Positions 1-58,723 of a DNA stretch of 58,723 bases are shown here, one piece after another. The translations under genes and the position numbers were made by a program. Source of the DNA: a virus. The stretch covers positions 1 through 58,723 of the IMG/VR virus record IMGVR_UViG_3300045955_000216; one strand, given 5' to 3'. Under the pieces are notes generated by a model, which saw nothing but the letters and a program-made list of their open reading frames with translations, had not been told where the DNA came from and ran no database searches. Within the stretch, counting starts at the first letter, position 1. Each line of letters starts with the position of its first letter.

Positions 1-127
1 CCGGCGGCTCGGCCGCGTGGACCTTCCGGATATGCCGGGCGCGGGCCGGCCCGTGCGTGATCCGCGCGCATTCCCCGCACCCTGGCCGAGGCGACCACTT
101 CCCCGCTGCTCGTGTCATCCGCGGATC
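1..127. repeat. Terminal direct repeat, left copy (assembly overlap)
   Basis: These bases are identical to 58597-58723. An exact 127-base overlap at both ends is the usual sign of a circular or circularly permuted molecule assembled with a 127-base k-mer. The repeat lies inside a coding region, which argues against a biological terminal repeat. Confidence 0.9.
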
Positions 128-289
128 CTTCTGGGCGACCGGCCCGTCCCCCGTGAGGACGAGCGGCACCGTGCCGGGCGTGACCTCGATCCCATGCGCG
201 AGCCACTGATGCTTGGCGAGGTCGGCCATCGACGACCACGGGCCCGGGGCGGGGCACTTCGCGATCGGACAGCGGATCCCCGGTGCGAT
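1..289 (-). CDS. Tandem C2H2-like zinc-finger protein, N-terminal part (continues across the join at 58723)
   Basis: Read leftward and joined to 58454-58596, this makes a 143-codon frame if it starts at 289. The first finger reads CPIAKC, then HQWLAH; the second reads CGEC, then HIRKVH. The C-terminus is a basic stretch followed by a short helix rich in Ala, Leu and Lys. The frame has no ATG, GTG, TTG or CTG upstream of the first finger. The only well-placed initiation signal is GAGGGAGG seven bases before an ATC codon at 289-287. ATG at 229 would cut finger one and ATG at 118 would remove it. It heads the leftward operon that runs across the join. A DNA- or RNA-binding regulator is inferred; two fingers in a phage protein are seen directly, the role is not. 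Confidence 0.6.
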   Translation of the reverse strand, partial: MAPGIRCPIAKCPAPGPWSSMADLAKHQWLAHGIEVTPGTVPLVLTGDGPVAQKDPRMTRAAGKWSPRPGCGECARITHGPARARHIRKVHAAEPP

Positions 290-338
290 GGCGGCGCCTC
301 CCTCTGCCCGGCGGCCGCCACCGCTGGTAGGCGCCCCT

Positions 339-369
339 CTTCTACCACGCTAGCCCCGGTACCTGTCAA
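339..369 (-). promoter_or_regulatory. Candidate leftward sigma70-type promoter
   Basis: On the minus strand TTGACA (369-364) is followed after 19 bases by TAGAAG (344-339), preceded by TGG as an extended -10. It would transcribe the zinc-finger gene and the operon across the join. The spacer is long, so confidence is moderate. Confidence 0.4.
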
Positions 370-374
370 CAGGT
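361..374. promoter_or_regulatory. Operator-like palindrome over the leftward -35
   Basis: ACCTGT and ACAGGT form a perfect 6-bp inverted repeat with a 2-base centre. It covers the leftward TTGACA, so a dimeric repressor bound here would block that promoter. The binding protein is unknown. Confidence 0.4.
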
Positions 375-410
375 TCGGACGTCGCTGGTCCCATCGCGGG
401 AGGCCAACCA

Positions 411-439
411 TTGACCGAAGCCGTTTCGCGTGCTATAAG
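411..439 (+). promoter_or_regulatory. Rightward promoter P1 of the accessory operon
   Basis: TTGACC (411-416), 17-base spacer, TATAAG (434-439), with TGC just before the -10 (extended -10). The 16 bases 425-440 recur exactly at promoter P2 (1777-1792). It precedes the run of plus-strand genes that starts at 468. Confidence 0.75.
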
Positions 440-467
440 TTCTGACGTGGGAACGAGGACGCTCCGA

Positions 468-545
468 ATGCTCTGGCTCCGATGGGTGGTCGAGATGCTG
501 GCGGCCGCGGGCCTCGAGCTCGGCGGCTGGAACGAGGAGGTCTGA
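468..545 (+). CDS. 25-residue leader or small protein
   Basis: First reading frame after promoter P1: MLWLRWVVEMLAAAGLELGG followed by WNEEV and a stop. GAGGAC lies eight bases before ATG. Its stop is two bases before the next ATG and its last codons supply the GAGGAGG for that gene, so it may act mainly by translational coupling. The N-terminal half is hydrophobic. Function unknown. Confidence 0.45.
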   Translation: MLWLRWVVEMLAAAGLELGGWNEEV

Positions 546-547
546 CC

Positions 548-775
548 ATGACGCTGACGGCGGCCCTGGACGCGGCCACCCCGTTCGGCCTGGGCTATCG
601 GGTCGCGACGGCCTACGACGTGGCGCACGACGAGTACCTCGTGGCGCTCCGGACGCCCGACGAGCGGATCCGGGTCCGACTCTTCACCACGCACCCGGCG
701 GACAAGGGCTTCGCGGTCGAGCTGGCCGAGGCCCTCGAGATCCCCGTCCGGTGGACCCCGGAGACGGAGGGCTGA
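548..775 (+). CDS. Hypothetical protein, 75 aa
   Basis: Small acidic protein of an unrecognised family, mixed alpha/beta in composition, with GLGYRVATAYDVAHDEYLVA near the N-terminus. A strong GAGGAGG precedes ATG 548. The stop is two bases before the GTG of the TGT-like gene, so both are read from one message. No cysteines or membrane segment. Confidence 0.7.
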   Translation: MTLTAALDAATPFGLGYRVATAYDVAHDEYLVALRTPDERIRVRLFTTHPADKGFAVELAEALEIPVRWTPETEG

Positions 776-777
776 CC

Positions 778-1530
778 GTGATCTACCTGACTGGCGTGAG
801 CACCCCCGAGACGCGGCGCCTGCGGCGCGCGGACCTGGGGATCCTGGTCACGCCGGACACCGCCCGCTCGTACCGCCGCCACCTGGCCGACTACCCGGCC
901 GGCTTCGGCGTCGACAACGGCTGCTTCACGAACCCGGACCGGGACTTCGAGGCCTACCTCCGCTGGGTCGACACGCTACCCCGCGCGGCCTGCCACTTCG
1001 TCGTGGCGCCCGACGTGGTGGGCGACATGGCCGCGACCTGGACGCGGAGCGCCCCGTACCTGGCGCGGATCCGGGCCCTCGGGTTCCCGGCCGCCCTGGT
1101 CGTGGGCGACGGCCTGGTCGTGCGGTGGGACGGGCGGACGCGGACCACCACGGTCGAGCTCCCGGACGGGACCCCGTTCCCCTGGGACGCCGCGGACGTC
1201 TTCTTCCTCGGCGGGTCGACCGCCTGGAAGGTCTCCCTCGAGGCCGGCCGCTTCACCGACGAGGCCGTCCGGCATGGGAAGCGCGTCCACATGGGCCGGG
1301 TCAACAGCTTCGAGCGGCTCGAGCTCGCCGCGATCGCGTGCGCGACGGCGGACGGGACCTTCCTGGCGTTCGGGCCGCGCGCGAACCTCCCGCGGCTGCT
1401 CGAGTGGCTGGACGCCCTCGAGTGGATCGAGCCGGGGATGGGCCGGCCGCCGGAGCGGATGACGGCCCGCAACATCGTGCGACACGCCGCACCCTCACGT
1501 TACGCCCTGCCCCGAAAGGAGGCCGCATGA
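778..1530 (+). CDS. TGT/DpdA-like transglycosylase family protein, 250 aa
   Basis: It resembles the short phage proteins annotated as queuine tRNA-ribosyltransferase or DpdA, TIM-barrel enzymes that exchange guanine for 7-deazaguanines in tRNA or DNA. Visible motifs: VDNGCF near residue 50, FVVAPDVVGD near 80, FFLGGSTAWK near 145, VHMGRVNS near 170 and FGPRANLP near 205. GTG 778 is preferred because it follows the upstream TGA and leaves a normal N-terminus. It ends in an ATGA overlap with the next gene. No preQ0 synthesis gene is seen in this genome, so the base would come from the host. The assignment is from remembered family motifs; a non-enzymatic TIM-barrel paralogue is possible. Confidence 0.6.
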   Translation: MIYLTGVSTPETRRLRRADLGILVTPDTARSYRRHLADYPAGFGVDNGCFTNPDRDFEAYLRWVDTLPRAACHFVVAPDVVGDMAATWTRSAPYLARIRALGFPAALVVGDGLVVRWDGRTRTTTVELPDGTPFPWDAADVFFLGGSTAWKVSLEAGRFTDEAVRHGKRVHMGRVNSFERLELAAIACATADGTFLAFGPRANLPRLLEWLDALEWIEPGMGRPPERMTARNIVRHAAPSRYALPRKEAA

Positions 1531-1745
1531 CCCCCGAAGATCGTCTGGTACTCCACTACGGCGACGTCCGCCTGGTCCTCACGCGACGGACCCTGAGCCG
1601 GATCGTCACGTTCCTCGGGGCGCTCGCGCTGGAGGAGCCAGGGCTCGACGTCTGCGACTCGAACACCGGCTTCAACACGAGCTACCGGGATTGGGCCCGC
1701 GAGCTCCGCGCCGAGATCCTACCCGACCGAAAGGAGGCCGCGTGA
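1527..1745 (+). CDS. Hypothetical protein, 72 aa
   Basis: ATGA overlap with the TGT-like gene and AAAGGAGG upstream fix the start. The protein begins MTPEDRLVLHYGDVRLVLTR and ends in a charged helix. No known domain recognised. It is the last gene before promoter P2 and carries the same GAAAGGAGGCCGC motif at its end as the preceding gene, a short local repeat of ribosome-binding sequence. Confidence 0.65.
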   Translation: MTPEDRLVLHYGDVRLVLTRRTLSRIVTFLGALALEEPGLDVCDSNTGFNTSYRDWARELRAEILPDRKEAA

Positions 1746-1763
1746 CGGCGGTACGCCCCGGGC

Positions 1764-1791
1764 TTGACGAATCCGATTCGCGTGCTATAAG
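1764..1791 (+). promoter_or_regulatory. Rightward promoter P2
   Basis: TTGACG (1764-1769), 16-base spacer, TATAAG (1786-1791) with TGC before it. Bases 1777-1792 match P1 exactly while the flanks differ, suggesting selection on the -10 region or a shared regulator. Confidence 0.7.
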
Positions 1792-1815
1792 TCTAGTGGG
1801 AGAAAGGAGGGCGTC

Positions 1816-2184
1816 ATGGGCTGGGACTTCGCGAAGGGCGCCACGAAGGCGGACGTCGTGGCGGAGGTCGCGGCCGGCTGGACGGGGACGCGCTGCCTCC
1901 GGCACACGGTCAAGGGGCGGGTCGTCTGGGCGGTGATGGAGACGACGCACCCAGACCGCGTCGAGCGGTGGATCCGCTGCACGCTCCTGGACACCGCGCG
2001 CATCCACGGCGAGCTCTGCTGGGGCCGGAAGGACATGGACGAGACGATGGGCCCGTTCTACTACGACTGCCCGCTCGAGTACCTCGCGCTGGCGCCGGAG
2101 ACCAACCCCGCCTGGCGGGCGAAGGTCCTCGCGCACCACGGGGTCGCGGCGGTGCCGCCCGTGACGGCGGAGCTCTTCGCATGA
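1816..2184 (+). CDS. Phage protein resembling DUF6927, 122 aa
   Basis: Begins MGWDFAKGATKADVV and contains CPLEYL and NPAWRAKV, a pattern remembered from a common phage and plasmid accessory family (DUF6927-like) of unknown function. AGAAAGGAGG lies six bases before the ATG. First gene after promoter P2; it ends in an ATGA overlap with the next gene. Confidence 0.65.
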   Translation: MGWDFAKGATKADVVAEVAAGWTGTRCLRHTVKGRVVWAVMETTHPDRVERWIRCTLLDTARIHGELCWGRKDMDETMGPFYYDCPLEYLALAPETNPAWRAKVLAHHGVAAVPPVTAELFA

Positions 2185-2375
2185 CCGCGCTCGAGCTGGT
2201 CCGCGCGGTCGGCCGCCGGGCGGTGGTGACGACGGCCGAGCATCTCGCCATCACGGTCCGGATCCTCGACGGGAAGGTGAGCTATGGAACCCCGCGGTTC
2301 CTGGTGACGCCGCTCGCCGGCGCCGGGACCGCCTGGATCAACGCCGACCGGCTGACGCTGGAAGAGGAGGGCTGA
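2181..2375 (+). CDS. Hypothetical protein, 64 aa
   Basis: Start set by the ATGA overlap. Short beta-rich protein with the run VTPLAGAGTAWINADRLTL; looks like a small SH3-like barrel in composition, but no family is recognised. GAAGAGGAGG at its 3' end is the ribosome-binding site of the next gene. Confidence 0.6.
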   Translation: MTALELVRAVGRRAVVTTAEHLAITVRILDGKVSYGTPRFLVTPLAGAGTAWINADRLTLEEEG

Positions 2376-2378
2376 CCA

Positions 2379-2633
2379 ATGAAGGTCTGGGTCTACCGCG
2401 AGGCAAAGGACGGGATCTGGTGCGGGGAGTGCGTCCGCGAGGTCCCGGGCCCGGACGACCCGCCGGCCCTCGCCGAGCTGCGCGCGATCGAGCTCCCGCT
2501 CCGCCCGCGGAACCGGGTCCTCGACATCGCGCTCGGCCGGCTGGCCTGCGACGCCTGCGGCGGCAACCTCGAGGACCTCGAGGCGGAATTCGCCGCGCAC
2601 CCGAAGCTGGCGACCGTCAACCCCTACCTGTGA
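2379..2633 (+). CDS. Small zinc-ribbon-like protein, 84 aa
   Basis: Has CGEC near residue 16 and CDAC near residue 59, a four-cysteine arrangement suited to one zinc ion. The C-terminus is acidic. ATG 2379 follows GAAGAGGAGG. One of many small two-CxxC proteins in this phage; a regulatory or host-takeover role is only a guess. Confidence 0.65.
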   Translation: MKVWVYREAKDGIWCGECVREVPGPDDPPALAELRAIELPLRPRNRVLDIALGRLACDACGGNLEDLEAEFAAHPKLATVNPYL

Positions 2634-2645
2634 GGAGGGCGGACC

Positions 2646-3407
2646 ATGACGCGGCGTGAACGGCTCGAGGCCCGGATCGAGAAGCGGGCCGAGTGGGCGG
2701 ACAAGGCCCGCGCCCGCTCGGATGCCCGCTTCAAGACGGTTCGCACGATGCTCGACATGATGAACGGGAACCCGATCAAGGTGGGCCATCACTCCGAGCG
2801 GGGCCACCGGCGGGACATCGCCCGCGTCGACGCGAACATCTCGAAGGGCGTCGCCGAGGGGAAGCTCGCCGAGCTCCACACCAGCAAGGCCGGGAACCTC
2901 GAGGCCGCGCTCGAGCGGACGATCTTCTCGGACGACGCGAACGCGATCGAGGCCCTCGAGGCGAAGATCGCCGAGCTCGAGGCCGAGCGGACCCGGATGA
3001 AGGCGATCAACGCGGCCTACAAGAAGCGGGACGCCGGCAAGCTCGCCGAGTTGGGGCTCACGCTCGAGGCCCTCACGGCGAAGCTGGCGGCCGCCGGCCC
3101 TTATTGGGGCGACCGGCCGCACCTCCCCTATGAGCTCACGAACCTGGGCGCGCGGATCCGGGACGCGAAGGCCCGGATCGAGGAGATCCGGCGCCGGACG
3201 GCCCGGAACGAGCGCGCCGAGGCCGCGCCCGACGGCGTCCTGATCGAGGGCGCCGACTACGTCGCGGTCACGTTCGCGGAGAAACCCGAGCGCCGGATCC
3301 TCGAGGCCCTCAAAGCCGCGGGGTTCCACTGGTCCGGCGGCTCCTGGTGCGGATACCGTGCGAAGCTGCCGGCCGAGCTCGCGCCGGCGGAAGGAGAGAC
3401 GGCATGA
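2646..3407 (+). CDS. DUF3560-like coiled-coil protein, 253 aa
   Basis: The N-terminal half (about 1-65) has the Arg/Ala-rich helix and GHHSERGHRRDIARVD, characteristic as I recall of DUF3560 proteins of plasmids and phages. A long charged helix (about 75-140) follows. The C-terminal 60 residues (VLIEGADYVAVTF, AAGFHWSGGSWCG) form a small alpha/beta unit often seen with this family. GAGGAGG precedes ATG 2646. ATGA overlap with the next gene. Function of the family is not established. Confidence 0.75.
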   Translation: MTRRERLEARIEKRAEWADKARARSDARFKTVRTMLDMMNGNPIKVGHHSERGHRRDIARVDANISKGVAEGKLAELHTSKAGNLEAALERTIFSDDANAIEALEAKIAELEAERTRMKAINAAYKKRDAGKLAELGLTLEALTAKLAAAGPYWGDRPHLPYELTNLGARIRDAKARIEEIRRRTARNERAEAAPDGVLIEGADYVAVTFAEKPERRILEALKAAGFHWSGGSWCGYRAKLPAELAPAEGETA

Positions 3408-3865
3408 CGACCACCGCCGCCCCGATGGTCCGCACCTGGACCAACGTCGGGATCCTCCACTCTGAGACGCCGGAGCTGCGCGCCCGGCTCGAGGGGATGT
3501 TCGATCGGCTCCCCTGGAAGCGGTACACGCCGGGCGCCGAAGAGGCGATGATGCCGGCGCTCGGGATCCGCGCCGCGATCAACGAGCTCCGGATCCCGCG
3601 GGTCAGCCACTACGCGATCTCGAATGAGCTCGCGCCCTACGGGCTCTACGCCATCCGCGGGCACTTCCTCAACGGGCGCGTCGACGTGTACCTGGTCGAC
3701 GAGGGGAGCTCGCTGGTCGTCCTCGCGTCCGACCACTGGCCGGGCTGCACGACGCCGACCCCGATCGGCGAGTACGGCGCCACGGTCCCCTGCGGCGAGA
3801 CGGTGGCCGTGCCGGGCCGGAAGCCCTTCGCGCGCCTGTGCCCGCTCTGCCGGGGCGAGGGCTGA
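3404..3865 (+). CDS. Hypothetical protein with C-terminal CPLC motif, 153 aa
   Basis: ATG 3404 overlaps the upstream stop and follows AAGGAGAG. The central region (LAPYGLYAIRGHFLNGRVDV) is beta-rich; the C-terminus has CGETVAV and CPLCRGEG, a possible zinc site. Likely read in one message with its neighbours. Family not recognised. Confidence 0.65.
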   Translation: MTTTAAPMVRTWTNVGILHSETPELRARLEGMFDRLPWKRYTPGAEEAMMPALGIRAAINELRIPRVSHYAISNELAPYGLYAIRGHFLNGRVDVYLVDEGSSLVVLASDHWPGCTTPTPIGEYGATVPCGETVAVPGRKPFARLCPLCRGEG

Positions 3866-3867
3866 CA

Positions 3868-4095
3868 ATGGACGCCAAACTCGCCGCGCTCTACGGCACC
3901 GGCATGAGCCGGCTCCTCAAGGTCGCCGTCATCCGGGATCCCACGGTCCCGCCTGGCGCCCCCGCGCCGCTCTGGCTGAACTGCCCGTGCGGCGCCAAGC
4001 CGGCGACGACCTGGAGCGGGCCGCCGATCCGGTGCGCCTGCGGGGTGGTCTACAGCCGAACGGGCCGGGTCCTGACCCGGCCGACAGGAGCCTGA
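3868..4095 (+). CDS. Zinc-ribbon-like protein, 75 aa
   Basis: Cysteine pairs CPCG and CACG sit about 15 residues apart in the second half, a classical small zinc ribbon. The N-terminal half is a short hydrophobic helix. The start at 3868 lies two bases after the previous stop. A nucleic-acid-binding role is plausible but unproven. Confidence 0.65.
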   Translation: MDAKLAALYGTGMSRLLKVAVIRDPTVPPGAPAPLWLNCPCGAKPATTWSGPPIRCACGVVYSRTGRVLTRPTGA

Positions 4096-4096
4096 C

Positions 4097-4309
4097 ATGG
4101 CCTGGGCCGGCGAGGTTCACTTCATGATCGGGCGGTACTGGAAGAGCTTCGGCGTCCCCCCGGAGAAGACCGACCTTCCCGGGACCGCGGCGAACCGCGC
4201 GATTACCGCCGCGCGGCGCCGCCTCCCGAAGGGGACGCGCGTCGAAGAGGTCCGCGTCTACTTGCGCCGCTACACGCCGGCGGCCGCCGAGTCGCCGAAG
4301 GAGGGATGA
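4097..4309 (+). CDS. Hypothetical protein, 70 aa
   Basis: Basic small protein (MAWAGEVHFMIGRYWKSFGV) with an arginine-rich second half (RRRLPKGTRVEEVRVYLRRY). Begins one base after the preceding stop and overlaps the next ATG. No family recognised. Confidence 0.6.
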   Translation: MAWAGEVHFMIGRYWKSFGVPPEKTDLPGTAANRAITAARRRLPKGTRVEEVRVYLRRYTPAAAESPKEG

Positions 4310-4563
4310 TGGGCGCGCACGACGTCCGGAACCTCCGCTACTGCGACACCTGTCATGCGCTCGGCTGGAAGGACGAGTTTCTCGAGGACGGACCGCGGCG
4401 CGAGAAGCGGCCCTCCATCTGCGTCGCGTGCGCCTACAAGGCGGCCGGCAGTCTCGAGGCCTTCACGGCTCGATATGACCGCGCCGAATGGGGGAAGCTG
4501 CCCCTGGATCTGATCGGGGGCGACGCCATGTCACGGCTCCTCGACCTCGTGAAGGGGGGATGA
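4306..4563 (+). CDS. Small two-CxxC protein, 85 aa
   Basis: CDTC near residue 13 and CVAC near residue 40 suggest one bound zinc; the rest is helical. Starts at ATG 4306 or the next codon, ATG 4309; GAAGGAGG precedes both. Overlaps its neighbours by ATGA-type junctions. Confidence 0.6.
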   Translation: MMGAHDVRNLRYCDTCHALGWKDEFLEDGPRREKRPSICVACAYKAAGSLEAFTARYDRAEWGKLPLDLIGGDAMSRLLDLVKGG

Positions 4564-4799
4564 TGCCCACGTTCATGACCCTGACCGAGGCCCTCGCCCA
4601 CCACGGTCGCTACAGCGGGAAGACCTGGCTCGCCGCCTTCCGGCGCGGCGTCGAGGCCGGCTGGGCGAAGATGTCGATCGACGACAACCCGTACCGGAAA
4701 CGCGGCTGGGGGGCCGGGATGCACAACGCCTGGCACCGCGGCTGGCGCGACGCACGCGAGGGCCGGGTCCGCCCGGATCCTGGGGCGCCGGCCTCATGA
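4563..4799 (+). CDS. RMF-like small protein, 78 aa
   Basis: The pattern DNPYRKRGWGAGMHNAWHRG followed by WRDARE resembles ribosome modulation factor and its many plasmid and phage relatives (a GW-rich segment after NPY). RMF binds ribosomes and promotes 100S dimers; whether this protein does is inference. Two adjacent ATGs (4560, 4563) follow GAAGGGGGG. ATGA overlap with the next gene. Confidence 0.6.
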   Translation: MPTFMTLTEALAHHGRYSGKTWLAAFRRGVEAGWAKMSIDDNPYRKRGWGAGMHNAWHRGWRDAREGRVRPDPGAPAS

Positions 4800-5029
4800 C
4801 CACCTGGTCCGGCCACTACGAGGTCGCCCTCGCGGGCGGCCATCGCCACGCCGGCGTCGTCACCGTGCGCGCCTGGACACCGGCGCGCGCGATGGCGGCC
4901 GCCACCCAGGAGGCGATCGACGCGGCGCGGACGGCGACCTTCGGGGGGCTGTCGATCGGGGCCCTCATCGAGAGAGACACCGCGGTCCTTGAGGTCGCCC
5001 TCAGCCTGACGATGGAGGATCCGTCATGA
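4796..5029 (+). CDS. Hypothetical protein, 77 aa
   Basis: Start set by ATGA overlap. Beta strand-rich beginning (HYEVALAGGHRHAGVVTVRA) then an alanine-rich helix, reminiscent of small ferredoxin-like or dsRBD-like folds, but not identified. Ends in an ATGA overlap with the HTH gene. Confidence 0.6.
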   Translation: MTTWSGHYEVALAGGHRHAGVVTVRAWTPARAMAAATQEAIDAARTATFGGLSIGALIERDTAVLEVALSLTMEDPS

Positions 5030-5412
5030 CCACCTGTGCCACGCACCCCGCCGTCGAGCTCGTCTGCCCCGCGTGCCTGGGCGCGCGGAACGCCGGCCAG
5101 CGGTCCCGGGCGAAGCTCGAGGCCGCGGCGAAGAACCTCCGCAAGGCCCGGCGCGGCCGGCGCCAGGCCGATCAGCTCCGCTTCCGGGCCCTCGCGAAGG
5201 CCAGCCCGCGGTTCGATCCGACGGTCCCCGTCACGGGGGCCGTCGTCCGCGGGATCCGCGGCCGCTTCGGACTGACTCAGGCCCAGCTCGCGCGGCGCCT
5301 CGAGCTGACGCCGGCGACCATCGCCGCCTGGGAGACCGACCGCTGGCCGATCCCGAAGCGGCGGGAGCTCGCGCTCAGGAAGGTGTTCGTGAGCTGGATC
5401 CGGGCGTCGTAG
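5026..5412 (+). CDS. XRE-family HTH protein with N-terminal zinc motif, 128 aa
   Basis: N-terminus has a CPAC motif near residue 14 followed by a basic helix (about 28-60). Residues 78-120 form an XRE helix-turn-helix: GLTQAQLARRLELTPATIAA followed by WETDRWPIP. It is the last gene of the plus-strand accessory operon and probably a regulator, perhaps of P1 and P2. Its 3' end overlaps the convergent minus gene at 5375-5632 by 38 bp. Confidence 0.75.
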   Translation: MTTCATHPAVELVCPACLGARNAGQRSRAKLEAAAKNLRKARRGRRQADQLRFRALAKASPRFDPTVPVTGAVVRGIRGRFGLTQAQLARRLELTPATIAAWETDRWPIPKRRELALRKVFVSWIRAS

Positions 5413-5632
5413 GCTCCCCGCCCAGGAGCTCCCGCGCGTCGATCGCCCGGATCGGCGCCCCGAAGACCTCGGACGCCGCCTCCGCGGTGAGTCGCACCAG
5501 GAGGCGGCGGCTCACCCCTTGCGCGAGGAGCCGCTGGCTCAGGGCCGACACCAGCGCCTCGAGGACCTTCCGCACCAGGCGGAGCTCCTCCCCGTCGAGC
5601 TCGATCGTCCCGTCCTCCCGCTCCCGGATCAT
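5375..5632 (-). CDS. Hypothetical protein, 85 aa
   Basis: Begins MIREREDGTIELDGEELRLV and continues as a single amphipathic helix-rich domain. Last gene of the minus-strand early operon, tail to tail with the XRE gene. The pattern resembles small phage proteins lying beside RusA, but no function is recognised. Confidence 0.55.
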   Translation of the reverse strand: MIREREDGTIELDGEELRLVRKVLEALVSALSQRLLAQGVSRRLLVRLTAEAASEVFGAPIRAIDARELLGGEPTTPGSSSRTPS

Positions 5633-5642
5633 GCGTCCCCCC

Positions 5643-6308
5643 TCAGCGCGGCCAACCGCAGGGAGGGGGAACTGTTAGACTAGGGGTCAACCAAGCCGTT
5701 AGACGAGGGGAGGTCAATGGAAGCCCGCACCACGTCAAGCCATTCTCCGTTCCAATCGTGGCTTCGTGACGAGAAGAGGCGCCGTGGCGAGACGTGGGAA
5801 GCACTTGCGGCGCGCTCGGGTGTTTCGCGGATAGTGGTCCCTCCTCGACCCGGATCCGGAGGCCCCACCGCGCGCGATCGCGCCGGGTCTCCTGGCTGTA
5901 GGTGAAGACATGGCCGGCGCTCCGCCGGTCGTCCTGGATCAAGCCCGCCTTGATGAGCCCGTCCCGCGCGCCCTTGCACCCATACGGGAGGTTGTCGTCG
6001 TCCCAGGGCCCGCCGACGACGGCGTGGAAGTGGATCCGCTTCGGGGCCCGCGGGTCGATGACCCGGCGCCAGAGCGCCCGCTGGACTGTCCCCCAGACCG
6101 CGAGCTTCCACCGCTTCCGGTAGCCCGCCTCGATCCGCCAGTGGGTACTCCCCCGCCGGCCGGGGCCCTCGAGGCGCCCCGGGATCCAGAGCTCGAGGGG
6201 CCAGACGCCGTCTAGGCGCGTCCCCTCATCCTGGGACATAGCCGGCCCCATCCCGGGAGCGCCTGGCGGCCCTAGCGCCCCGTAGGCGCCGGATTCAGGC
6301 TGGGCCAT
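5643..6308 (-). CDS. RusA-like Holliday-junction resolvase with aberrant C-terminus
   Basis: Residues about 55-155 match the RusA pattern: RKRWKLAVWGTVQRALW, then FHAVVGG, WDDDNL, KGARDGLIKAGLIQDD. The acidic DNL and QDD residues correspond to the metal site that cleaves branched DNA. GGAG lies before ATG 6308 inside the 3' end of the initiator gene; ATG 6239 is an alternative. After the motif GLRIRVEE the frame reads through about 70 codons antisense to a separate plus-strand HTH fragment (5717-5905), so the original C-terminus was probably lost by a rearrangement near 5850. Confidence 0.65.
   Translation of the reverse strand: MAQPESGAYGALGPPGAPGMGPAMSQDEGTRLDGVWPLELWIPGRLEGPGRRGSTHWRIEAGYRKRWKLAVWGTVQRALWRRVIDPRAPKRIHFHAVVGGPWDDDNLPYGCKGARDGLIKAGLIQDDRRSAGHVFTYSQETRRDRARWGLRIRVEEGPLSAKHPSAPQVLPTSRHGASSRHEATIGTENGLTWCGLPLTSPRLTAWLTPSLTVPPPCGWPR
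5673..5710 (+). repeat. Two direct repeats upstream of the HTH fragment (operator-like)
   Basis: TGTTAGACTAGGGG (5673-5686) and CGTTAGACGAGGGG (5697-5710) differ at two positions and are 24 bp apart, just over two helical turns. They end seven bases before ATG 5717. Spacing and position suit two repressor sites autoregulating that gene. Confidence 0.5.
5717..5905 (+). pseudogene. Truncated HTH repressor-like gene fragment
   Basis: AGGGGAGG precedes ATG. The first 40 codons encode WLRDEKRRRGETWEALAARS and GVSR, the first two helices of an XRE-type domain. After about codon 42 the frame is antisense rusA sequence and no longer protein-like. Third positions in the first 40 codons are often A or T, unlike neighbouring genes, pointing to foreign origin. 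Best read as the 5' remnant of an acquired regulator with its operators still in place; a functional mini-repressor is possible. Confidence 0.5.
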
Positions 6309-6886
6309 TCGACGATCTCCGTCTGGATCCGGGCCAGGGTTGCCTGGAGCACGTCGCCGACCGCCCTCGGCTCGCCCCCCCGCCAGGTCGGTTCCGGCCG
6401 ATCCGATCCCCCCTGCATGGGTGCGTGAGCACCCCTCCGGCCCCCCTCGGACGGGACGGGAGTGGACGGGAGAGGACGGGACGGGAGAGGAGTAGACGCG
6501 GTGACTAACGCCGTCCGTAACGCGTGACTCTCCTGCTGGAGCTTCTCCCGGTGCCGGGTCTGGCGTAACGCGGACCCCTTCCGTTGCGCGGCGCGTTCCT
6601 GGGCGGAGAGGTTGTGCTCGAGGTAGTCATGGACGAACCACCCCCCGACCGCTTCATCCCAGAGGTCGGCCTGGACGAGGGCCTCGAGCTCCCGCTTCGT
6701 CGGCTTCGGCGCCCCTGGCATGAGCATGGTCAGGTCCTCGGCCCGGATCTTCCCGTCGGTCTCGTAGAGCTGGCAGAACTGGATGCTCGCGACGTAGAGG
6801 CCGTACACCGCCTTCGCGAGCGAGGGAGGGAGGGAGCGGACTTTGCGATGGTGCGCGAGTCGATCATCGAGCTTGACCCAGGACAT
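6272..6886 (-). CDS. Replication initiator-like protein, 204 aa
   Basis: The N-terminal 100 residues (MSWVKLDDRLAHHRKVRSLP, VYGLYVASIQFC, ETDGKIRAEDL, FVHDYLEHN) match the winged-helix N-domain of phage replisome organisers. The middle is a Pro/Ser linker encoded by tandem repeats (6449-6497) and the C-terminus is short. In lambdoid phages such genes contain the origin inside the coding sequence. GGGGAG precedes ATG 6886. No helicase or polymerase gene is seen, so the phage would recruit host replication proteins. Confidence 0.65.
   Translation of the reverse strand: MSWVKLDDRLAHHRKVRSLPPSLAKAVYGLYVASIQFCQLYETDGKIRAEDLTMLMPGAPKPTKRELEALVQADLWDEAVGGWFVHDYLEHNLSAQERAAQRKGSALRQTRHREKLQQESHALRTALVTASTPLPSRPLPSTPVPSEGGRRGAHAPMQGGSDRPEPTWRGGEPRAVGDVLQATLARIQTEIVEWPSLNPAPTGR
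6449..6497. repeat. Iteron-like tandem repeats inside the initiator gene (candidate origin)
   Basis: Four near-tandem units built on GGACGGGA with lengths about 15, 10, 15 and 10 bp on the plus strand, encoding the Pro/Ser-rich linker. Position inside an initiator gene parallels the lambda O/ori arrangement. No strongly AT-rich stretch adjoins it, so origin function is tentative. Confidence 0.45.
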
Positions 6887-6987
6887 TCAGTCTCCCCGCC
6901 GCCGCGGTGACATGGGAACCCCGACCGCCGCCGGCGTGGCGGCGCCGACGACGATCGGGTGCTTTCGGGATTGCCCCCGACCTACCC

Positions 6988-7176
6988 CTAGCAGCCCTTC
7001 CCCTTCCCCTTGCCGCCTGGGGTCGGGTAGCCGGGCTTGCTGCCGCCCTTGTCCTTCGCCATCGTGCGCCTCACCTCCTCCCCGTGCTTCATCCGCCGGG
7101 CTTGCGCCTGGCGCTTGTAGTCGGCCATGACGGCCCCGGACGAGAAGCCCATCCCCGGCGCCGGCCAGCGGCTCAT
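6988..7176 (-). CDS. Small basic Gly/Lys-rich protein, 62 aa
   Basis: ATG 7176 overlaps the upstream TGA (ATGA). The C-terminus (KDKGGSKPGYPTPGGKGKGK) is very basic and suggests nucleic-acid binding. ATG 7128 is an internal alternative. The roughly 100 bases between its end and the initiator gene hold no evident gene or promoter. Confidence 0.55.
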   Translation of the reverse strand: MSRWPAPGMGFSSGAVMADYKRQAQARRMKHGEEVRRTMAKDKGGSKPGYPTPGGKGKGKGC

Positions 7177-7583
7177 GCGTCCGCGGCCGCCTGGCGCTCG
7201 AGGGCGAGCTCCTGCTGACGCTGCGCCTCGGCCTTCATGCGGGCGAGCTCCCGCTCGTCTCGCGTCGCGCGCCGGCGGTAGAGCACCTCGCCGGTGTCTT
7301 TGCGCGCCGCGAGGATCTCGTCGTCCTGGCCGTCGTACCGGACGGCGACCTCCACCGGCTCCTGGCGGGACCGCTCGAGCACGAGGCGCTGCCAGTGGGT
7401 GACCTCGTGGTCCATCCGCTCGACGGCTTCCTTGAATTCCTTCCGGCGGGTCGCCTCCTCAAGCTCCGCGTCGCCCTTCTTCTGGAGGGCGCGGGCGAGC
7501 TGGTCCCCGGCCTCCTGGAGCTCCTCGGGGGTGAGTGGGACGGGCAGGATCCGGGTGTCGGTCCAAGTGACGTCGTGGGTCAT
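7173..7583 (-). CDS. Hypothetical coiled-coil protein, 136 aa
   Basis: AAAGGAG six bases before ATG 7583 sets the start. Central residues form a long charged helix, followed by VEVAVRYDGQDDEILAARKD and a C-terminal alanine/glutamine helix. Overlaps both neighbours by four bases. Family not recognised. Confidence 0.65.
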   Translation of the reverse strand: MTHDVTWTDTRILPVPLTPEELQEAGDQLARALQKKGDAELEEATRRKEFKEAVERMDHEVTHWQRLVLERSRQEPVEVAVRYDGQDDEILAARKDTGEVLYRRRATRDERELARMKAEAQRQQELALERQAAADA

Positions 7584-7900
7584 GGGCGCTCCTTTCGGAA
7601 GTCGTCGGCGTTCGGGCAGGTGGCGAAGTGGCTCTCGTGGCCGAGGATCCTGCAGGGCCCGTCGACCACGCGCCGACGCCCGCCCTCGAGCTCCTCGACC
7701 ATCTGGAAGACGCGCAGGGTGTCTCCCTCGGGCGTGACCAGGACCAGCGGCTTGATGATCCGGCCGGGCCCAGGATCCGGGGGCCGCTCCGTCCAGACGC
7801 GGTACTCCTCCGGGGTCCGGGACTCGACGGGGATGTACTTCTGGGTCCGCGGGCTCGCCACGAACCCGATCTCCGCCTGGCACCCGCGACAGCGGGCCAC
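7580..7900 (-). CDS. Zinc-ribbon-like protein, 106 aa
   Basis: Begins MARCRGCQAEIGFVASPRTQ and ends CPNADDFRK, leaving a CxxC and a distant Cys/His pair, a pattern common in phage proteins of unknown function. The middle (IIKPLVLVTPEGDTLRVFQM) is beta-rich. GTG start overlaps the upstream TAG. Confidence 0.65.
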   Translation of the reverse strand: MARCRGCQAEIGFVASPRTQKYIPVESRTPEEYRVWTERPPDPGPGRIIKPLVLVTPEGDTLRVFQMVEELEGGRRRVVDGPCRILGHESHFATCPNADDFRKERP

Positions 7901-8127
7901 TAGCCGCCGTCCACGATGCGGGCGATCGACTCGACCTCCGCCTTCTGCCGTTGCACCACCGCTCGGATCTCGCGCGCCAGGTCAGCCAGGAGCCACGTTG
8001 ACGCCTCGATGGTGATCCGCTTGGAGCGGCTCTCCACGACGAGCTGGATGCTCCCGAGGGTCGGGCCCGAGACGTTGACCGTGTGGAGGTCCTCCCGGGA
8101 CACGCGGAGGCACCGGCGGCGCGTCAC
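7900..8127 (-). CDS. Hypothetical protein, 75 aa
   Basis: Beta-rich N-terminus (LHTVNVSGPTLGSIQLVVES) followed by a helix (LADLAREIRAVVQRQKAEVE). Coupled to neighbours by overlapping stops and starts. No recognised family. Confidence 0.6.
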   Translation of the reverse strand: MTRRRCLRVSREDLHTVNVSGPTLGSIQLVVESRSKRITIEASTWLLADLAREIRAVVQRQKAEVESIARIVDGG

Positions 8128-8300
8128 GACGCCCGCCGCTCCTCGCGCGTCACCGGGTCGATGACCGCGACGACCTTCCCGGTCTCGGGGTCGATCCGCC
8201 GGCAGAGGCTCGGGGCGTAGGTCACGCCACGACGGACGGGCACCTCACCCCGGAGCGTGTGGGCGTCGGGACGGACTGGAACGGTCGCGGATGGGGTCAT
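8124..8300 (-). CDS. Hypothetical protein, 58 aa
   Basis: Start at ATG 8300 by the ATGA overlap with the upstream gene. Sequence includes YAPSLCRRIDPETGKVVAVI. Short, one cysteine, no domain recognised. Confidence 0.55.
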   Translation of the reverse strand: MTPSATVPVRPDAHTLRGEVPVRRGVTYAPSLCRRIDPETGKVVAVIDPVTREERRAS

Positions 8301-8617
8301 GCGTCGTCTCCTTGCCATCGCCAGACGGGCGACTCGTGTCCGTGGTTGCTTGGGTGCGCGGACCGTCGGGCCCCGACCTTCTGCCAGCCCTTGCCGGCGA
8401 AGATGGGGCCCCACGCCTTGCCGCTCGAGGGCTCGAGCCCGAGCTCGGCCGCCCGCACCCGGAGGTCGTCGATGTGGACGCTGCCCCGCTCGACCGACAG
8501 CCGGATCGCCTCGGCCCGCATCCGGAGGACGAAGGCCCGGTCCGCGCTCACGGCCTGATCCATGCCGATCCGCTTGCGCCGGAGGCCGGTCGGGAGGTCA
8601 AGCTGGATGGGCGTCAT
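8297..8617 (-). CDS. Conserved-type phage protein, 106 aa
   Basis: The motif AWGPIFAGKGWQKVG followed by SAHPSNHGH and WRW is familiar from small phage proteins of unknown function next to methyltransferase or resolvase genes. Helix-rich N-terminus (LRMRAEAIRLSVERGSVHID) suggests a winged-helix-like fold. ATGA overlaps at both ends. Confidence 0.6.
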   Translation of the reverse strand: MTPIQLDLPTGLRRKRIGMDQAVSADRAFVLRMRAEAIRLSVERGSVHIDDLRVRAAELGLEPSSGKAWGPIFAGKGWQKVGARRSAHPSNHGHESPVWRWQGDDA

Positions 8618-9635
8618 CGCGTCTCGAGGTAGGCCCGGAGGAAGACCGCCGCGACCTGCGGGACGATGGCGTTGCCGTAGGCGCGCAGGCGTCCCACACG
8701 GGCGGGAACCCCATGAGCCAGCGGACGAATGCCGGATTCAGCCGGGGGGACTCGCCGGAGCTTGCCGTCGGAGCAGGCGAGCCACTCGGCCCCCCCCCAC
8801 GCCGCGGACGCTGCCCCCCGAGCACCTGGTCCGTCAGACTCATCCCCGGGTGCGCCGTCGAGCCCGCGAGGTTCCGATTGCCCGCGCCCACCGCGTCCAT
8901 CCGGGTCGGCGTCGTCCAGCCGGCATAGAGCTGCGTCGCCATCCCGAGCTGGAGCCCCGCGCCGTTCCCGTTGTGCCACCGGGCCTTGAGGCGCGCCTGG
9001 CGCGCCTCGTGCGTCGCCGGCTCGGCGTGGACATTCATCGCCTGCGCGTCCGGCGTCGGCCAGCCCGCGGCGAGTAACGCAAAGTCCTGGAGATTCCGTC
9101 TCTCGCCCTGCGTGCGCTCCACCATCCCGCCCCGCTCGGCATTCGTCACCGCGGGACTCGGCCACCCAGTAGAGCCGCTGCCGGATGTGCGGTGCGCCGA
9201 CGCCCGCAGCGCACAGATCGGCGGCCCCGACGGCATATCCCAGGTCTTCCAGGTCAGCGCGTACTCCGGCGAGCCAGTGCCGGCCAGCGCGGCTCGCAAC
9301 CTGCTCGCCAGCGATGACTGGAGGGCGGCACTCGGCGATGAGCCGGAGAAAAGCGGGCCAGAGGTGCCTCTCGTCGAGAACGCCCGCAGCGCGGCCTGCG
9401 CTGGAGAAGGGTTGACACGGGCAGGACCCGGTCCAGATCGGCGCGTCATCCGGCCAACCGGCGAGGGCGAGCGCCTGCTCCCACCCGCCGAGCCCGGCGA
9501 AGAGGTGGACCCGCCGAGCCCCGGCAAGGTCGCCTGGTCGCACGTCGAGGATGCTCCGGCCGTCGACGTGGGCGTCGGGGTAGAGGGCCCGGAGCCAGGC
9601 GGCGGCGTAGGGGTCGTGGTCGTTGAAGTAGACAT
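8598..9635 (-). CDS. Second open frame of the methyltransferase gene, frame B (345 aa)
   Basis: This frame has no stop over the whole gene and contains runs recalled from database proteins linked to DNA methyltransferases: SLASRLRAALAGTGSPEY, LTWKTWDMPSGPPICALRAS, then GWPSPAV, GWPTPDA, GWTTPTR and LNPAFVRWLMGFPPVWDACA. GC3 favours this frame at about 8820-9110, favours frame A at 9450-9640, and is similar for both between. No clear ribosome-binding site was found for ATG 9635. It may be an overprinted gene, the target-recognition part of a frameshifted enzyme, or a shadow preserved by constraint on frame A. Confidence 0.45.
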   Translation of the reverse strand: MSTSTTTTPTPPPGSGPSTPTPTSTAGASSTCDQATLPGLGGSTSSPGSAGGSRRSPSPVGRMTRRSGPGPARVNPSPAQAALRAFSTRGTSGPLFSGSSPSAALQSSLASRLRAALAGTGSPEYALTWKTWDMPSGPPICALRASAHRTSGSGSTGWPSPAVTNAERGGMVERTQGERRNLQDFALLAAGWPTPDAQAMNVHAEPATHEARQARLKARWHNGNGAGLQLGMATQLYAGWTTPTRMDAVGAGNRNLAGSTAHPGMSLTDQVLGGQRPRRGGGPSGSPAPTASSGESPRLNPAFVRWLMGFPPVWDACAPTATPSSRRSRRSSSGPTSRRDDAHPA

Positions 9636-9642
9636 CCCTCAC
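8614..9642 (-). CDS. C5-cytosine DNA methyltransferase, frame A (342 aa)
   Basis: Transfers a methyl group from S-adenosylmethionine to cytosine C5 in DNA. Motif I is VHLFAGLGGWEQAL (about 45-58), motif IV GSCPCQPFS (about 72-80, catalytic Cys), then GEQVAS in place of the usual ENV, motif VIII IRQRLYWVAE and motif X RAYGNAIVPQ near the end. GTG start overlaps the upstream TGA. The target-recognition stretch in this frame (about 8820-9110) is Gly/Arg/Asp-rich with many A/T third positions, while the overlapping frame there has normal GC3 and looks like protein (see 8598-9635). Either the product shifts frame or two proteins are made. A role in protection from host restriction is likely. Confidence 0.8.
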   Translation of the reverse strand: MRDVYFNDHDPYAAAWLRALYPDAHVDGRSILDVRPGDLAGARRVHLFAGLGGWEQALALAGWPDDAPIWTGSCPCQPFSSAGRAAGVLDERHLWPAFLRLIAECRPPVIAGEQVASRAGRHWLAGVRADLEDLGYAVGAADLCAAGVGAPHIRQRLYWVAESRGDECRAGRDGGAHAGRETESPGLCVTRRGLADAGRAGDECPRRAGDARGAPGAPQGPVAQRERRGAPARDGDAALCRLDDADPDGRGGRGQSEPRGLDGAPGDESDGPGARGAASAAWGGAEWLACSDGKLRRVPPAESGIRPLAHGVPARVGRLRAYGNAIVPQVAAVFLRAYLETR

Positions 9643-9848
9643 GCGGTCCCCTCAAGGGCCGGCTCCGGCGCCGCGGTCCCCTTCTTCGCCGGCTTCGCGT
9701 AGACCGATACCAGGTCGGCCCGGTCGATGACGTCCGGCCGGAGGCCCTCGTCCCGGATGACGGCCGTACACTCCGCCACCACCCGGGCGAGGCCCTCCGG
9801 GGTGTAGGTGGAGCGGAAGAACAGCGCGCGGAGGGCCGGCTCGGGCAC
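9639..9848 (-). CDS. Hypothetical protein, 69 aa
   Basis: GTG 9848 overlaps the TAG of the nuclease gene. Sequence MPEPALRALFFRSTYTPEGL followed by a helical second half; C-terminus Ala/Pro-rich. The stop overlaps the methyltransferase GTG. No family recognised. Confidence 0.55.
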   Translation of the reverse strand: MPEPALRALFFRSTYTPEGLARVVAECTAVIRDEGLRPDVIDRADLVSVYAKPAKKGTAAPEPALEGTA

Positions 9849-10750
9849 TACGCCTTCCCCACCAACTCGAGCTGCTTGCCGTTCGCGGCCTGGGCCTGGG
9901 CGAGACTCGTCTCGAGGACCGGGGTCAGGTCCCGCTCGACCGCCGGCGCCGGGGGCGCCTCCGTCTTCGGTGGGAGGATCCCCCACCAACAGGCGTGCTT
10001 GTAGACGCACTTGTTACAATTCATCGGGCTCGGGCGCCGCGGGAAGAGGCCGGCGTTGATCTGCGCGTCGATCGCCTCGACGTCCCGGATCCGCGCCTCA
10101 ACCAGGGGCGCCGTGATCTGGAGCGCGAGCGGCTCCTGGGCCTCTGGCTTCGGCTCCTTCGCTCGGCCCGTGCGGACGACGTCGAACAGGAAGAGGGGCC
10201 AGCGCCCGACCTTGTCGAAGAACATCTTCCCGTAGAGGGGCGGCTGGTCCTGATAGTGCAGCTCGTCGCCGGCCATCTTGTCGGTCGGGAACTTGGCATC
10301 CCGAATCCGCATCTGATCGTCGACGACGTCGAGCTTCCCGGTCAGCCGGAGGCCCGACGGGAGCGTGGTCTCGACCTTCTCCTCGACCATGAGCGGCTGG
10401 ATCCCGGGCGCGACCTTCTCAAGGTAGACCCGGAGGCCCGCCTCCCCGTCCTTCCGGACCTTCGCCTCGCTCTGATCGTCGAAGAGGACGATCTCCTCGC
10501 CCCCCATCGGGGAGAAGGCGAGCTTCACCTCCTCATGGAAGACCTCGACGCACTCGTCGACCGGGAGATCCTGGCCCGTCTCGATCTTCTGGCGGAAGTT
10601 GTGCTCGAGCGCCTTGTGCTGCGCCCGGCCCTTGATCTGCCAGACGTTCGCCAACTTCACCTTCTTGAGGTACTGGTACTCGAAAGCCCGCGGGCAGCGT
10701 TCGTAGCTACTGACCTGCGACGGGGAGCGGGACCAGCGGCGTGTCGTCAT
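9848..10750 (-). CDS. Cas4/RecB-like PD-(D/E)XK nuclease with Fe-S cluster motif, 300 aa
   Basis: N-terminal SPSQVSSYERCPRAFEYQYL is the typical helix with the first cluster cysteine. GKLDVVDDQMRIRDAKF (about 135-150) holds the catalytic Asp and Lys of the D-x(n)-(D/E)xK site. CNKCVYKHACWW (about 245-256) supplies the other three cysteines. Such nucleases resect DNA 5'-3' and in phages pair with annealing proteins; here the RecT-like gene lies immediately upstream with a four-base overlap. The unusual AK for the more common YK is noted. Confidence 0.8.
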   Translation of the reverse strand: MTTRRWSRSPSQVSSYERCPRAFEYQYLKKVKLANVWQIKGRAQHKALEHNFRQKIETGQDLPVDECVEVFHEEVKLAFSPMGGEEIVLFDDQSEAKVRKDGEAGLRVYLEKVAPGIQPLMVEEKVETTLPSGLRLTGKLDVVDDQMRIRDAKFPTDKMAGDELHYQDQPPLYGKMFFDKVGRWPLFLFDVVRTGRAKEPKPEAQEPLALQITAPLVEARIRDVEAIDAQINAGLFPRRPSPMNCNKCVYKHACWWGILPPKTEAPPAPAVERDLTPVLETSLAQAQAANGKQLELVGKA

Positions 10751-11640
10751 GCCGCCACCCCCACCGGACCGGCCTTCCCCGCCTTGTGGTCGGCCAGGAG
10801 CCGGTCAAACCCCGCCTTGAACGTGGCGAAGGTCTCGGCCTTCTGCTTGTCGAGTGCCGTCTTGTTGCGGACGCCCGCCCCGAAGTACCCCTCGAGCATC
10901 TTCCCGTCGAAGCGCCCGCCCGCGAGCTCGTTAACCATGTTGATCGCGGCCATCGCCTCGTAGGACGGAGGCGGCTCGTCGGCGACCGAGGCCGGCTCGG
11001 GCGTCGGCCCGTGGCCGTTCTGGACGACCTCGGCCTCGACGATCCGGGCCGCCGCCGCCTCGGGCGTCGTCACCACCGGCCGCGACGGCGGGGCCGGATC
11101 CTCCTCGAGCTCCTGGGGCGTGTAGACCGGCCCGCCGAAGACGTCGGGGCAGTACCACTTGACCCCGTTCGACATGGACCGGGCGAAGTACATGTTCCGG
11201 GGAAAGGCCCCATAGTTGTAGCTGTTGAGGCCGGCCCGCTTCGCGTCCGCCTCCGTGAAGGCCGAGACCCCGAGCTCGTGGCGCTTGCCCTCGCGGCGCT
11301 CAATGAAGGTCAGCACGCAGCCGGTGTCATCAAGCCGCGTGACCTCGTAGTCGTACCGCCCGCTCCGCTTCACCGTCGCGGCCATGAGGTTCGCGTGCAT
11401 CCCCAGGCGGGCCGGCCGCCCGTTCTTCGACTCCGCGAGGTAGATGCCCGTCATCGCCGCGAAGGGCGGGAAGCCGAGCTCGCGGCCGGCCATGATCTTG
11501 ACGAGGGCCTGGGCCTCCTGGCGCGAGTCGTGGAAGAACCCACTGGCCGCGAACACCTTCGCGATCGCGAGGGTCCCCTCAAAGGTGGCGGGCCGCAGGA
11601 CCGGGTCCGCCGGGATGGTCTCGAGACTGTCTGTCGTCAT
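10747..11640 (-). CDS. RecT-like single-strand annealing protein (candidate), 297 aa
   Basis: The N-terminal 180 residues contain FPPFAAMTGIYL, RLGMHANLMAATVKRSGRYD, FTEADAKRAGL, FPRNMYFARSMSNGVKWYCP and DVFGGPVYTPQEL, a signature I associate with phage annealing proteins of the RecT type. A Pro/Ala linker and a helical tail follow. AAGGAGG lies seven bases before ATG 11640. Next to the Cas4-like nuclease it forms a recombination pair. The family name is from memory; the role is inferred from context. Confidence 0.6.
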   Translation of the reverse strand: MTTDSLETIPADPVLRPATFEGTLAIAKVFAASGFFHDSRQEAQALVKIMAGRELGFPPFAAMTGIYLAESKNGRPARLGMHANLMAATVKRSGRYDYEVTRLDDTGCVLTFIERREGKRHELGVSAFTEADAKRAGLNSYNYGAFPRNMYFARSMSNGVKWYCPDVFGGPVYTPQELEEDPAPPSRPVVTTPEAAAARIVEAEVVQNGHGPTPEPASVADEPPPSYEAMAAINMVNELAGGRFDGKMLEGYFGAGVRNKTALDKQKAETFATFKAGFDRLLADHKAGKAGPVGVAA

Positions 11641-11672
11641 CACGTTGCCTCCTTCGCTCGTTAGTGGGCGGC

Positions 11673-11714
11673 GCCTGACAGGGGATGTCACTCTTCTCGC
11701 GGGCCCCGTCAGGC
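11673..11714. promoter_or_regulatory. Inverted repeat upstream of the RecT-like gene
   Basis: GCCTGACAGGGG (11673-11684) pairs with CCCCGTCAGGC (11704-11714), leaving one bulged base and a 19-base loop. It lies between the small membrane protein gene and the RecT-like start. It has no U-tract on the minus strand, so an RNA processing or attenuator role is more likely than a simple terminator. Confidence 0.5.
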
Positions 11715-11759
11715 TCGGCGGCCGCCGCCCGGCGACCGGAACGAGCCCCGCGAGACGCT

Positions 11760-11939
11760 CTACTCGAGCAACACGAACAGCGCGGTAATCCCCGCCGCGG
11801 AGAGCATCACCACGGCGGCGAGCACGACCCCATCCCAGAGCCGGCGCCCGAAGGCGCGGAGCTCGACGTAGGGGGTCAGCTCGCGGTAATCCCCGTTGCG
11901 GGTCGTCAGCTCTTTGCGGGCCCGGACCGTGGGCCTCAC
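11760..11939 (-). CDS. Small membrane protein, 59 aa
   Basis: GTG 11939 overlaps the upstream TGA (GTGA). A basic N-terminus (MRPTVRARKELTTRNGDYRE) is followed by one C-terminal membrane helix (VVLAAVVMLSAAGITALFVL). Located between early regulators and the recombination genes. Function unknown. Confidence 0.55.
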   Translation of the reverse strand: MRPTVRARKELTTRNGDYRELTPYVELRAFGRRLWDGVVLAAVVMLSAAGITALFVLLE

Positions 11940-12154
11940 GCCGCCCGCTCCACCCCGAGGATGTCGCCCAGGGTGACGCCCTGGATCGCGACCGTCCGCA
12001 CCTGGACCGGCCCGCCCTCGACGACGGCGTCCGCCAGGCCCTCGGCCGCGCGGAGCTTCGCCCAGGCCAGGCCCTCCGAGGCCGCGAGGACCTCGATCCC
12101 CTTCGGCCCCCGGCCGGCCACCTGGAAGCGCCAGACCGGGACCGCCGCGGTCAC
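11936..12154 (-). CDS. Hypothetical protein, 72 aa
   Basis: GTG 12154 by GTGA overlap. Beta-alpha-beta pattern (VWRFQVAGRGPKGIEVLAAS, then helix, then VRTVAIQGVTL) like small single-domain phage proteins. Coupled on both sides. No family recognised. Confidence 0.55.
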   Translation of the reverse strand: MTAAVPVWRFQVAGRGPKGIEVLAASEGLAWAKLRAAEGLADAVVEGGPVQVRTVAIQGVTLGDILGVERAA

Positions 12155-12393
12155 GCGCCCACTCCGGCCGGGGCCGAGGCCATGTCGGCCCCGGTCCCGG
12201 GACGCTGCCGCGGCGCCCGGACCCGGCGCGCCTTCCCGTTGCCGGCGTGGCTCGCTGCGCCGTGGCTGTTCTGGATCAGCTCGCGGAGCGCGTGGGCCAT
12301 CGCCCGGGCGATGATGGTCTTCGGCTCGACGGGGATCGCCGGCGCGATCTTGTCGAGCATCTCGAGCGCGGACTCCTTCTCGTCCTTGGTCAT
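12151..12393 (-). CDS. Hypothetical protein, 80 aa
   Basis: Acidic helical N-terminus (MTKDEKESALEMLDKIAPAI) then ARAMAHALRELIQNSHGAA and a basic tail. Could bind nucleic acid through the tail. ATG 12393 overlaps the upstream stop. Confidence 0.55.
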   Translation of the reverse strand: MTKDEKESALEMLDKIAPAIPVEPKTIIARAMAHALRELIQNSHGAASHAGNGKARRVRAPRQRPGTGADMASAPAGVGA

Positions 12394-12584
12394 ACCCCCT
12401 CCTTCTGGATCGCCCGCTCGAGGAGCGCCGCGAGCGCGTGACAGGTGACGGACGTGCAGCCGACGTGCGTCGGCCGGTTGACCGTGAGGAACCGCTCCCC
12501 GCAGACGTCGCCGGCCGGGTCGAGGACGCCGAGCTCGCGGTCGTCGGGGTAGTCGTGGGGGGAGGCGCCGTCGGCGTCACTCAT
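12390..12584 (-). CDS. Small cysteine-containing protein, 64 aa
   Basis: Start ATG 12584 by ATGA overlap. Contains CGERFLTVNRPTHVGCTSVT with C, H, C and further Cys/His (CHA), a possible metal site. No family recognised. Confidence 0.5.
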   Translation of the reverse strand: MSDADGASPHDYPDDRELGVLDPAGDVCGERFLTVNRPTHVGCTSVTCHALAALLERAIQKEGV

Positions 12585-12871
12585 GCCAGGACCTCCTCGG
12601 GATCGGGCGGCGCCGAGGCCGGCAGCCGCGCGATGTAGGCGAGCAGGAGCGCCAGCGGGGCCGGCGCGTGCGCGCCACAGAAGCACCGGGTCCGGACGCG
12701 CCAGAGCGCCCGGAGCCGGTCGGGCTCGACCTCGCGACTCAGGAGCGCCTCGTCCCGGAGGGTCCACATGGACTTGGAATCCATCCGCCGGGCGCCCCAC
12801 TGGCGCGCGCAGGGCCGGCAGAGCACCGGCCACGCGCCGACCGTCCCGCAGCACAGGCAGGGCGACTCCAT
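12581..12871 (-). CDS. Zinc-ribbon-like protein, 96 aa
   Basis: MESPCLCCGTVGAWPVLCRP with CRPC gives two CxxC pairs within 22 residues, a small treble-clef or ribbon. CFCGAH follows later and a leucine-rich helix (LALLLAYIARLP) ends it. ATG 12871 overlaps the upstream TGA (TGATG). Confidence 0.6.
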   Translation of the reverse strand: MESPCLCCGTVGAWPVLCRPCARQWGARRMDSKSMWTLRDEALLSREVEPDRLRALWRVRTRCFCGAHAPAPLALLLAYIARLPASAPPDPEEVLA

Positions 12872-13116
12872 CACCGGCGCCCCACGGCCCGGAGGCGCGC
12901 CGCCGCGGCCGCGAGCGGCTTCGGGGCCGGCCCCCGGCCCCGCGCCGGAATGAAGCCTTCGGCGAGGATCCGCGCGATCTCGGACTCGGGGATCAGGGCG
13001 GTCCGCCCGACCCGCACCTTGTCCAGCCGGCGCAGGGCGAGCCAGTTGCGGATGGTCTTCTTCGCCTGGTGGAGCCGGGCCGCGGCCTCGTCGACCGTCA
13101 ACAGGACGGGCGTCAT
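12871..13116 (-). CDS. Excisionase-like HTH protein, 81 aa
   Basis: Residues 4-55 match the MerR/excisionase HTH_17 fold: LLTVDEAAARLHQAKKTIRN, WLALRRL, VGRTALIPESEI. The basic C-terminal tail could contact minor groove. It may direct excision with the integrase, or regulate early transcription. ATG 13116 overlaps the upstream stop. Confidence 0.65.
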   Translation of the reverse strand: MTPVLLTVDEAAARLHQAKKTIRNWLALRRLDKVRVGRTALIPESEIARILAEGFIPARGRGPAPKPLAAAAARLRAVGRR

Positions 13117-13403
13117 CGTGTCCCATGCCGGGACGCGGGGCCGGCGGCCGGCGCGGGCGCGCCCTCGAGGCCCAGCAACGTCCCAAGTGTGTCGTAGACG
13201 TGCCGGAACCGGCCGGCCACAATCCCCTCGATGAGGAGCGCCTTCGCCGTCGAGTGCAGGAGGAAGTCCCCCTTGCCGACCGTCGCCGGCCGCGCCTGCT
13301 CGAAGACGGCCGCGAGCGTGGGCTGGAGGCGGATCTTCTCCCCGCACCAGGGGAAGCCGAGCGGCCAGTGGAGGTCCTTCGACTCGTCGAGCAGCGCGTT
13401 CAC
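13113..13403 (-). CDS. Hypothetical protein, 96 aa
   Basis: GTG 13403 by GTGA overlap. Contains LHWPLGFPWCGEKIRLQPTL and a helix GDFLLHSTAKALLIEGIVAG. No domain recognised; early-operon position suggests a regulatory or recombination accessory. Confidence 0.55.
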   Translation of the reverse strand: MNALLDESKDLHWPLGFPWCGEKIRLQPTLAAVFEQARPATVGKGDFLLHSTAKALLIEGIVAGRFRHVYDTLGTLLGLEGAPAPAAGPASRHGTR

Positions 13404-13600
13404 GTTGCCTCGTCGTCCGGCAGGGGCTGGAGCCGGATCCAGCGCCCCGTGGTCGTCGTCTCGAAGTGGAAGGACCAGACGTCGCCCTGATCGTCCAGGG
13501 CGTACAGATCGCGCTCGAGGGCCCCGTCCGTCCGCGTCATGTTGGCCTCGATCTGGACAATCCGCCGGGGTCGGCGGGTGACCTCCTCGGGGGGGCTCAT
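13400..13600 (-). CDS. Hypothetical protein, 66 aa
   Basis: ATG 13600 by ATGA overlap. Beta-rich (RDLYALDDQGDVWSFHFETT, GRWIRLQPL), like a small single-sheet protein. No family recognised. Confidence 0.55.
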   Translation of the reverse strand: MSPPEEVTRRPRRIVQIEANMTRTDGALERDLYALDDQGDVWSFHFETTTTGRWIRLQPLPDDEAT

Positions 13601-13809
13601 CCCTCGCGCTCCGCGATGAGGGCATCGGCCAGCCGCGCGAGGCGGGCCGAGGGCCCGTGGCGGCCGGCGACCCAATGGCAGACGTGGCCCAGGGTGACCC
13701 CGGCGCGCCGCGCGAGCGCGGCCTTCATCCCCGGCGTCCCGAGCAGACGCTTGTAATCCCGGAGGCTTCGTGCCCTAGTAGGGGTACGGCTTGCGGTTGC
13801 GGCATTCAT
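13597..13809 (-). CDS. Cro-like HTH regulator, 70 aa
   Basis: The second half reads LARRAGVTLGHVCHWVAGRH, a Cro/YdaS-type helix-turn-helix, followed by GPSARLARLADALIAERE. ATG 13809 lies nine bases after a candidate -10 and has no ribosome-binding site, so its message may be leaderless. ATG 13851 would add 14 residues but sits upstream of that promoter. First gene of the leftward early operon, divergent from the repressor-like gene: the classic cro/cI arrangement. Confidence 0.65.
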   Translation of the reverse strand: MNAATASRTPTRARSLRDYKRLLGTPGMKAALARRAGVTLGHVCHWVAGRHGPSARLARLADALIAEREG

Positions 13810-13818
13810 CGTGGGTTG

Positions 13819-13847
13819 ACTATCGTCCAATGCGCGATGCGTGTCAA
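13819..13847 (-). promoter_or_regulatory. Leftward early promoter
   Basis: Minus-strand TTGACA (13847-13842), 17-base spacer, GATAGT (13824-13819). It would start transcription two or three bases before ATG 13809. It lies in the short divergent region facing the repressor-like gene. Confidence 0.55.
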
Positions 13848-13867
13848 GCAATATCTGAGGGGGACGA

Positions 13868-14332
13868 GTGCGACAGGATTTCCCCGCGGTTCCGGCTCGC
13901 CTAGAGCGGCTCCTCCGCCAGCGCGGGTATGTGAACCCCGATGGCTCTTTGAACTACGTCCGGGCGGCGGCCGCCCTGGGGGTCAACAAGACGAGCTTGT
14001 GGACCTGGGCGCGGCGCAGCCGCCCGGAATGGCACGACCTCCGCACGATCGCCGCCGGGCTCGAGGTGCCGGCGGTGTGGTTACTCCTCGGCGAGGATGC
14101 CCTCGCCGAGGTCCCGCGCCTCCAGGCCCAACAGGCCGAGCTCCGGGCCCTGGACGCGCCTCACCCATCCGTGAGTCAGGAGGCCCCGCATGCCCGGCTC
14201 GTTCCCGTTGCGCCCGCGCCTGTCCCGCCGCCGCGCCCGCCGCCGCCCCCCGGCCGACTCCGAACCGCAAACCTGGGCCGTCAGCGGTCTTCCGGAGCGG
14301 CGCGGCGACGAGCGCGTCGTCGAAGTGCCTGA
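13868..14332 (+). CDS. Repressor-like DNA-binding protein (CI-like candidate), 154 aa
   Basis: GAGGGGGA precedes GTG 13868. Residues 13-75 look like an XRE-type domain: NYVRAAAALGVNKTSLWTWA, then RTIAAGLEVPAVWLLLGEDA, the usual end of CI-type HTH domains. The remaining 70 residues are Pro/Arg-rich and overlap the next gene by 143 bp, so no peptidase S24 domain is present. Divergent from the Cro-like gene and upstream of integrase, it is the best lysogeny repressor candidate. Confidence 0.65.
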   Translation: MRQDFPAVPARLERLLRQRGYVNPDGSLNYVRAAAALGVNKTSLWTWARRSRPEWHDLRTIAAGLEVPAVWLLLGEDALAEVPRLQAQQAELRALDAPHPSVSQEAPHARLVPVAPAPVPPPRPPPPPGRLRTANLGRQRSSGAARRRARRRSA

Positions 14333-14645
14333 CGGCTATCTCCGGCTGGACGCGGGCCTCCGCGTGCGGGCCATCCGCGGCCGCCCGGATCTCGACTGGT
14401 GGTGGCCCGTGTCCACCCGCATGGTGATCGGCCGCCCGTTCACCGAGGCCCTCGGCGGCGCGGCGTCCGACTGGCTGCGTGCGGTGCGCTGGGCACGCCG
14501 GCTCGAGGGCAAGACCGCGGTGGCCGTCACCTACGAATGGGAGCGCGAGGGCCTCGTCCATCTGCGGACCGCCTGGTTCCGTGGACTCGCGGATGGGGGC
14601 GTCGGCATCTTCATTAAGCACATCGAGACCTGGCTCGAGGACTAA
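14190..14645 (+). CDS. Hypothetical protein, 151 aa
   Basis: Basic, disordered first 35 residues, then a domain with WWWPVSTRMVIGRPFTEAL, TAVAVTYEWEREGLVHLRTA and WFRGLADGGVGIFIKHIETW. No family recognised. Its first 48 codons overlap the repressor-like gene in another frame; the true start could be later. Confidence 0.6.
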   Translation: MPGSFPLRPRLSRRRARRRPPADSEPQTWAVSGLPERRGDERVVEVPDGYLRLDAGLRVRAIRGRPDLDWWWPVSTRMVIGRPFTEALGGAASDWLRAVRWARRLEGKTAVAVTYEWEREGLVHLRTAWFRGLADGGVGIFIKHIETWLED

Positions 14646-14653
14646 GTGCCCCC

Positions 14654-14980
14654 ATGCCCCGCCGCTCCCGGCCGGCCGCCCGGAATGTCCCCTTCGAGAC
14701 GGCGATTGCCCTCGCCGGCAGCCGGGCCCGCTTGCTCGCGTCGGTGAACCGCTCGACCGCGGCGAACTGGCCGGCGCGCGGGGTGCCCTGGAACGTCCTC
14801 GGGCCGATCCTGCGCGAGCAGCTCGAGGCGAACGGCGGGCGGACCGTCGTGCCCCGAACGCCCGAGGCCCTGGCGGCGCATCGTGAGCTCGAGGCGCTCG
14901 CCCTCACCACGCACGGCCGCGGCGCCCGCTGGCGCGCGGCGCGCGTGCTGCTCCGCTCTCTCACCCGGAGGCGACAATGA
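14654..14980 (+). CDS. Small DNA-binding-like protein, 108 aa
   Basis: The pattern FETAIALAGSRARLLASVNR followed by STAANWPARGVPWNVLGPIL resembles the YdaS/Cro-type HTH in which a tryptophan follows the recognition helix. The C-terminus is basic. It ends in an ATGA overlap with the lipoprotein gene. Possibly a second lysogeny regulator. Confidence 0.55.
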   Translation: MPRRSRPAARNVPFETAIALAGSRARLLASVNRSTAANWPARGVPWNVLGPILREQLEANGGRTVVPRTPEALAAHRELEALALTTHGRGARWRAARVLLRSLTRRRQ

Positions 14981-15420
14981 GGCCTGTTTTCACTTGGTCG
15001 AAGCGGAGCAGTTATCTCAGGGGCCTGTGCCTCGCAGCGGCGCTCCTTGGGTGTAGCAGCGGGGGCGGCTCCGCCTCGAGCTCGACGGTCCCCGAGGCGC
15101 CGGTGACCTGGCGCGGCGCGACCGTCACCGGCGAGCGGCCGCGGAGCGCCCTGCCGCATCTCGAGGCCGGCTGGGCGGAGGGGATCCAGCGGGCGGGCGG
15201 GGCGGGCCCGAATCCGACCGGCTGGACGATCGAGCTCTACCCGGATCTCATTCGCGGCTGCGTCGATGCGCCGCTCTGCCTCGGGGAATTCGACCCGAGG
15301 ATCCGCCGGATTCGCGCGAGCTGGGAGGGCGGGATCGAGGAGACCCTGGCCGAGGAATTCTGTCACTACCACCGCGTTCGCCGGGGCCTGCCGACCGAGG
15401 GCGGCGGCTGTCCAACATGA
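14977..15420 (+). CDS. Lipoprotein of the lysogeny module, 147 aa
   Basis: A basic N-terminus, a hydrophobic stretch GLCLAAALLGC and Gly/Ser after the cysteine make a lipobox (LLGC at about 23-26). The mature domain has paired cysteines (GCVDAPLC) and EEFCHYHRVRRG near the end. It is expressed with repressor and integrase, as expected for a prophage surface protein such as a superinfection-exclusion factor; that role is inference. ATGA overlaps on both sides. Confidence 0.65.
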   Translation: MRPVFTWSKRSSYLRGLCLAAALLGCSSGGGSASSSTVPEAPVTWRGATVTGERPRSALPHLEAGWAEGIQRAGGAGPNPTGWTIELYPDLIRGCVDAPLCLGEFDPRIRRIRASWEGGIEETLAEEFCHYHRVRRGLPTEGGGCPT

Positions 15421-16448
15421 TCCGGCCGTTCGACGGCGCGCGCGGGCGCACCTATCGGTTCCGGATCGTCCGCCAGGGGCAGCTCTACCAGGGCAAGGGG
15501 TTCGCCTCTTACCAGGCCGCCCAGGACGCCGAGGACCTCCAGCTCGCGCGGCTCGCCGGCTCCGGGCTCCCGGCGAGTGACCTCTTCTGGGCCACGGCCG
15601 TCCAGCAGTACCAGGCGGCGAAGGCGAAGAAGGTGGACCTCCTCGCGCACGACGTCCCGCGGCTCGACTGGTGGGGCCGCTTCTTCGCCGGCCACCAGGT
15701 CGCCACGCTCGGGGGCATCACCCCGGAGCTCCTCGACCTCGCGAAGCTCCGCCTCGAGGCCGAGGGCCGACACGGGTCGACCCAGGTCCGCTACTTCGCC
15801 GTCCTGCGCGGGCTCTTCCGCCTGGCGATCCGCCGGCGGTGGGTCGTCGGCCTGGCGGACCCGACCGCGGCCGTCGACTGGCCGAAGGAGACCACGGTCC
15901 CGCGCCGGGTGCCCACGGCGCTCGAGGTCCGCCGGCTCGTGAATGCCGCCGAGCCCGTGATCCGGCCGCTCGTCCTGGTCGCGATGCTCACCGGCCTCCG
16001 GATCTCGTCCATCCTCCGGCTGACGGCCGAGGATGCCCGGATCCGGCCGGGGCTGCTCCGCGTGGTCCAGAAGGGCGGCCGCGAGCTCTGGCTCCCGATG
16101 ACGCCGGTCCTCGCGGCCGTCGTCCGCCGCGCGCCGTTCACCTGGCCGGACGGGCGCCGCGTGACGCGCTTTCCACGGAAGGCGTGGCGCCGGAGCCTCG
16201 CGGCCGCCGGCGTCGCCCCGTTCGGGTTCCACCAGCTCCGCCACCTGGTCGGCGACTGGCTCACTGAACGCCAGACGCACGGTCGGGTCGTCCAGGCGAT
16301 GCTCGGGCACTCCTCCCAGCGGATGACTGAGCGGTACACGCGGCCGCGGGATCCGGCCCTCCGGCGCGCCCAGGTGACGATGGCGCGCCTGCTCGGGCCT
16401 GTACCTCCGCGAGTACCCCCGCGTCAGCTAACTACGCGCCGCGGTTGA
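15417..16448 (+). CDS. int: Tyrosine-family site-specific integrase, 343 aa
   Basis: Arm-binding and core-binding domains occupy about 1-160 and the catalytic domain follows. Catalytic residues are visible: R195 in TGLRISS, K219 in VVQKGGRE, H272 and R275 in FHQLRH, H298 in LGHSS and nucleophile Y307 in TERYTRP. ATG 15417 overlaps the lipoprotein stop. The stop codon is directly followed by a partial tRNA-Phe gene, so the enzyme very likely recombines attP with a host tRNA-Phe gene. Confidence 0.92.
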   Translation: MIRPFDGARGRTYRFRIVRQGQLYQGKGFASYQAAQDAEDLQLARLAGSGLPASDLFWATAVQQYQAAKAKKVDLLAHDVPRLDWWGRFFAGHQVATLGGITPELLDLAKLRLEAEGRHGSTQVRYFAVLRGLFRLAIRRRWVVGLADPTAAVDWPKETTVPRRVPTALEVRRLVNAAEPVIRPLVLVAMLTGLRISSILRLTAEDARIRPGLLRVVQKGGRELWLPMTPVLAAVVRRAPFTWPDGRRVTRFPRKAWRRSLAAAGVAPFGFHQLRHLVGDWLTERQTHGRVVQAMLGHSSQRMTERYTRPRDPALRRAQVTMARLLGPVPPRVPPRQLTTRRG

Positions 16449-16451
16449 CTC

Positions 16452-16506
16452 GCGCACGGGACTGAAAATCCCGGTGTCGGGGGTTCAACTCCCTCCCTGT
16501 CCACCA
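16452..16506 (+). other. attP: attP core: 3' half of a tRNA-Phe(GAA) gene
   Basis: Anticodon stem CGGGA/TCCCG (16457-16461, 16469-16473) encloses loop CTGAAAA with anticodon GAA at 16464-16466. The T arm is GGGGG/CCCTC with loop TTCAACT, followed by CCTGTCC, A and CCA (16504-16506). No D arm or 5' acceptor strand lies upstream, because integrase coding sequence ends at 16448. Integration at this identity would restore an intact host tRNA. The host acceptor 5' strand is predicted to be GGACAGG. Confidence 0.85.
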
Positions 16507-16528
16507 TTTCTTTCCGCGGTTTTCCTGA

Positions 16529-16544
16529 CGTTTCCCGTGAAACG
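16529..16544. promoter_or_regulatory. parS-like palindrome next to attP
   Basis: CGTTTCCCGTGAAACG matches the bacterial parS consensus TGTTTCACGTGAAACA at 13 of 16 positions, including both GTTTC/GAAAC arms. It lies 23 bases after the tRNA CCA. ParB binding is a hypothesis. Apart from this site, 16507-16650 shows no gene. Confidence 0.35.
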
Positions 16545-16650
16545 TGGCGACCACTAGAGCCTGACCCCGGCCCGCGGGGACCCGCAAAATCCCGCGATGT
16601 CCGACCGGCCCTGTACCCCCGTTGTACCTCCGTGGCGCGCTCGCTTGTGG

Positions 16651-16887
16651 TCAGGGGAGGATCATGCCGTCGGCGTGGTTGCACCCGCAGGCCTCACACC
16701 AGGTCGAGATGTGGGGCGTGTCCTTCGGCGTGTCCCCGCGTCGCGGGGGGATCAGGAAGTCGAGCTCCCGGGGCGCCGGCCCGGGCACGAGCTCGCCCCC
16801 GTACTCCGTGGGCCACTGGCCCCGGTGACAGCGGGCGATCATGCGGAGGATCCGCCGGCGGGAGTCAGCCCGCTGGCGGGCGGTCAC
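16651..16887 (-). CDS. Small CxxC protein, 78 aa
   Basis: GTG start; N-terminal basic helix, then a proline-rich segment (GELVPGPAPRELDFLIPPRR) and CEACGCNH near the C-terminus. Last gene of the leftward lysis/late module, next to attP. Family not recognised. Confidence 0.45.
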   Translation of the reverse strand: MTARQRADSRRRILRMIARCHRGQWPTEYGGELVPGPAPRELDFLIPPRRGDTPKDTPHISTWCEACGCNHADGMILP

Positions 16888-16942
16888 AGAGTCGGCACGG
16901 CCAGGGGCGCATGTGGTACCAGCACCACCGGCCCCCGGTCAC
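16865..16942 (-). CDS. 25-residue Cys-rich mini-protein
   Basis: GTG 16942 overlaps the TGA of the DUF1353-like gene. The product has C, H, C and CRLC (WCWYHMRPWPCRLCDRP), a possible zinc knuckle. It overlaps the next start by 23 bp. Supported mainly by coupling style and composition. Confidence 0.35.
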   Translation of the reverse strand: MTGGRWCWYHMRPWPCRLCDRPPAG

Positions 16943-17391
16943 GCACGGAGCTCGGGCGCGGCCGCCTGGTCCCAGGCGGTCCGGCCGCCCCACCGCAGCC
17001 CGAGCCAGGCGAGCCACCTGAGCCACCGCGGCACGTCCTCGGAGACGGAGACCGCCTCGGGATAGACGGCGTCCGCGATGGCCCGGCGCTCCGCGTCCGA
17101 GAGGCTCGGGAACATCCCGAGGAGGTGCTCGCGGTAGACGTAGTCGTGGATGACCCCGGCCTTCCGGGCCCGGCCGCCGAGCAGACGATAGAGCAGGAAC
17201 CGGCGCGGGACGGAGGAGAGGTCGGTCCGGAACCCGACGGGCACCTCGAGCCGACACCTGAGCACCGCGGAGTCGTACCGGAGGACGCCCAGGAGGTCCC
17301 AGACCGGCTCGCCCTCGAGGTTGACCCCGACCTCCTCGAGCTTGAGGGGGTCGAGGAACTTCGGGCGAATCCCCCCGGTTACGGCACCCAC
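16939..17391 (-). CDS. DUF1353-like protein, 150 aa
   Basis: VPVGFRTDLSSVPRRFLLYR and AGVIHDYVYREHL match the remembered DUF1353 phage pattern (GF-x-TD-x-SVPR and HDYxYR). The C-terminus is hydrophobic with tryptophans (RWLRWLAWLGLRWGG). Often found near lysis genes. GTG start at 17391 inside the end of the upstream gene. Confidence 0.7.
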   Translation of the reverse strand: MGAVTGGIRPKFLDPLKLEEVGVNLEGEPVWDLLGVLRYDSAVLRCRLEVPVGFRTDLSSVPRRFLLYRLLGGRARKAGVIHDYVYREHLLGMFPSLSDAERRAIADAVYPEAVSVSEDVPRWLRWLAWLGLRWGGRTAWDQAAAPELRA

Positions 17392-18593
17392 GGGAGCGGC
17401 GGGATGGGCGGCGGCGGGAGCTTCTCGGCCTCGGGAAGAAGGAGCGCCCGGGCCGCGTCGCCCTTCGTGTTGTTCGTCTGCGTGCCACAGCCGCTCTTGA
17501 GCCAGATGTCGTTATACCCGCCGCTCGGGAGCAGATTGCTCACGACGTTGTTGCGGTAGAGGTTGTCGTGGCACCCGGTCTGCCCGGTCTTGTAGAACGC
17601 CCCGAGCCCGATGTTGCCCGTGCTGAGTGAGGGGAGGTTGGTGTCGAGGACCTTGTTTTCTTCCACCAGCGCGAAGGCCGCGTTCGAGGCGTTGAAGCCG
17701 CACTGGCTGGTCCGCACCATCACGTTGCGGGCCACGTAGATGTGCGCGGCCGACTCAAAGGCGACCCCGCACCCGCTCGCCGCCCGGCCCCCGATCAGGT
17801 AGTTATCCGTGATCCGCGCGTGCGCCGAGTGGCCGACGTTGATCGCGTCCTCCTGGCCGGCGCCCCCGTTGTGGACCTCGGTCTCGGTGTTCGCGTAGTA
17901 GTTCCGGTCCGCGACGCACCCCCGTTCCAGCGGGCCGTTCTGATTGCACCGCCAGAACTGGACATGCTGCCCGCGTGGAAACGGCCCCTTCGGGTTCTCG
18001 GAGTAATTGCCCTTCACGGTGACGCTCTGGCAGTCCATCGCCTCGACGCCGGTCTCGAAGTCGCGCAAGATGTTGCCTTGCACGAGGACGTCCGCGCAGG
18101 CCGTCGCGAAGACGCCATGCTGCGAGTCGAGCGTCGTCTTCGTCCGGCGCGGGACCAGGAGGCTATTCGAGACCCGGATCCGCGCGGCCTGGTCGATCCG
18201 GATGGCATGGCCGCCGCACCCCTCGAGCTGGACGTCGTGGATGACGACGTCGGTCACGCCCACCACCCGGATACAGTCGCCGGGCGCGCCCGTGATGCGG
18301 ACGCGCGTGATGGTCTGGCCGCTGGTCGCCACGAGGGGCCCGCTCGGCGTGTAGTCGGGCGGCGGGGGAGGCGGTGGAGGAGGCGGTGGGGCCTCGAGCG
18401 CGGCGACCCGCGCCCGGAGGGCGTCGAGCTCCTGGTGGAGCGTCTCGAGCCGGGCGTCCAGCGCGTCCAGGCGGGCGACCAGGGCGGCCACGGCCGCAAT
18501 CACGGCCGCGTGGTCCTCCTGGGTCGGGACCGTCACGACCGCGTGCGCGGTCGTCGCGAGGAGGCAGAGGCCCAGCCCGAGGCGTCTCAGCAT
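17379..18593 (-). CDS. Exported parallel beta-helix (pectate-lyase-like) protein, 404 aa
   Basis: ATG 18593 gives a signal peptide (MLRRLGLGLCLLATTAHA). A coiled coil follows (about 25-70, LDALDARLETLHQELDALRA), then a run of 11 prolines and a right-handed beta-helix (about 90-380) with repeated short strands, Asn and Gly (VTVKGNYSEN, ARITDNYLIGG, YVARNVMVRT). Such folds bind or cleave polysaccharide in tail spikes. The export signal and position beside lysis genes fit a surface polysaccharide-acting protein as well as a spike. Overlaps the nuclease gene by 7 bp. Confidence 0.75.
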   Translation of the reverse strand: MLRRLGLGLCLLATTAHAVVTVPTQEDHAAVIAAVAALVARLDALDARLETLHQELDALRARVAALEAPPPPPPPPPPPDYTPSGPLVATSGQTITRVRITGAPGDCIRVVGVTDVVIHDVQLEGCGGHAIRIDQAARIRVSNSLLVPRRTKTTLDSQHGVFATACADVLVQGNILRDFETGVEAMDCQSVTVKGNYSENPKGPFPRGQHVQFWRCNQNGPLERGCVADRNYYANTETEVHNGGAGQEDAINVGHSAHARITDNYLIGGRAASGCGVAFESAAHIYVARNVMVRTSQCGFNASNAAFALVEENKVLDTNLPSLSTGNIGLGAFYKTGQTGCHDNLYRNNVVSNLLPSGGYNDIWLKSGCGTQTNNTKGDAARALLLPEAEKLPPPPIPPLPWVP

Positions 18594-19207
18594 TTTCGCA
18601 CCAGGAGCCGAAGCGCCTCGCGGTCGGCGTCGCTCGGCGTCAGGTCGTAGAGGACGAGCATGATCGCCCACCGCTGCCCGTAGTCGCAGGACGCCGTCCC
18701 GTCCCGGGGCGGCACCCATTCGGCAGGCCCCTTGCTCCCCTTGCTGCGGTTCACCGCGGCGATCGTCGCGGCCAGGGCGCCGGGGTAGCCGAGCTCGTTG
18801 GCGAAGGCTCGCTTCCGCTCGGTCGACCACGCGGCGCCGCCGTGGGCATGGGCCCAGGCGAGCGGGACGACATGGTCGATGTCCAGATGCGCCGGATCCG
18901 TTCGGCGCTCGCCGGTGTAGGGATCCCGCCAGAGACCGCGGCGGACCTTGCAGCCCTCGTCGTCCCAGACCACCGTCCCGGGGAAGGCTTCCCGCGCGAG
19001 GACCTCCTGGCGCGTATCGCGGCAATTCCCGTCGGCATCCTCCCAGCGGGGATGCCACTCCTGGCGGTCATAGGCCGGCGCCCCGGCCAGCACGCGCGGC
19101 AGGCGGTCCGCCCCCCGCGCCACCCCGTGGATCGCCAGGATCCACAGGAAGAGCGCGAGGAGCGCGACGATGAGGGTCCAGGTCGCCGGCCCGAGCCGCT
19201 GGGGCAT
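18587..19207 (-). CDS. Secreted HNH nuclease (DUF1524/GmrSD-type), 206 aa
   Basis: An N-terminal signal or anchor (LIVALLALFLWILAIHG) precedes YDRQEWHPRWEDADGNCRDT, LDIDHVVPLAWAHAHGG and NRSKGSKGPAEWVPP, which I recognise as the pattern of exported bacterial HNH nucleases; the DH pair and downstream N form the metal site. Placement among lysis genes suggests action outside the cytoplasm, perhaps digestion of released or incoming DNA. That role is inferred. Confidence 0.75.
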   Translation of the reverse strand: MPQRLGPATWTLIVALLALFLWILAIHGVARGADRLPRVLAGAPAYDRQEWHPRWEDADGNCRDTRQEVLAREAFPGTVVWDDEGCKVRRGLWRDPYTGERRTDPAHLDIDHVVPLAWAHAHGGAAWSTERKRAFANELGYPGALAATIAAVNRSKGSKGPAEWVPPRDGTASCDYGQRWAIMLVLYDLTPSDADREALRLLVRKC

Positions 19208-19210
19208 GGG

Positions 19211-19534
19211 TTACTTTCCGGGCGGCGCCGCCGTCGCCTTCCCTGGAAACATCTTGTCAATGAGCGCCTGGGCCCCGAGGACCAGGCCGCCGCCCCCGAG
19301 CCCCGAGAGCACGAACGACACCACGCCGGCCTTGATCGGCTTGGCGTCGGCCGCGAGCTGCCAGGACTCCGGAAGCATCCCGCTGTCGATCGCGAGGTAC
19401 GTCACGCCGGCGGCGAGCATGACGTAGTAGAGCGTGCCCACCGAGGCGGTCGGCTTGTTCTCGCTCGACCAGCGCGCCAGGAACGCGCCCACGACGGCGG
19501 CCAGGAGCACGACGAGCTGGAGCTTGACGGTCAT
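19211..19534 (-). CDS. Holin-like membrane protein, 107 aa
   Basis: AAAGGAGG precedes ATG 19534. Three hydrophobic segments: LQLVVLLAAVVGAFLA (about 5-20), LYYVMLAAGVTYLAI (about 35-49) and VVSFVLSGLGGGGLVLGAQA (about 71-90), with a charged tail. Size, topology and location near the endolysin fit a class I holin; no sequence family was recognised. Confidence 0.55.
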   Translation of the reverse strand: MTVKLQLVVLLAAVVGAFLARWSSENKPTASVGTLYYVMLAAGVTYLAIDSGMLPESWQLAADAKPIKAGVVSFVLSGLGGGGLVLGAQALIDKMFPGKATAAPPGK

Positions 19535-19545
19535 GGTGGCCTCCT

Positions 19546-19884
19546 TTACGGCGTGTAGGGCGTCAGGGCCCGCTTCCCCAGCGCCCCGATGACCGCATCG
19601 ACATACGGCAGCACCTTGTCCCAATCGGGCTCGGCCTTACTGAGCTCGGAGTCCACGAGTGGTTTCAGGCGGTAGACCTCGGCCTGGGCGCGCACGGCCT
19701 CGGCGCACAAGGCCTGCCGATCGCGCGGCACGGGGCTCGCACAGTGGAGCTCCATGAGGCTCTCCGCTCGGCCCCAGAGGTATTGCACGCGGCCGTAGGT
19801 AATCCAGAGCTGCGGGCTCTTCGGTTGGCAGCCCGCCAGAACGAGGAGCGCGAGCAGGAGTCCGGCGGGCCCGGCGCGCCGCAT
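19546..19884 (-). CDS. Lipoprotein, 112 aa
   Basis: ATG 19884 overlaps the upstream TGA. Signal sequence with lipobox LVLAGC (cysteine 19). The mature part is helical with two cysteines (LHCASPVP, ALCAEAV). In the lysis module it could be an outer-membrane spanin component or a surface protein. Confidence 0.6.
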   Translation of the reverse strand: MRRAGPAGLLLALLVLAGCQPKSPQLWITYGRVQYLWGRAESLMELHCASPVPRDRQALCAEAVRAQAEVYRLKPLVDSELSKAEPDWDKVLPYVDAVIGALGKRALTPYTP

Positions 19885-20117
19885 CACTCGGCGCTCTGTT
19901 TGCCCGGGGTGCAGCCGGACTCGGCGGAGGCCTTCCCGCCCACCGCGCCGGGGCCGCCCTCCGCGCCTTCCCCCCCGACCGACCCGCCGGGACCGCCGGT
20001 GCCGCCGTCTGAGCTCGCGCGCGCATGGCACCCCGGCGACTCGGAGGTGAGCTTCACGCAGGCGCCGGCGACCAGGAGCAGCGCCACCAAGAGGAATCCG
20101 GTCAGACCTCGGCACAT
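19884..20117 (-). CDS. Small glycine-rich lipoprotein (o-spanin candidate), 77 aa
   Basis: GGGAGG precedes ATG 20117. Lipobox VAGAC near residue 20, followed by a low-complexity Gly/Ala region and a second cysteine. Size, lipobox and neighbourhood resemble Rz1-like o-spanins, which would imply a Gram-negative-type envelope. No clear Rz partner sits upstream, except possibly 20578-20781. Confidence 0.5.
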   Translation of the reverse strand: MCRGLTGFLLVALLLVAGACVKLTSESPGCHARASSDGGTGGPGGSVGGEGAEGGPGAVGGKASAESGCTPGKQSAE

Positions 20118-20131
20118 GACACAGCCTCCCT

Positions 20132-20581
20132 TCACGCGCGGACCTGGAGGAAGGTGTGTCGGCCGATCGTGGCCGTTACCTTGCTCGGGTCCACCTGGGT
20201 CGGGTCGTGCGGATGGGCGGCCCACGGCGGGAGTCGGCCCGCGTCGCGGAGGACCGTCTCGACGTTCAAGTAGTGGTCCGCCCCGTGGGTCGGATCCGGC
20301 AGCATCCGGAGGAGCGCCCCGCAGGCCGCCCGGTAGCACTCGTGATAGACGTCCGGATCAAGCCGATCGAGCGTCAGCCGGCGCGGGCTGTCCGTGTTCC
20401 ACGCCGAGAACTGCCAGGCCTTGAAGACCACGTCCTGGACCGACTCCCGCCAGCGGGCGCTCCGGTTCGCGATGACCCAGGCGACGGCGAGCTTCCCCTC
20501 GGGCGCCTCCCCTTCGGCCTCGAGGTACACGGTGAGCGCGCACCAGGAGAGGTCGTCGACCATCGGGATCCGCGGGCTCAT
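20132..20581 (-). CDS. SleB-type cell wall hydrolase (endolysin), 149 aa
   Basis: LTVYLEAEGEAPEGKLAVAW followed by VIANRS is the Hydrolase_2/SleB core, in which the first Glu is the presumed catalytic acid. FKAWQFSAWN and YHECYRAACGALL complete the fold. No signal peptide, so a holin should release it. ATG 20581 overlaps the upstream stop. Confidence 0.85.
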   Translation of the reverse strand: MSPRIPMVDDLSWCALTVYLEAEGEAPEGKLAVAWVIANRSARWRESVQDVVFKAWQFSAWNTDSPRRLTLDRLDPDVYHECYRAACGALLRMLPDPTHGADHYLNVETVLRDAGRLPPWAAHPHDPTQVDPSKVTATIGRHTFLQVRA

Positions 20582-20781
20582 CGCCGGCGCCCCTCGCGAA
20601 ACTCGCGGCGCATCTCCTCGACCGCCCTCGCCAGCCCCAGCATCGCCTCGACGAGGGTCGCCAGCTTGCCGTTCAGGCGCCAGAGAAAGACCCCGGCCAC
20701 CATCGCCGGAAAGCCGACCGCCTGAAACAGGTACACCGCCCACCGCAGGCTCGAGGGAAGATCCTCGGGCGCGTCGATCAT
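20578..20781 (-). CDS. Holin/i-spanin-like membrane protein, 67 aa
   Basis: AGGAG five bases before ATG 20781 selects this start. One membrane helix (AVYLFQAVGFPAMVAGVFLW) then a charged helix (LVEAMLGLARAVEEMRREFR). Such proteins occur beside endolysins as holins or holin accessories. Confidence 0.6.
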   Translation of the reverse strand: MIDAPEDLPSSLRWAVYLFQAVGFPAMVAGVFLWRLNGKLATLVEAMLGLARAVEEMRREFREGRRR

Positions 20782-20859
20782 GAGTGCTCCTGTATGGGAC
20801 ACGCGGCGTCCCGTCCTGGGACTCGGCCTATCCTCACACAGGTTCCCCGGTGCCCAGCG

Positions 20860-23800
20860 TCATCGGCCGAGGCGCTCCCGGACCCCGTCGAGGAGGTCCC
20901 CGCGGGCGTCCCGCTGGGCCCGATGGACGATCGACTGGATCTCGCGCTTCTGCTCGTCGCGATCGAGCGCCCGGTAGGCCGGATCCTCGAGAAGGCCCAG
21001 GAGGTCCTCGCGGGCCTCGGCACCCCAGGTCCGGTGGTAGAGCCGGCGCTCCCGCTCGAGGAGCTCCACCTTCTCGCGGTCGACCGTGAGGCTCCGGGGC
21101 GGTGCGGCCGGGACGTAGCCGACCCGGGCGAGCTCCCGCTCGACGGCCTTGTCCGGCCGGGGGGCGTTCCGCCGGATCGGCGAGACCATCCGCTCGAGCG
21201 CCGTCTCGCCGCTCGTGAGGGCGCCGCCGAGAGCCCCGCGCTTCGCCGGGAGCTGGTTCCGGAGGCCGGGGAGCTGGGCCTGCATGGCCGCCACCGGCCC
21301 CTCGATCTCGCGCTCGGTGTCGTCCAGGCCGCGGGCGATCGACCCGAGGAGCCCGCCGGCCGGGATCATCCCGCGCGCCTGGCCCTCGAGCCACGACTCC
21401 CCGTACCGGAGCGGATCCGCGAGCATGTTGGAGAGCCCGAGGAGCCCGCCCAGGAAGGTCTTGTTCGTGATGTTCTGGGCCACGGCCCGGAGCATCGCGT
21501 CGGCCTTCTGTGCCGCCTTCTGCTCCTCACCGCCCCGGGCGAGCTCGACGATGTCGGCCGCCATCCCGAGGAGCCCGCCCACCGGCTCGAGCCGGTTGTA
21601 GGCGAAGGACCCGACGCCCGGCACCGTGACGCTGTAGGGCTGCCAGCCGGCCTCGCGCTTGGTGCGGAGCGTGTCCCGGTCCTCGCCGCCGCCGCCGCCG
21701 GTGACGTACCCCGCGGCCGCCAGGGCACCGGCGGCCAGCATGACCATCGACCCGAGGAACGGCCGCGCCAGGTCCTCGGCGAGCGCGCGCGGGACGCCCC
21801 CGAGCTCCCGCTGGCCCTGGGTGTACTCGCCCCGCCGGGCCCGCATCACGACCGGCACGAACCCGAGCGGCGTGCGCTCAAGCGTGGCCTTCATGATGTT
21901 CGCCGGCGTCCGGACAAACGGGATGACGTACCGGAGGGCCGGAATGGTCTCGCGGCCCCAGAGGACCCACTGGCCCATCTTCCCGAGCTTCTGCTGGAAC
22001 GTCCGGTAGTCCTGGGCGCCCTGGGCCCGGAGGAGCATCCCCGGCGTCGGGTCGGCGATCAGGGCCGACATCCGCCGCGCGAGGGCCTCGCCCTGGTGGC
22101 CCTCTTGGAGCGCGATCCGGAGCGCGCCGGCGTGAATCTCCGCGTCCCAGACCATCGCCTTGAAGGCCGCGTCCTCCGCGGAGAGCGCCCGGAGCGGGGC
22201 CCGGATGACGCGCCCCGCGCGGCCGCCGATCGCCGGCGGGCGCGCCTCGACGCGCCCCAGGTCGGCGCGCGTCTCGAGCTGCCAGGCCGCGACGGCCTTC
22301 CCGAGGGCCCGGCCGCTCGTGAGCGCCGACAGCATCCCCGCGACCTCGGCCATCCCCTCGCGGGCGAAGACCTCCCGCTGCCGGCCGGTGAGCTTCGCGA
22401 GGACCGCGTCGATCCCGCCGGCCAGCGTCCGCTCCGCGGTGTTCGACGCCATGAAGAGGGTGTTCCCGATCATGTTGGCCGCGTGCGATTGCGGGCCCGA
22501 GAGGATCGAGGACAACCAGGCCTCATAGAGCTTGTCGGACCAGCGGCGCTCCTGGGCCTTCCGGAGGAACGACGAGAGGCCGCGCGTGTCGCCGTCCGGC
22601 AGCGCGGCCGCGAGCTCGAGGACCTCGAGCGTCCGGGCCCGGTTCCGCGCGCCCGTGGCCTCGCCGCGCTCGCCCGTGACGGCGCCCTCCCCGCCGAAGA
22701 GCTCGAGGGCCGCCTGGAGCGCCTTCCCCTCAAGGGGCTTTCCGGCCTTGGCGCTCTTCGCCAGGATCCGGTGCGCGGCGAGCGCGCGCGCGATCTCCGT
22801 CGTCGCCCCTTCGACCTCGCCCTGGAGCGCGATGTGCGCGGCGGCCGCGCGCGCGAAGCGGTCGACCAGGGCGTCGGGGATCGGCTGGCCCTCGTGCTGG
22901 AGGGTCCGGTACTCCGCCTTGATCCCCGCGAGCCGCTCCGCCGAGGCCAGGAGAATGTTCCGCGCCTGCGTGATCTGCTCGGCGTTGAGCGTCCCGCCGA
23001 GGACCCGCCGGCGGATCCTGCCCTCGTCGAGGCCCGCCTCGAGGGACAGCCGCTCGATCTCCTCGAGCGTCATCGTGCCGCGGCGCCGCTCCATCATATG
23101 CCCGTGGTGCTGCTGGTGGAGCTGCGAGTACAGGTACTTCACGTCGACCGCCGTATCGAGCCGGTCGAGGTTCGTGCCGGTGTCGGTGTCCACGCCGGCC
23201 CGGCCGGTGGCCCGCACGACGAGGTCCGTGTCCGACGCGGTCGCGGTGGGCGCGGCGGCGCCGACGCTGCGCGCCGGCGTGGCCGCGGCGCGCGCGAGCC
23301 ACTTGGCGTGGGCGCCGCCGAAGAGGGCCTCCGATTTCGCGATGTCGGCCGCGCGCTCGGCGCGCTCGGCGGGCGTCAGGGTCTCCACCTTGCGGCCACG
23401 CCACTTCTCGTAGATTTTCCAGCCGGCGTCCTGCACGGCCCCGACGTCCTGGCCGACGAGCTGGAGCTCGGCGATCAAGCCCGTCGGGAGCTCGATGGCG
23501 ACGTGGATCGCGCGGTAGCCGCCGATCTTCGGCTTCTCGAGAAAGTTTTCGATGTCGACGACCGGAAACTCCCGGCCGACGGCCTCGAGGACCCGCGCGG
23601 CGTCCCCGGGGGCGTCGATCCAGACCCGGCCGCCTAGGTAGTCGACCCAGGCATCGCCCGGACGGGCCTGGAGCTTCTCGGTAATCCGGTGCTTGGCGTC
23701 GCTCTTGACCCTGGGCGGGTAGCGGTCCGGGAACGTCAGCCCCGGGGTATCGACGGCCAGCCGCCGGAGGCGCTGCTCGTACTGTGGCCGATCGTCCTCG

Positions 23801-26800
23801 GCGCGGGCCAGGAGGGTCGGGACGTCCGCCGTGTCCTGGTACGCCTCATAGGTCGGCTCGGACGGCAGCGGCGCGGTGTTCGGGCGCTCCGGCAAGGTGC
23901 GGAGGCGTGTGCGCCCTGGGGCGCGGACGACCTCGGCCGGGTCGAAATTTGCTATACTTGGGTCGATGGAGCCCACCGTGGTCAAGGTCTGGGAGGTCGG
24001 CCGCGAGGACGGGGGCGGATTTATCCGCACCGTCGAGCTCTCGAGCGGCTCGGTTCGCGGCGAGGTCTGGTCCGCCGCGGCCAAAGCCTGGATTCCGGCG
24101 CCCGGCATGGACGCGGGCCGGATCTTCCGCGCCTCTCGGCCCTCCGCCGAAGAGCTCGCCGCCGCCGGCATCCCCGCCTGACCCTCGAGGCTCTGCCCGA
24201 CCCGTATATCGCCCTGGGCCGCCATCCGCTCGCGGAGTCGCTCCTGGAGCGTGGCTTCATCGGCGGCGCCCCGCGCGCCTTCCCGGGACACCCCGCGCGA
24301 CGCGACGTACTCGCCGGTCGCCGGCTTCCCGAACCGGACCGCGTACACGCTGACGTGGCTGCCCGTCTGGAGGTCCTTGTCGGCGGCCTGGACGAGGAAG
24401 TTTAGCGTCCCGCCGACCGTCCCCGCGTTCCGGCCGGCGAGACCGGAACCCCGCCCGCTGCCCACGCGGAAGACGAGGTCCTCGCCCGGTTCCGCCTTCG
24501 GGTCGCCGAGGTTCTCGACGAACGTGCGATAGGCCCCCTGGGGTCGGAGCTCCTCGAAGAGGTTGATTCCGCGGAGCGCCTGGTCGAGCGGGATCGTCGA
24601 GAGGCGCCGCTCCGTGTACGCGCCGCCCTCGGGGAAGTAGTACCAGCCGCCCAGCTTGAAGCCGACCGGCGGCCGCGGATCCTCTCCGCCCCGCGGTTCC
24701 GCCGCCCCGACCCCGCCGAGGTCCGGCTCCCCCGCCGTGCGCGCCGCGAGGTCCGCCGGCGCCCCGAAGAGGTCGCCCTGGCCGGCGGCCCGCGTGTCGG
24801 CCTCGTCGCGCGCCTCGAAGTTGAAGAGGTTCCGCTCGCTCCGCTCCGACTCAAGGGGCGGCTTCGTCGACCCCTTCCGGATCGGGCCCGCCGACATCTC
24901 GCGCCGCTCGGTGCCGGGCATGACGTACTGGTCGCCGGCCTCGGTCTTCTCGACACGCGGCGCGGCCGCCCCTACGCCCTCGAGCTCCGGCTCCCCGGCG
25001 ACGCGGGCGGCGAGGTCGGCAGGCGGAACCGCCGTGGCCGCTCGTCCCCGAGGGACGTCAGGTGCGGCATCGCCCGCCGTAGCTCCCGCAGGACGACCGC
25101 CTGGTCCGCCTCGGAGAGCTTGGGGTAGCGCCTTGCGGAGGGCGCTGTACGTTTGTTCCCGGACCGCATGGCGTCCCTCCCCGGCCGCGAGGCGCGCGGC
25201 CCCCTGGTTGAGCACGTCGGCCACCGGGCCTTGGACGTGCTTCAAGCGATCGAAGAGCTCGAGCAGGACCGCGGCCTCCTGGCTGACGCCCTGGCTCCGG
25301 GCGACGTCAATCACGTTGCCCTCGGCCTGGAGCCGCTGCGCCGCGCGTGACTTGCTGACGGTCGAGAAGAGGCGCTTGTCCTGCGAGAGCCGATCGCGAA
25401 GGTCGGCGACCAGCTTGGCCTTCTCGACGACGGCCGCCTCTTGGCGCGTGTCAGTCCCGAAGAGCGTCTCCTCGGTGACCGCGCGGGTCGGCGCCGAGGC
25501 CGCCATCCCCGCGAGCTCGGCGACGTCCTTGTCCCGGAGCGGCCGGCGCTTCTCGAGGCGCTCGAGGGCCTGGACGAGCTTGAGCTGCGCGTCTGGATCC
25601 TGGACCCGCTCCCCGATCAGGACCGCCCGCGGCGTGGAGAGCTTCCCCGTCTGGACGCGCGCGAAGACGGGCGCCGTCAGGTTCCCGAGCGCGAGGCCTT
25701 CGCGGACCACCGACTCGCGCATCGGGACGCCCTGGGTGCGGAGCGTCTCGGCCGTAAGCCCGGTGTCGCGGAAGAACTTCGCCGCGTCGAAGGCGGTGCC
25801 CCGGCCCTCGGCGATGTTCATAAGCGCGCCGACCGCGCGCGCCTGCTCGGCCGTCTCGGCCTCGACCTCGAGGACGGCGATCGACGCCGGCGCGGACGGA
25901 TCCCCCGCGGCCCCGAGCTCGCGCGCCTTGTTGACGCGGTTGTGGCCGTTGAGGACCTTGAGGCGCTGGTCCGCGGGATCCCGCCAGACGGCGACGACGC
26001 CGGCGAGGTTGGGATCCCACCGCCGGACGCCGGTCAGGCTGCCGGTGCTGCCGCTCTTCTCCCGGTTGGAGACCTTGAACTGGAAGCGGTCTGGCTCGAG
26101 GTCCAGCTCGGCGAGCGGCACCTCGCGGACGCGGGTCGGCGCGGCCTCGGGGCCGGCCTCCACCCGGAGCTCGGCCTCGGTGGGGCCGATCATCCGCGCG
26201 GTGCCGGCCAGCCGGAGGCCCTCGCGGACCAGCGGACTGTCGGGATCCACGCCAAAGGCGCGGAGCTGTTGCGGGCCGAGGCCGTACTCCCGGAAGAACG
26301 CGGCCGCGTCCTGGGCGGAGGTCCCCGTCGTGGACGGGCGGTCCACCGCGAAGCCCTGCTCGGCGCTCGCCTTGGGTCGGCGGTCGCGCACGAGGTTGTC
26401 GACGACCCCGAGCGTCCGGGCGGTCTCGGCATTCGGGGCCTGGAGGAACCGGACCCGGATCTGCGGGACCCCCTGGGACTTCGCCAGGTTGAGCCGGTTG
26501 TGACCGTTGATGACGTACACCTGCCCGTCGGCCGGATCCCGCCAGACCAGGAGCCCGTTCCGGTCCCGCGCCGGGTCGTACCGCTGGCGGGGGTCGAACG
26601 TCCCGCTGGCGCCGCTCTCCGTCTCGAGGCCCGCCAGCTTGAACTGGAACCGGCCGGGGTCGGCCTTGACCGATCCGGTCGGGAGGAGCGCCTGGCCGGG
26701 CTCGAGCGGGATCTCCCGCGACGGGATCTCGGAAATCCCCTCCTGGGACGCCGGGGCGGGCCCAGGCGCGCGATCGGCCGGAGGGGCCGGTATCTCCCCC

Positions 26801-28710
26801 TCGGCGGCCTCGGCCTGGCGCGCCCGGATCGTCTCGAGGATCCGGGGCCCGCTGGCGGGTGGGGGCGTGACCTCCACCTGGCCGCCCTCGGGTGTCACGG
26901 GGGCGACCGCCGCGGCGGCCGTCTCGGCCTCCCCGGGGCGGGTCAGGACCGTTTGGACCTCGCGGCCAGCGTCGTCCTGGACCTGGACCTGGCTGGTTGG
27001 GTCGCCCGGGGTCGGCTTGGCGTCGACGCCGTACCCGAGGAGCCGCCCCGCCCGGCCAGCCCGGTACTCCTCGGCGACCCAGCGGTCGAGCATCCGGCCG
27101 GACAGCCCGGGCGGCGCCATCGCCTCGATGGCCGGCCGGCTGTAGTAGAGGGCGTTCCCGTTCGGGAGCTGGGCGACGCGGATCCGCTCGCCGCGCCGCT
27201 GGGCGCCCGGGCGAAAGTCGGCGTCCCACTCGAGCGGGACCTCGACCGCGGGCTTGTCGCCACGGGCCAGGGCGTTGAGCTGGGCCCGGACCGCCCGCGG
27301 GCTTTCCGGGAGCGTGCGGCGCTCGGCCTCGGCCTGGGCCGCTGCCTCGCGGGGGGCCGCCTGGGGCCCGCGGATGACGGCCCCACCGCCCGCGCCGAGA
27401 ATCCCGCCGATCGAGGCCGCCTCGAGGATCTCGCTCGACGGCGCCTGTTGGCCGGCCGCGGTCGCGCCGATGCCGGTCTGCATTCCTTCTTCGATCGCTT
27501 CGCCGGCGCCGCTCCGGAGGCCCCGCCGGACGAGCCTGCCCGTCCCGAGGATCGGGCTGAATCGTTGGGTGATGGTCAGGAGGAGCGCGTTCCCCACCGC
27601 CGCGCGGTTGCCGGCCGCGACCGCTTGCGTCGCGTCGCCGGTCTCGGCGAGGACGCGACTATACGTCTCGCCCGCGCCGGAGAGCGCCTGGCCGAGGCCT
27701 TCCACCGCGACGCCGGTGAGGCGCGCCAGGCGCGGCGCGATCTGCATGATCCGCGCGCTGACCGCGGCGGCGCCCATACCCGGGACCAGGAAGGCGGCCA
27801 GCGAGCCGATCCCCTGGAAGAGCTTGTCCGCATAGGTGGGATCCTTGACCCCGAGCGTGTCGGCGACCTCCGTCGCGGCCAGGCGGAAGTCCCGGAAGAG
27901 GTCCTCGGGGATCCCGACCTGACGCGCGAGAAGCTCGGCGCCGCCGGCCACACTCGCCACCGCCCCCGCGACGCCGGTCCCGACGCCCCGGCCGATCCGC
28001 TCGGCCGCGTTCATCGGTGGAGCCGGGCCTGGCTCCGGCCGGTCCGCCGCGACCCGCCGCGCGATGTCGGGGCTTGACTCCACGCCGGGGCCCACCTCCA
28101 CGCTCCCGCCCTGCCCGGACATCACGAGGGCCCGGGCGGCATCCGGCATGATCGCGCCCTGGGCGGCCGCGAGGCGGCGCCCCGTCGGGGTCCGGCCCGC
28201 CGCGTCCGGCTGGTCCAGGCCCGGGGTAACCTGGATCGGCCGCTCGCCGGCCAGGGGCGTCGTCACCGGGACGTCCGTGTTGCGCGCGACGGGCGGCGGG
28301 ACGGGCTGGCCGGTGCGCGTGTCCTTCCCGTCGACGATGAGGTTCGGATGGCCCGCCAGCTTGAACGTGCTCGGCCAGTGCCCCGTCGCGTCGGGGGCGG
28401 CGCCCGCGCGGTAGGCGGCGCGGTAGTCGTACTGGTGCGTGGGATCATCCGGATCCGGATGGAGGCCCTGCGCCTGGGCGTGCTTCGCGTACCAGGTGCG
28501 GAAGCCGGGGTCGTCGGGGCCGTCCTCGACGACCGTCCCGCCGGCGGAGACGGTGCCTTCCGCGCGGGCCCGCGGCGGCCGCTCGAGGCCGAAGAGTCGA
28601 TCGAGGTCGTCGACGCTCGGGCCCGACGCCGCGGCTGACGCGGCCGGGGTGCCGCGGGCGGCCGGCCCCGGCCCCCCGAAGAGCCGGTCCAGGTCTTCGA
28701 CCGTCGGCAC
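20860..28710 (-). CDS. Giant polyvalent ejection protein with ParB-like and RelA/SpoT-like domains, 2616 aa
   Basis: N-terminus carries two copies of VxDLDRLFG. Residues 60-120 hold a podoviral motif (YDYRAAYRAG, GHWPSTFK). About 230-470 is Gly/Ala-rich and membrane-like. Two DdrB-type ParB-superfamily domains follow (about 690-850 and 870-1010; VINGHNRLN and VLNGHNRVN). Near 1410 lies a small domain (VFRVGSGRG, SVYAVRFG) that could be ADP-ribosyltransferase-like. About 1610-1815 looks like a RelA/SpoT synthetase (VDYLGGRVWID, KPKIGGYRAIHVAI, AELQLV). The last 700 residues contain the polyvalent-protein pattern YEAWLSSILSGPQSHAANMI and hydrophobic segments. Phage polyvalent proteins enter the cell with DNA and act on the host. 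Acts between tail and coiled-coil ejection genes; the nested plus-strand gene at 23966 lies in a linker. Confidence 0.8.
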   Translation of the reverse strand: MPTVEDLDRLFGGPGPAARGTPAASAAASGPSVDDLDRLFGLERPPRARAEGTVSAGGTVVEDGPDDPGFRTWYAKHAQAQGLHPDPDDPTHQYDYRAAYRAGAAPDATGHWPSTFKLAGHPNLIVDGKDTRTGQPVPPPVARNTDVPVTTPLAGERPIQVTPGLDQPDAAGRTPTGRRLAAAQGAIMPDAARALVMSGQGGSVEVGPGVESSPDIARRVAADRPEPGPAPPMNAAERIGRGVGTGVAGAVASVAGGAELLARQVGIPEDLFRDFRLAATEVADTLGVKDPTYADKLFQGIGSLAAFLVPGMGAAAVSARIMQIAPRLARLTGVAVEGLGQALSGAGETYSRVLAETGDATQAVAAGNRAAVGNALLLTITQRFSPILGTGRLVRRGLRSGAGEAIEEGMQTGIGATAAGQQAPSSEILEAASIGGILGAGGGAVIRGPQAAPREAAAQAEAERRTLPESPRAVRAQLNALARGDKPAVEVPLEWDADFRPGAQRRGERIRVAQLPNGNALYYSRPAIEAMAPPGLSGRMLDRWVAEEYRAGRAGRLLGYGVDAKPTPGDPTSQVQVQDDAGREVQTVLTRPGEAETAAAAVAPVTPEGGQVEVTPPPASGPRILETIRARQAEAAEGEIPAPPADRAPGPAPASQEGISEIPSREIPLEPGQALLPTGSVKADPGRFQFKLAGLETESGASGTFDPRQRYDPARDRNGLLVWRDPADGQVYVINGHNRLNLAKSQGVPQIRVRFLQAPNAETARTLGVVDNLVRDRRPKASAEQGFAVDRPSTTGTSAQDAAAFFREYGLGPQQLRAFGVDPDSPLVREGLRLAGTARMIGPTEAELRVEAGPEAAPTRVREVPLAELDLEPDRFQFKVSNREKSGSTGSLTGVRRWDPNLAGVVAVWRDPADQRLKVLNGHNRVNKARELGAAGDPSAPASIAVLEVEAETAEQARAVGALMNIAEGRGTAFDAAKFFRDTGLTAETLRTQGVPMRESVVREGLALGNLTAPVFARVQTGKLSTPRAVLIGERVQDPDAQLKLVQALERLEKRRPLRDKDVAELAGMAASAPTRAVTEETLFGTDTRQEAAVVEKAKLVADLRDRLSQDKRLFSTVSKSRAAQRLQAEGNVIDVARSQGVSQEAAVLLELFDRLKHVQGPVADVLNQGAARLAAGEGRHAVREQTYSALRKALPQALRGGPGGRPAGATAGDAAPDVPRGRAATAVPPADLAARVAGEPELEGVGAAAPRVEKTEAGDQYVMPGTERREMSAGPIRKGSTKPPLESERSERNLFNFEARDEADTRAAGQGDLFGAPADLAARTAGEPDLGGVGAAEPRGGEDPRPPVGFKLGGWYYFPEGGAYTERRLSTIPLDQALRGINLFEELRPQGAYRTFVENLGDPKAEPGEDLVFRVGSGRGSGLAGRNAGTVGGTLNFLVQAADKDLQTGSHVSVYAVRFGKPATGEYVASRGVSREGARGAADEATLQERLRERMAAQGDIRVGQSLEGQAGMPAAASSSAEGREARKIRPASMPGAGIQALAAADQTSPRTEPLESSTVRINPPPSSRPTSQTLTTVGSIDPSIANFDPAEVVRAPGRTRLRTLPERPNTAPLPSEPTYEAYQDTADVPTLLARAEDDRPQYEQRLRRLAVDTPGLTFPDRYPPRVKSDAKHRITEKLQARPGDAWVDYLGGRVWIDAPGDAARVLEAVGREFPVVDIENFLEKPKIGGYRAIHVAIELPTGLIAELQLVGQDVGAVQDAGWKIYEKWRGRKVETLTPAERAERAADIAKSEALFGGAHAKWLARAAATPARSVGAAAPTATASDTDLVVRATGRAGVDTDTGTNLDRLDTAVDVKYLYSQLHQQHHGHMMERRRGTMTLEEIERLSLEAGLDEGRIRRRVLGGTLNAEQITQARNILLASAERLAGIKAEYRTLQHEGQPIPDALVDRFARAAAAHIALQGEVEGATTEIARALAAHRILAKSAKAGKPLEGKALQAALELFGGEGAVTGERGEATGARNRARTLEVLELAAALPDGDTRGLSSFLRKAQERRWSDKLYEAWLSSILSGPQSHAANMIGNTLFMASNTAERTLAGGIDAVLAKLTGRQREVFAREGMAEVAGMLSALTSGRALGKAVAAWQLETRADLGRVEARPPAIGGRAGRVIRAPLRALSAEDAAFKAMVWDAEIHAGALRIALQEGHQGEALARRMSALIADPTPGMLLRAQGAQDYRTFQQKLGKMGQWVLWGRETIPALRYVIPFVRTPANIMKATLERTPLGFVPVVMRARRGEYTQGQRELGGVPRALAEDLARPFLGSMVMLAAGALAAAGYVTGGGGGEDRDTLRTKREAGWQPYSVTVPGVGSFAYNRLEPVGGLLGMAADIVELARGGEEQKAAQKADAMLRAVAQNITNKTFLGGLLGLSNMLADPLRYGESWLEGQARGMIPAGGLLGSIARGLDDTEREIEGPVAAMQAQLPGLRNQLPAKRGALGGALTSGETALERMVSPIRRNAPRPDKAVERELARVGYVPAAPPRSLTVDREKVELLERERRLYHRTWGAEAREDLLGLLEDPAYRALDRDEQKREIQSIVHRAQRDARGDLLDGVRERLGR
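23950..23966 (+). promoter_or_regulatory. Extended -10 promoter of a leaderless transcript
   Basis: TGCTATACT (23950-23958) is followed after seven bases by ATG 23966, so RNA would begin at or next to the start codon. No good -35 is seen. It shares TGCTATA with P1 and P2. It lies antisense in the polyvalent gene. Confidence 0.5.
23966..24181 (+). CDS. Nested antisense small protein, 71 aa
   Basis: Encodes MEPTVVKVWEVGREDGGGFI, then RTVELSSGSVRGEVWSAAAK, AWIPAP and a C-terminal SAEELAAAG. It has normal amino-acid composition and mostly G/C third positions. The opposite strand here (polyvalent residues about 1510-1582) is low-complexity Pro/Ser/Ala with more A/T thirds. There is no ribosome-binding site but a -10 seven bases before ATG. 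It may be a small gene inserted into a linker, possibly an immunity-type partner of the adjoining domains; that is speculation. An accidental frame is the alternative. Confidence 0.5.
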   Translation: MEPTVVKVWEVGREDGGGFIRTVELSSGSVRGEVWSAAAKAWIPAPGMDAGRIFRASRPSAEELAAAGIPA

Positions 28711-28711
28711 G

Positions 28712-30265
28712 CTACCGGAGCTCCGCGGCGACGGCCTGCTTCTCGGCCGCCGACAACCCCTCGTAGCTGGTCACGTCCTCGCGGATCTTTCCCGCGCGCT
28801 TGAGCCGCGCGATGACCTTCTGGACGCGGAGCTTCTGCTGGTCTGGCGTGAGGCCCCCCCAGGTCTTCTCGCTCGTGCGCGTCGACGCGGTCGGCTCGGC
28901 GTCTTTCGCGTCGGCCCCGCGGCCCTTGCCGCCGCCCTGGAGCCGCGCGAGCTCGCCCTGCCAGTAGTCGACGTCGCCCTGCCGGCGGTCGCGCTCGTCT
29001 TCCTTGTCCTCGGGGTCGACGGACCGATCGCGGTCCACATCCCGGAGCGCCCGGCGCGCGCGGTCGAGGTTGAGCTGGGCCTCGCCCACGGTCTTCGCCC
29101 CGCCCTGGCCCCGGCCCGTCGTCCGGGCTTTGATGTCGGCGGTGCGCGCCTCGGCCTCGGCCCCGCGGGCCTGCTCGGTCTTGAGCTTCGCGGCCGCGAG
29201 GTCCTTCTCCTCGGAGGTCTGGGCCCCGGTCTTCGCCGCCGCCCGCATGTCGTCCTTGAGGAACCCCGGCATGTACTTCTCGCCGAGGGTCATCATCCCG
29301 ACGGCGCCGACCGGGTTCTCGCCGAAGACGGTGGCGAAGGCGTCCTTCGGGGGAACCTCCTGCATCCGGAGCTGGGCGTACCGGAAGCCGGCCTTCCCGA
29401 TGGGGCTTTCGGACGCCGCGACCGCCTGGCCGATCTCGTCGAAGTAGCGCGCGACGATGGGGGCCCGCCGGTGCTCATAGAGCGCCTGGGCCAGGTCGAG
29501 TTGCTCCGTCTCGGTGAGCGGCTTGTTCTGGGCCAGCTTCGACCAGACGGGCCGCGACGCCACCAGGAAGGCGTCGTTCTCCTCCTGGCCGCGCTCCGAG
29601 GCCTGGAGCTCCATGATCGTCTTGACCTCGCCCGGCGAGAGCTTTTCCTCGTCGACCAGGGCGCGCGCGAAGAGGAGCAAGCCCGCCGCCCGCTGGCCCG
29701 GCTCCTTCTTCGCCATGAGGTCAACGGCCTCGAGCTTCTTCGTGCGGGCCTGGTCCTTCCGATCCTTCCGGTCGAGCTCCTCCTGGGTCTGCTCGACGGT
29801 CTTGATCCCGAAGGCGGACGCCGCGCCGAAGGCCGGCTTCTTGGTGGCGCGCACCACGTTCGCGGCCGCCCGCGCGGCGCCCGGGTGCTCGCGGAGCATC
29901 TCGGCCGTCGAGCCGTAGGGCTGCCGGAACCCCCGCGGGTCCAGCGCGGCGCCCTCCACGTCCTCGGCCCCGCCCATCTCCGACGCGGGGACCTGGTACG
30001 GGATCCCGGCATACTCGCGGCCGCCCAGCGCGGTCTCGAGCGTGGCGAGGTCGGTCGGGAGCCCCTCGAGCCGGGTGGCCTCCTCGCGGGCCCGCGTGGC
30101 CTCCGCCTCCTCGAGGCGGATCCGCCGCTCCCGGAGGTCCATGTCCCGATTCCACCGCGCCTGTTCGGCGGCCTCGCGGGCCTGCCGCTCCTCATCGCGG
30201 CGGCGCTCGAGCATCGCCCGCGCTACGGCGTCCCCTGCGCTCGCGATGCCGCGTCCGAGTCCCAT
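28712..30265 (-). CDS. Coiled-coil internal virion/ejection protein, 517 aa
   Basis: Starts MGLGRGIASAGDAVARAMLE, followed by a long charged coiled coil (about 20-65), a middle globular part, and further helices (about 365-460, Lys/Glu/Ala-rich). Adjacent to the polyvalent gene (two-base gap) and unlike any enzyme. Position between tail and ejection genes suggests a channel-forming ejection protein. Confidence 0.65.
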   Translation of the reverse strand: MGLGRGIASAGDAVARAMLERRRDEERQAREAAEQARWNRDMDLRERRIRLEEAEATRAREEATRLEGLPTDLATLETALGGREYAGIPYQVPASEMGGAEDVEGAALDPRGFRQPYGSTAEMLREHPGAARAAANVVRATKKPAFGAASAFGIKTVEQTQEELDRKDRKDQARTKKLEAVDLMAKKEPGQRAAGLLLFARALVDEEKLSPGEVKTIMELQASERGQEENDAFLVASRPVWSKLAQNKPLTETEQLDLAQALYEHRRAPIVARYFDEIGQAVAASESPIGKAGFRYAQLRMQEVPPKDAFATVFGENPVGAVGMMTLGEKYMPGFLKDDMRAAAKTGAQTSEEKDLAAAKLKTEQARGAEAEARTADIKARTTGRGQGGAKTVGEAQLNLDRARRALRDVDRDRSVDPEDKEDERDRRQGDVDYWQGELARLQGGGKGRGADAKDAEPTASTRTSEKTWGGLTPDQQKLRVQKVIARLKRAGKIREDVTSYEGLSAAEKQAVAAELR

Positions 30266-30278
30266 TGGCGTCGCTCCC

Positions 30279-30641
30279 CTAGTAGGCCGTCTCGAGGCCG
30301 CCCATCGGCCCCGGGGGTGTCATGTCGACCGTCGGCGCCATGCCGCCCGGCTCGATCCCGACCTCGAGGCCGGGTCCGCCGCCGGGGACCTCGGCCGGGG
30401 CCGGTTCGCCGGGGGCCTCCGCCGACTCGTACCGCATCCGGAGGTCCTGCACCGCCCGCTGAAACTCCGCGCGCGCCTCTTGGATCTGGCGCTCGAGCAT
30501 CGCCCGGAGCTCGCGGAGCTGGGTCTCATACTCGAGCTTGCGCCGCCGCGCGGCCTCGGCGTCGGTCTTGCTCTTCGACGACGCGACCATCGCTCCGCCC
30601 AGCACGCGCCCCGCCTGGGCGAGCCCCTGCCCCGTGTCCAT
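30279..30641 (-). CDS. Small helical virion protein, 120 aa
   Basis: Residues 25-70 form a helix (YETQLRELRAMLERQIQEAR); the C-terminus is Pro/Gly/Met-rich. Its N-terminus (GQGLAQAGRVLGGAMVAS) resembles the Gly/Ala starts of the two neighbouring proteins, hinting at a shared membrane-insertion or assembly motif. Confidence 0.6.
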   Translation of the reverse strand: MDTGQGLAQAGRVLGGAMVASSKSKTDAEAARRRKLEYETQLRELRAMLERQIQEARAEFQRAVQDLRMRYESAEAPGEPAPAEVPGGGPGLEVGIEPGGMAPTVDMTPPGPMGGLETAY

Positions 30642-30651
30642 TGGTCGCCCC

Positions 30652-31752
30652 CTACATCATCATCGCGGCGGCGCCCAGCGAGCCGCCGGCCCCGATGAGG
30701 CCGCCGAGGAGCTCGTTGCCCGCGTCGAACCGCTGGCGCGCGGCGGCGCCCTGGTTGGCGTAGTAGTCGCGGAGGAGCGCCCCGCCCACGCCGTACTGCG
30801 TGCCGAAGACGTCCACCGCGTTCCGCGCCTGGGTGTTGTAGAGCCCGGCGTTGAAGAGGTTCTGCTGGTTGCGCCCGGTCTGGAGGATCGACAAGAGGTC
30901 GTTCCCGCCCTGGACCGGCGTGCTCGTGAACGAGAGGATCGGGCCGGCGCTCGTCATCGGCGACGACGCGGCGAAGAGGTCGCCGCGTTGCCCCATGAGC
31001 TCCCGCGTCATCGGCGCCGCGGTGTAGGCGGGCGCCAGGAACGGGAGGAGCCCTTCCGTCGCCGCGCCGCGCGCGGTATCCATCTCGGCCCGGTTCATCC
31101 GGTAGAGGCCCTCGCGGACCGCCGTGTCGAAGTCCCCGCGCCGGCGGCTCCCGGGCGTCGTGCTCTCCCAGCCCGGCCCGTACTGCGCGCGCATCCGCTC
31201 GTCGAGCGCCTGGCGCTCCTCGGCGATGATCCGCGCGACGGCCGGATCCGCGACCTCGCCGGCGGCCGCCTTGCGGAAGCGGTCCATGTACGTTCCGGCG
31301 ATCTCGCGCTGGCGGCCGATGTCCTCGTCGAGGTAGCCCGAGAGCGTGACCTCGCGCCGGGCGAGCTGGGCGGCGACCTCGCCCGGCGCCATCCCGACCG
31401 CGGCGGCGTACTCCTTCCGGAACGTCTCTTGCTCGCCGATCGCGGCGGCTTGCTGGTCGAGCATCCGGACCTGGAGCTCCTGGTACTGCTTGAACTGCTC
31501 GGCGAAGACGTCCGCGAACGGCCGGCCATACTGCCGCTCGAGGCTCGCGAGGATCGCGTCCTGCATCGCGGCGGCCTTCTTCAACCGCTCGAGCTGGAAC
31601 CCGAGGAGCGCCTTCTCCTCGTCGGAGGCGCCGACAAACGCCGGCGCCGCGGGGAGCTCGGGCCCCCCGCCCTCGAGGACGATGCTCGTCGGCCCCGGCG
31701 CGGGGGCCGGCGGGCCGTTGTCGCCGGAGAAGAAGTCGCCGAGGAAGCTCAT
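30652..31752 (-). CDS. Internal virion/ejection protein, 366 aa
   Basis: ATG 31752 (MSFLGDFFSGDN) overlaps the upstream stop by ATGA. Helix-rich with LEGGGPELPAAPAFVGASDE early and a Gly/Ala/Met-rich C-terminus (LLGGLIGAGGSLGAAAMMM). The FLGDFFSG start and hydrophobic end are typical of podoviral ejection proteins that meet the cell membrane. Confidence 0.65.
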   Translation of the reverse strand: MSFLGDFFSGDNGPPAPAPGPTSIVLEGGGPELPAAPAFVGASDEEKALLGFQLERLKKAAAMQDAILASLERQYGRPFADVFAEQFKQYQELQVRMLDQQAAAIGEQETFRKEYAAAVGMAPGEVAAQLARREVTLSGYLDEDIGRQREIAGTYMDRFRKAAAGEVADPAVARIIAEERQALDERMRAQYGPGWESTTPGSRRRGDFDTAVREGLYRMNRAEMDTARGAATEGLLPFLAPAYTAAPMTRELMGQRGDLFAASSPMTSAGPILSFTSTPVQGGNDLLSILQTGRNQQNLFNAGLYNTQARNAVDVFGTQYGVGGALLRDYYANQGAAARQRFDAGNELLGGLIGAGGSLGAAAMMM

Positions 31753-32141
31753 GCCGTGGCCTCCGTGGGGGCCGTCCACCACTCGAGGGCATCCGTCACC
31801 GCGTAGCACCGCCAGCCGAGGTACGCCAGCCCGAGCCCGTAGGGCGAGCCCGTCGGGATCGCCAGGCAGACGCGCGCCCAGCGGCTCGCGAGGTCCGCGC
31901 GGATCGCCCCGAGCAAGGTCCGGATCCCGGCGAAGGACCGGGCCGCCGCGTCGATGGCGACGTGCTCGAGGTAGAACTCGCCGCGGATCGGGCCGCCCGA
32001 CGCGACGCCGATCGGGGTCCCGTCTCGGTCCAGGCGCCACCAGGTCCGATCGGGGCCGTGATGCACGGGGCCCGGGATCATCGCGAGGAGCCGGGGCACG
32101 AGCGGGTCGTCCCAGCCGATCCGCTGGACGGTGTGCGTCAC
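31749..32141 (-). CDS. GNAT-fold-like protein, 130 aa
   Basis: FYLEHVAIDAAARSFAGIRT followed by LLGAIRADLASRWARVCLAI and YGLGLAYLGWRCYA resembles an acetyltransferase fold in strand-helix order. The acetyl-CoA loop (Q/RxxGxG/A) is not evident. Small GNAT-like proteins occur near podoviral ejection genes. Coupled by ATGA at both ends. Confidence 0.5.
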   Translation of the reverse strand: MTHTVQRIGWDDPLVPRLLAMIPGPVHHGPDRTWWRLDRDGTPIGVASGGPIRGEFYLEHVAIDAAARSFAGIRTLLGAIRADLASRWARVCLAIPTGSPYGLGLAYLGWRCYAVTDALEWWTAPTEATA

Positions 32142-32626
32142 GGCTGGTCGAACCCCCGCTCCTGGATCAGGAAGAGGAGCGCGCGCACGACGCGGCGGAA
32201 GAAGGTCCGCTGGGCGTCGGTGTAGGTCGGATCCGGAAAGAGCGCGTCCACCATCGCCGCGACCTGGGCCGGCGTCGGGAGGTTCTCGCCCTGGATGGCG
32301 ACGTGCGCGGTCTCGGTCCGTGTCCGGAGGGCGAGCTCCGCCGCCAGGCGGGCCGCCTCGCGGGCCTCAAGGCTCGACGGGAGACCGGGGTTGTGAGCGA
32401 GGACGATCGCCTCGGCGGCCGCCGCCTGGGCGTCCGGCACCGTGATTCGGAGCCGTTGCCCGCCGTCGGATTCGACGACCGCGGGGATCCCCGCCGCCTG
32501 GAGCTGCTCCTGGAGGAGCGGCGCCTTGTGCGGCCGGAGATAGGTGCGCGTCTCCGCGCCGGCCTCGAGGGCCAGCGTCCCCACCAGGACCAGGACGACT
32601 CCGACGTGTCGCATCGCGTGCCTCAT
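32138..32626 (-). CDS. Exported helical protein, 162 aa
   Basis: ATG 32626 overlaps the upstream stop; ATG 32614 is also possible. Signal peptide MRHAMRHVGVVLVLVGTLAL with a cleavage site after EAGA. The mature protein has a beta segment (RLRITVPDAQ) and helices. It lies in the tail gene block, so either a secreted protein or a virion protein with an unusual signal. Confidence 0.6.
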   Translation of the reverse strand: MRHAMRHVGVVLVLVGTLALEAGAETRTYLRPHKAPLLQEQLQAAGIPAVVESDGGQRLRITVPDAQAAAAEAIVLAHNPGLPSSLEAREAARLAAELALRTRTETAHVAIQGENLPTPAQVAAMVDALFPDPTYTDAQRTFFRRVVRALLFLIQERGFDQP

Positions 32627-33927
32627 GGCCCGAGCCAGTAGATCCAGAACTCCGGGGCGTAGTTGGTCGCCGCCTGCGTGTTGAGCGACCCGCCCGAGTC
32701 CTGGAAGGCGTTGCACTCGACATAGTTGGTGGCCGCCAGGCTGTACGCGGTGACGACCGTCGTCTCCTTGCCGGCGGTGGCGTTCGCGGCCGGCTGCCGC
32801 TGCCGCGCGAGGCTCGTCGTCCCGCCGAGCATGATCTCGACCCCGCGGTCCCCGGTGGCGTGCCCCGCCCACTGGAGGGAGCACCCGATCAGGTACTTCC
32901 CGGCCCCGCCCGCGGGAATCGTGAGCCGGCTCGTCTGGGAGCTCGTCGAGTGGAAGTCCGAGGTATCGAACCGCTCGGTGTCGAACGTCACCGCGGTCCA
33001 GGCGTTGTTGCCGATCGAGATGTTGAGGCTGTTGTAGACGCGCGCCCCGGTGGCGGCCGTCGCCGTCGCCTCCGAGGGGTGCGGGGTGAAGACCGGCGAG
33101 AGGTAGCCCTCGACCAGGATGGCCGCGTCGATGTAGGCGGTCGTGTCTCCGGTGTCGACGCTGAGGGCCCCGGTGATGCCCGTCGCCGACCCGGAGAGGG
33201 TCCGCGTGACCGTGAGAAATTCCCAATTCGCGCCGCCCGTGTGGTAGCTCGAGAAGGTCGTCGCGACCCCGTCCGCGAGCGAGAGTCGGGCCCGCGTCGC
33301 CACGGTGGCCCGCACCCAGGCCCCGAAGGTGTACGTCCGGTCGCGGAAGTAGCTCGTCCCGCCCGCGGCCGTCGAAATGGCCTGGCTCAGGCTGGCGTCG
33401 GCGCCGCTCCGCGTGACGGCCGCGCTGTAGACGGCGTGCTTGATCTGGCCGGCGTCGCGCGCGATCGTCGCGCCGGCCCCGGACAAGGTCCAGTTATCCG
33501 GCGCGACGGTGGTCCCGTTCGACCACTTCTCCATCGACCCGTTGAGGAGGTAATTCGGTCGGTTGGGCTCGACGGGCGTCTGGTACCAGTAGACGCCGCT
33601 CGAGGCCCCGCGGGTCAGGAGCTTGAGCTGGTACCGGAGGCGCTCGAGCTCGCCGGCGAGGGAGGTGGCCTGGCTCTCCGCTCCGCTCGGATACGGGTTC
33701 ACCGCCGACTGCATCTGCGACACGGTGGCGGAGTAATCGTCGACGCATTGGGTCGTGCTGTTCGTGGTGGCGGCCTGGGTCATGCTGTTGTTCAGGTCCG
33801 GCGCCGTGAGGACCTCGTTGTTCGACCAGACCTTGTAGACGCCGCAGTTCCCGGCGCCCTCGGCCTGGGCCCCTGCGAGGATCAAGACCGCCAGGGCGAG
33901 GCCGCTCCACTGTCGTCGGTTGAGCAT
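32623..33927 (-). CDS. Exported fibre/receptor-binding protein with CBM and C1q-like domains, 434 aa
   Basis: ATG 33927 gives signal peptide MLNRRQWSGLALAVLILAGA. Residues about 120-290 resemble carbohydrate-binding modules (NYLLNGSMEKWSNGTTVAPD, NWTLSG, YTFGAWVRA, WEFLTVTRTL). The last 120 resemble a C1q/TNF-like trimer (AWTAVTFDTERFDTSDFHST, RLTIPAGGAGKYLIGCSLQW). Such heads cap tail fibres and bind receptors or glycans. An export signal is unexpected for a virion part. ATGA overlap downstream. Confidence 0.7.
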   Translation of the reverse strand: MLNRRQWSGLALAVLILAGAQAEGAGNCGVYKVWSNNEVLTAPDLNNSMTQAATTNSTTQCVDDYSATVSQMQSAVNPYPSGAESQATSLAGELERLRYQLKLLTRGASSGVYWYQTPVEPNRPNYLLNGSMEKWSNGTTVAPDNWTLSGAGATIARDAGQIKHAVYSAAVTRSGADASLSQAISTAAGGTSYFRDRTYTFGAWVRATVATRARLSLADGVATTFSSYHTGGANWEFLTVTRTLSGSATGITGALSVDTGDTTAYIDAAILVEGYLSPVFTPHPSEATATAATGARVYNSLNISIGNNAWTAVTFDTERFDTSDFHSTSSQTSRLTIPAGGAGKYLIGCSLQWAGHATGDRGVEIMLGGTTSLARQRQPAANATAGKETTVVTAYSLAATNYVECNAFQDSGGSLNTQAATNYAPEFWIYWLGP

Positions 33928-33929
33928 GG

Positions 33930-35561
33930 TCACTCCGCCACCTTGGCCCCGATGAAGGCCTTGATGATCTTGAAGCTCGCGCCGGCTTCGCTGTTGTAGC
34001 CGCGGAAGGAGATGCGCGTCCCCCGCCAGAGGAGCCGCCGGCGCCGGTGGATGATGCGCGCCTCCGCTAGGCGGTCGACGTCGAGCACGAACACGCCGAG
34101 CGGCACCCCGGTCGCGGCGACATTGAACGCGAGCGGCGTCAGCGTCTTGAGGATCCCGTCGATCCAGACGTCGACATACAGCGTGTGCTCCCCGAGCCCC
34201 TCCACCCAGAACTCGAGGTAGTCGAAATTCTTGATGCGCCCGCGCCACTCCGGGACAACCTCGCCCAGGTCGGTGTGGTCGGTCTGAAACTCGCCGATGT
34301 AGCCGGCCCCGTCCTTCGAGCGGTCCGGCATGTCGAGGCGGTACACATGGCCGGAGGTCGTCCCGATGTAGGGGCGGGTGATGCCCTGGTGTCGGCGCAT
34401 GGTGAGGCACGTCGCTTCGTCCCGGTCGCTGTAACAGAAGCGGGGCCCGACGGCCGGATTGTTGAAGTCGAGCGTCAGCCGATAGGGCGCCAGGGGGCCC
34501 GCGGCCTGCGTCCCGAAGGCGTCGGCCTGGAACGCATCCGCCTGGAAGGCGGGGACGGTCTGGCCGACCGAGCCGCGGGCCGGGAGGAGCGCATAGGCGA
34601 GGGATTTATCCCCGTACCAGACGATCGTCGCGCGCCCGAGGGCCTCAGCGTCGACATGCTCCCGGATCCAGGTCCCGAGCTTCGGCGTGGTGAGGTCGGA
34701 GCTCTCCGCGTCCCGCTCGACCGAGGTGGCGGACAGCGCGTGGACCGAGCCCTCGGTGTCGATGAAGGCCACGTCATTCGGGATCGGCGTGACGCCCCAG
34801 GGGCCCGAGGTCCCCACCGCGCGACTCTGGATGTCGTACCGCCAGGCCGCCGGATCGGGGTTCGACGTGTCAATGACATAGACCCCGTTCGGCCGCTTCC
34901 AGAGGACGAGCATCTTCCGGAAGGACATCGCCGCGACGATCTCGTCGCCCTCGCCGGGCCCGATCGGGATCGAGCCGGCGCCGGTCCCCACGAAGTCCTC
35001 GTGGTCGCTGGACGGCGTGTAGTAGGCCGTGTGCTGGAGGAAGGCCCAATGCCGCCCCTCGTGGATGATCCCGACGGACGGCTGGCGGGCCCCCACCCAA
35101 TCGAGGGGCCGCTTGGCGGGGTCGAGCGGCGCCATCGTGAGGAAGTCCCCGACGCCGACCTGGATGGGCGAGGCCCCGGTGTAGAGGAAGAGCTTCTTCG
35201 GGGCCCCGGGGACCTCCTGGCCGCCCTCGACGAAGTAGGGCGGCCGGCCCGTGTTGATCGCCCCCTCGGGCCGGGCCGTGATCGCGAAGGTCCAGCTCAC
35301 GCCGTCGTCGAGGTAGATCCCCCCGCCGATGGTGACGGCGACGGTGCGCTGGGTCGCCGACTCCGGCCACCAATCCCAGAGCCCCCGGATGGGGCCGGGG
35401 AGCGCCGAGACGTTCTGCCGCTGGGCCCCGCCTTCTTTCTCGATCTGATTGTTCTCGAGGGTGATGCCGCGGGCCAGGATGAGGCCCGTGATCGGGACCC
35501 GCCGGGGCCCATACATCCCGTCCTCGCCGACGGGGATCTGGGGCTTGAGGCCGGTATACAT
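33930..35561 (-). CDS. Beta-propeller-like tail (nozzle/stabilisation) protein, 543 aa
   Basis: Repeated blades with Trp and Asp (VDTSNPDPAAWRYDIQS-type, AFIDTEGSVHALSAT, PYIGTTSGHVYRLDMP) fit the propeller tail proteins that follow the head-tail adaptor in P22-like phages. A short duplication reads FQADAFQADAFG. Directly after the adaptor gene (three-base gap). Likely tail nozzle. Confidence 0.65.
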   Translation of the reverse strand: MYTGLKPQIPVGEDGMYGPRRVPITGLILARGITLENNQIEKEGGAQRQNVSALPGPIRGLWDWWPESATQRTVAVTIGGGIYLDDGVSWTFAITARPEGAINTGRPPYFVEGGQEVPGAPKKLFLYTGASPIQVGVGDFLTMAPLDPAKRPLDWVGARQPSVGIIHEGRHWAFLQHTAYYTPSSDHEDFVGTGAGSIPIGPGEGDEIVAAMSFRKMLVLWKRPNGVYVIDTSNPDPAAWRYDIQSRAVGTSGPWGVTPIPNDVAFIDTEGSVHALSATSVERDAESSDLTTPKLGTWIREHVDAEALGRATIVWYGDKSLAYALLPARGSVGQTVPAFQADAFQADAFGTQAAGPLAPYRLTLDFNNPAVGPRFCYSDRDEATCLTMRRHQGITRPYIGTTSGHVYRLDMPDRSKDGAGYIGEFQTDHTDLGEVVPEWRGRIKNFDYLEFWVEGLGEHTLYVDVWIDGILKTLTPLAFNVAATGVPLGVFVLDVDRLAEARIIHRRRRLLWRGTRISFRGYNSEAGASFKIIKAFIGAKVAE

Positions 35562-35564
35562 GGC

Positions 35565-36449
35565 CTAGCGGTAGGGCCCCGTCGTGGGGTACCGGGGCCC
35601 GTTGAGCGCCTGCTTGAGGCGGCCGTCCTCGACGATGAGGATTTCGACGCCCTTCCCGAAGAGCACGCCCGCCCCGTCCGCGCGGTTGTCGTTCCGCATG
35701 GCATGGAGGAAGTAGAGGCCCGCGTCGGCGATGAGCTGGCGGTACGGGGTCGGGACCAGGATGGTGACCCCCACCCCGTCGAGGTCCGGGGGGTAGAGCG
35801 TGTGCGGGACCTCGTAGCGGCGCGCGACGGTCGGGTAGTGGCTCAGGCGGATCCCGGTCATCCCGATCCGGGCCGCCCGGAGCGGCTCGTCGGCGCCGGT
35901 GCGCGGCTCCGGCCAATCCTCCCGGAGCTTCTCTTCGCTGATGAGCTCGATCTCGCGGCCGTCCTGGGCGCTGTAGATGCCCAGGAGATGCCGGAGGGTG
36001 CCGCCGCTGTAGGGCGTCGTGAGGGTGTACTCGTCCTTGTAGACCGTGAAGGGCACCGCCCCGTCCGTGCCCTGCCAGGCCACGTCGAGGTCGAAGCTGG
36101 CGCTCCCGGCCGTGTGGGTCAGGATCCGGTAGAACCCCTGGCTCGAGCTCAGGGGGTAGAACTTCCGGCCGGCGAAGGACCCGAGGCCCACCGCCGGCGC
36201 GATCGAGAAGGTCGCGGTCGCCGAGCCCCCGGTCAGCGTGACCAGGCCCGCGGCATACGGGGCGACCGTGACGAAGGCCGCGGGCTGCGGGGCCCGGAGG
36301 AACAGGAACGGGTGCCGGTTGCAGAGCTCCCGGTACCCGCGGACCGTCGCCCGCTGCGCGGCGACATAGAAGTCGCCGCTGGTGTCGGCGAGGTTCTCCC
36401 CGGCTCGATCCAGGACGTCTTGAAATAACTCAGTAAAGGTGCTTAGCAT
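35565..36449 (-). CDS. Head-tail adaptor / tail tube-like protein, 294 aa
   Basis: Starts MLSTFTELFQDVLDRAGENL; contains beta stretches (VTLTGGSATATFSIAPAVGL) and LISEEKLREDWPEPR and LYFLHAMRNDNRADG. Size and position next to the nozzle fit a P22 gp4-type adaptor. The start lies nine bases from the divergent HNH gene, with a hairpin between. Confidence 0.6.
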   Translation of the reverse strand: MLSTFTELFQDVLDRAGENLADTSGDFYVAAQRATVRGYRELCNRHPFLFLRAPQPAAFVTVAPYAAGLVTLTGGSATATFSIAPAVGLGSFAGRKFYPLSSSQGFYRILTHTAGSASFDLDVAWQGTDGAVPFTVYKDEYTLTTPYSGGTLRHLLGIYSAQDGREIELISEEKLREDWPEPRTGADEPLRAARIGMTGIRLSHYPTVARRYEVPHTLYPPDLDGVGVTILVPTPYRQLIADAGLYFLHAMRNDNRADGAGVLFGKGVEILIVEDGRLKQALNGPRYPTTGPYR

Positions 36450-36470
36450 GTCCCATCGTGGGACGACATG
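36446..36470. promoter_or_regulatory. Hairpin between adaptor and HNH genes
   Basis: GTCCCA (36450-36455) pairs with TGGGAC (36459-36464) around a TCG loop, inside outer CATG copies. It covers the 5' ends of both divergent genes and may be a site left by insertion of the HNH gene or its own recognition site. Confidence 0.4.
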
Positions 36471-37030
36471 TCGGTCCTCCGGGGACGCGGTGGTGTCCGA
36501 GATGCCGTGACTTTCGGCCGCGCGAGACCTTCGGGCCCACGCGCGCCCGGGCGTACTGCCATCCGTGCTATGCCGCCTACATGGCCGAGCGCACAGGCGG
36601 CTACCGCGTGGGGCCCCGAGGGCGCCGCACGCAGATGCCGCTCGCGAGCGGTCGGCGGCGATGTACCGCCTGTGGCCTGGTAAAGGCGCTGGACGCCTTC
36701 TGGCGCCTGGGCCGCTCGTACCGTTCTCAGTGCGGTGCCTGCTCCGCCCCGCGAAACCGGCGATACGACCAGGTCGTGAGAGCGGAGGTTCTCGCCGCCT
36801 ATGGCGGCAAGTGCGCCTGTTGCGGGGAGACTGAGAGCGCGTTCCTTACCATCGACCATGCGAACGGCGATGGAGCTCGGCATCGTGCCCTCGTTGGCCG
36901 GACCAGTGTGTGTTGGTGGCTGCGCCGGCAGGGGTTCCCCCAGGGGTTTCAGGTGCTCTGCTGGAACTGCAACGTCGCGAAGCACCTCCTTGGGGCGTGC
37001 CCTCACCCAGCACGCGACCTCTTGCCCTGA
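36458..37030 (+). CDS. HNH endonuclease with tandem zinc ribbons, 190 aa
   Basis: Two treble-clef-like ribbons precede the nuclease: CPRC...CHPC (about 13-37) and CTAC...CGAC (about 69-94). The HNH core is CACCGETESAFLTIDHANGD then FQVLCWNCNVAKH. GTG start at 36458. It is the only sizeable non-overlapping plus-strand gene in the structural block and sits between two minus-strand virion genes, as free-standing homing endonucleases do. Third positions are less GC-rich than in its neighbours. Confidence 0.8.
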   Translation: MGRHVGPPGTRWCPRCRDFRPRETFGPTRARAYCHPCYAAYMAERTGGYRVGPRGRRTQMPLASGRRRCTACGLVKALDAFWRLGRSYRSQCGACSAPRNRRYDQVVRAEVLAAYGGKCACCGETESAFLTIDHANGDGARHRALVGRTSVCWWLRRQGFPQGFQVLCWNCNVAKHLLGACPHPARDLLP

Positions 37031-37033
37031 CCG

Positions 37034-37312
37034 CTAGGCCGGCCGCTGCTTGCCCGGCTTGGTCTTCGACTGGATCTCGGCCTCGCGGGACTGCATGAAG
37101 GGGTCATTGACCTTCGCCCGCGAGGTCTGGTCGTGGCGCGTGGTCTCGAGGCTCTTGCCGAAGAGCTCCATCCCCTTCGAGGGGCCCGGACCGGCGTTGG
37201 CCCCCCCGTGGAGGCTCACGTCCTTCGGCTCGCCCTTCGGGGCGAACGCCCCGTAGCTCGAGCGGACCTCGTCAGCGCAGGGGGCGCTCTTGCCCTGGTA
37301 GTCGGTGCCCAT
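37034..37312 (-). CDS. Small virion-region protein, 92 aa
   Basis: GAGGAGG before ATG 37312. Basic, largely disordered (DVSLHGGANAGPGPSKGMEL). Located between adaptor and head genes; similar small proteins occur in podoviral head clusters. No known function. Confidence 0.6.
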   Translation of the reverse strand: MGTDYQGKSAPCADEVRSSYGAFAPKGEPKDVSLHGGANAGPGPSKGMELFGKSLETTRHDQTSRAKVNDPFMQSREAEIQSKTKPGKQRPA

Positions 37313-37377
37313 CACAGCCTCCTCAGCGTGTGAAGCGTGGGTCGTTACACTTCGGGTCCCGGTCGCGCCGGCCCGGT

Positions 37378-37884
37378 TTAGGCGCCGGTCAGCACCTCCG
37401 CGCTGATGCCGCGGTCGTGCGGCGGGAGCCCGGTGCCGTCGCCGAGGTCCGGATCGCCCTGGCGGAAGGTCACGCCGGCGGCGTTGTAGGCGGTCGTGCC
37501 GAAGGTGAAGCCGGCCGCCACCGCGATCTCGATGATGGCGACCGTCGTCTTGTTGGCCGAGCGGCGCGGGATCGGCGCCAGGGCGATCGCCGAGGCGATG
37601 GCGCCCTGCTTGCCCGTGATGGCCCCGGCCGTGTCGATCTCGAGCCGGACCCGGCAGCACTCGCCGGCGCCCAGGTTCGTGAAGCTGTTGTCGAAGTCGG
37701 CGACGGGATCCGCGGCGGCCACCGTATACGCCTGGTCCTTGATCCAGAACGAGTGGGCGTCCGCCCGGACGCGGGTGGTCGTGGTGCCGACCCGATAGTT
37801 CCCGTAGGTGGTGCGGTTCACGAGCGCCTGGAGGAGGTTGAAGAGGTCCTTCTCCCCTCCCACGCCGCGCGGTTGAATGACCAT
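37378..37884 (-). CDS. Putative head decoration or minor structural protein, 168 aa
   Basis: Beta-rich with RVRLEIDTAGAITGKQGAIA and TTVAIIEIAVAAGFTFGTTA. Follows the major capsid region. No family recognised; a decoration protein is plausible by size, beta content and place. Confidence 0.55.
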   Translation of the reverse strand: MVIQPRGVGGEKDLFNLLQALVNRTTYGNYRVGTTTTRVRADAHSFWIKDQAYTVAAADPVADFDNSFTNLGAGECCRVRLEIDTAGAITGKQGAIASAIALAPIPRRSANKTTVAIIEIAVAAGFTFGTTAYNAAGVTFRQGDPDLGDGTGLPPHDRGISAEVLTGA

Positions 37885-37905
37885 GTCTGCCTCCCGCCCG
37901 GCCGC

Positions 37906-38481
37906 TTAGGCCAGGCCCATCGCGGCCAGCACCGGCCGGCCGCGGTCCACGTCTCGGCGCTCGCGCTCGAGCTCCATCCGCACGAACCGCTCAATGCGAT
38001 GGGCGACCTCCGGCGTGGCCCGCACCGAGAACTCCGGCGCGTCGTCCGCGCCCTCGTGTCGGAGGAACCAGGCGAGGTGCCCGATGTGGCGGACCACATG
38101 CCAGGGCTTGCCTTCCTTCCGCGTCTGCCGCTCGCGGATCGGGAGGCCGTTGGTGTCGACGGCGGCGAAGTCGTAGCTGGTCGCCCCCTCGGTCGAGGGG
38201 AGATAGAGCTTGCCGCCGGGGCGGCTGGGATCCGCGATCTCCCGGACGGAGCCGCGGAGATACACGTTCTTCGAGGGGTGGTTGCCGAGGTACACGACGC
38301 GCGCCTCGACCGCCCACATCGTCGGATCCGACCGCTCCTGCCGCGGGGGCCGGAGGGTGATCTCCTGGTCCTCGGGCTCGAGCGTCCGCATCGGGACCGG
38401 CTCGGCCTCGCGCTCGAGCGGGTCCATCACGGCCACCGCCCCCTGCGGGGCGAGCTCCTTGTCCGACGGCTTGCGCGGCAT
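37906..38481 (-). CDS. Head-region hypothetical protein, 191 aa
   Basis: Acidic/basic N-terminus, then ARVVYLGNHPSKNVYLRGSV, KLYLPSTEGATSYDFAAVDT and a helical end. Lies directly downstream of the capsid gene. No domain recognised. Confidence 0.55.
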   Translation of the reverse strand: MPRKPSDKELAPQGAVAVMDPLEREAEPVPMRTLEPEDQEITLRPPRQERSDPTMWAVEARVVYLGNHPSKNVYLRGSVREIADPSRPGGKLYLPSTEGATSYDFAAVDTNGLPIRERQTRKEGKPWHVVRHIGHLAWFLRHEGADDAPEFSVRATPEVAHRIERFVRMELERERRDVDRGRPVLAAMGLA

Positions 38482-38551
38482 AGCACGCGACTCCTTCTCC
38501 CGCGCCGGCGACCCCGGAGGGCGCGGGCCCCCCGGGGTCCGGCGTCAGGGG

Positions 38552-39697
38552 TTACGAGATGTTGCTGCGGAAGGTCCGCACGGTGATGACACCGTTGTCC
38601 ACGCTGTTGAAGACCGCCTTCGTCACGTCGTAGATCGCGGAAATGGCGAAGCCGATCTTGTTGGCGTAGTCGAAGGACTGCTCCACCCACTGTGGGCGCT
38701 CGCCCCAGGCGAAGACGCCGGCCTGGCGGCCCAGGAAGAGGTTCTCGGAGCCGGCGAGGTTGCTGCCGGCGCCCCAGGTCGTCGCGAGCGCGGTCCGGGT
38801 CGAGCTCCGGATGACCACACCGTCCCAGATGCCCTCGGCGCCGGTGAAGAGGGGGTTCATCTTCCCCCGCTCCTGCGCCTCGCGCTGGGCCTGGGACCAC
38901 GCGGGATCCTTGAGCTTGAGGTCATGCAGCGAGTCCGGGGAGACGACGAGCAGGAAGTAGTCCCCGCCCTCGATCCGGACCGGGAAGATCTGCGGCGTCG
39001 CCTTGCGGGCGATGACCTTGACCCGCGAGATGAGGGCCAGGTCGAGGTAGTCGCCCGACTCGATCGTCGCCGTCGAGACCGCGTCCCCGCCGTAGGCCAC
39101 GCGGCCGGACGAGGGCGAGGTCGAGAGGGCGGTGAAAATCTTGTCGTCGATCTGGTCCGCCAGCCAGTCCTTGAGGAGCTGCTTCGCCACCTTGCGCTGC
39201 TCGAACGCCGTGCGGCGCTCGGACAGCCGGCCGGCGAGGCGGACACCGTTCCGGTACTGGTTGAGGGTGACGTCGTCGGAGTGGAACGTCATCGCCTCTT
39301 CGGAGCCTTCCAGCGTCGTGTCGCCGGTGACGCCGGCGCCGGTGAGCTGCCGCGCCAGGGTGAAGGTGATCTTCTCGCCGGGCTTCCCGTCGAGCTCTTC
39401 CTTGACCTGGATGATGGCGTTGACCTCCTTCTGGAGGTACGGCGCCATGAAGACGGCCTCGGGCAGTTCGAGCCAGATGTCGTCGGACCAGGCCTGGACG
39501 GCGATCGCGGCGCCGCCGGCCACGGTCGTGTCGGCCCCGCCCGAGATGGACAGGCCGAGGCGGAGGAGCCGCTGGGTCGGCGTCTCGAGGAGGCGTGGGG
39601 CCTCACCGGCCGCACGCAGGAGACGGGTCGGCGTCCAGAACAGCGTGACGAGCGCCGCGAGGACGCTCGCCCACAGGGTCCGGATGGTGGCGATCAT
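38552..39697 (-). CDS. Major capsid protein, N4-gp56 family, 381 aa
   Basis: WSDDIWLELPEAVFMAPYLQ, RQLTGAGVTGDTTLEGSEEA, VRLAGRLSERRTAFEQRK and LLKDWLADQIDDKIFTALS are typical of N4-gp56-type capsid proteins. GGAGGAG before ATG 39697 supports the long form, which adds about 50 residues including a hydrophobic segment (LWASVLAALVTLFW). That extension may be a scaffold-like or membrane-interacting arm. Next to scaffold and portal genes as expected. Confidence 0.85.
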   Translation of the reverse strand: MIATIRTLWASVLAALVTLFWTPTRLLRAAGEAPRLLETPTQRLLRLGLSISGGADTTVAGGAAIAVQAWSDDIWLELPEAVFMAPYLQKEVNAIIQVKEELDGKPGEKITFTLARQLTGAGVTGDTTLEGSEEAMTFHSDDVTLNQYRNGVRLAGRLSERRTAFEQRKVAKQLLKDWLADQIDDKIFTALSTSPSSGRVAYGGDAVSTATIESGDYLDLALISRVKVIARKATPQIFPVRIEGGDYFLLVVSPDSLHDLKLKDPAWSQAQREAQERGKMNPLFTGAEGIWDGVVIRSSTRTALATTWGAGSNLAGSENLFLGRQAGVFAWGERPQWVEQSFDYANKIGFAISAIYDVTKAVFNSVDNGVITVRTFRSNIS

Positions 39698-39716
39698 GGG
39701 AGTCGACTCCTCCGGG

Positions 39717-40634
39717 TCAGGCGCCCCCCAGGTACCATTGCCACACGTCCGGGCGGTCCTTCTTCAAGCGCGCCTTTTGGTCGTCGGTCATGGCGTGAAT
39801 CTGCGGGCGCGTGAGCCCGGTGCGAGCGGAGGTGGAACCGGGAAGAGCGCCGATCCCACGCGGCCGGTCGGCCGCGGCTACGACCTGTTGAACGGTCTCG
39901 CGGCGCCCGCGGGCTTCCCCACGGATCTCCGCGTCGGCTTCGCGTTCTTTCGCGAGGCGGCCCTGGGCGTACTCGTAGGCCGTCCGCGCGGGGTCTTCGG
40001 ACTGGTAGATGTGCTGGTAGAGCCACGGGTCCCGGGGGCGCCCGCTTTGCGCGTCCGGTCGGATGTCCGCCAGGACGCCGCTCCGGCGGAGGACGTCCCG
40101 GTAGTCCTTGTGGTCGCGCTCAAAGGCCGTCTGCGTGCGGGCCACCTTCTCGGCCACCAGGGCCGCATCGCGCGCCGCGAGCTCGCCCCGGACCCGTTGC
40201 TCGATGCGCTGCTCGAGGTCCGCGGCGATGTCGTTGAGGCTCTTGAAGCGGTTGGTGTCCTCGTAATTCGGCCGTTCCGGCTGACGCCGGGCTTCGGCTT
40301 CCCGGCGCGCCCGGGCGGCCTCCTGGTGGTACTCCTCCCGGAGCCGCTCGGATTCCTCGAACTTCCGCTGATACTCCTTCCGTCGGCTGCGCTCAGCATC
40401 GAGCGCCGCCTTCGGCACCATCGGGGCCCGCTTCTCCCCGTCCGGGGGGCGGGTCTCCGTCGCCGGGGGCGCGCCCTCGGCGGTCGTCGCGGCCGGCTCG
40501 CTGCCCTCGGCGCCCGGTGTCGGGGTCTCGGCGTCCGCCGGAACCTCGACCGGGACGTCCTGGAGCAAGTCCGCCGGGAGCTGGACCTCGAGGACCTCTT
40601 GATCCGGGTCGACCACTTGGGTCTCTGGTGCCAT
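39717..40634 (-). CDS. Capsid scaffolding protein, 305 aa
   Basis: An acidic disordered N-terminus, central coiled coil (about 80-125, KEYQRKFEESERLREEYHQE) and a basic C-terminus are the hallmarks of tailed-phage scaffolds. It lies directly upstream of the capsid gene and downstream of the portal. No protease motif seen. Confidence 0.75.
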   Translation of the reverse strand: MAPETQVVDPDQEVLEVQLPADLLQDVPVEVPADAETPTPGAEGSEPAATTAEGAPPATETRPPDGEKRAPMVPKAALDAERSRRKEYQRKFEESERLREEYHQEAARARREAEARRQPERPNYEDTNRFKSLNDIAADLEQRIEQRVRGELAARDAALVAEKVARTQTAFERDHKDYRDVLRRSGVLADIRPDAQSGRPRDPWLYQHIYQSEDPARTAYEYAQGRLAKEREADAEIRGEARGRRETVQQVVAAADRPRGIGALPGSTSARTGLTRPQIHAMTDDQKARLKKDRPDVWQWYLGGA

Positions 40635-40698
40635 CGCTGCCTACCTCCCTGTGCCGGGTCTCACGGGCCGGCGTCCGATGGGCCTTGGTAACGGGGGG

Positions 40699-40791
40699 GC
40701 CTCCCCGAAAAACGACACGCGCGCCGGAGAGCTCCTGGGAGCCCTCGGGCGCGCGTGGTTCGCGTCTGCCCCGGTCGGTCTCGGCGACCGG
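40699..40791 (-). ncRNA. Structured intergenic element, copy 1 (terminator plus second hairpin)
   Basis: Between portal and scaffold genes. Hairpin A: arms 40718-40729 and 40744-40755 (11 of 12 pairs), followed on the minus strand by a T-rich stretch, as in a rho-independent terminator. Hairpin B: CCGGTCG/CGACCGG (40771-40777, 40785-40791). Between them lies a conserved linker CGCGTCTGCCCCG (40761-40773) shared with copy 2 at 53681-53778. The rest of 40635-40891 shows no gene. Confidence 0.6.
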
Positions 40792-40891
40792 TGCTATCTC
40801 ATACGGGGACCTCGCGGGATCTCAACCGGGGACCGTTGTCGCATCGCTTCCTCTCTACCACACGTTTCCCGCGGCCTCGCGAGAACGGCCC

Positions 40892-42940
40892 TCACGGGGT
40901 CCGCATCCCGGCCTGGCGACGGGCCGTCGTGACGCCGTCCTTCGGGATCGGGAGCGCCCCCGGCTCGTAGGCGTTCGGCTGGCCCCGCTGGGTCCGCCCG
41001 GGGATCGGGGGCGGCCCGGCGGCCCCGGGCATCGCCGCCGCGGGCGGGGTGGCGACGGGGTTCCCGTCGGCGTCGATGAGGCCCTGCCGCTGCATGAGGG
41101 TCCGGATCCGGGCCAGGACCCGCTCCCGCTCCGGGATGTCCGAGAGCTCGACCACGAAGTCGACCAGGACCGGGGCCAGGGCCGGCGCGCGCTGGATCAG
41201 GTCCATGAGGGTCTGGGTCGCCTGCATCCGGGCGGTCGGGGTCGACGGCGAGTCGGCGATCATGACGTCGATCTTCACGTCGGGGATCCGGTTCGACGTG
41301 GTGATCGCGCCGCTCTCGGCGTCGACCTGGCGCTGGTTGAGGGTCACGAAGTCGGTGTCCGCCGCGCCGGTGTCCAGGCGGACCGTCCGCTCCGCGGTGT
41401 AGACCTGTTGGACGCGCTTCGCGAAGCGCCGGGCGATCTGCCGGCGGGACCGCTTGTAGTTGTCGAAGATGGCGGTCGCGATGATCTGCCCCTGTTGCTG
41501 CCGGCGCGCGATCGCGATGCCCGAGGCGTCGGCGTCCCGCTGCCCCATGAGGTCCGCGTTGACGCCGCTGATCTCCTTGATCTCCTGCTTCGCGACGGCC
41601 TGCATCTGCCAGACCCAGGGGGGCATCTGCGGCGGGGTGACCTGTTGCGGGACCGGGGCCTCGCGGCTCCGGAGCCAGTAGACGTGCCCGGCGCCCTGGC
41701 CGCTCTCGAGGCCGGACTCGTTCTCGAGGGTCCCGCGGTGGGCGAACCAGCGGATCGCGCCGAAGCGAGCGATGTTGTCGGCCATCGCGGAGCGGCGCTT
41801 GTTGACCTCCCGCTGGGGGTCCTTGAGGTTCCGGACGATGCCCAGGATCTCGTCGAGCTCGCGGTAGCAGACGAACGGGACGAAGGGGTAGTCCTGGGTG
41901 TCGTTCTCGAAGGGGTTCCCGTGCTCGAGCTCGATCCCGAGGGCCGGCAGGATGACGCTCATCTTGACCACGCGGCGCTGCCGGCGAATCACCCGGACGT
42001 CCTCGTCGCGCTGGGCCCAGGCCCGGGCGGCCTCGAGGGTGACGGGGTCGTCCGGGATCTCCTCGACGCGGTCCTCCCGGAGGTCCACGAGGAGGTGGAC
42101 CGTCTCCCACTCGCGGAACCAGGCTTCGACGATCCGGACCTCGTGGGCCGTCTCGTCGTAGAAGCTGATCGCGTCGAGGATGTCGCGCCGCCGGTAGTTA
42201 TCGAGCGGGTCGACGCCCTCGACGATCTGCTCGCGCACCTTGCCGGCGGCGACGGCGTAGGTCTCGACCGCCCGGCGAATATCCGTCTCGTGGTCCGGCC
42301 AGGCGGCCACCACGTCGTCGACCGGCACCATCCGATGCCAGAACTGCTCCCGGGCGTCGCTCCAGTCGTACCGCTCGCTGTAGGGATCGGCGAGCCACTC
42401 GCCCAGGCGGATCTTCCGGAGCTCGACCTCGCCGTGGATCGGGTCGCTGTCGTAGTTGATGCCGACCCGCCAGGTCCCCAGGCCCGTGACGACGCCGTCC
42501 TTGAAACCCTCCGAGAGGATCCACTCCCCGTCCTGGTTGTCCATCTCGCGCTTCATGAGGCGCCCCAGGAGGGTGACGTTCTCGAGGTCCTCGCGCCCCT
42601 CGGGGATCGGCTTGGCCTCGAGGCGCGCGGACCGCTCGTAGCCGGTCAGGACCTCGACGACCGGGCGGATCTCGTTGATCGTGAGGACCGTGCGCTCCTG
42701 GGCCTCGAGCTTCCGGCGGACGTCCGGATCCCACTGTTCGCCGATGACGAAGAGGTAGTCTTCGCCGGCCTGGCGGCGCCACCGCTGCCAGAGCGGGTGG
42801 GTCCAGTATTCGACGAACCGCTGCCGGAGCCGGTCCACGCGCGCCTGGGCCGCCGCCGGCTGGTCGGGCGACGCCGCGGCCCAATCGGGGTACCCGAGGA
42901 ACTTGCCAAGGGTCCGGGAGTGCAGCTCGCCGACGGCCAT
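40892..42940 (-). CDS. Portal protein, P22-like, 682 aa
   Basis: RFVEYWTHPLWQRWRRQAGE, YLFVIGEQWDP, RPVVEVLTGYERSARL, DGVVTGLGTWRVGINYD and WLADPYSERYDWSDAREQFW match P22-type portals. The C-terminal 150 residues are Pro/Gln-rich. Forms the dodecameric DNA gateway at one capsid vertex and docks terminase. Large for the family's core, as usual in this group. Confidence 0.88.
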   Translation of the reverse strand: MAVGELHSRTLGKFLGYPDWAAASPDQPAAAQARVDRLRQRFVEYWTHPLWQRWRRQAGEDYLFVIGEQWDPDVRRKLEAQERTVLTINEIRPVVEVLTGYERSARLEAKPIPEGREDLENVTLLGRLMKREMDNQDGEWILSEGFKDGVVTGLGTWRVGINYDSDPIHGEVELRKIRLGEWLADPYSERYDWSDAREQFWHRMVPVDDVVAAWPDHETDIRRAVETYAVAAGKVREQIVEGVDPLDNYRRRDILDAISFYDETAHEVRIVEAWFREWETVHLLVDLREDRVEEIPDDPVTLEAARAWAQRDEDVRVIRRQRRVVKMSVILPALGIELEHGNPFENDTQDYPFVPFVCYRELDEILGIVRNLKDPQREVNKRRSAMADNIARFGAIRWFAHRGTLENESGLESGQGAGHVYWLRSREAPVPQQVTPPQMPPWVWQMQAVAKQEIKEISGVNADLMGQRDADASGIAIARRQQQGQIIATAIFDNYKRSRRQIARRFAKRVQQVYTAERTVRLDTGAADTDFVTLNQRQVDAESGAITTSNRIPDVKIDVMIADSPSTPTARMQATQTLMDLIQRAPALAPVLVDFVVELSDIPERERVLARIRTLMQRQGLIDADGNPVATPPAAAMPGAAGPPPIPGRTQRGQPNAYEPGALPIPKDGVTTARRQAGMRTP

Positions 42941-44269
42941 CTAGAGGAGCTCCACCAGGATCAGGTAGGGGCGGACGCTCAGGTTCGAGCTCGCGCTACT
43001 GTGCTGCGCCGTGATCTCGAGTGTCTGGTCGGCGGTGGAGTCGACCGTCAGGCCCGTGTGGGGCGAGTGCCCGGCCGGGAGCGCCGCGCCTGGCTGCCCA
43101 CCCGTGACGCCCGCGTTCCCGGCCGACGGATCGTAGAGGCCGGAGAGCGAGCCGATCTGGGCGTTGGTCGCTCCGACCGCGTGGAGGAGCCCATCGTACC
43201 GGAAGGCGAAACGGGTCGCCGAGGCGTCAATGGCTACGCCGTTGAGCGTGCCGAAGGTCGTGCCGCCGTATTTCATCCGGACGGTCGTCGTGATGCCGCC
43301 GCCGGTGTCGTTCAGAAGGTCGAGGAAGACCGTGACGCGGAGGCCTCGGCTCGTGCCGAGCGTCCCGCCCTTGATGGTCGGGGCCGTCGTGAAGAGGGAG
43401 GTTTCCGTCGTCGTGTTGACAATGTTCTTGATCGGGTTCCCGACCTCGCGGAAGAGCACCCCGCTCAGGGCGACCGTCTGCCCCGTCGCGTCGAGGACGT
43501 TCAGCCGGTTGACCGCCGGGGTCTCGGTCGGGACGAAGAGCCGGACGCGGTTCGCCGACGGGGTCGACGGGGGCGTCATCTCCTCGAACTGGAAGTAGCT
43601 CGCCCCCGGGAGGGAGGCCGGGTCCACCTGGGGGAGCGTCGCCCCCAGGAGGACCGCCGTGACCGTGCCGGCGCCCCCGCCGCCGTAGGCGGTCGTGGCG
43701 ACCGCGAAGGCCCCCGCTGGCGGGGAGGCCGAGCTCGTCATGAGCGTCCCGCTATCCTGGGCGGCGAGCGTGGTGGCGCTCTTGACCAGGTAGCGGCCCC
43801 GGGTGACGTTCCCCTGGACCTTTACCGTCACCAGGCCCCGGTGGTAGAACTTCCCGGCGACGTTGTTGGAGATGGACTCGGCGGCGACGACATAGGTCTG
43901 GAGGCTGTTGAGCGTGTCCCCGAGCGTCACCGCGGAGTCGTTCGCGGTGTCGATGGCGACGACGTCGTTCACCGCGAGGGAGCCGCCGGTCTTGTTGGTG
44001 AGGGTCAGGTAGCTCGGGCCGTAGATGTCCGGCGCGGCGACCCAGGACCAGCCGTCGGACGCCCCGGTGTCCCGCTGGAAGAGCTGGCCCGTGGTGCCGC
44101 CGTCGATCTGGTGGCAGTCGTTCCAGTCGCTCGGCCGGACCAGAGAGGCGTCGGCGCCGTCCGGCTTGCCGGACACGAAGGAGTGCTTGAGGCACTGGGC
44201 GTCGGCCAGGCCCGGCGCCAGGCCGAGCCCGAGGGCCGCGAGCAGGATCCACGCGAGCGTGCGTCGCAT
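42941..44269 (-). CDS. Exported fibre-like protein, 442 aa
   Basis: GGGAGGTGAGG precedes ATG 44269. Signal peptide MRRTLAWILLAALGLGLAPG with ADAQ before cleavage. The mature protein is beta-rich, with DNDxA-type repeats and RVRLFVPTETPAVNRLNVLD; the C-terminal 140 residues could be a receptor-binding head. It lies between portal and other fibre-like genes. Confidence 0.6.
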   Translation of the reverse strand: MRRTLAWILLAALGLGLAPGLADAQCLKHSFVSGKPDGADASLVRPSDWNDCHQIDGGTTGQLFQRDTGASDGWSWVAAPDIYGPSYLTLTNKTGGSLAVNDVVAIDTANDSAVTLGDTLNSLQTYVVAAESISNNVAGKFYHRGLVTVKVQGNVTRGRYLVKSATTLAAQDSGTLMTSSASPPAGAFAVATTAYGGGGAGTVTAVLLGATLPQVDPASLPGASYFQFEEMTPPSTPSANRVRLFVPTETPAVNRLNVLDATGQTVALSGVLFREVGNPIKNIVNTTTETSLFTTAPTIKGGTLGTSRGLRVTVFLDLLNDTGGGITTTVRMKYGGTTFGTLNGVAIDASATRFAFRYDGLLHAVGATNAQIGSLSGLYDPSAGNAGVTGGQPGAALPAGHSPHTGLTVDSTADQTLEITAQHSSASSNLSVRPYLILVELL

Positions 44270-44282
44270 CGTCCTCACCTCC

Positions 44283-45074
44283 CTAACAGCCCACACCCAT
44301 GAGGCTGCGCGTCATCGGACAGGTCACCACCGCACCCTCTAGGGCGATCGTCATCATGCCCTTCGTGCTGTTGGCCGAGGTCGTGTTGGTCGTCGCCCCG
44401 TAGGCTCCGGCCGTCGCCTTCTCGCCGGTGACGAACATCACGCGCCCGTCGTTCCCCGAGGCGTGGCCGAAGTTGTTGGCGGCCGTGTCGTAGCTCGTGG
44501 TGATGTTCGCGAGGTCGGTGTTGGTCCAGGTCGCGCCGAAGTTCTGCGCGTCGTCCATGAGCGTCGCCGCGATGACCACGAGGCAGTTATCGGCCGTCGT
44601 CGTGGCCCCGGTCGCGGACAGGCTCGTGTCGCTGGTGGCGTCCACGTTGCCGGCCGTGATGTTCCAGGGGTCGCCGGTCGTCTTGACCCCCCGGAAGCAG
44701 ATCATCATCCCGGCGTTGTGGTCGCCGGCATCGTTCGTGGTCGGCCCGGTTGTGCCGCCGCCGTCGTAGCGCGCCCAGAAGACGGCGAGCCGGGTCGAGG
44801 ACGCGCCGCCGGCCGCCCCGGTGCCCTGGGGCGAATTGGTCACCTGCGCCCAGGTCTGGCTCCCTTGGGTCGCGATGCTGGAGGCCGTGGCATCGTTCGC
44901 GGTCTCGATGAAGAGCAGACACACATCGTTCGTCGCGAGCCCGGCCGGGAAGGCGACCTGGACCCCGCCGACGCCGTTGTTCGTGGTCACGTCGTTGACG
45001 ACGGTCGGCATCCCGGCCAGGGCCGGGCCGGCCAGGGCGAGGACACACGCGAGGGCGGCCAGCAAGCGGCGCAT
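44283..45074 (-). CDS. Exported beta-sandwich protein, 263 aa
   Basis: Signal peptide MRRLLAALACVLALAGPALA. The mature part has VCLLFIETANDATASSIATQ, LAVFWARYDGGGTT and CLVVIAATLMDDAQNFG, a jelly-roll-like pattern common in phage and surface proteins. Two cysteines close the C-terminus. Starts directly after the upstream stop. Confidence 0.6.
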   Translation of the reverse strand: MRRLLAALACVLALAGPALAGMPTVVNDVTTNNGVGGVQVAFPAGLATNDVCLLFIETANDATASSIATQGSQTWAQVTNSPQGTGAAGGASSTRLAVFWARYDGGGTTGPTTNDAGDHNAGMMICFRGVKTTGDPWNITAGNVDATSDTSLSATGATTTADNCLVVIAATLMDDAQNFGATWTNTDLANITTSYDTAANNFGHASGNDGRVMFVTGEKATAGAYGATTNTTSANSTKGMMTIALEGAVVTCPMTRSLMGVGC

Positions 45075-45716
45075 TCAGTGGACCGGCACCGCGCCGGGGG
45101 TGCCGTGTAGCGGGACGGCCCCGGGGGTCCCGTGGTCGGGCGGGCTCGGGAGGGGACCGTGTTCGTCGCCAAGCTGCTCGAAGGACACATGCGCGAAGGT
45201 CGACGGTCCGGTCGCGCCGTCCCCGATCACGATTTGGGCGACGGTCGACGCGAACGCGACCGATTGCGGCGTGTTGCTCGACACCCAATCGTTGTGCGTC
45301 AGGTCGGCACTGGTGGCGTCGAGGAAGTTGTTAGCCGACGCCGTGTTCCCCGAGACGGTGAACTTGTCGGACCCGTTGTCCCGGATGATGGCTTTCATGC
45401 CGGTGCGGGCGTAGCTAGGATCGCCCATCGCCACACGCACGTTGTAGGTGCCGGCGGCGGTCAGATCGACGCGGACGGTGACCTCGCTGGCTTCGGCGCT
45501 GGGGAAGTGAAACCCCGCGAGCTTGGCGTTGTTGCTGCTATTCCGGTCGCGCTCCTGAATCCCAATCACCGAGGTATACCCGAATGTTACCCCGTTGCGG
45601 GTGACAGGGTAGTCTTCGCCGTTATCTCCGCCATCGTCGAGCAGATAGGTGTCATCGGCCGCGTCGGTGACGTATCCCGACGTCTGGCGGAAGTTGATCC
45701 CCTTCGTCCAGGCCAT
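45075..45716 (-). CDS. Beta-sandwich protein with C-terminal GTPGAVP repeats, 213 aa
   Basis: No signal peptide. A jelly-roll-like domain (VTVRVDLTAAGTYNVRVAMG, KAIIRDNGSDKFTVSG) resembles carbohydrate-binding modules. The tail ends with two HGTPGAVP copies. Likely a fibre or receptor-binding protein. Confidence 0.6.
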   Translation of the reverse strand: MAWTKGINFRQTSGYVTDAADDTYLLDDGGDNGEDYPVTRNGVTFGYTSVIGIQERDRNSSNNAKLAGFHFPSAEASEVTVRVDLTAAGTYNVRVAMGDPSYARTGMKAIIRDNGSDKFTVSGNTASANNFLDATSADLTHNDWVSSNTPQSVAFASTVAQIVIGDGATGPSTFAHVSFEQLGDEHGPLPSPPDHGTPGAVPLHGTPGAVPVH

Positions 45717-46018
45717 CAGTGCGTCCCGCTCATCGAGCCGTCATCGGGGATGGCGAAGATGCAGAGACTCACGGTGTCGGGGTCCAGCGCCACGAGATCA
45801 TGCATCGCTCGCGCCGGCACCTCGATCCACTCGCCGGGGCGCAACGTCTGCACCCGCGCCGGGGCGTTCTGGATGCGGACCTCGAGCCGCCCCGCGCAAC
45901 ACACCGTGATGTGGTCCTGCCCGTGGGTGTGGGCGGGCAGCGTGTCGCCCACGCCGTCGTAGTCCACGCGGCGCACGAACACGTGCCCAAAGAGCCCGTT
46001 ATCGACGGCGAGAGCCAC
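45716..46018 (-). CDS. Small cupin protein, 100 aa
   Basis: HTHGQDHITVCCAGRLEVRI holds the cupin metal motif (HxH and a later H), and LRPGEWIEVPARAMHDLVAL holds the second motif with PxxxxH. Single-domain cupins bind metal and may be enzymes or sugar-binding. GTG start overlaps the upstream stop. Its place among fibre genes suggests a sugar-related or structural role. Confidence 0.75.
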   Translation of the reverse strand: MALAVDNGLFGHVFVRRVDYDGVGDTLPAHTHGQDHITVCCAGRLEVRIQNAPARVQTLRPGEWIEVPARAMHDLVALDPDTVSLCIFAIPDDGSMSGTH

Positions 46019-46455
46019 TAGGTCGGCTCCGTCGCCGTGCCGGCATCGGGCCAGAGGCTTTGGTGGGGCGGCACCGTGGCGAGGAGCGTGTCCATGCCGT
46101 TGTTGATCTGCGCCGCGGTCGGGGTGCTTGTCGACAAGTTGAACTGTGCCGTGATGACGGGGTCCAGTTCCGTCAGGATGTCCACCGCGTCACTCTCCAC
46201 GACGCCGACGCGCTGGAAGCCGTTGAGCAGGACATCTCGCTTCGTGCCCGGCACGCGGAACGGATCGAGCCAGTCGAGGCGCTTGCGATACTCCCGGGCG
46301 TCCTGCTCCATGACGATCGCGACCTGCGCCGGGGTCCGGCCCGCCGCGAGGTTGGCCTTGTACGATTTGGCGTTGGCGCGCATGTCGCGCCGCAGCCCTT
46401 CGAGGTTGCGGATCACCTGGAGAAGCAGGGCAATACTTTCGAGCGCAGCCATCAT
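46018..46455 (-). CDS. Hypothetical virion-region protein, 145 aa
   Basis: AAGGGGGA precedes two ATGs (46455, 46452). Helical N-terminus (LLLQVIRNLEGLRRDMRANA) and KRLDWLDPFRVP in the middle. No signal peptide, no recognised family. Confidence 0.6.
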   Translation of the reverse strand: MMAALESIALLLQVIRNLEGLRRDMRANAKSYKANLAAGRTPAQVAIVMEQDAREYRKRLDWLDPFRVPGTKRDVLLNGFQRVGVVESDAVDILTELDPVITAQFNLSTSTPTAAQINNGMDTLLATVPPHQSLWPDAGTATEPT

Positions 46456-46461
46456 TCCCCC

Positions 46462-49065
46462 TTAGTCGTTCGCCGCGACTTCATACGAGATGAAGCCGGT
46501 AATGCGGCTTGAGCCCACTTGGGTCAGGCACACGTTGTTGGTGTCCACGCCGGTTTGCATGAAGGGCACCCCGGTCGCCATCGCCACCCCGCCTTGCGCC
46601 GCCGACGACACCCCGCTGCCCTCAGTCGTCGAGCCGATGATCGCCGTCGGCGAGGTCGCGCAGACGGAGCCCGTGCCCTCGATGAGGTTCCATGTCTCGG
46701 CCGCGTTCGCGTTGATGAAGATGGCGCAGAAGTAGACCCGCTGGCCCGAGGTGCCCGTGATGAGCTGCGTGTCGGCGGTCTGGCTGATCGCGATTTTCTG
46801 CGTGCAGGCGATCGGCTGCCGCACCGTCAGCCCGCGATCCGCGTTGAGCGGCCGCCCGGTCGAGGACTTGATCTCGTTCCCGGCGTCGTCCCGGATGCGG
46901 ACCGCCGAGTCGTTCGAGACCGTGACGCGCGGGATGCCGGACCCGCTCGCGCCCGTGCCGGTCACGGTGGCCGAGCCCCCGAACTGCGCGACGTTGACGC
47001 TCGCGTTCGCAGGGAGCGAGAGCACGTCCACCTGCAGCTCGCCGCTCGTATCCGTCGCGATGTCCTGCGTGTTGCCCGAGCCGTCCTTGCCGCCGATCCG
47101 CACGGGGTTCCCGGAGACGGCCGCCCCGTCGGCCGCCGTGCCGGCCACCGTGGCCGTCGGCAGCGTGAGGATGTCGACCTGCAGCTCCCCGTTCGTGTCC
47201 GTCTTGAGGCCCCGGAGGTTGGTCCCGTCCGTGCCCCCGGCATACATGGCGTGCGTCGGCGGGGACCCGCCCGGCGGGCGCTCGGCTCCCCACGGCGGGA
47301 CCGAGGGCGCGGACGTGGCGCGGAACGCCACCGTCGCGGTGCCCGAGGTGTACGCGTCCGCGCGGACGCGGACGTTCGAGACGCCGGCCAGGAACGGGAA
47401 CACGAACTGCCCGTTGGCGGTGATGGACTGCGTCATCGCCTCGCCCGCGATGGACCAGAGATCGGTCGCGGACCAGGTCGTCCCGCCGTCGAGCGAGACC
47501 TCGGGGATCAGGGTCGCGACCCAGGTCCCGGTGATCGTGACGCCGGCCCCGTTGATGCCCGCGCTCAGCGCGAGCGCCGACGTATCCTCGTCGGCCGTGA
47601 TGGTGTCGGACGCGGTCTGGACCGAGGCCCCGCCCGAGACCCGCAGGGCTCCGGTGCTGTCGACCTGGAGGACCGTGCGGTCCTGGTCGGCCGCGAGGGC
47701 GGTGCCCGCGTCGTTGCGGACCACCCCAGCGAGCGTGAGCTTGTCGCCGGAATTGTGGGCCGTGTCCTCGTCGTACTGCGTGCCGCCGCCAGCCGAGACC
47801 TCGTTGCCCGAGGCATCCCGGAGGTTGACGTGGAAGGCCCGGTTCTCGGTCAGACGCGCCGCTCCGGCCTCGCCTTCGGCAAGCGTCGACGGGGACGTAT
47901 CGTCCCGGTAGCCACCGACGGGCACCATGTTCCCGGATCCCGCCGTGAAGCCGGTCTTGTCTTGCTGGCTGACCCCGGAGCCCGTGCAGTTGCCGCAGTT
48001 GACGGCGAGCTGGTTCGAGCCGTTGACACTGGCGGTGTTGGTCCCGTCCCACACACGAACCGCTGAGTCGTTCGAGACAGTGACTCGAGGGATGCCCGCG
48101 CCCCCGGTGCCGGTCCCCGTGGCGACAGCCGATCCGCCGAACTGCGCGACGTTGAACGGCTCGTTGTCGGGGAAGCTCCCGATCGTGACCGAAGGAAGCG
48201 TCAGGACATCGACTTGTAGCTCCCCAGACGTATCGGTCGCGATGTCCTGGGTGTTGCCGGAGCCGTCCTTCCCACCGATCCGTACTGGGTTGCCGCTGAC
48301 CGCCGCACCATCGGCGGCGGGACCAGCCACCGACCACGGAGCCCCGCCCTGGTTCGCGGTGACCGTGCCCGAGACCGGCTGCGTGACCCCGGACCCGTCG
48401 ACGTGGAGCCGGCCGCTCGACACGTTGGCCTGCGTGGTGTCGCCCGCGCCGTCGCGGATAATGCCGTCCTGGTTGGCGGCGGTCGCGGCACCGGTGGGCA
48501 GCGGGAGCGACGCCGCGCTGATCGGCTGCGTGACGCCCGAGCCGTCGACGTGGAGCCGGCCGCTCGAGACGTTCGCCTGGGTCGTGTCCCCGGTGCCGTC
48601 GCGGACGATCCCGTCGTAGTTGGACACGGAGACCGTGCCCGTGACGGTGACGTCGTTGTTGGCCCCGAGGTTGACCAGGAGCCCGTCGGTGCTGTTCCCG
48701 GGGCAGCGGTCCCAGGTCGACCCGTCGAAGCAGTAGAGGTACGAGCGGATGATCGAGAGCGTGACGCTGTTGGACTCGTTGTCCGCCGGGGTGCCGCCGG
48801 CCGGGAAGCGGCCCGTCAGGGTGCTGTTGAGGAGCAAGGTCCCGAGGGTCGCCTCGGTGGCGGCGCCGGTCGGGAGCGGCAGCGAAGCGGCCGACACCGG
48901 CGACGTCACCCCGGAGGGATCCACCAGGAGCCGGCCGCTCGTGACGTCGGCCTCGCCCTGGCCGGCGACGCCGTCCTTGATCCGGACCGGGGTCTCGCCC
49001 TGGGCGAGGGCCAGGGTCGGGAGGAGGAGGAGCTCGAGGAGCCAGAGCGCCAGGATCCGTCGCAT
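46462..49065 (-). CDS. Exported repetitive beta-fibre protein, 867 aa
   Basis: ATG 49065 forms TGATG with the upstream stop. Signal peptide MRRILALWLLELLLLPTLAL, then AQ. The body is built of imperfect repeats: GRLHVDGSGVTQP, NPVRIGGKDGSGNTQDIATD followed by TSGELQVDV (twice, near-identical), and FNVAQFGG-type with GIPRVTVSNDSAVR (twice). The C-terminus has paired cysteines and TGVDTNNVCLTQVGSSRITG. Looks like a trimeric fibre or adhesin. Confidence 0.65.
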   Translation of the reverse strand: MRRILALWLLELLLLPTLALAQGETPVRIKDGVAGQGEADVTSGRLLVDPSGVTSPVSAASLPLPTGAATEATLGTLLLNSTLTGRFPAGGTPADNESNSVTLSIIRSYLYCFDGSTWDRCPGNSTDGLLVNLGANNDVTVTGTVSVSNYDGIVRDGTGDTTQANVSSGRLHVDGSGVTQPISAASLPLPTGAATAANQDGIIRDGAGDTTQANVSSGRLHVDGSGVTQPVSGTVTANQGGAPWSVAGPAADGAAVSGNPVRIGGKDGSGNTQDIATDTSGELQVDVLTLPSVTIGSFPDNEPFNVAQFGGSAVATGTGTGGAGIPRVTVSNDSAVRVWDGTNTASVNGSNQLAVNCGNCTGSGVSQQDKTGFTAGSGNMVPVGGYRDDTSPSTLAEGEAGAARLTENRAFHVNLRDASGNEVSAGGGTQYDEDTAHNSGDKLTLAGVVRNDAGTALAADQDRTVLQVDSTGALRVSGGASVQTASDTITADEDTSALALSAGINGAGVTITGTWVATLIPEVSLDGGTTWSATDLWSIAGEAMTQSITANGQFVFPFLAGVSNVRVRADAYTSGTATVAFRATSAPSVPPWGAERPPGGSPPTHAMYAGGTDGTNLRGLKTDTNGELQVDILTLPTATVAGTAADGAAVSGNPVRIGGKDGSGNTQDIATDTSGELQVDVLSLPANASVNVAQFGGSATVTGTGASGSGIPRVTVSNDSAVRIRDDAGNEIKSSTGRPLNADRGLTVRQPIACTQKIAISQTADTQLITGTSGQRVYFCAIFINANAAETWNLIEGTGSVCATSPTAIIGSTTEGSGVSSAAQGGVAMATGVPFMQTGVDTNNVCLTQVGSSRITGFISYEVAAND

Positions 49066-49532
49066 CACCACTCCGTCACGCGCGCGGCGCCCGCGCCGTC
49101 GCCCGTCCAGATGCCGTCAATGATCCCGGTGTACCCGGGGCGGACGTCGTGGGCTTGCTGGGGGGCGAGCTTCGCGGTGTAGCTCGTCGAGCTCGCGGTC
49201 GCGCCGTACTTGAGGAAGAGGGTCTCGGTGGAGTCGTTCACGATGATCGCCCCGATCCGCTCGGCGTTCGCCGCGAGGAGCGTGGTGCTGACATTGGCGT
49301 CGGCGACATTCGCGAGGGTCGCGGTCCCGTTCGTGCGCTCCCGGGTCCGCGTGACCAGGCCGGCGAGGCCGGTGGTCGGGTTCGCGCTCTTGACCTCGGC
49401 GATCTCCACCTGGGCGACGCCGCCGACCTGGACGGTCTCGCGGACGACCTTCGGGGTCCCGCCGTAGTCCTCGCTGTCGAGGTAATGGCCGGGGGTCGCG
49501 GAGCCCTCATAGGGGATCTGGGCGCGCGCCAT
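49065..49532 (-). CDS. Virion-region beta protein, 155 aa
   Basis: The second half reads ERIGAIIVNDSTETLFLKYG and APQQAHDVRPGYTGIIDGIW, a small beta-domain often found at fibre bases. Coupled to the fibre gene by TGATG. No signal peptide. Confidence 0.6.
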   Translation of the reverse strand: MARAQIPYEGSATPGHYLDSEDYGGTPKVVRETVQVGGVAQVEIAEVKSANPTTGLAGLVTRTRERTNGTATLANVADANVSTTLLAANAERIGAIIVNDSTETLFLKYGATASSTSYTAKLAPQQAHDVRPGYTGIIDGIWTGDGAGAARVTEW

Positions 49533-49535
49533 CGG

Positions 49536-49703
49536 CTAGGTGCGCCATGCGCGGAGCAGCGCCTCGAGGAGGACCGCCAACGGCCAGATGATCCGGAGGC
49601 GCTTGTGGCGACGGATCGCCACTAGGAAGAGGGACGGGGGCGTCGCCGGCGGGCCGCCCCCACCGGCCACGTTGCCCGCGTTGAGGAGGGGCGCGAGCGG
49701 CAT
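49536..49703 (-). CDS. Small basic hydrophobic protein, 55 aa
   Basis: ATG 49703 is six bases after the upstream stop. Gly/Pro-rich N-terminus then LFLVAIRRHKRLRIIWPLAV and LLEALLRAW, one amphipathic or membrane helix. Frame is compact between two real genes and fills the gap exactly. Confidence 0.45.
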   Translation of the reverse strand: MPLAPLLNAGNVAGGGGPPATPPSLFLVAIRRHKRLRIIWPLAVLLEALLRAWRT

Positions 49704-49706
49704 CGA

Positions 49707-50237
49707 CTACTCGAGCTCGCGGATCTTCCGGACGGCCTCGGCGCGCGCCTCGTCCGCCGCCTGGCGCTTGGCCTCCGCCTCGGCGGCGGCCGCCTCGTGG
49801 GCCTCGCGCTCGGCCTTCGCCGCCGCGAGCGCCTCGCGGGCGGCGATGAGCTCGGCCATCACGTCCGCGTGGTCGACGCGAAGCTGCGTGAGGTCCCGGT
49901 CCGCCTGGTCGCGGTCGGCCGTGATCCGGGTCAGCTCGGCCTTCATCGCGCCCAGACCGTCGGACAGCCCGCTCCAGGCCTGCTTGAGCCGCGCGATCGC
50001 CTGCTCGAGGTCCTGGCGCTCGGCCTCGCGCTCGACCGCCTGCGCGACGGCCGCCTCCTGGTCCTGCGCGATCTCGCGCTCGATCGCCTGGCGCCGGCGG
50101 TCCGCGTCCTCGGCGGCGCTCGTCGCCGCGTGGGCCAGCCGCAGGAGGTCCTCGAGCTTCCCGAGGGCCTGGCGGTACGGAGTGAGCGCCCCCAGGACGT
50201 TGAGGGCCTGCCCGTAGGTCATCTCGCGCTCTGCCAT
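49707..50237 (-). CDS. Coiled-coil protein, 176 aa
   Basis: Almost entirely helical, Ala/Glu/Arg/Gln-rich (DADRRRQAIEREIAQDQEAA, AAAKAEREAHEAAAAEAEAK). Possibly a scaffold-like or fibre-shaft protein. GC3 is normal for the genome. Confidence 0.6.
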   Translation of the reverse strand: MAEREMTYGQALNVLGALTPYRQALGKLEDLLRLAHAATSAAEDADRRRQAIEREIAQDQEAAVAQAVEREAERQDLEQAIARLKQAWSGLSDGLGAMKAELTRITADRDQADRDLTQLRVDHADVMAELIAAREALAAAKAEREAHEAAAAEAEAKRQAADEARAEAVRKIRELE

Positions 50238-50247
50238 CGCCGCCCCC

Positions 50248-50586
50248 TTACCCGCCGACCGTGAGCCGGACGGTCACGGTGGTGCCGGTCGTCACCAGCG
50301 GCCGGATGCTGTCGGTGTTCTCGAGGACCTCCCGGATGTCGGCGGCCGAGAAGGTCAAGGCGTTCCCCTCGCCGCGCGAGTCGTTGAGGACCCGCGCCGT
50401 CCCGCCGGCATCCTTGCCCTGGATGTCGACGGCCGTCACGGCGGCCCCGGACACCTCGACGGTCTTGTTCGGGTACTTGGCAAGGCCTGACATCCAGGCC
50501 CCGTCATCGCCCGAGCCCATCGAGGCCCAGGTGATCCGCTGCACGCCGACGCCGAGCTGCTCGATCGTAGGGACGACGGTTGCCAT
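50248..50586 (-). CDS. Virion-region protein, 112 aa
   Basis: IEQLGVGVQRITWASMGSGD and NKTVEVSGAAVTAVDIQGKD with a C-terminal VTTGTTVTVRLTVGG; a single beta-sandwich. Looks like a small conserved structural protein seen near terminase genes in several phages, by memory. Confidence 0.6.
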   Translation of the reverse strand: MATVVPTIEQLGVGVQRITWASMGSGDDGAWMSGLAKYPNKTVEVSGAAVTAVDIQGKDAGGTARVLNDSRGEGNALTFSAADIREVLENTDSIRPLVTTGTTVTVRLTVGG

Positions 50587-50598
50587 GATGGGGCCCTC

Positions 50599-51771
50599 CT
50601 ACCAGCGGTCATCCGGCACGCCGGCCGGGGGTTGGAAGCGTCGGTTGAGCGCCTCGAGCTCCGGGCCCGCCTGCCGCGCGGCCTCGGTGTTGACGATGAA
50701 TTCGCCGCGCGTCGCGTTGATCGGGACGCGGTCCCGCCCCGCCGGCCCCTGCACGCGGCCGCCGTGGTAGTAGTTGCCCAGCGCGTCGCCGCGCCCGGGA
50801 TCCCCGACGCCCCCGCCGGCCGCGCTGCCGGCCCCCCCGCCGGCCGGATCCGCGCCGCCGAAGCCATCCCGGGAGGCGTCGGCCCGGCCGACCTGGATCC
50901 CCTCGCGCGTGTTGTCGACGGGGCCCCAATCTCCCTCGTTGAGCCCGCCGTAGGACTGCTCGCCCCGGTCCGGCGCGGAGAGGGCCGTCGGCGCGGGCGC
51001 GCGGGTCGAGCCGCCGCCGCTGGACCGCCGGCTCGAGCTCGACTGGACCAGGGGCTCCGGCTCCGGGGGAGGCGGTGCCGGCGTCCGGTAACTGTAGAGG
51101 AGCGGCGCGTCCTGGCCGTAGCGGTAGCGGGCCTGGAGGGCGAAGAGGCGCGGGTCGATCGGGATGCCGAGGAGCCCGCCCGCGTAGTTGAACGCTTCGC
51201 CGGGGAGCTGAGTCCCTGCCGCCGGCGCCGCGAAGGTCGCCGTCTGGGCCTCGGTCTCGAGGCCGGCCTGGACGGGGGTGCCCGTGCCCTTGTAGACCCA
51301 GGTCCCCAGGATCGGGTTCCAGTCGGCGTCGATCCCGAGGGGCTTCGGCGGCGGCGCCGTGAGCGCCCCGCCCGCCATCGGGGCGAACTGGAACTTCGCG
51401 TCCTGGGGCCCGCCCTGGTAGCCGTAGTGCTTGTAGACCTGGCCGCCGTAGCTCGTGTCGAAGTCGCCGTACCCCGGCGTCAGGCCGGCGCCCACCACCG
51501 GGTCGAAGGCCATCGCGGAGATGGCGTCAAGGAGCCCCTGCTTGTACTCCTCGGGCGCCGTGATCCGGAAGCGGCCCGCGTCGGAATTCTCGAAGCGGAC
51601 CTTCCCGGCCCAGCCGGGGTTCCGCATGGACACGAGGTCGTGGAGGAAGTTGATCCCCCCGGTCCCCGCGGGCCCCCGGCCGAAGCGCGGATCTTCCCCC
51701 TCGAGGCGCATGAGGCCGCCCTCGAGCCCGGGCGTGACGGTCACGGGGACGACGGCACCCATAGGCGGCAT
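50599..51771 (-). CDS. Structural protein with GEFIVN motif, 390 aa
   Basis: After a beta-rich first half comes a Pro/Ser/Gly linker (about 225-330) and a C-terminal segment GGRVQGPAGRDRVPINATRG then EFIVNTEAARQ, a motif typical of phage virion proteins. Immediately downstream of terminase. Role unknown. Confidence 0.6.
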   Translation of the reverse strand: MPPMGAVVPVTVTPGLEGGLMRLEGEDPRFGRGPAGTGGINFLHDLVSMRNPGWAGKVRFENSDAGRFRITAPEEYKQGLLDAISAMAFDPVVGAGLTPGYGDFDTSYGGQVYKHYGYQGGPQDAKFQFAPMAGGALTAPPPKPLGIDADWNPILGTWVYKGTGTPVQAGLETEAQTATFAAPAAGTQLPGEAFNYAGGLLGIPIDPRLFALQARYRYGQDAPLLYSYRTPAPPPPEPEPLVQSSSSRRSSGGGSTRAPAPTALSAPDRGEQSYGGLNEGDWGPVDNTREGIQVGRADASRDGFGGADPAGGGAGSAAGGGVGDPGRGDALGNYYHGGRVQGPAGRDRVPINATRGEFIVNTEAARQAGPELEALNRRFQPPAGVPDDRW

Positions 51772-51774
51772 GGC

Positions 51775-53250
51775 TTACACCCCCATCCACGCGAGGTCCC
51801 GCCGGGCGGTGGGGCTCGGCAGGGTCGGGCGCGCGGGCTTGCGGTAGTAGTCCTCGACGGGGAAGCAGACGGACGCGAAGTAACAGGCCATGTGGCCGAC
51901 GTGGTCGTGGAGGCCCGAGGCGCGCTTGGCGGCCATCAGGGTCGGCGTGATCCGGCCGAGCGCGTCCTTCGGGTAGTGCCAGCCGCCGCGGAGCGCCCGG
52001 CGGAAGAGCTTGTCCTCGGGGTCGACCTGGAGGATCGGCCGGCCGCGGGACATCCGATTGAGGAGCGCCTTCAAGGCGTCGCGCCGGGCCGGCCAGGTGA
52101 TCGGCCCGTCCTCGAACATGGCGCGCGGGGCGTTCCGGCCGATCTGGGACGTCAGCCGCGTCTCGATGACCATGACCGCGGTGTGCTCGGCGTTCGATTG
52201 CTCGCGCTGCCGGCCCGCGGGGTCGCCCATGTCGCGGATGGTGCCCTCGAAGTGCCCGAGCCACTCCGACTCCCAGGGAAGGATCTGCTCGTCGATGAGC
52301 TGCTCGACGCCCTGGTTGACGCCCTGGAACGTCATGAGCTTGTTGACGTGGGCCAGCGGCGTGATCTGCCAGTAGCCGCACGTCGGGGTGAGCCCGAAGT
52401 CCCAGGCCCGCGCGATCGTGCCGTAGCGCAGGATCGGGAGCGGTTCCGCCGCGACGTGGGTCTGGTCGTTGTACTCCGGGATGACCGGCTCGCCCAGGAC
52501 GATCTGCCCGACCTGGCCCTCGACCAGGCGGGCCACCAGGTCGCCGCGGCCGGTCGCCTCGAGGGCCAGCCGGTTCTCCGCGCGCCGCTGGTCGGAGTAG
52601 TGGGCGTTCTCGCCCTTCGGGATCCGGAAGAGCCGGACCATCGGCCGCGTCCCGAGGGCCGGCATGGTGGCCCGGATCTTCGGCTCGAGCTCGAGCATCC
52701 GCTCGCCGACCTTGAGGGTCCAGTGGTCCTCGTCGGGCGGGTTGTAGGTAATCTGGATCCAGGCGTCGACGATGCCCGCCTGGCGGAGCGAGGTCGCGGC
52801 CACGCCGAAGACCTCGACGGGGATCCCGCCGGAAATGTCCGCGGCCGGGGCCGGCTCCTCGAGCCAGATGACGCCGGCGCCCATGCCTTGCAGCTTGTTG
52901 ACCTCGGCCATCCGGTCGAGCCCGAGGAAGCGGAGCTCGAGGAGTCCGTTGCCGACCAGGGCGCCCGTCTCGTGGCCCTGGCTATGGTCCCACTCGACGG
53001 CGAGCCCCTTGGCCTCAAGCTCGTGGAGCGTCTTGATCGCCGAGTCCCGGAGGTTGACCATCGTGTCGCGGATGACCACGCACTTGAGCGGGAGCGCCGC
53101 GCGGGGGATGTACCGCTGGGCCCGGTGGAGTAGGCGGTAGTAGCCGTGGGTCGTCTTGCCCTCGCCGCGGGGCCCCATGAGCATGACCACGAAGGCGGGC
53201 GACTCCATGAATTGCCAGCCCGTCCGCGAGGGCTGCATCCGGAAACTCAT
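51775..53250 (-). CDS. terL: Terminase large subunit, 491 aa
   Basis: ATG 53250 overlaps the small-subunit stop. Walker A is GPRGEGKT (26-33), Walker B VIWLEE (127-132, catalytic Glu), and the RNase H-like nuclease begins at RAWDFGLTPTCGYW (near 280) with its metal-binding Asp. Pumps DNA into the prohead and cuts it. Confidence 0.92.
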   Translation of the reverse strand: MSFRMQPSRTGWQFMESPAFVVMLMGPRGEGKTTHGYYRLLHRAQRYIPRAALPLKCVVIRDTMVNLRDSAIKTLHELEAKGLAVEWDHSQGHETGALVGNGLLELRFLGLDRMAEVNKLQGMGAGVIWLEEPAPAADISGGIPVEVFGVAATSLRQAGIVDAWIQITYNPPDEDHWTLKVGERMLELEPKIRATMPALGTRPMVRLFRIPKGENAHYSDQRRAENRLALEATGRGDLVARLVEGQVGQIVLGEPVIPEYNDQTHVAAEPLPILRYGTIARAWDFGLTPTCGYWQITPLAHVNKLMTFQGVNQGVEQLIDEQILPWESEWLGHFEGTIRDMGDPAGRQREQSNAEHTAVMVIETRLTSQIGRNAPRAMFEDGPITWPARRDALKALLNRMSRGRPILQVDPEDKLFRRALRGGWHYPKDALGRITPTLMAAKRASGLHDHVGHMACYFASVCFPVEDYYRKPARPTLPSPTARRDLAWMGV

Positions 53251-53678
53251 TCGGGCATCACCACCGCGACGTGGCCGTGCTCGTCCGGGGCGCCGACCGG
53301 GGCGGGGAGCTCCGCGTCCGGGGTCGCCGGATCCGTGCCGGGCGGGAAGACGTACATCGGCTGGAGCCCCTCGAGGTTGACCTTGACGGCCTGGGGCGGC
53401 CGGCCGAAGCCGTGGTCCATGAGGTCCCGGCGGGCCGCGGCCCGGGCGGCCCAGGGCGATCGCGCGTTGCGGAGCGTGTGGAGGGCGTGGTCGACGAGCT
53501 CCTGGCCGTCGGCGGTCTGACTGCGGATGTACTCCCCGAGGCCCTTCGCGCGGCCGCCGGGGTTGCCCGACTGCCCCGGGAGCCACCCCTTCCCCGTGAC
53601 GCCGCCGAGCTGGTAGCCCTCACGGGCCGCCGGCGGGGCCGGGGGGATCGGGTCGTGGATCTTCGGGCCCTTCGCCAT
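53247..53678 (-). CDS. Terminase small subunit-like protein, 143 aa
   Basis: KGWLPGQSGNPGGRAKGLGE is the DUF5681-type signature common in genes just before terL. A helical segment (LVDHALHTLRNARSPWAARA) and a Pro-rich C-terminus follow. ATGA coupling to terL supports the terminase role. Confidence 0.75.
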   Translation of the reverse strand: MAKGPKIHDPIPPAPPAAREGYQLGGVTGKGWLPGQSGNPGGRAKGLGEYIRSQTADGQELVDHALHTLRNARSPWAARAAARRDLMDHGFGRPPQAVKVNLEGLQPMYVFPPGTDPATPDAELPAPVGAPDEHGHVAVVMPE

Positions 53679-53680
53679 CC

Positions 53681-53778
53681 GCCTCCCCGAAACAGAAACG
53701 CCCGCCGTCCTCCGTAGAGAACGACGGGCGCGCGTGATACGCGTCTGCCCCGATGCCTTGACTCGTCGCCGTCGAGTC
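53681..53778 (-). ncRNA. Structured intergenic element, copy 2
   Basis: Hairpin A arms CGCCCGCCGT (53699-53708) and ACGACGGGCG (53721-53730), one mismatch, with T-rich minus-strand tail. The linker CGCGTCTGCCCCG (53740-53752 region) equals copy 1. Hairpin B is GACTCG/CGAGTC (53760-53765, 53773-53778). Stems differ from copy 1 yet pair. Located between 53783 and terS. Confidence 0.6.
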
Positions 53779-53782
53779 TACG

Positions 53783-54025
53783 CTAGGTTCTGCGCTCTCC
53801 CGCGAGAGGGAACGGCGTGACCCCGTCGGTGGTCTCATACGCGACCACTTGCCCGCCGCCACAGGTCCGACAGACGTAGCGCGTGCTCGTCTTGCGGTGG
53901 CCCTTGTCCGAGAAGCGGCCCTGATGGAGGCTCACCGTGATGCTCCCCGTCCAGTCGGCGGGCCCGAGTGGAAACCCGACGCGGTGACCGTGGAGCATCA
54001 TCTCGAGGACCAGCGGGCCTTTCAC
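53783..54025 (-). CDS. Small zinc-motif protein, 80 aa
   Basis: GTG 54025 overlaps the mini-membrane gene stop. Contains CRTC (near 51) with nearby His residues (GHRKTST, LHGHRVG). Last gene before the element at 53681. Confidence 0.5.
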   Translation of the reverse strand: MKGPLVLEMMLHGHRVGFPLGPADWTGSITVSLHQGRFSDKGHRKTSTRYVCRTCGGGQVVAYETTDGVTPFPLAGERRT

Positions 54026-54114
54026 CGCCGGCGGCGCTCGCGCTCGAGCAACCAGGCCCCCCAGACCAGGACCGCGAGGGCCCCGAGGCAGACGCCGAGG
54101 AGGAGCAGCTTCAC
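54022..54114 (-). CDS. 30-residue single-pass membrane protein
   Basis: GTG 54114 and TGA 54024-54022, with GTGA overlaps at both ends. MKLLLLGVCLGALAVLVWGA then WLLERERRRR: one helix, positive C-terminus. Too short for usual gene finders. Confidence 0.55.
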   Translation of the reverse strand: MKLLLLGVCLGALAVLVWGAWLLERERRRR

Positions 54115-54512
54115 TCGAGCCGCCCGAGCGCCTCGAGCTTCTCGGCCACCTTCGCCTCGACCATCGCCTTCTGCTCCTGGAGCGTGACGATCTCCGCGGT
54201 CAGGCGCGCGACGATCTGCCGGAGCTCGAGGACGCGCGCATCATGGTCCGCCTTCGCCTGGGCCAGCGCCGACCGGAGGGCCATCAGGGTCTCCGCCGAC
54301 CGGCGCCGCGAGTCCTCGAGCGCCGCCTCCGTCTGGGCTAGGAGGACCTGGCGCTCCTCGAGGCGCTCCGCCTCGATCGTCGCCGCGTCCTTCCGCTGCG
54401 GGGCCCGGATCTTCACCTTCCGGCGTGGGGCCCGGAGCCCCGCCGGCGGCGCCGGCGGGCTCGGACGCGACGAGGGGGGGGGCGGGGTCGGCTTCGCGGG
54501 ACGCGGACTCAT
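54111..54512 (-). CDS. Coiled-coil protein, 133 aa
   Basis: Proline-rich first 30 residues, a basic patch (RAPRRKVKIRAPQRK) and a long helix (about 55-130, EERQVLLAQTEAALEDSRRR). ATG 54512 lies inside the 3' end of the neighbouring frame, which overlaps it by 272 bp. The coiled coil has normal composition, so this frame is taken as real here. Confidence 0.6.
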   Translation of the reverse strand: MSPRPAKPTPPPPSSRPSPPAPPAGLRAPRRKVKIRAPQRKDAATIEAERLEERQVLLAQTEAALEDSRRRSAETLMALRSALAQAKADHDARVLELRQIVARLTAEIVTLQEQKAMVEAKVAEKLEALGRLE

Positions 54513-54882
54513 ACGGGACCTCCCCCCGGCCCTCGCAGACCGGGCACGCGGGACGACACTCGAGGCCACGGGGGCCGGGCGGGGTAAGGAACCCGGCCCC
54601 CCGGCAGCGCGGACACCGCTGGGCTTCGCCCAGGCGGAAGCGGACCTCGCGCAGGACCAGGCCCCGGTCGGGCTTCAACCACTCGGCCCAGACACAGTCC
54701 GGCTCCCAGAGCCGGCGCCGCAGGAAGTCGACGGCCTCGGCGATCTGCGCGGTCCGGTACTTCCAGCCATACCAGCTCCGGGCGGCCCGCGGCGGTTCGG
54801 GCGGGAACGGCCGGACATCGTCGAGCGCCTTGGTGAGGACCGCGTGCGTGAGGATCCGCCACGGCTCCCACTCGTCGGCCAC
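54241..54882 (-). CDS. Zinc-finger (DnaJ-like) protein, up to 213 aa
   Basis: GTG 54882 abuts the upstream stop. Residues 1-85 are protein-like (WEPWRILTHAVLTKALDDVR, AVDFLRRRLWEPDCVWAEWL). CPRCRGAG and CPVCEGRGEVPYE give a CxxCxGxG pair, as in DnaJ zinc fingers. The last 85 residues are Gly/Pro/Ala-rich and overlap the coiled-coil gene out of frame. Confidence 0.6.
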   Translation of the reverse strand: MADEWEPWRILTHAVLTKALDDVRPFPPEPPRAARSWYGWKYRTAQIAEAVDFLRRRLWEPDCVWAEWLKPDRGLVLREVRFRLGEAQRCPRCRGAGFLTPPGPRGLECRPACPVCEGRGEVPYESASREADPAPPLVASEPAGAAGGAPGPTPEGEDPGPAAEGRGDDRGGAPRGAPGPPSPDGGGARGLAAPVGGDPDGPPVGAGPGEGGP

Positions 54883-55428
54883 TCACCGGCCCAGCCAGCC
54901 CACGCCAGGCACGATGAGATGCGCGGCCCGCTCCGGGAGCTGCCACGTCGGGATCCAGCCGATCGAGGTCGGCGTCGGCCAGACGAGCGCCTGGTCCCCG
55001 GACGCGAACCCGATCCGCGTCACGCCGGCGCCTTCCTCGGTCTGCCCGCCCCTCGTGATCGACTCGATCCGCTGGCCGCCGAGCTTCTCGTTCATCTCCT
55101 GCATCACCGCCGAGCCGTCGCCCCGGTTGTACCGGCGGCGATGGACGCCCGCCCCCGGCGTCACGATGAGGCGGCGCCGGTCGCCGAAGACCAGGCCCCA
55201 CCGGAGCGTCCAGCGCGGGCCCCCGCTGACGGCCCGCACATGCTCGGGCACCTCGACAGCGCAGACGCCGACGACGTCCCGCGTGTCGGCGAGCTCGAGC
55301 TCGGTGCCGAAGCGCGTGCCGTCGACCAGGACGTCCGTCTCGACCCGCCGGATCGTCTGCCCCCGGAGGTAGTCCTCCAGCGTGAAGCGGCCCCCGGCGC
55401 GGCGGTCCTCGGTCGTGGGGGCGCTCAT
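54883..55428 (-). CDS. Beta-rich hypothetical protein, 181 aa
   Basis: ATG 55428 overlaps the upstream stop. Beta strands (RRVETDVLVDGTRFGTELEL, RWTLRWGLVFGDRRRLIVTP) and AAHLIVPGVGWLGR at the end. No family recognised. Pairs of Arg and Trp suggest surface interaction. Confidence 0.55.
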   Translation of the reverse strand: MSAPTTEDRRAGGRFTLEDYLRGQTIRRVETDVLVDGTRFGTELELADTRDVVGVCAVEVPEHVRAVSGGPRWTLRWGLVFGDRRRLIVTPGAGVHRRRYNRGDGSAVMQEMNEKLGGQRIESITRGGQTEEGAGVTRIGFASGDQALVWPTPTSIGWIPTWQLPERAAHLIVPGVGWLGR

Positions 55429-55742
55429 GCGTCCCGCCACTGTTCGACGAAGACGTCGTCCGAGAAGCACTCGATCGGGTCGTCATCCCGTAGATGTGTG
55501 AGTAGGCGCGTGGTGCCGGGGCCGATGGTATAGATCGCGTCCGGCGAGAAATAGATCAGGTCTTGCCCCAGGGTGACCACCGAGCGCGGGGCCGCGGCGC
55601 CCACGAACCGGACCCCCTCGAAGGTGCCGAGCTCGCCGCGGAGGAGCGGGGCGACTGGCGCCGCCGCCTCGAGGACGGCCGGCAGCGCCTTCGCCCCGAC
55701 GAGGGCCCCGAGCGCGGCGCGGAAGAACCCGCGGCGGTTCAC
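55425..55742 (-). CDS. Tat-signal-like protein, 105 aa
   Basis: GTG 55742 by GTGA overlap. N-terminus MNRRGFFRAALGALVGAKAL has the twin-arginine motif RRxFFR followed by a hydrophobic stretch and AAA near 28. The mature part is short (SVVTLGQDLIYFSPDAIYTI). Its end, ECFSDDVFVEQWRDA, resembles the mini-ORF at 56283. Export by Tat is inferred. Confidence 0.6.
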   Translation of the reverse strand: MNRRGFFRAALGALVGAKALPAVLEAAAPVAPLLRGELGTFEGVRFVGAAAPRSVVTLGQDLIYFSPDAIYTIGPGTTRLLTHLRDDDPIECFSDDVFVEQWRDA

Positions 55743-56023
55743 GACGCCGCCATCCGCCCGCGGCCGGCGGTGTGCGACGGGCCCTCCCAGGTGTCCTCGG
55801 GGGTCTCGCGCGCATGGCAGGCGTCACACAGGCGCCGGCCCTTCGACCGGCTGAGGAAGGGCAGGGTGCAATTCAGGCACGGGAGGCGCTTCGCCGCGAA
55901 GTCGGGCGTCCAGGCGTTGAGCTCCTTCCAGAGCTGCGCGCAGACGTCGCACGTCGGCGCGGCCGGCCGCCGGACGCGGCCGCATCTGCACCAGGCCCAG
56001 CCGGGCGGGGGGCGCTTGGTCAT
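55739..56023 (-). CDS. Zinc-ribbon protein, 94 aa
   Basis: CRCG, CDVC, CLNC and CDAC pairs give two zinc sites in 80 residues (WCRCGRVRRPAAPTCDVC region). ATG 56023 by ATGA overlap. Possibly a small transcription or translation factor of the phage. Confidence 0.6.
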   Translation of the reverse strand: MTKRPPPGWAWCRCGRVRRPAAPTCDVCAQLWKELNAWTPDFAAKRLPCLNCTLPFLSRSKGRRLCDACHARETPEDTWEGPSHTAGRGRMAAS

Positions 56024-56286
56024 CCCTCGCCCTCGGCGGCCAGGCGCGCCTCGACCTCGGCCGGTGTGGGGAGCGCCGTCGCCCGGGCGAAGACCGTGCC
56101 GAATTCGAGGGCCTCGCCGCCCTGGAACGCGGCCGCCGGGACCGCGAGCGCCGTGTAGTCCCCGTGGCACCAGACGCGGAAGACGGCCCCCTCCCGGCCG
56201 TGAATGACCTCGACGTCGCGGACGGGCCCGTTGCACGTCCCACAGTGCGGCCGCCCGTACTCGCCGAAGATCGTGGGGTCGCTCAT
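56020..56286 (-). CDS. Small CGTC-motif protein, 88 aa
   Basis: ATG 56286 overlaps the stop of the mini-ORF before it. MSDPTIFGEYGRPHCGTCNG with CxxC, then FRVWCHGDYTALAVPA and a helical end. A zinc-linked adaptor is possible. GTG 56301 is an alternative start. Confidence 0.55.
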   Translation of the reverse strand: MSDPTIFGEYGRPHCGTCNGPVRDVEVIHGREGAVFRVWCHGDYTALAVPAAAFQGGEALEFGTVFARATALPTPAEVEARLAAEGEG

Positions 56287-56354
56287 GGTCTGTTCCGCCA
56301 CTGTTCACGGTAGGTGTCTGCCGAGAAGAACCACCTCCCCACGACGGGACTCAT
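56283..56354 (-). CDS. 23-residue mini-ORF
   Basis: ATG 56354 to TGA 56283: MSPVVGRWFFSADTYREQWR then NRP. The FFSADTYREQWR ending resembles CFSDDVFVEQWRDA of 55425-55742. ATGA overlap with the next gene. Confidence 0.4.
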   Translation of the reverse strand: MSPVVGRWFFSADTYREQWRNRP

Positions 56355-56375
56355 CGCGTCCCATCCTGGCACACG

Positions 56376-56726
56376 TCAGACGGCCTCGAGCGGATAGCCC
56401 GCGCGCCGCGCGCAGTCGCGACAGAGCGGCCGATCGTCCTCCGGGCGTGCCGCCGGGTAGACGTCGACGTGCGTGTCCCGGTAGGTGAGCGCCTCGTCCT
56501 CGGGCTCGTGCGTATGCGGCCGCTCCCACTCCCGGGCCGGCCGGCCGAGCTCGTCGCGCCAGCCGAGGTTCCGATCGAACCAGCACCCATCGGCGGCCGA
56601 GAGGCTCGGCGTATGCCCGGGCCGGCCGCACGCGCCGCACGTCCCGCCGGTCCGCCGGAGCGCGGCCTGGGCGCGGACGCCGTCCTCGAGGTCACGGCGC
56701 GGGCGAACCGGGGGGCGCTGGGGCAT
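56376..56726 (-). CDS. Zinc-finger protein, 116 aa
   Basis: CGACGRPGHTPSLSAADGCW and CRDCARRAGYPLE form two Cys clusters with His/Asp-rich middle. ATG 56726 lies 35 bp inside the upstream gene; it gives a cleaner product than longer starts. No family recognised. Confidence 0.55.
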   Translation of the reverse strand: MPQRPPVRPRRDLEDGVRAQAALRRTGGTCGACGRPGHTPSLSAADGCWFDRNLGWRDELGRPAREWERPHTHEPEDEALTYRDTHVDVYPAARPEDDRPLCRDCARRAGYPLEAV

Positions 56727-57006
56727 CGGCGGGCTCGATGGAGATACGCCGGAGGAGGTCCTGGACGGCGATATTGTCCACTTGGGCGGCCAGCACGCGC
56801 ATCGCGTCCCGCCAGCCGTGTCGGGCCGAGTACCGAAGAGCCGCCACTTCCCCCTCCAGGCGTGCGTTCTCACGCTGGAGCTTCACGGCCGTTTCCTCGC
56901 ATCGCGCGACGGTGTCCACCAGCGCGCGTCGACACGTCGCGACTGCGTGGCGCTGCATGATGAACCTTCCGCACCACCGGCACCACCCGTAGGCACCCCT
57001 AGACAC
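56692..57006 (-). CDS. Small zinc/coiled-coil protein, 104 aa
   Basis: GTG 57006 overlaps the upstream stop. WCRWCGRFIMQRHAVATCRR gives CxxC plus H and C, then a coiled coil (TAVKLQRENARLEGEVAALR). Looks like a small regulator. Confidence 0.55.
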   Translation of the reverse strand: MSRGAYGWCRWCGRFIMQRHAVATCRRALVDTVARCEETAVKLQRENARLEGEVAALRYSARHGWRDAMRVLAAQVDNIAVQDLLRRISIEPADAPAPPGSPAP

Positions 57007-57235
57007 TCTCCACCTCGTCGGGGATGCAGCCGGGCCCGCTCTCGCGAGCCAGCCCCGTCAGGATGTACACCTGGGCGTCGTTCGGGATGTGCTCCCGGAT
57101 GAGGGTCGCGATCATGCGGGCGATGTTCCACGCGGCCTGCGGGAGCGCCTGGGGCGCCTGGCCCTGCGGCAGCCGGCCGCGGTCCTCGGGGCCGACGTCG
57201 TGGACCAGGCGGAGCTCGAGGCGGAGGGCTTTCAG
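56999..57235 (-). CDS. Hypothetical protein with CTG start, 78 aa
   Basis: CTG 57235 forms CTGA with the upstream stop, with GGGGAG eight bases before; no ATG or GTG lies near. Product LKALRLELRLVHDVGPEDRG and WNIARMIATLIREHIPNDAQ, small alpha/beta. Confidence 0.5.
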   Translation of the reverse strand: MKALRLELRLVHDVGPEDRGRLPQGQAPQALPQAAWNIARMIATLIREHIPNDAQVYILTGLARESGPGCIPDEVESV

Positions 57236-57459
57236 TGCGTGATCTCCCCACCGGGCCCGAGGCCCGCCACGAAGGCCCCCGGCTGGGGCAGCCGACCCCC
57301 GGCCTTGAGGTGCTGCTCGGCCGCGGTGACGAGGAGCTGCTGTCGGCGCTCGTTCGCCAGGACGGCGTCGCCCTGGGCGACCGCGAGCCGGGCCAGGGCG
57401 AAGAAGTAGACGCTCACGGGGACCGTGAGGGCCAGGGCCGCGATCTCGTATCCGGTCAT
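57232..57459 (-). CDS. Single-pass membrane protein, 75 aa
   Basis: MTGYEIAALALTVPVSVYFF then ALARLAVAQGDAV; one membrane helix, charged tail with GGEITH end. ATG 57459 by ATGA overlap. Function unknown. Confidence 0.6.
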   Translation of the reverse strand: MTGYEIAALALTVPVSVYFFALARLAVAQGDAVLANERRQQLLVTAAEQHLKAGGRLPQPGAFVAGLGPGGEITH

Positions 57460-58331
57460 GCGGACCCTCCTTCGGGTGGCGCCCCCCAGGGCACGCCGTA
57501 GAGGTCGGCCAGGCGCTCGCCCTCGGAGCGGAGGTGCGGGAACCCTGGCGGGAGCGGGACCATCGTCCCGACGATCCCCTCGCGCGCCGGAGCCCAGAGG
57601 CGGACCGGATAGGCGTACTGCGCCCGGTAGCCGCGCTGATGCTCGATGACGTGGCCCCAGAGCGCGACCTGGCCGACGATCGTCCCGGCCCCCGCCACTC
57701 GCTCGAGGTCCTCACGGCGCCGGATGGCGTAGACCCCGCAGCTACAGGGCCGCCACGGGGCCGGGATCCCCTCGTGGCTGGAGCGGAAGTGGACGTCGAG
57801 CTTGAAGCCGCGGGGATCCGGGGTCACCACTTGCTTGGCGACACACACGGCCGCGAGCGGCTGGCCCGGCCCCCACCGCTGCTTCCCCGCGCCGGTACTC
57901 CAGAGCGCGCCGTCCTTCACGAGCCAGGCGCGGTATCCGAGGGTCGGCCCCGCCACGAGCGCCCGCTCCGGCTGGCCGTCCTCGAGGAAGATCCGGCGCC
58001 CCTCGGGATCCCGGGCCCCGGAGTCGCGGAAGGTCCGGGTCTCTAGGTCGAAGTCGCGCGGGGTGTCCACCTCGAGCGGGTTCGCGAGCACAACCGGGGC
58101 CACCGCCACCCGGATCCAGTCGCCGCCGTCCGAGCGGTCCGCCGTGATCGTCCGCTGCCCGTCCCGCCCGACCAGGAGGACATCGCGCCGCTTCGGCGCC
58201 GCCGCGGGGTGGAGGTATTTTCCCCCGGGGAACTGTGTCGGCGCGAACTGCCGCTGGTGAGCCTCGAGCCACTCGGTCCTCTTACGGTAGGCCTCCCACT
58301 CCCGCTGCCACTCCGCCAGCGTCGGCGCCAT
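57456..58331 (-). CDS. GYRAW/CGVYA family protein, 291 aa
   Basis: GYRAWLVKDGALWSTG, CSCGVYAIRRREDL and GQVALWGHVIEHQRGYRAQY make a pattern I recall in uncharacterised phage and actinobacterial proteins. Includes a C-x-C pair. No enzyme family is known to me. ATG 58331 directly follows the upstream stop. Confidence 0.6.
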   Translation of the reverse strand: MAPTLAEWQREWEAYRKRTEWLEAHQRQFAPTQFPGGKYLHPAAAPKRRDVLLVGRDGQRTITADRSDGGDWIRVAVAPVVLANPLEVDTPRDFDLETRTFRDSGARDPEGRRIFLEDGQPERALVAGPTLGYRAWLVKDGALWSTGAGKQRWGPGQPLAAVCVAKQVVTPDPRGFKLDVHFRSSHEGIPAPWRPCSCGVYAIRRREDLERVAGAGTIVGQVALWGHVIEHQRGYRAQYAYPVRLWAPAREGIVGTMVPLPPGFPHLRSEGERLADLYGVPWGAPPEGGSA

Positions 58332-58457
58332 CTACGCCGGGACCTCCGCCGGCGTGGGCTGGGGCGCCGGCGTCTCCTGGGGCCGCTCGGCCGGGGCGGT
58401 CTGCGGCCAGGCCACCGGCTCGACCTCGAGCTCGCGGACGACCTCGCCGAGGTTCAT
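58332..58457 (-). CDS. 41-residue Pro/Glu-rich protein
   Basis: ATG 58457 by ATGA overlap; stop TAG abuts the next ATG. MNLGEVVRELEVEPVAWPQT then AERPQETPAPQPTPAEVP. Similar tiny Pro/Glu proteins precede the GYRAW family in other phages, by memory. Confidence 0.5.
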   Translation of the reverse strand: MNLGEVVRELEVEPVAWPQTAPAERPQETPAPQPTPAEVPA

Positions 58458-58723
58458 CCGAGCACCTCCACCAGCTCCGCCCGGAGGCGCTGGAGCTTAG
58501 CGATCTTCGCGTCGAGGGCCGCCACCGCCGCATCCGTCCCGAGGATCCCGGGGCCCGTCGGCTTCGGCCGGCGCCCGGGCTTCGCGCGCGCCGGGGCCGG
58601 CGGCTCGGCCGCGTGGACCTTCCGGATATGCCGGGCGCGGGCCGGCCCGTGCGTGATCCGCGCGCATTCCCCGCACCCTGGCCGAGGCGACCACTTCCCC
58701 GCTGCTCGTGTCATCCGCGGATC
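58454..58723 (-). CDS. Tandem C2H2-like zinc-finger protein, C-terminal part (continues at 1)
   Basis: This end encodes MTRAAGKWSPRPGCGECARI with finger two, a Pro/Arg linker and helix AAVAALDAKIAKLQRLRAEL. ATG 58714 (equal to 118) is internal: the frame stays open upstream in the join, where finger one lies. ATGA overlap with 58332-58457. Confidence 0.6.
   Translation of the reverse strand, partial: DPRMTRAAGKWSPRPGCGECARITHGPARARHIRKVHAAEPPAPARAKPGRRPKPTGPGILGTDAAVAALDAKIAKLQRLRAELVEVLG
58597..58723. repeat. Terminal direct repeat, right copy
   Basis: Identical to 1-127. Unique circle is 58,596 bp. Confidence 0.9.

What the first reader, a model, noticed from the sequence alone, without database searches (positions are those of the whole stretch)
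42941..49065. Fibre-like proteins with Sec signal peptides
At least three genes here (42941, 44283, 46462), plus 32138, 32623 and 17379, start with classical signal peptides although virions assemble in the cytoplasm. They may be displayed on the lysogen or lysing cell as decoys or adhesins, or the signal may be retained as a virion membrane anchor.
Basis: partly seen in the sequence, partly recalled or inferred. Interest (0 to 1): 0.7.

Follow-up and report, generated by a model that had tools for sequence, protein, structure and literature searches.

The report
Tail-fibre-like phage proteins with export signals
A temperate tailed phage and many uncultured relatives carry clusters of tail-fibre-like genes whose products start with a bacterial secretion signal and have gained paired cysteines, which suggests that these phages send part of their host-attachment apparatus out of the cytoplasm before the cell bursts.

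Summary
SP1-SP6 (46462-49065, 44283-45074, 42941-44269, 32623-33927, 32138-32614, 17379-18593, all minus strand) begin with Sec/SPase-I-type signal peptides. Three results argue against chance. (1) Homologues without a signal begin where the mature protein begins: 80/80 relatives of the SP3 N-terminal motif lack a signal, as do three tandem homologues (56-61% identity) in the same slot of the close relative G001. (2) Signals coincide with cysteines: the window's SP3 alone has a new Cys pair, SP4-type domains have theirs only when a signal is present, and SP proteins have 1.21% Cys against 0.25% for the other late proteins. (3) The SP1 C-terminal jelly-roll domain (four conserved Cys) defines an unannotated phage family in which every intact, unambiguous N-terminus has a signal; its loci have 16.2% signal-bearing genes against 1.2% in control loci. 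Most likely these are late, Sec-exported, disulfide-bonded fibres/adhesins that wait in the periplasm and act at lysis, plausibly by docking on virions. Docking is inferred; export and cleavage are untested. Lysogen display and membrane anchoring are less likely. I found no published description (held library only).

The parts
46462..49065 (-). SP1: signal peptide + SGVTQPVSAASLPLPTG-type repeats + C-terminal jelly-roll domain with four conserved Cys
46468..46845 (-). SP1 C-terminal domain (family-defining; Cys 14/40/62/106 of the domain conserved in 39-40 of 40)
46018..46455 (-). small gene between SP1 and SP2, no signal, no Cys
45716..46018 (-). cupin-like small protein, no signal
45075..45716 (-). 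beta-rich 213-aa protein, no signal, no Cys
44283..45074 (-). SP2: signal peptide + minor-tail-like domain (39% to Erythrobacter phage XM05 minor tail protein, which lacks a signal) + C-terminal tail CPMTRSLMGVGC shared with signal-bearing genes downstream of other SP1 homologues
42941..44269 (-). SP3: signal peptide placed directly before a conserved virion-protein N-terminal domain (xLKHxFVSxKxDGxDxxLVRPSxWN); its only two Cys (26, 52) flank that motif
40892..42940 (-). portal protein (phrog_156), abuts SP3 with 0 nt gap
38552..39697 (-). major capsid protein (phrog_334); operon context
33930..35561 (-). putative tail nozzle/stabilisation protein, judged from position and sequence only (no profile or PDB match); SP4 starts 2 nt after it
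   Evidence: inference
32623..33927 (-). SP4: signal peptide + fibre-type N-terminal domain (Cys 28/61) + C-terminal domain like phrog_13989 virion structural protein
32138..32614 (-). SP5: signal peptide + small DUF2007-like domain; signal kept in G001 (start may be 32626)
17379..18593 (-). SP6: signal peptide + coiled coil + poly-Pro + right-handed beta-helix (tailspike/NosD-like), 10 Cys in mature part
15417..16448 (+). tyrosine integrase (temperate lifestyle)

Best explanation
The genes are a modular cassette of tail-fibre/adhesin-type proteins whose N-terminus has been given a cleavable Sec signal peptide. They are made late, from the same operon as terminase, portal and capsid, are exported by the host Sec machinery, lose the signal, and fold in an oxidising compartment (periplasm of a diderm host) where the gained cysteines pair. 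The exported pool meets the cytoplasmically assembled virions at lysis; SP3 and SP4 keep the N-terminal domain that signal-less homologues use, so the most likely final step is docking of the fibres on released virions. Steps and basis: signal peptides, late-operon position, signal/Cys co-occurrence and family-wide retention are shown from sequence. Export, cleavage and disulfides are inferred (about 0.85). Docking on virions is inferred and uncertain (about 0.45). The overall confidence covers the whole chain.
For: Signals on all six genes. Signal placed exactly before a virion-protein N-terminus: 80/80 IMG/VR relatives and three annotated phages start at the motif without a signal; G001 (TerL 67%, portal 72%) has three signal-less homologues of SP3 in the same slot, 56-61% identical over about 165 aa. 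SP3's two Cys replace S and T of those homologues; 0/80 relatives have a Cys before the motif. SP4 domain: signal + Cys pair in 3 phages, neither in 5 loci (about 3 distinct sequences). SP1 repeat relatives: with signal 8-13 Cys, without 0-2. SP1 C-terminal family: the signal is present in every intact unambiguous N-terminus; C40/C62/C106 are invariant and C14 is in 39/40. Late proteins: Cys 1.21% in SP proteins against 0.25% in others, and the 2616-aa internal protein, MCP and scaffold have none. SP genes occur in runs of 2-4: 27 runs against 2 in controls. Jelly-roll model resembles virion-type proteins of uncultured Caudovirales. Operon gaps -1 to 13 nt from TerL to portal.
Against: No direct evidence of export, cleavage, disulfides or virion association. 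Close homologues fill the same slot without a signal, so export is not essential for the slot's function and the SP-bearing copy may have a different job. In MW202554 the Cys contrast between SP and other late proteins is not significant. SP5 has no Cys. Cytoplasmic assembly of all known tailed virions makes a second compartment unusual. Family members share ancestry, so the universal signal is not 40 independent events.
Confidence: 0.5

Rival explanations
1. The proteins are exported but never join the virion: late-made soluble or surface adhesins/lectins/glycan-binding decoys that coat the dying cell or debris, mask receptors, bind matrix or block rival phages.
For: Signals and Cys as above; cassette members include Laminin_G_3 lectin and GH28/pectate-lyase-like domains and a beta-helix; a C-terminal L[LM]G[VA]G tail occurs on signal-bearing genes (24 of 24 best downstream genes).
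Against: N-terminal domains of SP3 and SP4 are those of signal-less virion-type proteins and stay conserved while the C-terminal part diverges, the pattern of fibre anchors; genes sit inside the virion operon.
Confidence: 0.33
2. Lysogenic conversion: the proteins are made in the lysogen and displayed for superinfection exclusion or adhesion.
For: Integrase and repressor-like genes; SP6 lies one small gene from the integrase.
Against: SP1-SP5 are embedded without gaps in the terminase-portal-tail operon; the complete relative MW202554 has the cassette but no annotated integrase.
Confidence: 0.08
3. The hydrophobic N-terminus is not cleaved and anchors the protein in a membrane or the virion.
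For: The MCP also has a hydrophobic N-terminal extension.
Against: Short cores (mean 14 aa), [AV]xA in 26 of 36 members against 17.8 expected from shuffles, Q at +1 in 19 of 36; homologues lack the segment altogether; anchoring would not explain co-gained Cys pairs; the MCP extension is not hydrophobic in G001.
Confidence: 0.06
4. Artefact: chance hydrophobic N-termini or wrong starts.
For: A rule-based caller was used instead of SignalP; two of the six starts are ambiguous by a few codons.
Against: 16.2% against 1.2% of genes; consecutive runs; family-wide retention at low domain identity; G001 keeps signals on SP4 and SP5 with different signal sequences.
Confidence: 0.03

Closest known systems
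Bcep22-like podophages (Lessievirus DC1, JC1) and Lastavirus/Kochitakasuvirus
   Same: Portal (25-28%) and MCP (29-32%) homologues; giant internal protein; acyltransferase gene near the tail-fibre slot
   Different: Their tail fibres and late proteins show no signal peptide (two weak sub-threshold scores); JC1 fibre gp56 is listed among its virion proteins (PMC9144972)
Phage proteins starting with the xLKHxFVSxKxDGxDxxLVRPSxWN domain (e.g. Rhizobium phage RHph_TM3_14A gp6)
   Same: Homologous N-terminal domain of SP3
   Different: 80/80 relatives lack a signal peptide, and none has a Cys before the motif
Podoviridae sp. ctLwi270 (MW202554), uncultured, complete
   Same: SP1 homologue plus three more signal-bearing genes directly after the portal; SP2-type LLLGVGP tail; tail-collar gene after the stabilisation gene starts with a signal-like core
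   Different: No annotated integrase; different capsid family; annotated only as hypothetical/lectin/glycoprotein
Bdellovibrio mosaic adhesive trimer (MAT) fibres (PMC10769870)
   Same: Phage-fibre-like proteins shown on a bacterial surface
   Different: Cellular genes used for predation, not in a phage structural operon; no sequence relation tested
Sec-exported phage lysis proteins (Lys44 of fOg44, SAR endolysins, reviewed in PMC6116005)
   Same: Phage proteins using the host Sec system during late infection
   Different: Lysis enzymes, not fibre-like structural proteins
Bacillus endospore appendage (Ena) subunits
   Same: Best structural match of the SP1 C-terminal model (7a02, Z 8.6, rmsd 5.2, 104 aligned), a disulfide-linked pilus subunit
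   Different: 8% identity; Z near the level of common folds, so only a lead

Membership tests
Sec/SPase I signal-peptide proteins | Positive n-region, 8-15 aa hydrophobic core, A-x-A-type site | tested here: met
   All six genes and the SP1 family; rule-based, not SignalP
Sec/SPase I signal-peptide proteins | Actual translocation and cleavage | not testable with these tools
   Needs reporter fusion or N-terminal sequencing
Tat substrates | S/T-R-R-x-F-L-K motif | tested here: not met
   No such motif in any of the six (sequence); SP4's RR is not kept in G001
Bacterial lipoproteins (SPase II) | Lipobox with Cys at +1 | tested here: not met
   No L-x-x-C at the predicted site; SP3 Cys is at +2
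Phage tail fibres/receptor-binding proteins | Position in the virion operon and conserved N-terminal anchor with divergent C-terminal part | tested here: met
   SP3 and SP4
Phage tail fibres/receptor-binding proteins | Presence in the virion | not testable with these tools
   No virion proteome
Phage lysis exports (endolysin, SAR endolysin, spanin) | Muralytic domain or spanin topology | tested here: not met
   No such Pfam or PHROG match for SP1-SP6
Ena disulfide-linked pili | Jelly-roll subunit fold | tested here: inconclusive
   Z 8.6 at 5.2 A, 8% identity
Superinfection-exclusion/lysogenic-conversion surface proteins | Expression from the prophage | not tested
   Only operon context available, which argues for late expression

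The most novel reading that the evidence does not exclude
Some tailed phages build their virions in two compartments: capsid and tail in the cytoplasm, host-recognition fibres exported by Sec and disulfide-bonded in the periplasm, joined only at lysis.
Probability: 0.38. Interest if true: 0.88.

Novelty: new variant of a known kind. Interest (0 to 1): 0.7.

Why it matters
Tailed-phage virions are taken to assemble wholly in the cytoplasm. A conserved, multi-gene set of fibre-like proteins with Sec signals and matched cysteine gains would mean that some phages export part of their attachment apparatus. That affects how fibres fold, how lysates act on neighbouring cells, and how receptor-binding proteins are recognised in genomes: pipelines may discard signal-bearing genes as host contamination. 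It also provides an unannotated, signal-bearing phage domain (the four-Cys jelly roll) and a C-terminal L[LM]G[VA]G tail as markers for finding more.

Tried and rejected
A single-protein scan with the portal found nothing. An SP2 scan with a two-row alignment confirmed no relative. The first C-terminal alignment was too divergent to scan, and a closer subset worked. Two DNA-pattern scans for the LMGVGC tail gave mostly out-of-frame chance hits; the two full-length genes found have signal-like N-termini (one called, one by eye) and one hit is a fragment. The SP3 N-terminal domain model was useless (pLDDT 35), so the Cys26-Cys52 distance could not be checked. PDB sequence searches with the SP1 domain profile and with p33930 found nothing. 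In the MCP I rejected a signal peptide: the extension is not hydrophobic in G001. Apparent exceptions in the family were examined: L112 looks frameshifted, L115/L143 has its signal in another frame (frameshift), L144 is ambiguous, and five are cut by the contig end. Host: only three of about 85,000 genomes contain the domain (Acidobacteriota, Terriglobia and Nitrospiraceae MAG contigs), too weak to name a host. Eight literature searches found no report of Sec signals on tail-fibre-type proteins; the library lacks subscription journals and preprints.
Full report
The window is an IMG/VR phage record of 58,723 bases, 72% GC. The minus strand carries a podovirus-like late block: terminase, portal (phrog_156), capsid (phrog_334) and a 2616-aa internal protein. 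Portal and capsid are 25-32% identical to Bcep22-like DC1, LASTA and R18. A tyrosine integrase and a repressor-like HTH protein make it probably temperate.

Observation. No Tat motif or lipobox is present. I used a rule-based caller checked on eight E. coli signal peptides. It also calls the MCP and two membrane proteins, so I relied on comparison, not on the calls alone.

The signal is an addition to a phage protein. SP3 residues 26-55 match the very start of ordinary phage proteins. A scan of IMG/VR with this N-terminal motif confirmed 501 relatives; the best 80 were read, and in all 80 the motif follows the start codon within a few residues with no signal peptide. In the close relative G001 (IMGVR_UViG_3300043178_000202; TerL 67%, portal 72%) the slot of SP3 holds three tandem homologues, 56-61% identical over about 165 residues, again without a signal. 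Their C-terminal parts diverge, as in tail fibres. SP2 likewise resembles a minor tail protein of Erythrobacter phage XM05 that lacks a signal.

Signals come with cysteines. SP3 has only two Cys, 26 and 52, flanking the motif; the G001 homologues have S and T there, and none of the 80 relatives has a Cys before the motif. In SP4, the three phages with a signal (window, G001, L147) have a Cys pair in the N-terminal domain, and the five signal-less loci (about three distinct sequences) have none there. SP1 repeat relatives with a signal have 8-13 Cys, those without have 0-2. In the window's late block Cys make up 1.21% of SP proteins and 0.25% of the rest (31/2568 against 22/8834 residues, p about 2e-8), and the capsid, scaffold and 2616-aa protein have none. 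In MW202554 the difference is in the same direction but not significant. Pairing of cysteines needs an oxidising compartment, so this is the best sequence evidence that export happens. It remains an inference.

A family in which the signal is the rule. The last 126 residues of SP1 form a domain found in 41 IMG/VR loci and in only three of about 85,000 bacterial and archaeal genomes, all MAG contigs. In 50,697 annotated phages it occurs once, in the uncultured podovirus MW202554. Its four Cys are conserved in 39-40 of 40 sequences. AlphaFold2 gives an all-beta jelly roll (pLDDT 85.5) like small virion or uncharacterised proteins of uncultured Caudovirales (33 matches at E 1e-3 or better). There is no PDB match by Foldseek at that level; the best VIA match is an Ena disulfide-linked pilus subunit, Z 8.6, a lead only. 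Every member with an intact and unambiguous N-terminus has a signal peptide; the exceptions are contig ends, two apparent frameshifts and one ambiguous case. The [AV]xA motif follows the core in 26 of 36 members (17.8 expected) and Q follows the site in 19.

A cassette. The signal-bearing genes come in runs of two to four next to this gene, in MW202554 and L137 right after the portal. In family loci 121 of 746 genes are called, in control loci 12 of 991; runs of two or more number 27 and 2. These loci were chosen by homology to SP1 and share ancestry, so the figures describe the family and are not independent trials. Members include a Laminin_G_3 lectin and a GH28-like beta-helix protein. In 24 of 44 loci a signal-bearing gene within 7 kb downstream ends in L[LM]G[VA]G plus a few residues, often as C-x(n)-GVGC; SP2 ends CPMTRSLMGVGC. 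Control loci show one similar ending. Its role is unknown. In at least one locus (L107) a tape-measure-like gene is present, so the cassette is not confined to podoviruses.

How it probably works. SP1-SP3 lie in one gap-free run from terminase to portal, and SP4-SP5 follow the putative tail-nozzle gene, so they should be made late. The proteins would then be exported, cleaved and oxidised before lysis. Because SP3 and SP4 keep the N-terminal domain used by signal-less homologues, I favour docking on virions when the cell opens; attachment of purified tailspikes to virions in vitro is long known for P22 (own knowledge). The main rival is that they are released as adhesins, lectins or decoys. 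Lysogen display fits poorly with the operon position, and membrane anchoring with the cleavage-type sites and the dispensability of the segment in homologues.

Novelty. Phage use of Sec is known for lysis enzymes (PMC6116005), and phage-like fibres with surface display are known in Bdellovibrio (PMC10769870). I found no account of Sec signals on tail-fibre-type proteins of tailed phages, within a library limited to open-licence papers.

Noticed in passing
window 44283-45074 C-terminus; L010, L093, L094, L105, L131, L137, L139 and others: Conserved C-terminal tail L[LM]G[VA]G(C/P) on otherwise dissimilar signal-bearing phage proteins, often with a Cys pair (C-x(n)-GVGC); could be a sorting or docking signal.
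   Followed up: partly
window 38552-39697: Major capsid protein has an N-terminal extension of about 53 residues before the region aligned with Bcep22-like capsids; hydrophobic here, basic and Trp-rich in G001.
   Followed up: partly
window 18587-19207: GmrSD_C/HNH-like nuclease (just below the Pfam cut-off) with a hydrophobic, signal-like N-terminus and four Cys, next to SP6: a possible exported nuclease in the lysis region.
   Followed up: no
L155 5431-9070 (G001): Three tandem paralogues of the SP3 anchor domain with differing Gly-rich C-terminal parts and no signal, a possible fibre-tip diversification array.
   Followed up: partly
window 20860-28710: 2616-aa internal virion protein with no cysteine at all; phrog_21, phrog_6651 and weak virion RNA polymerase and ParB-like matches.
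   Followed up: no
L181 13349-14374 (MW202554): Tail-collar protein right after the stabilisation protein starts MIVLVLLFLLLSISSADA, a signal-like core without a charged n-region; same slot as SP4.
   Followed up: partly
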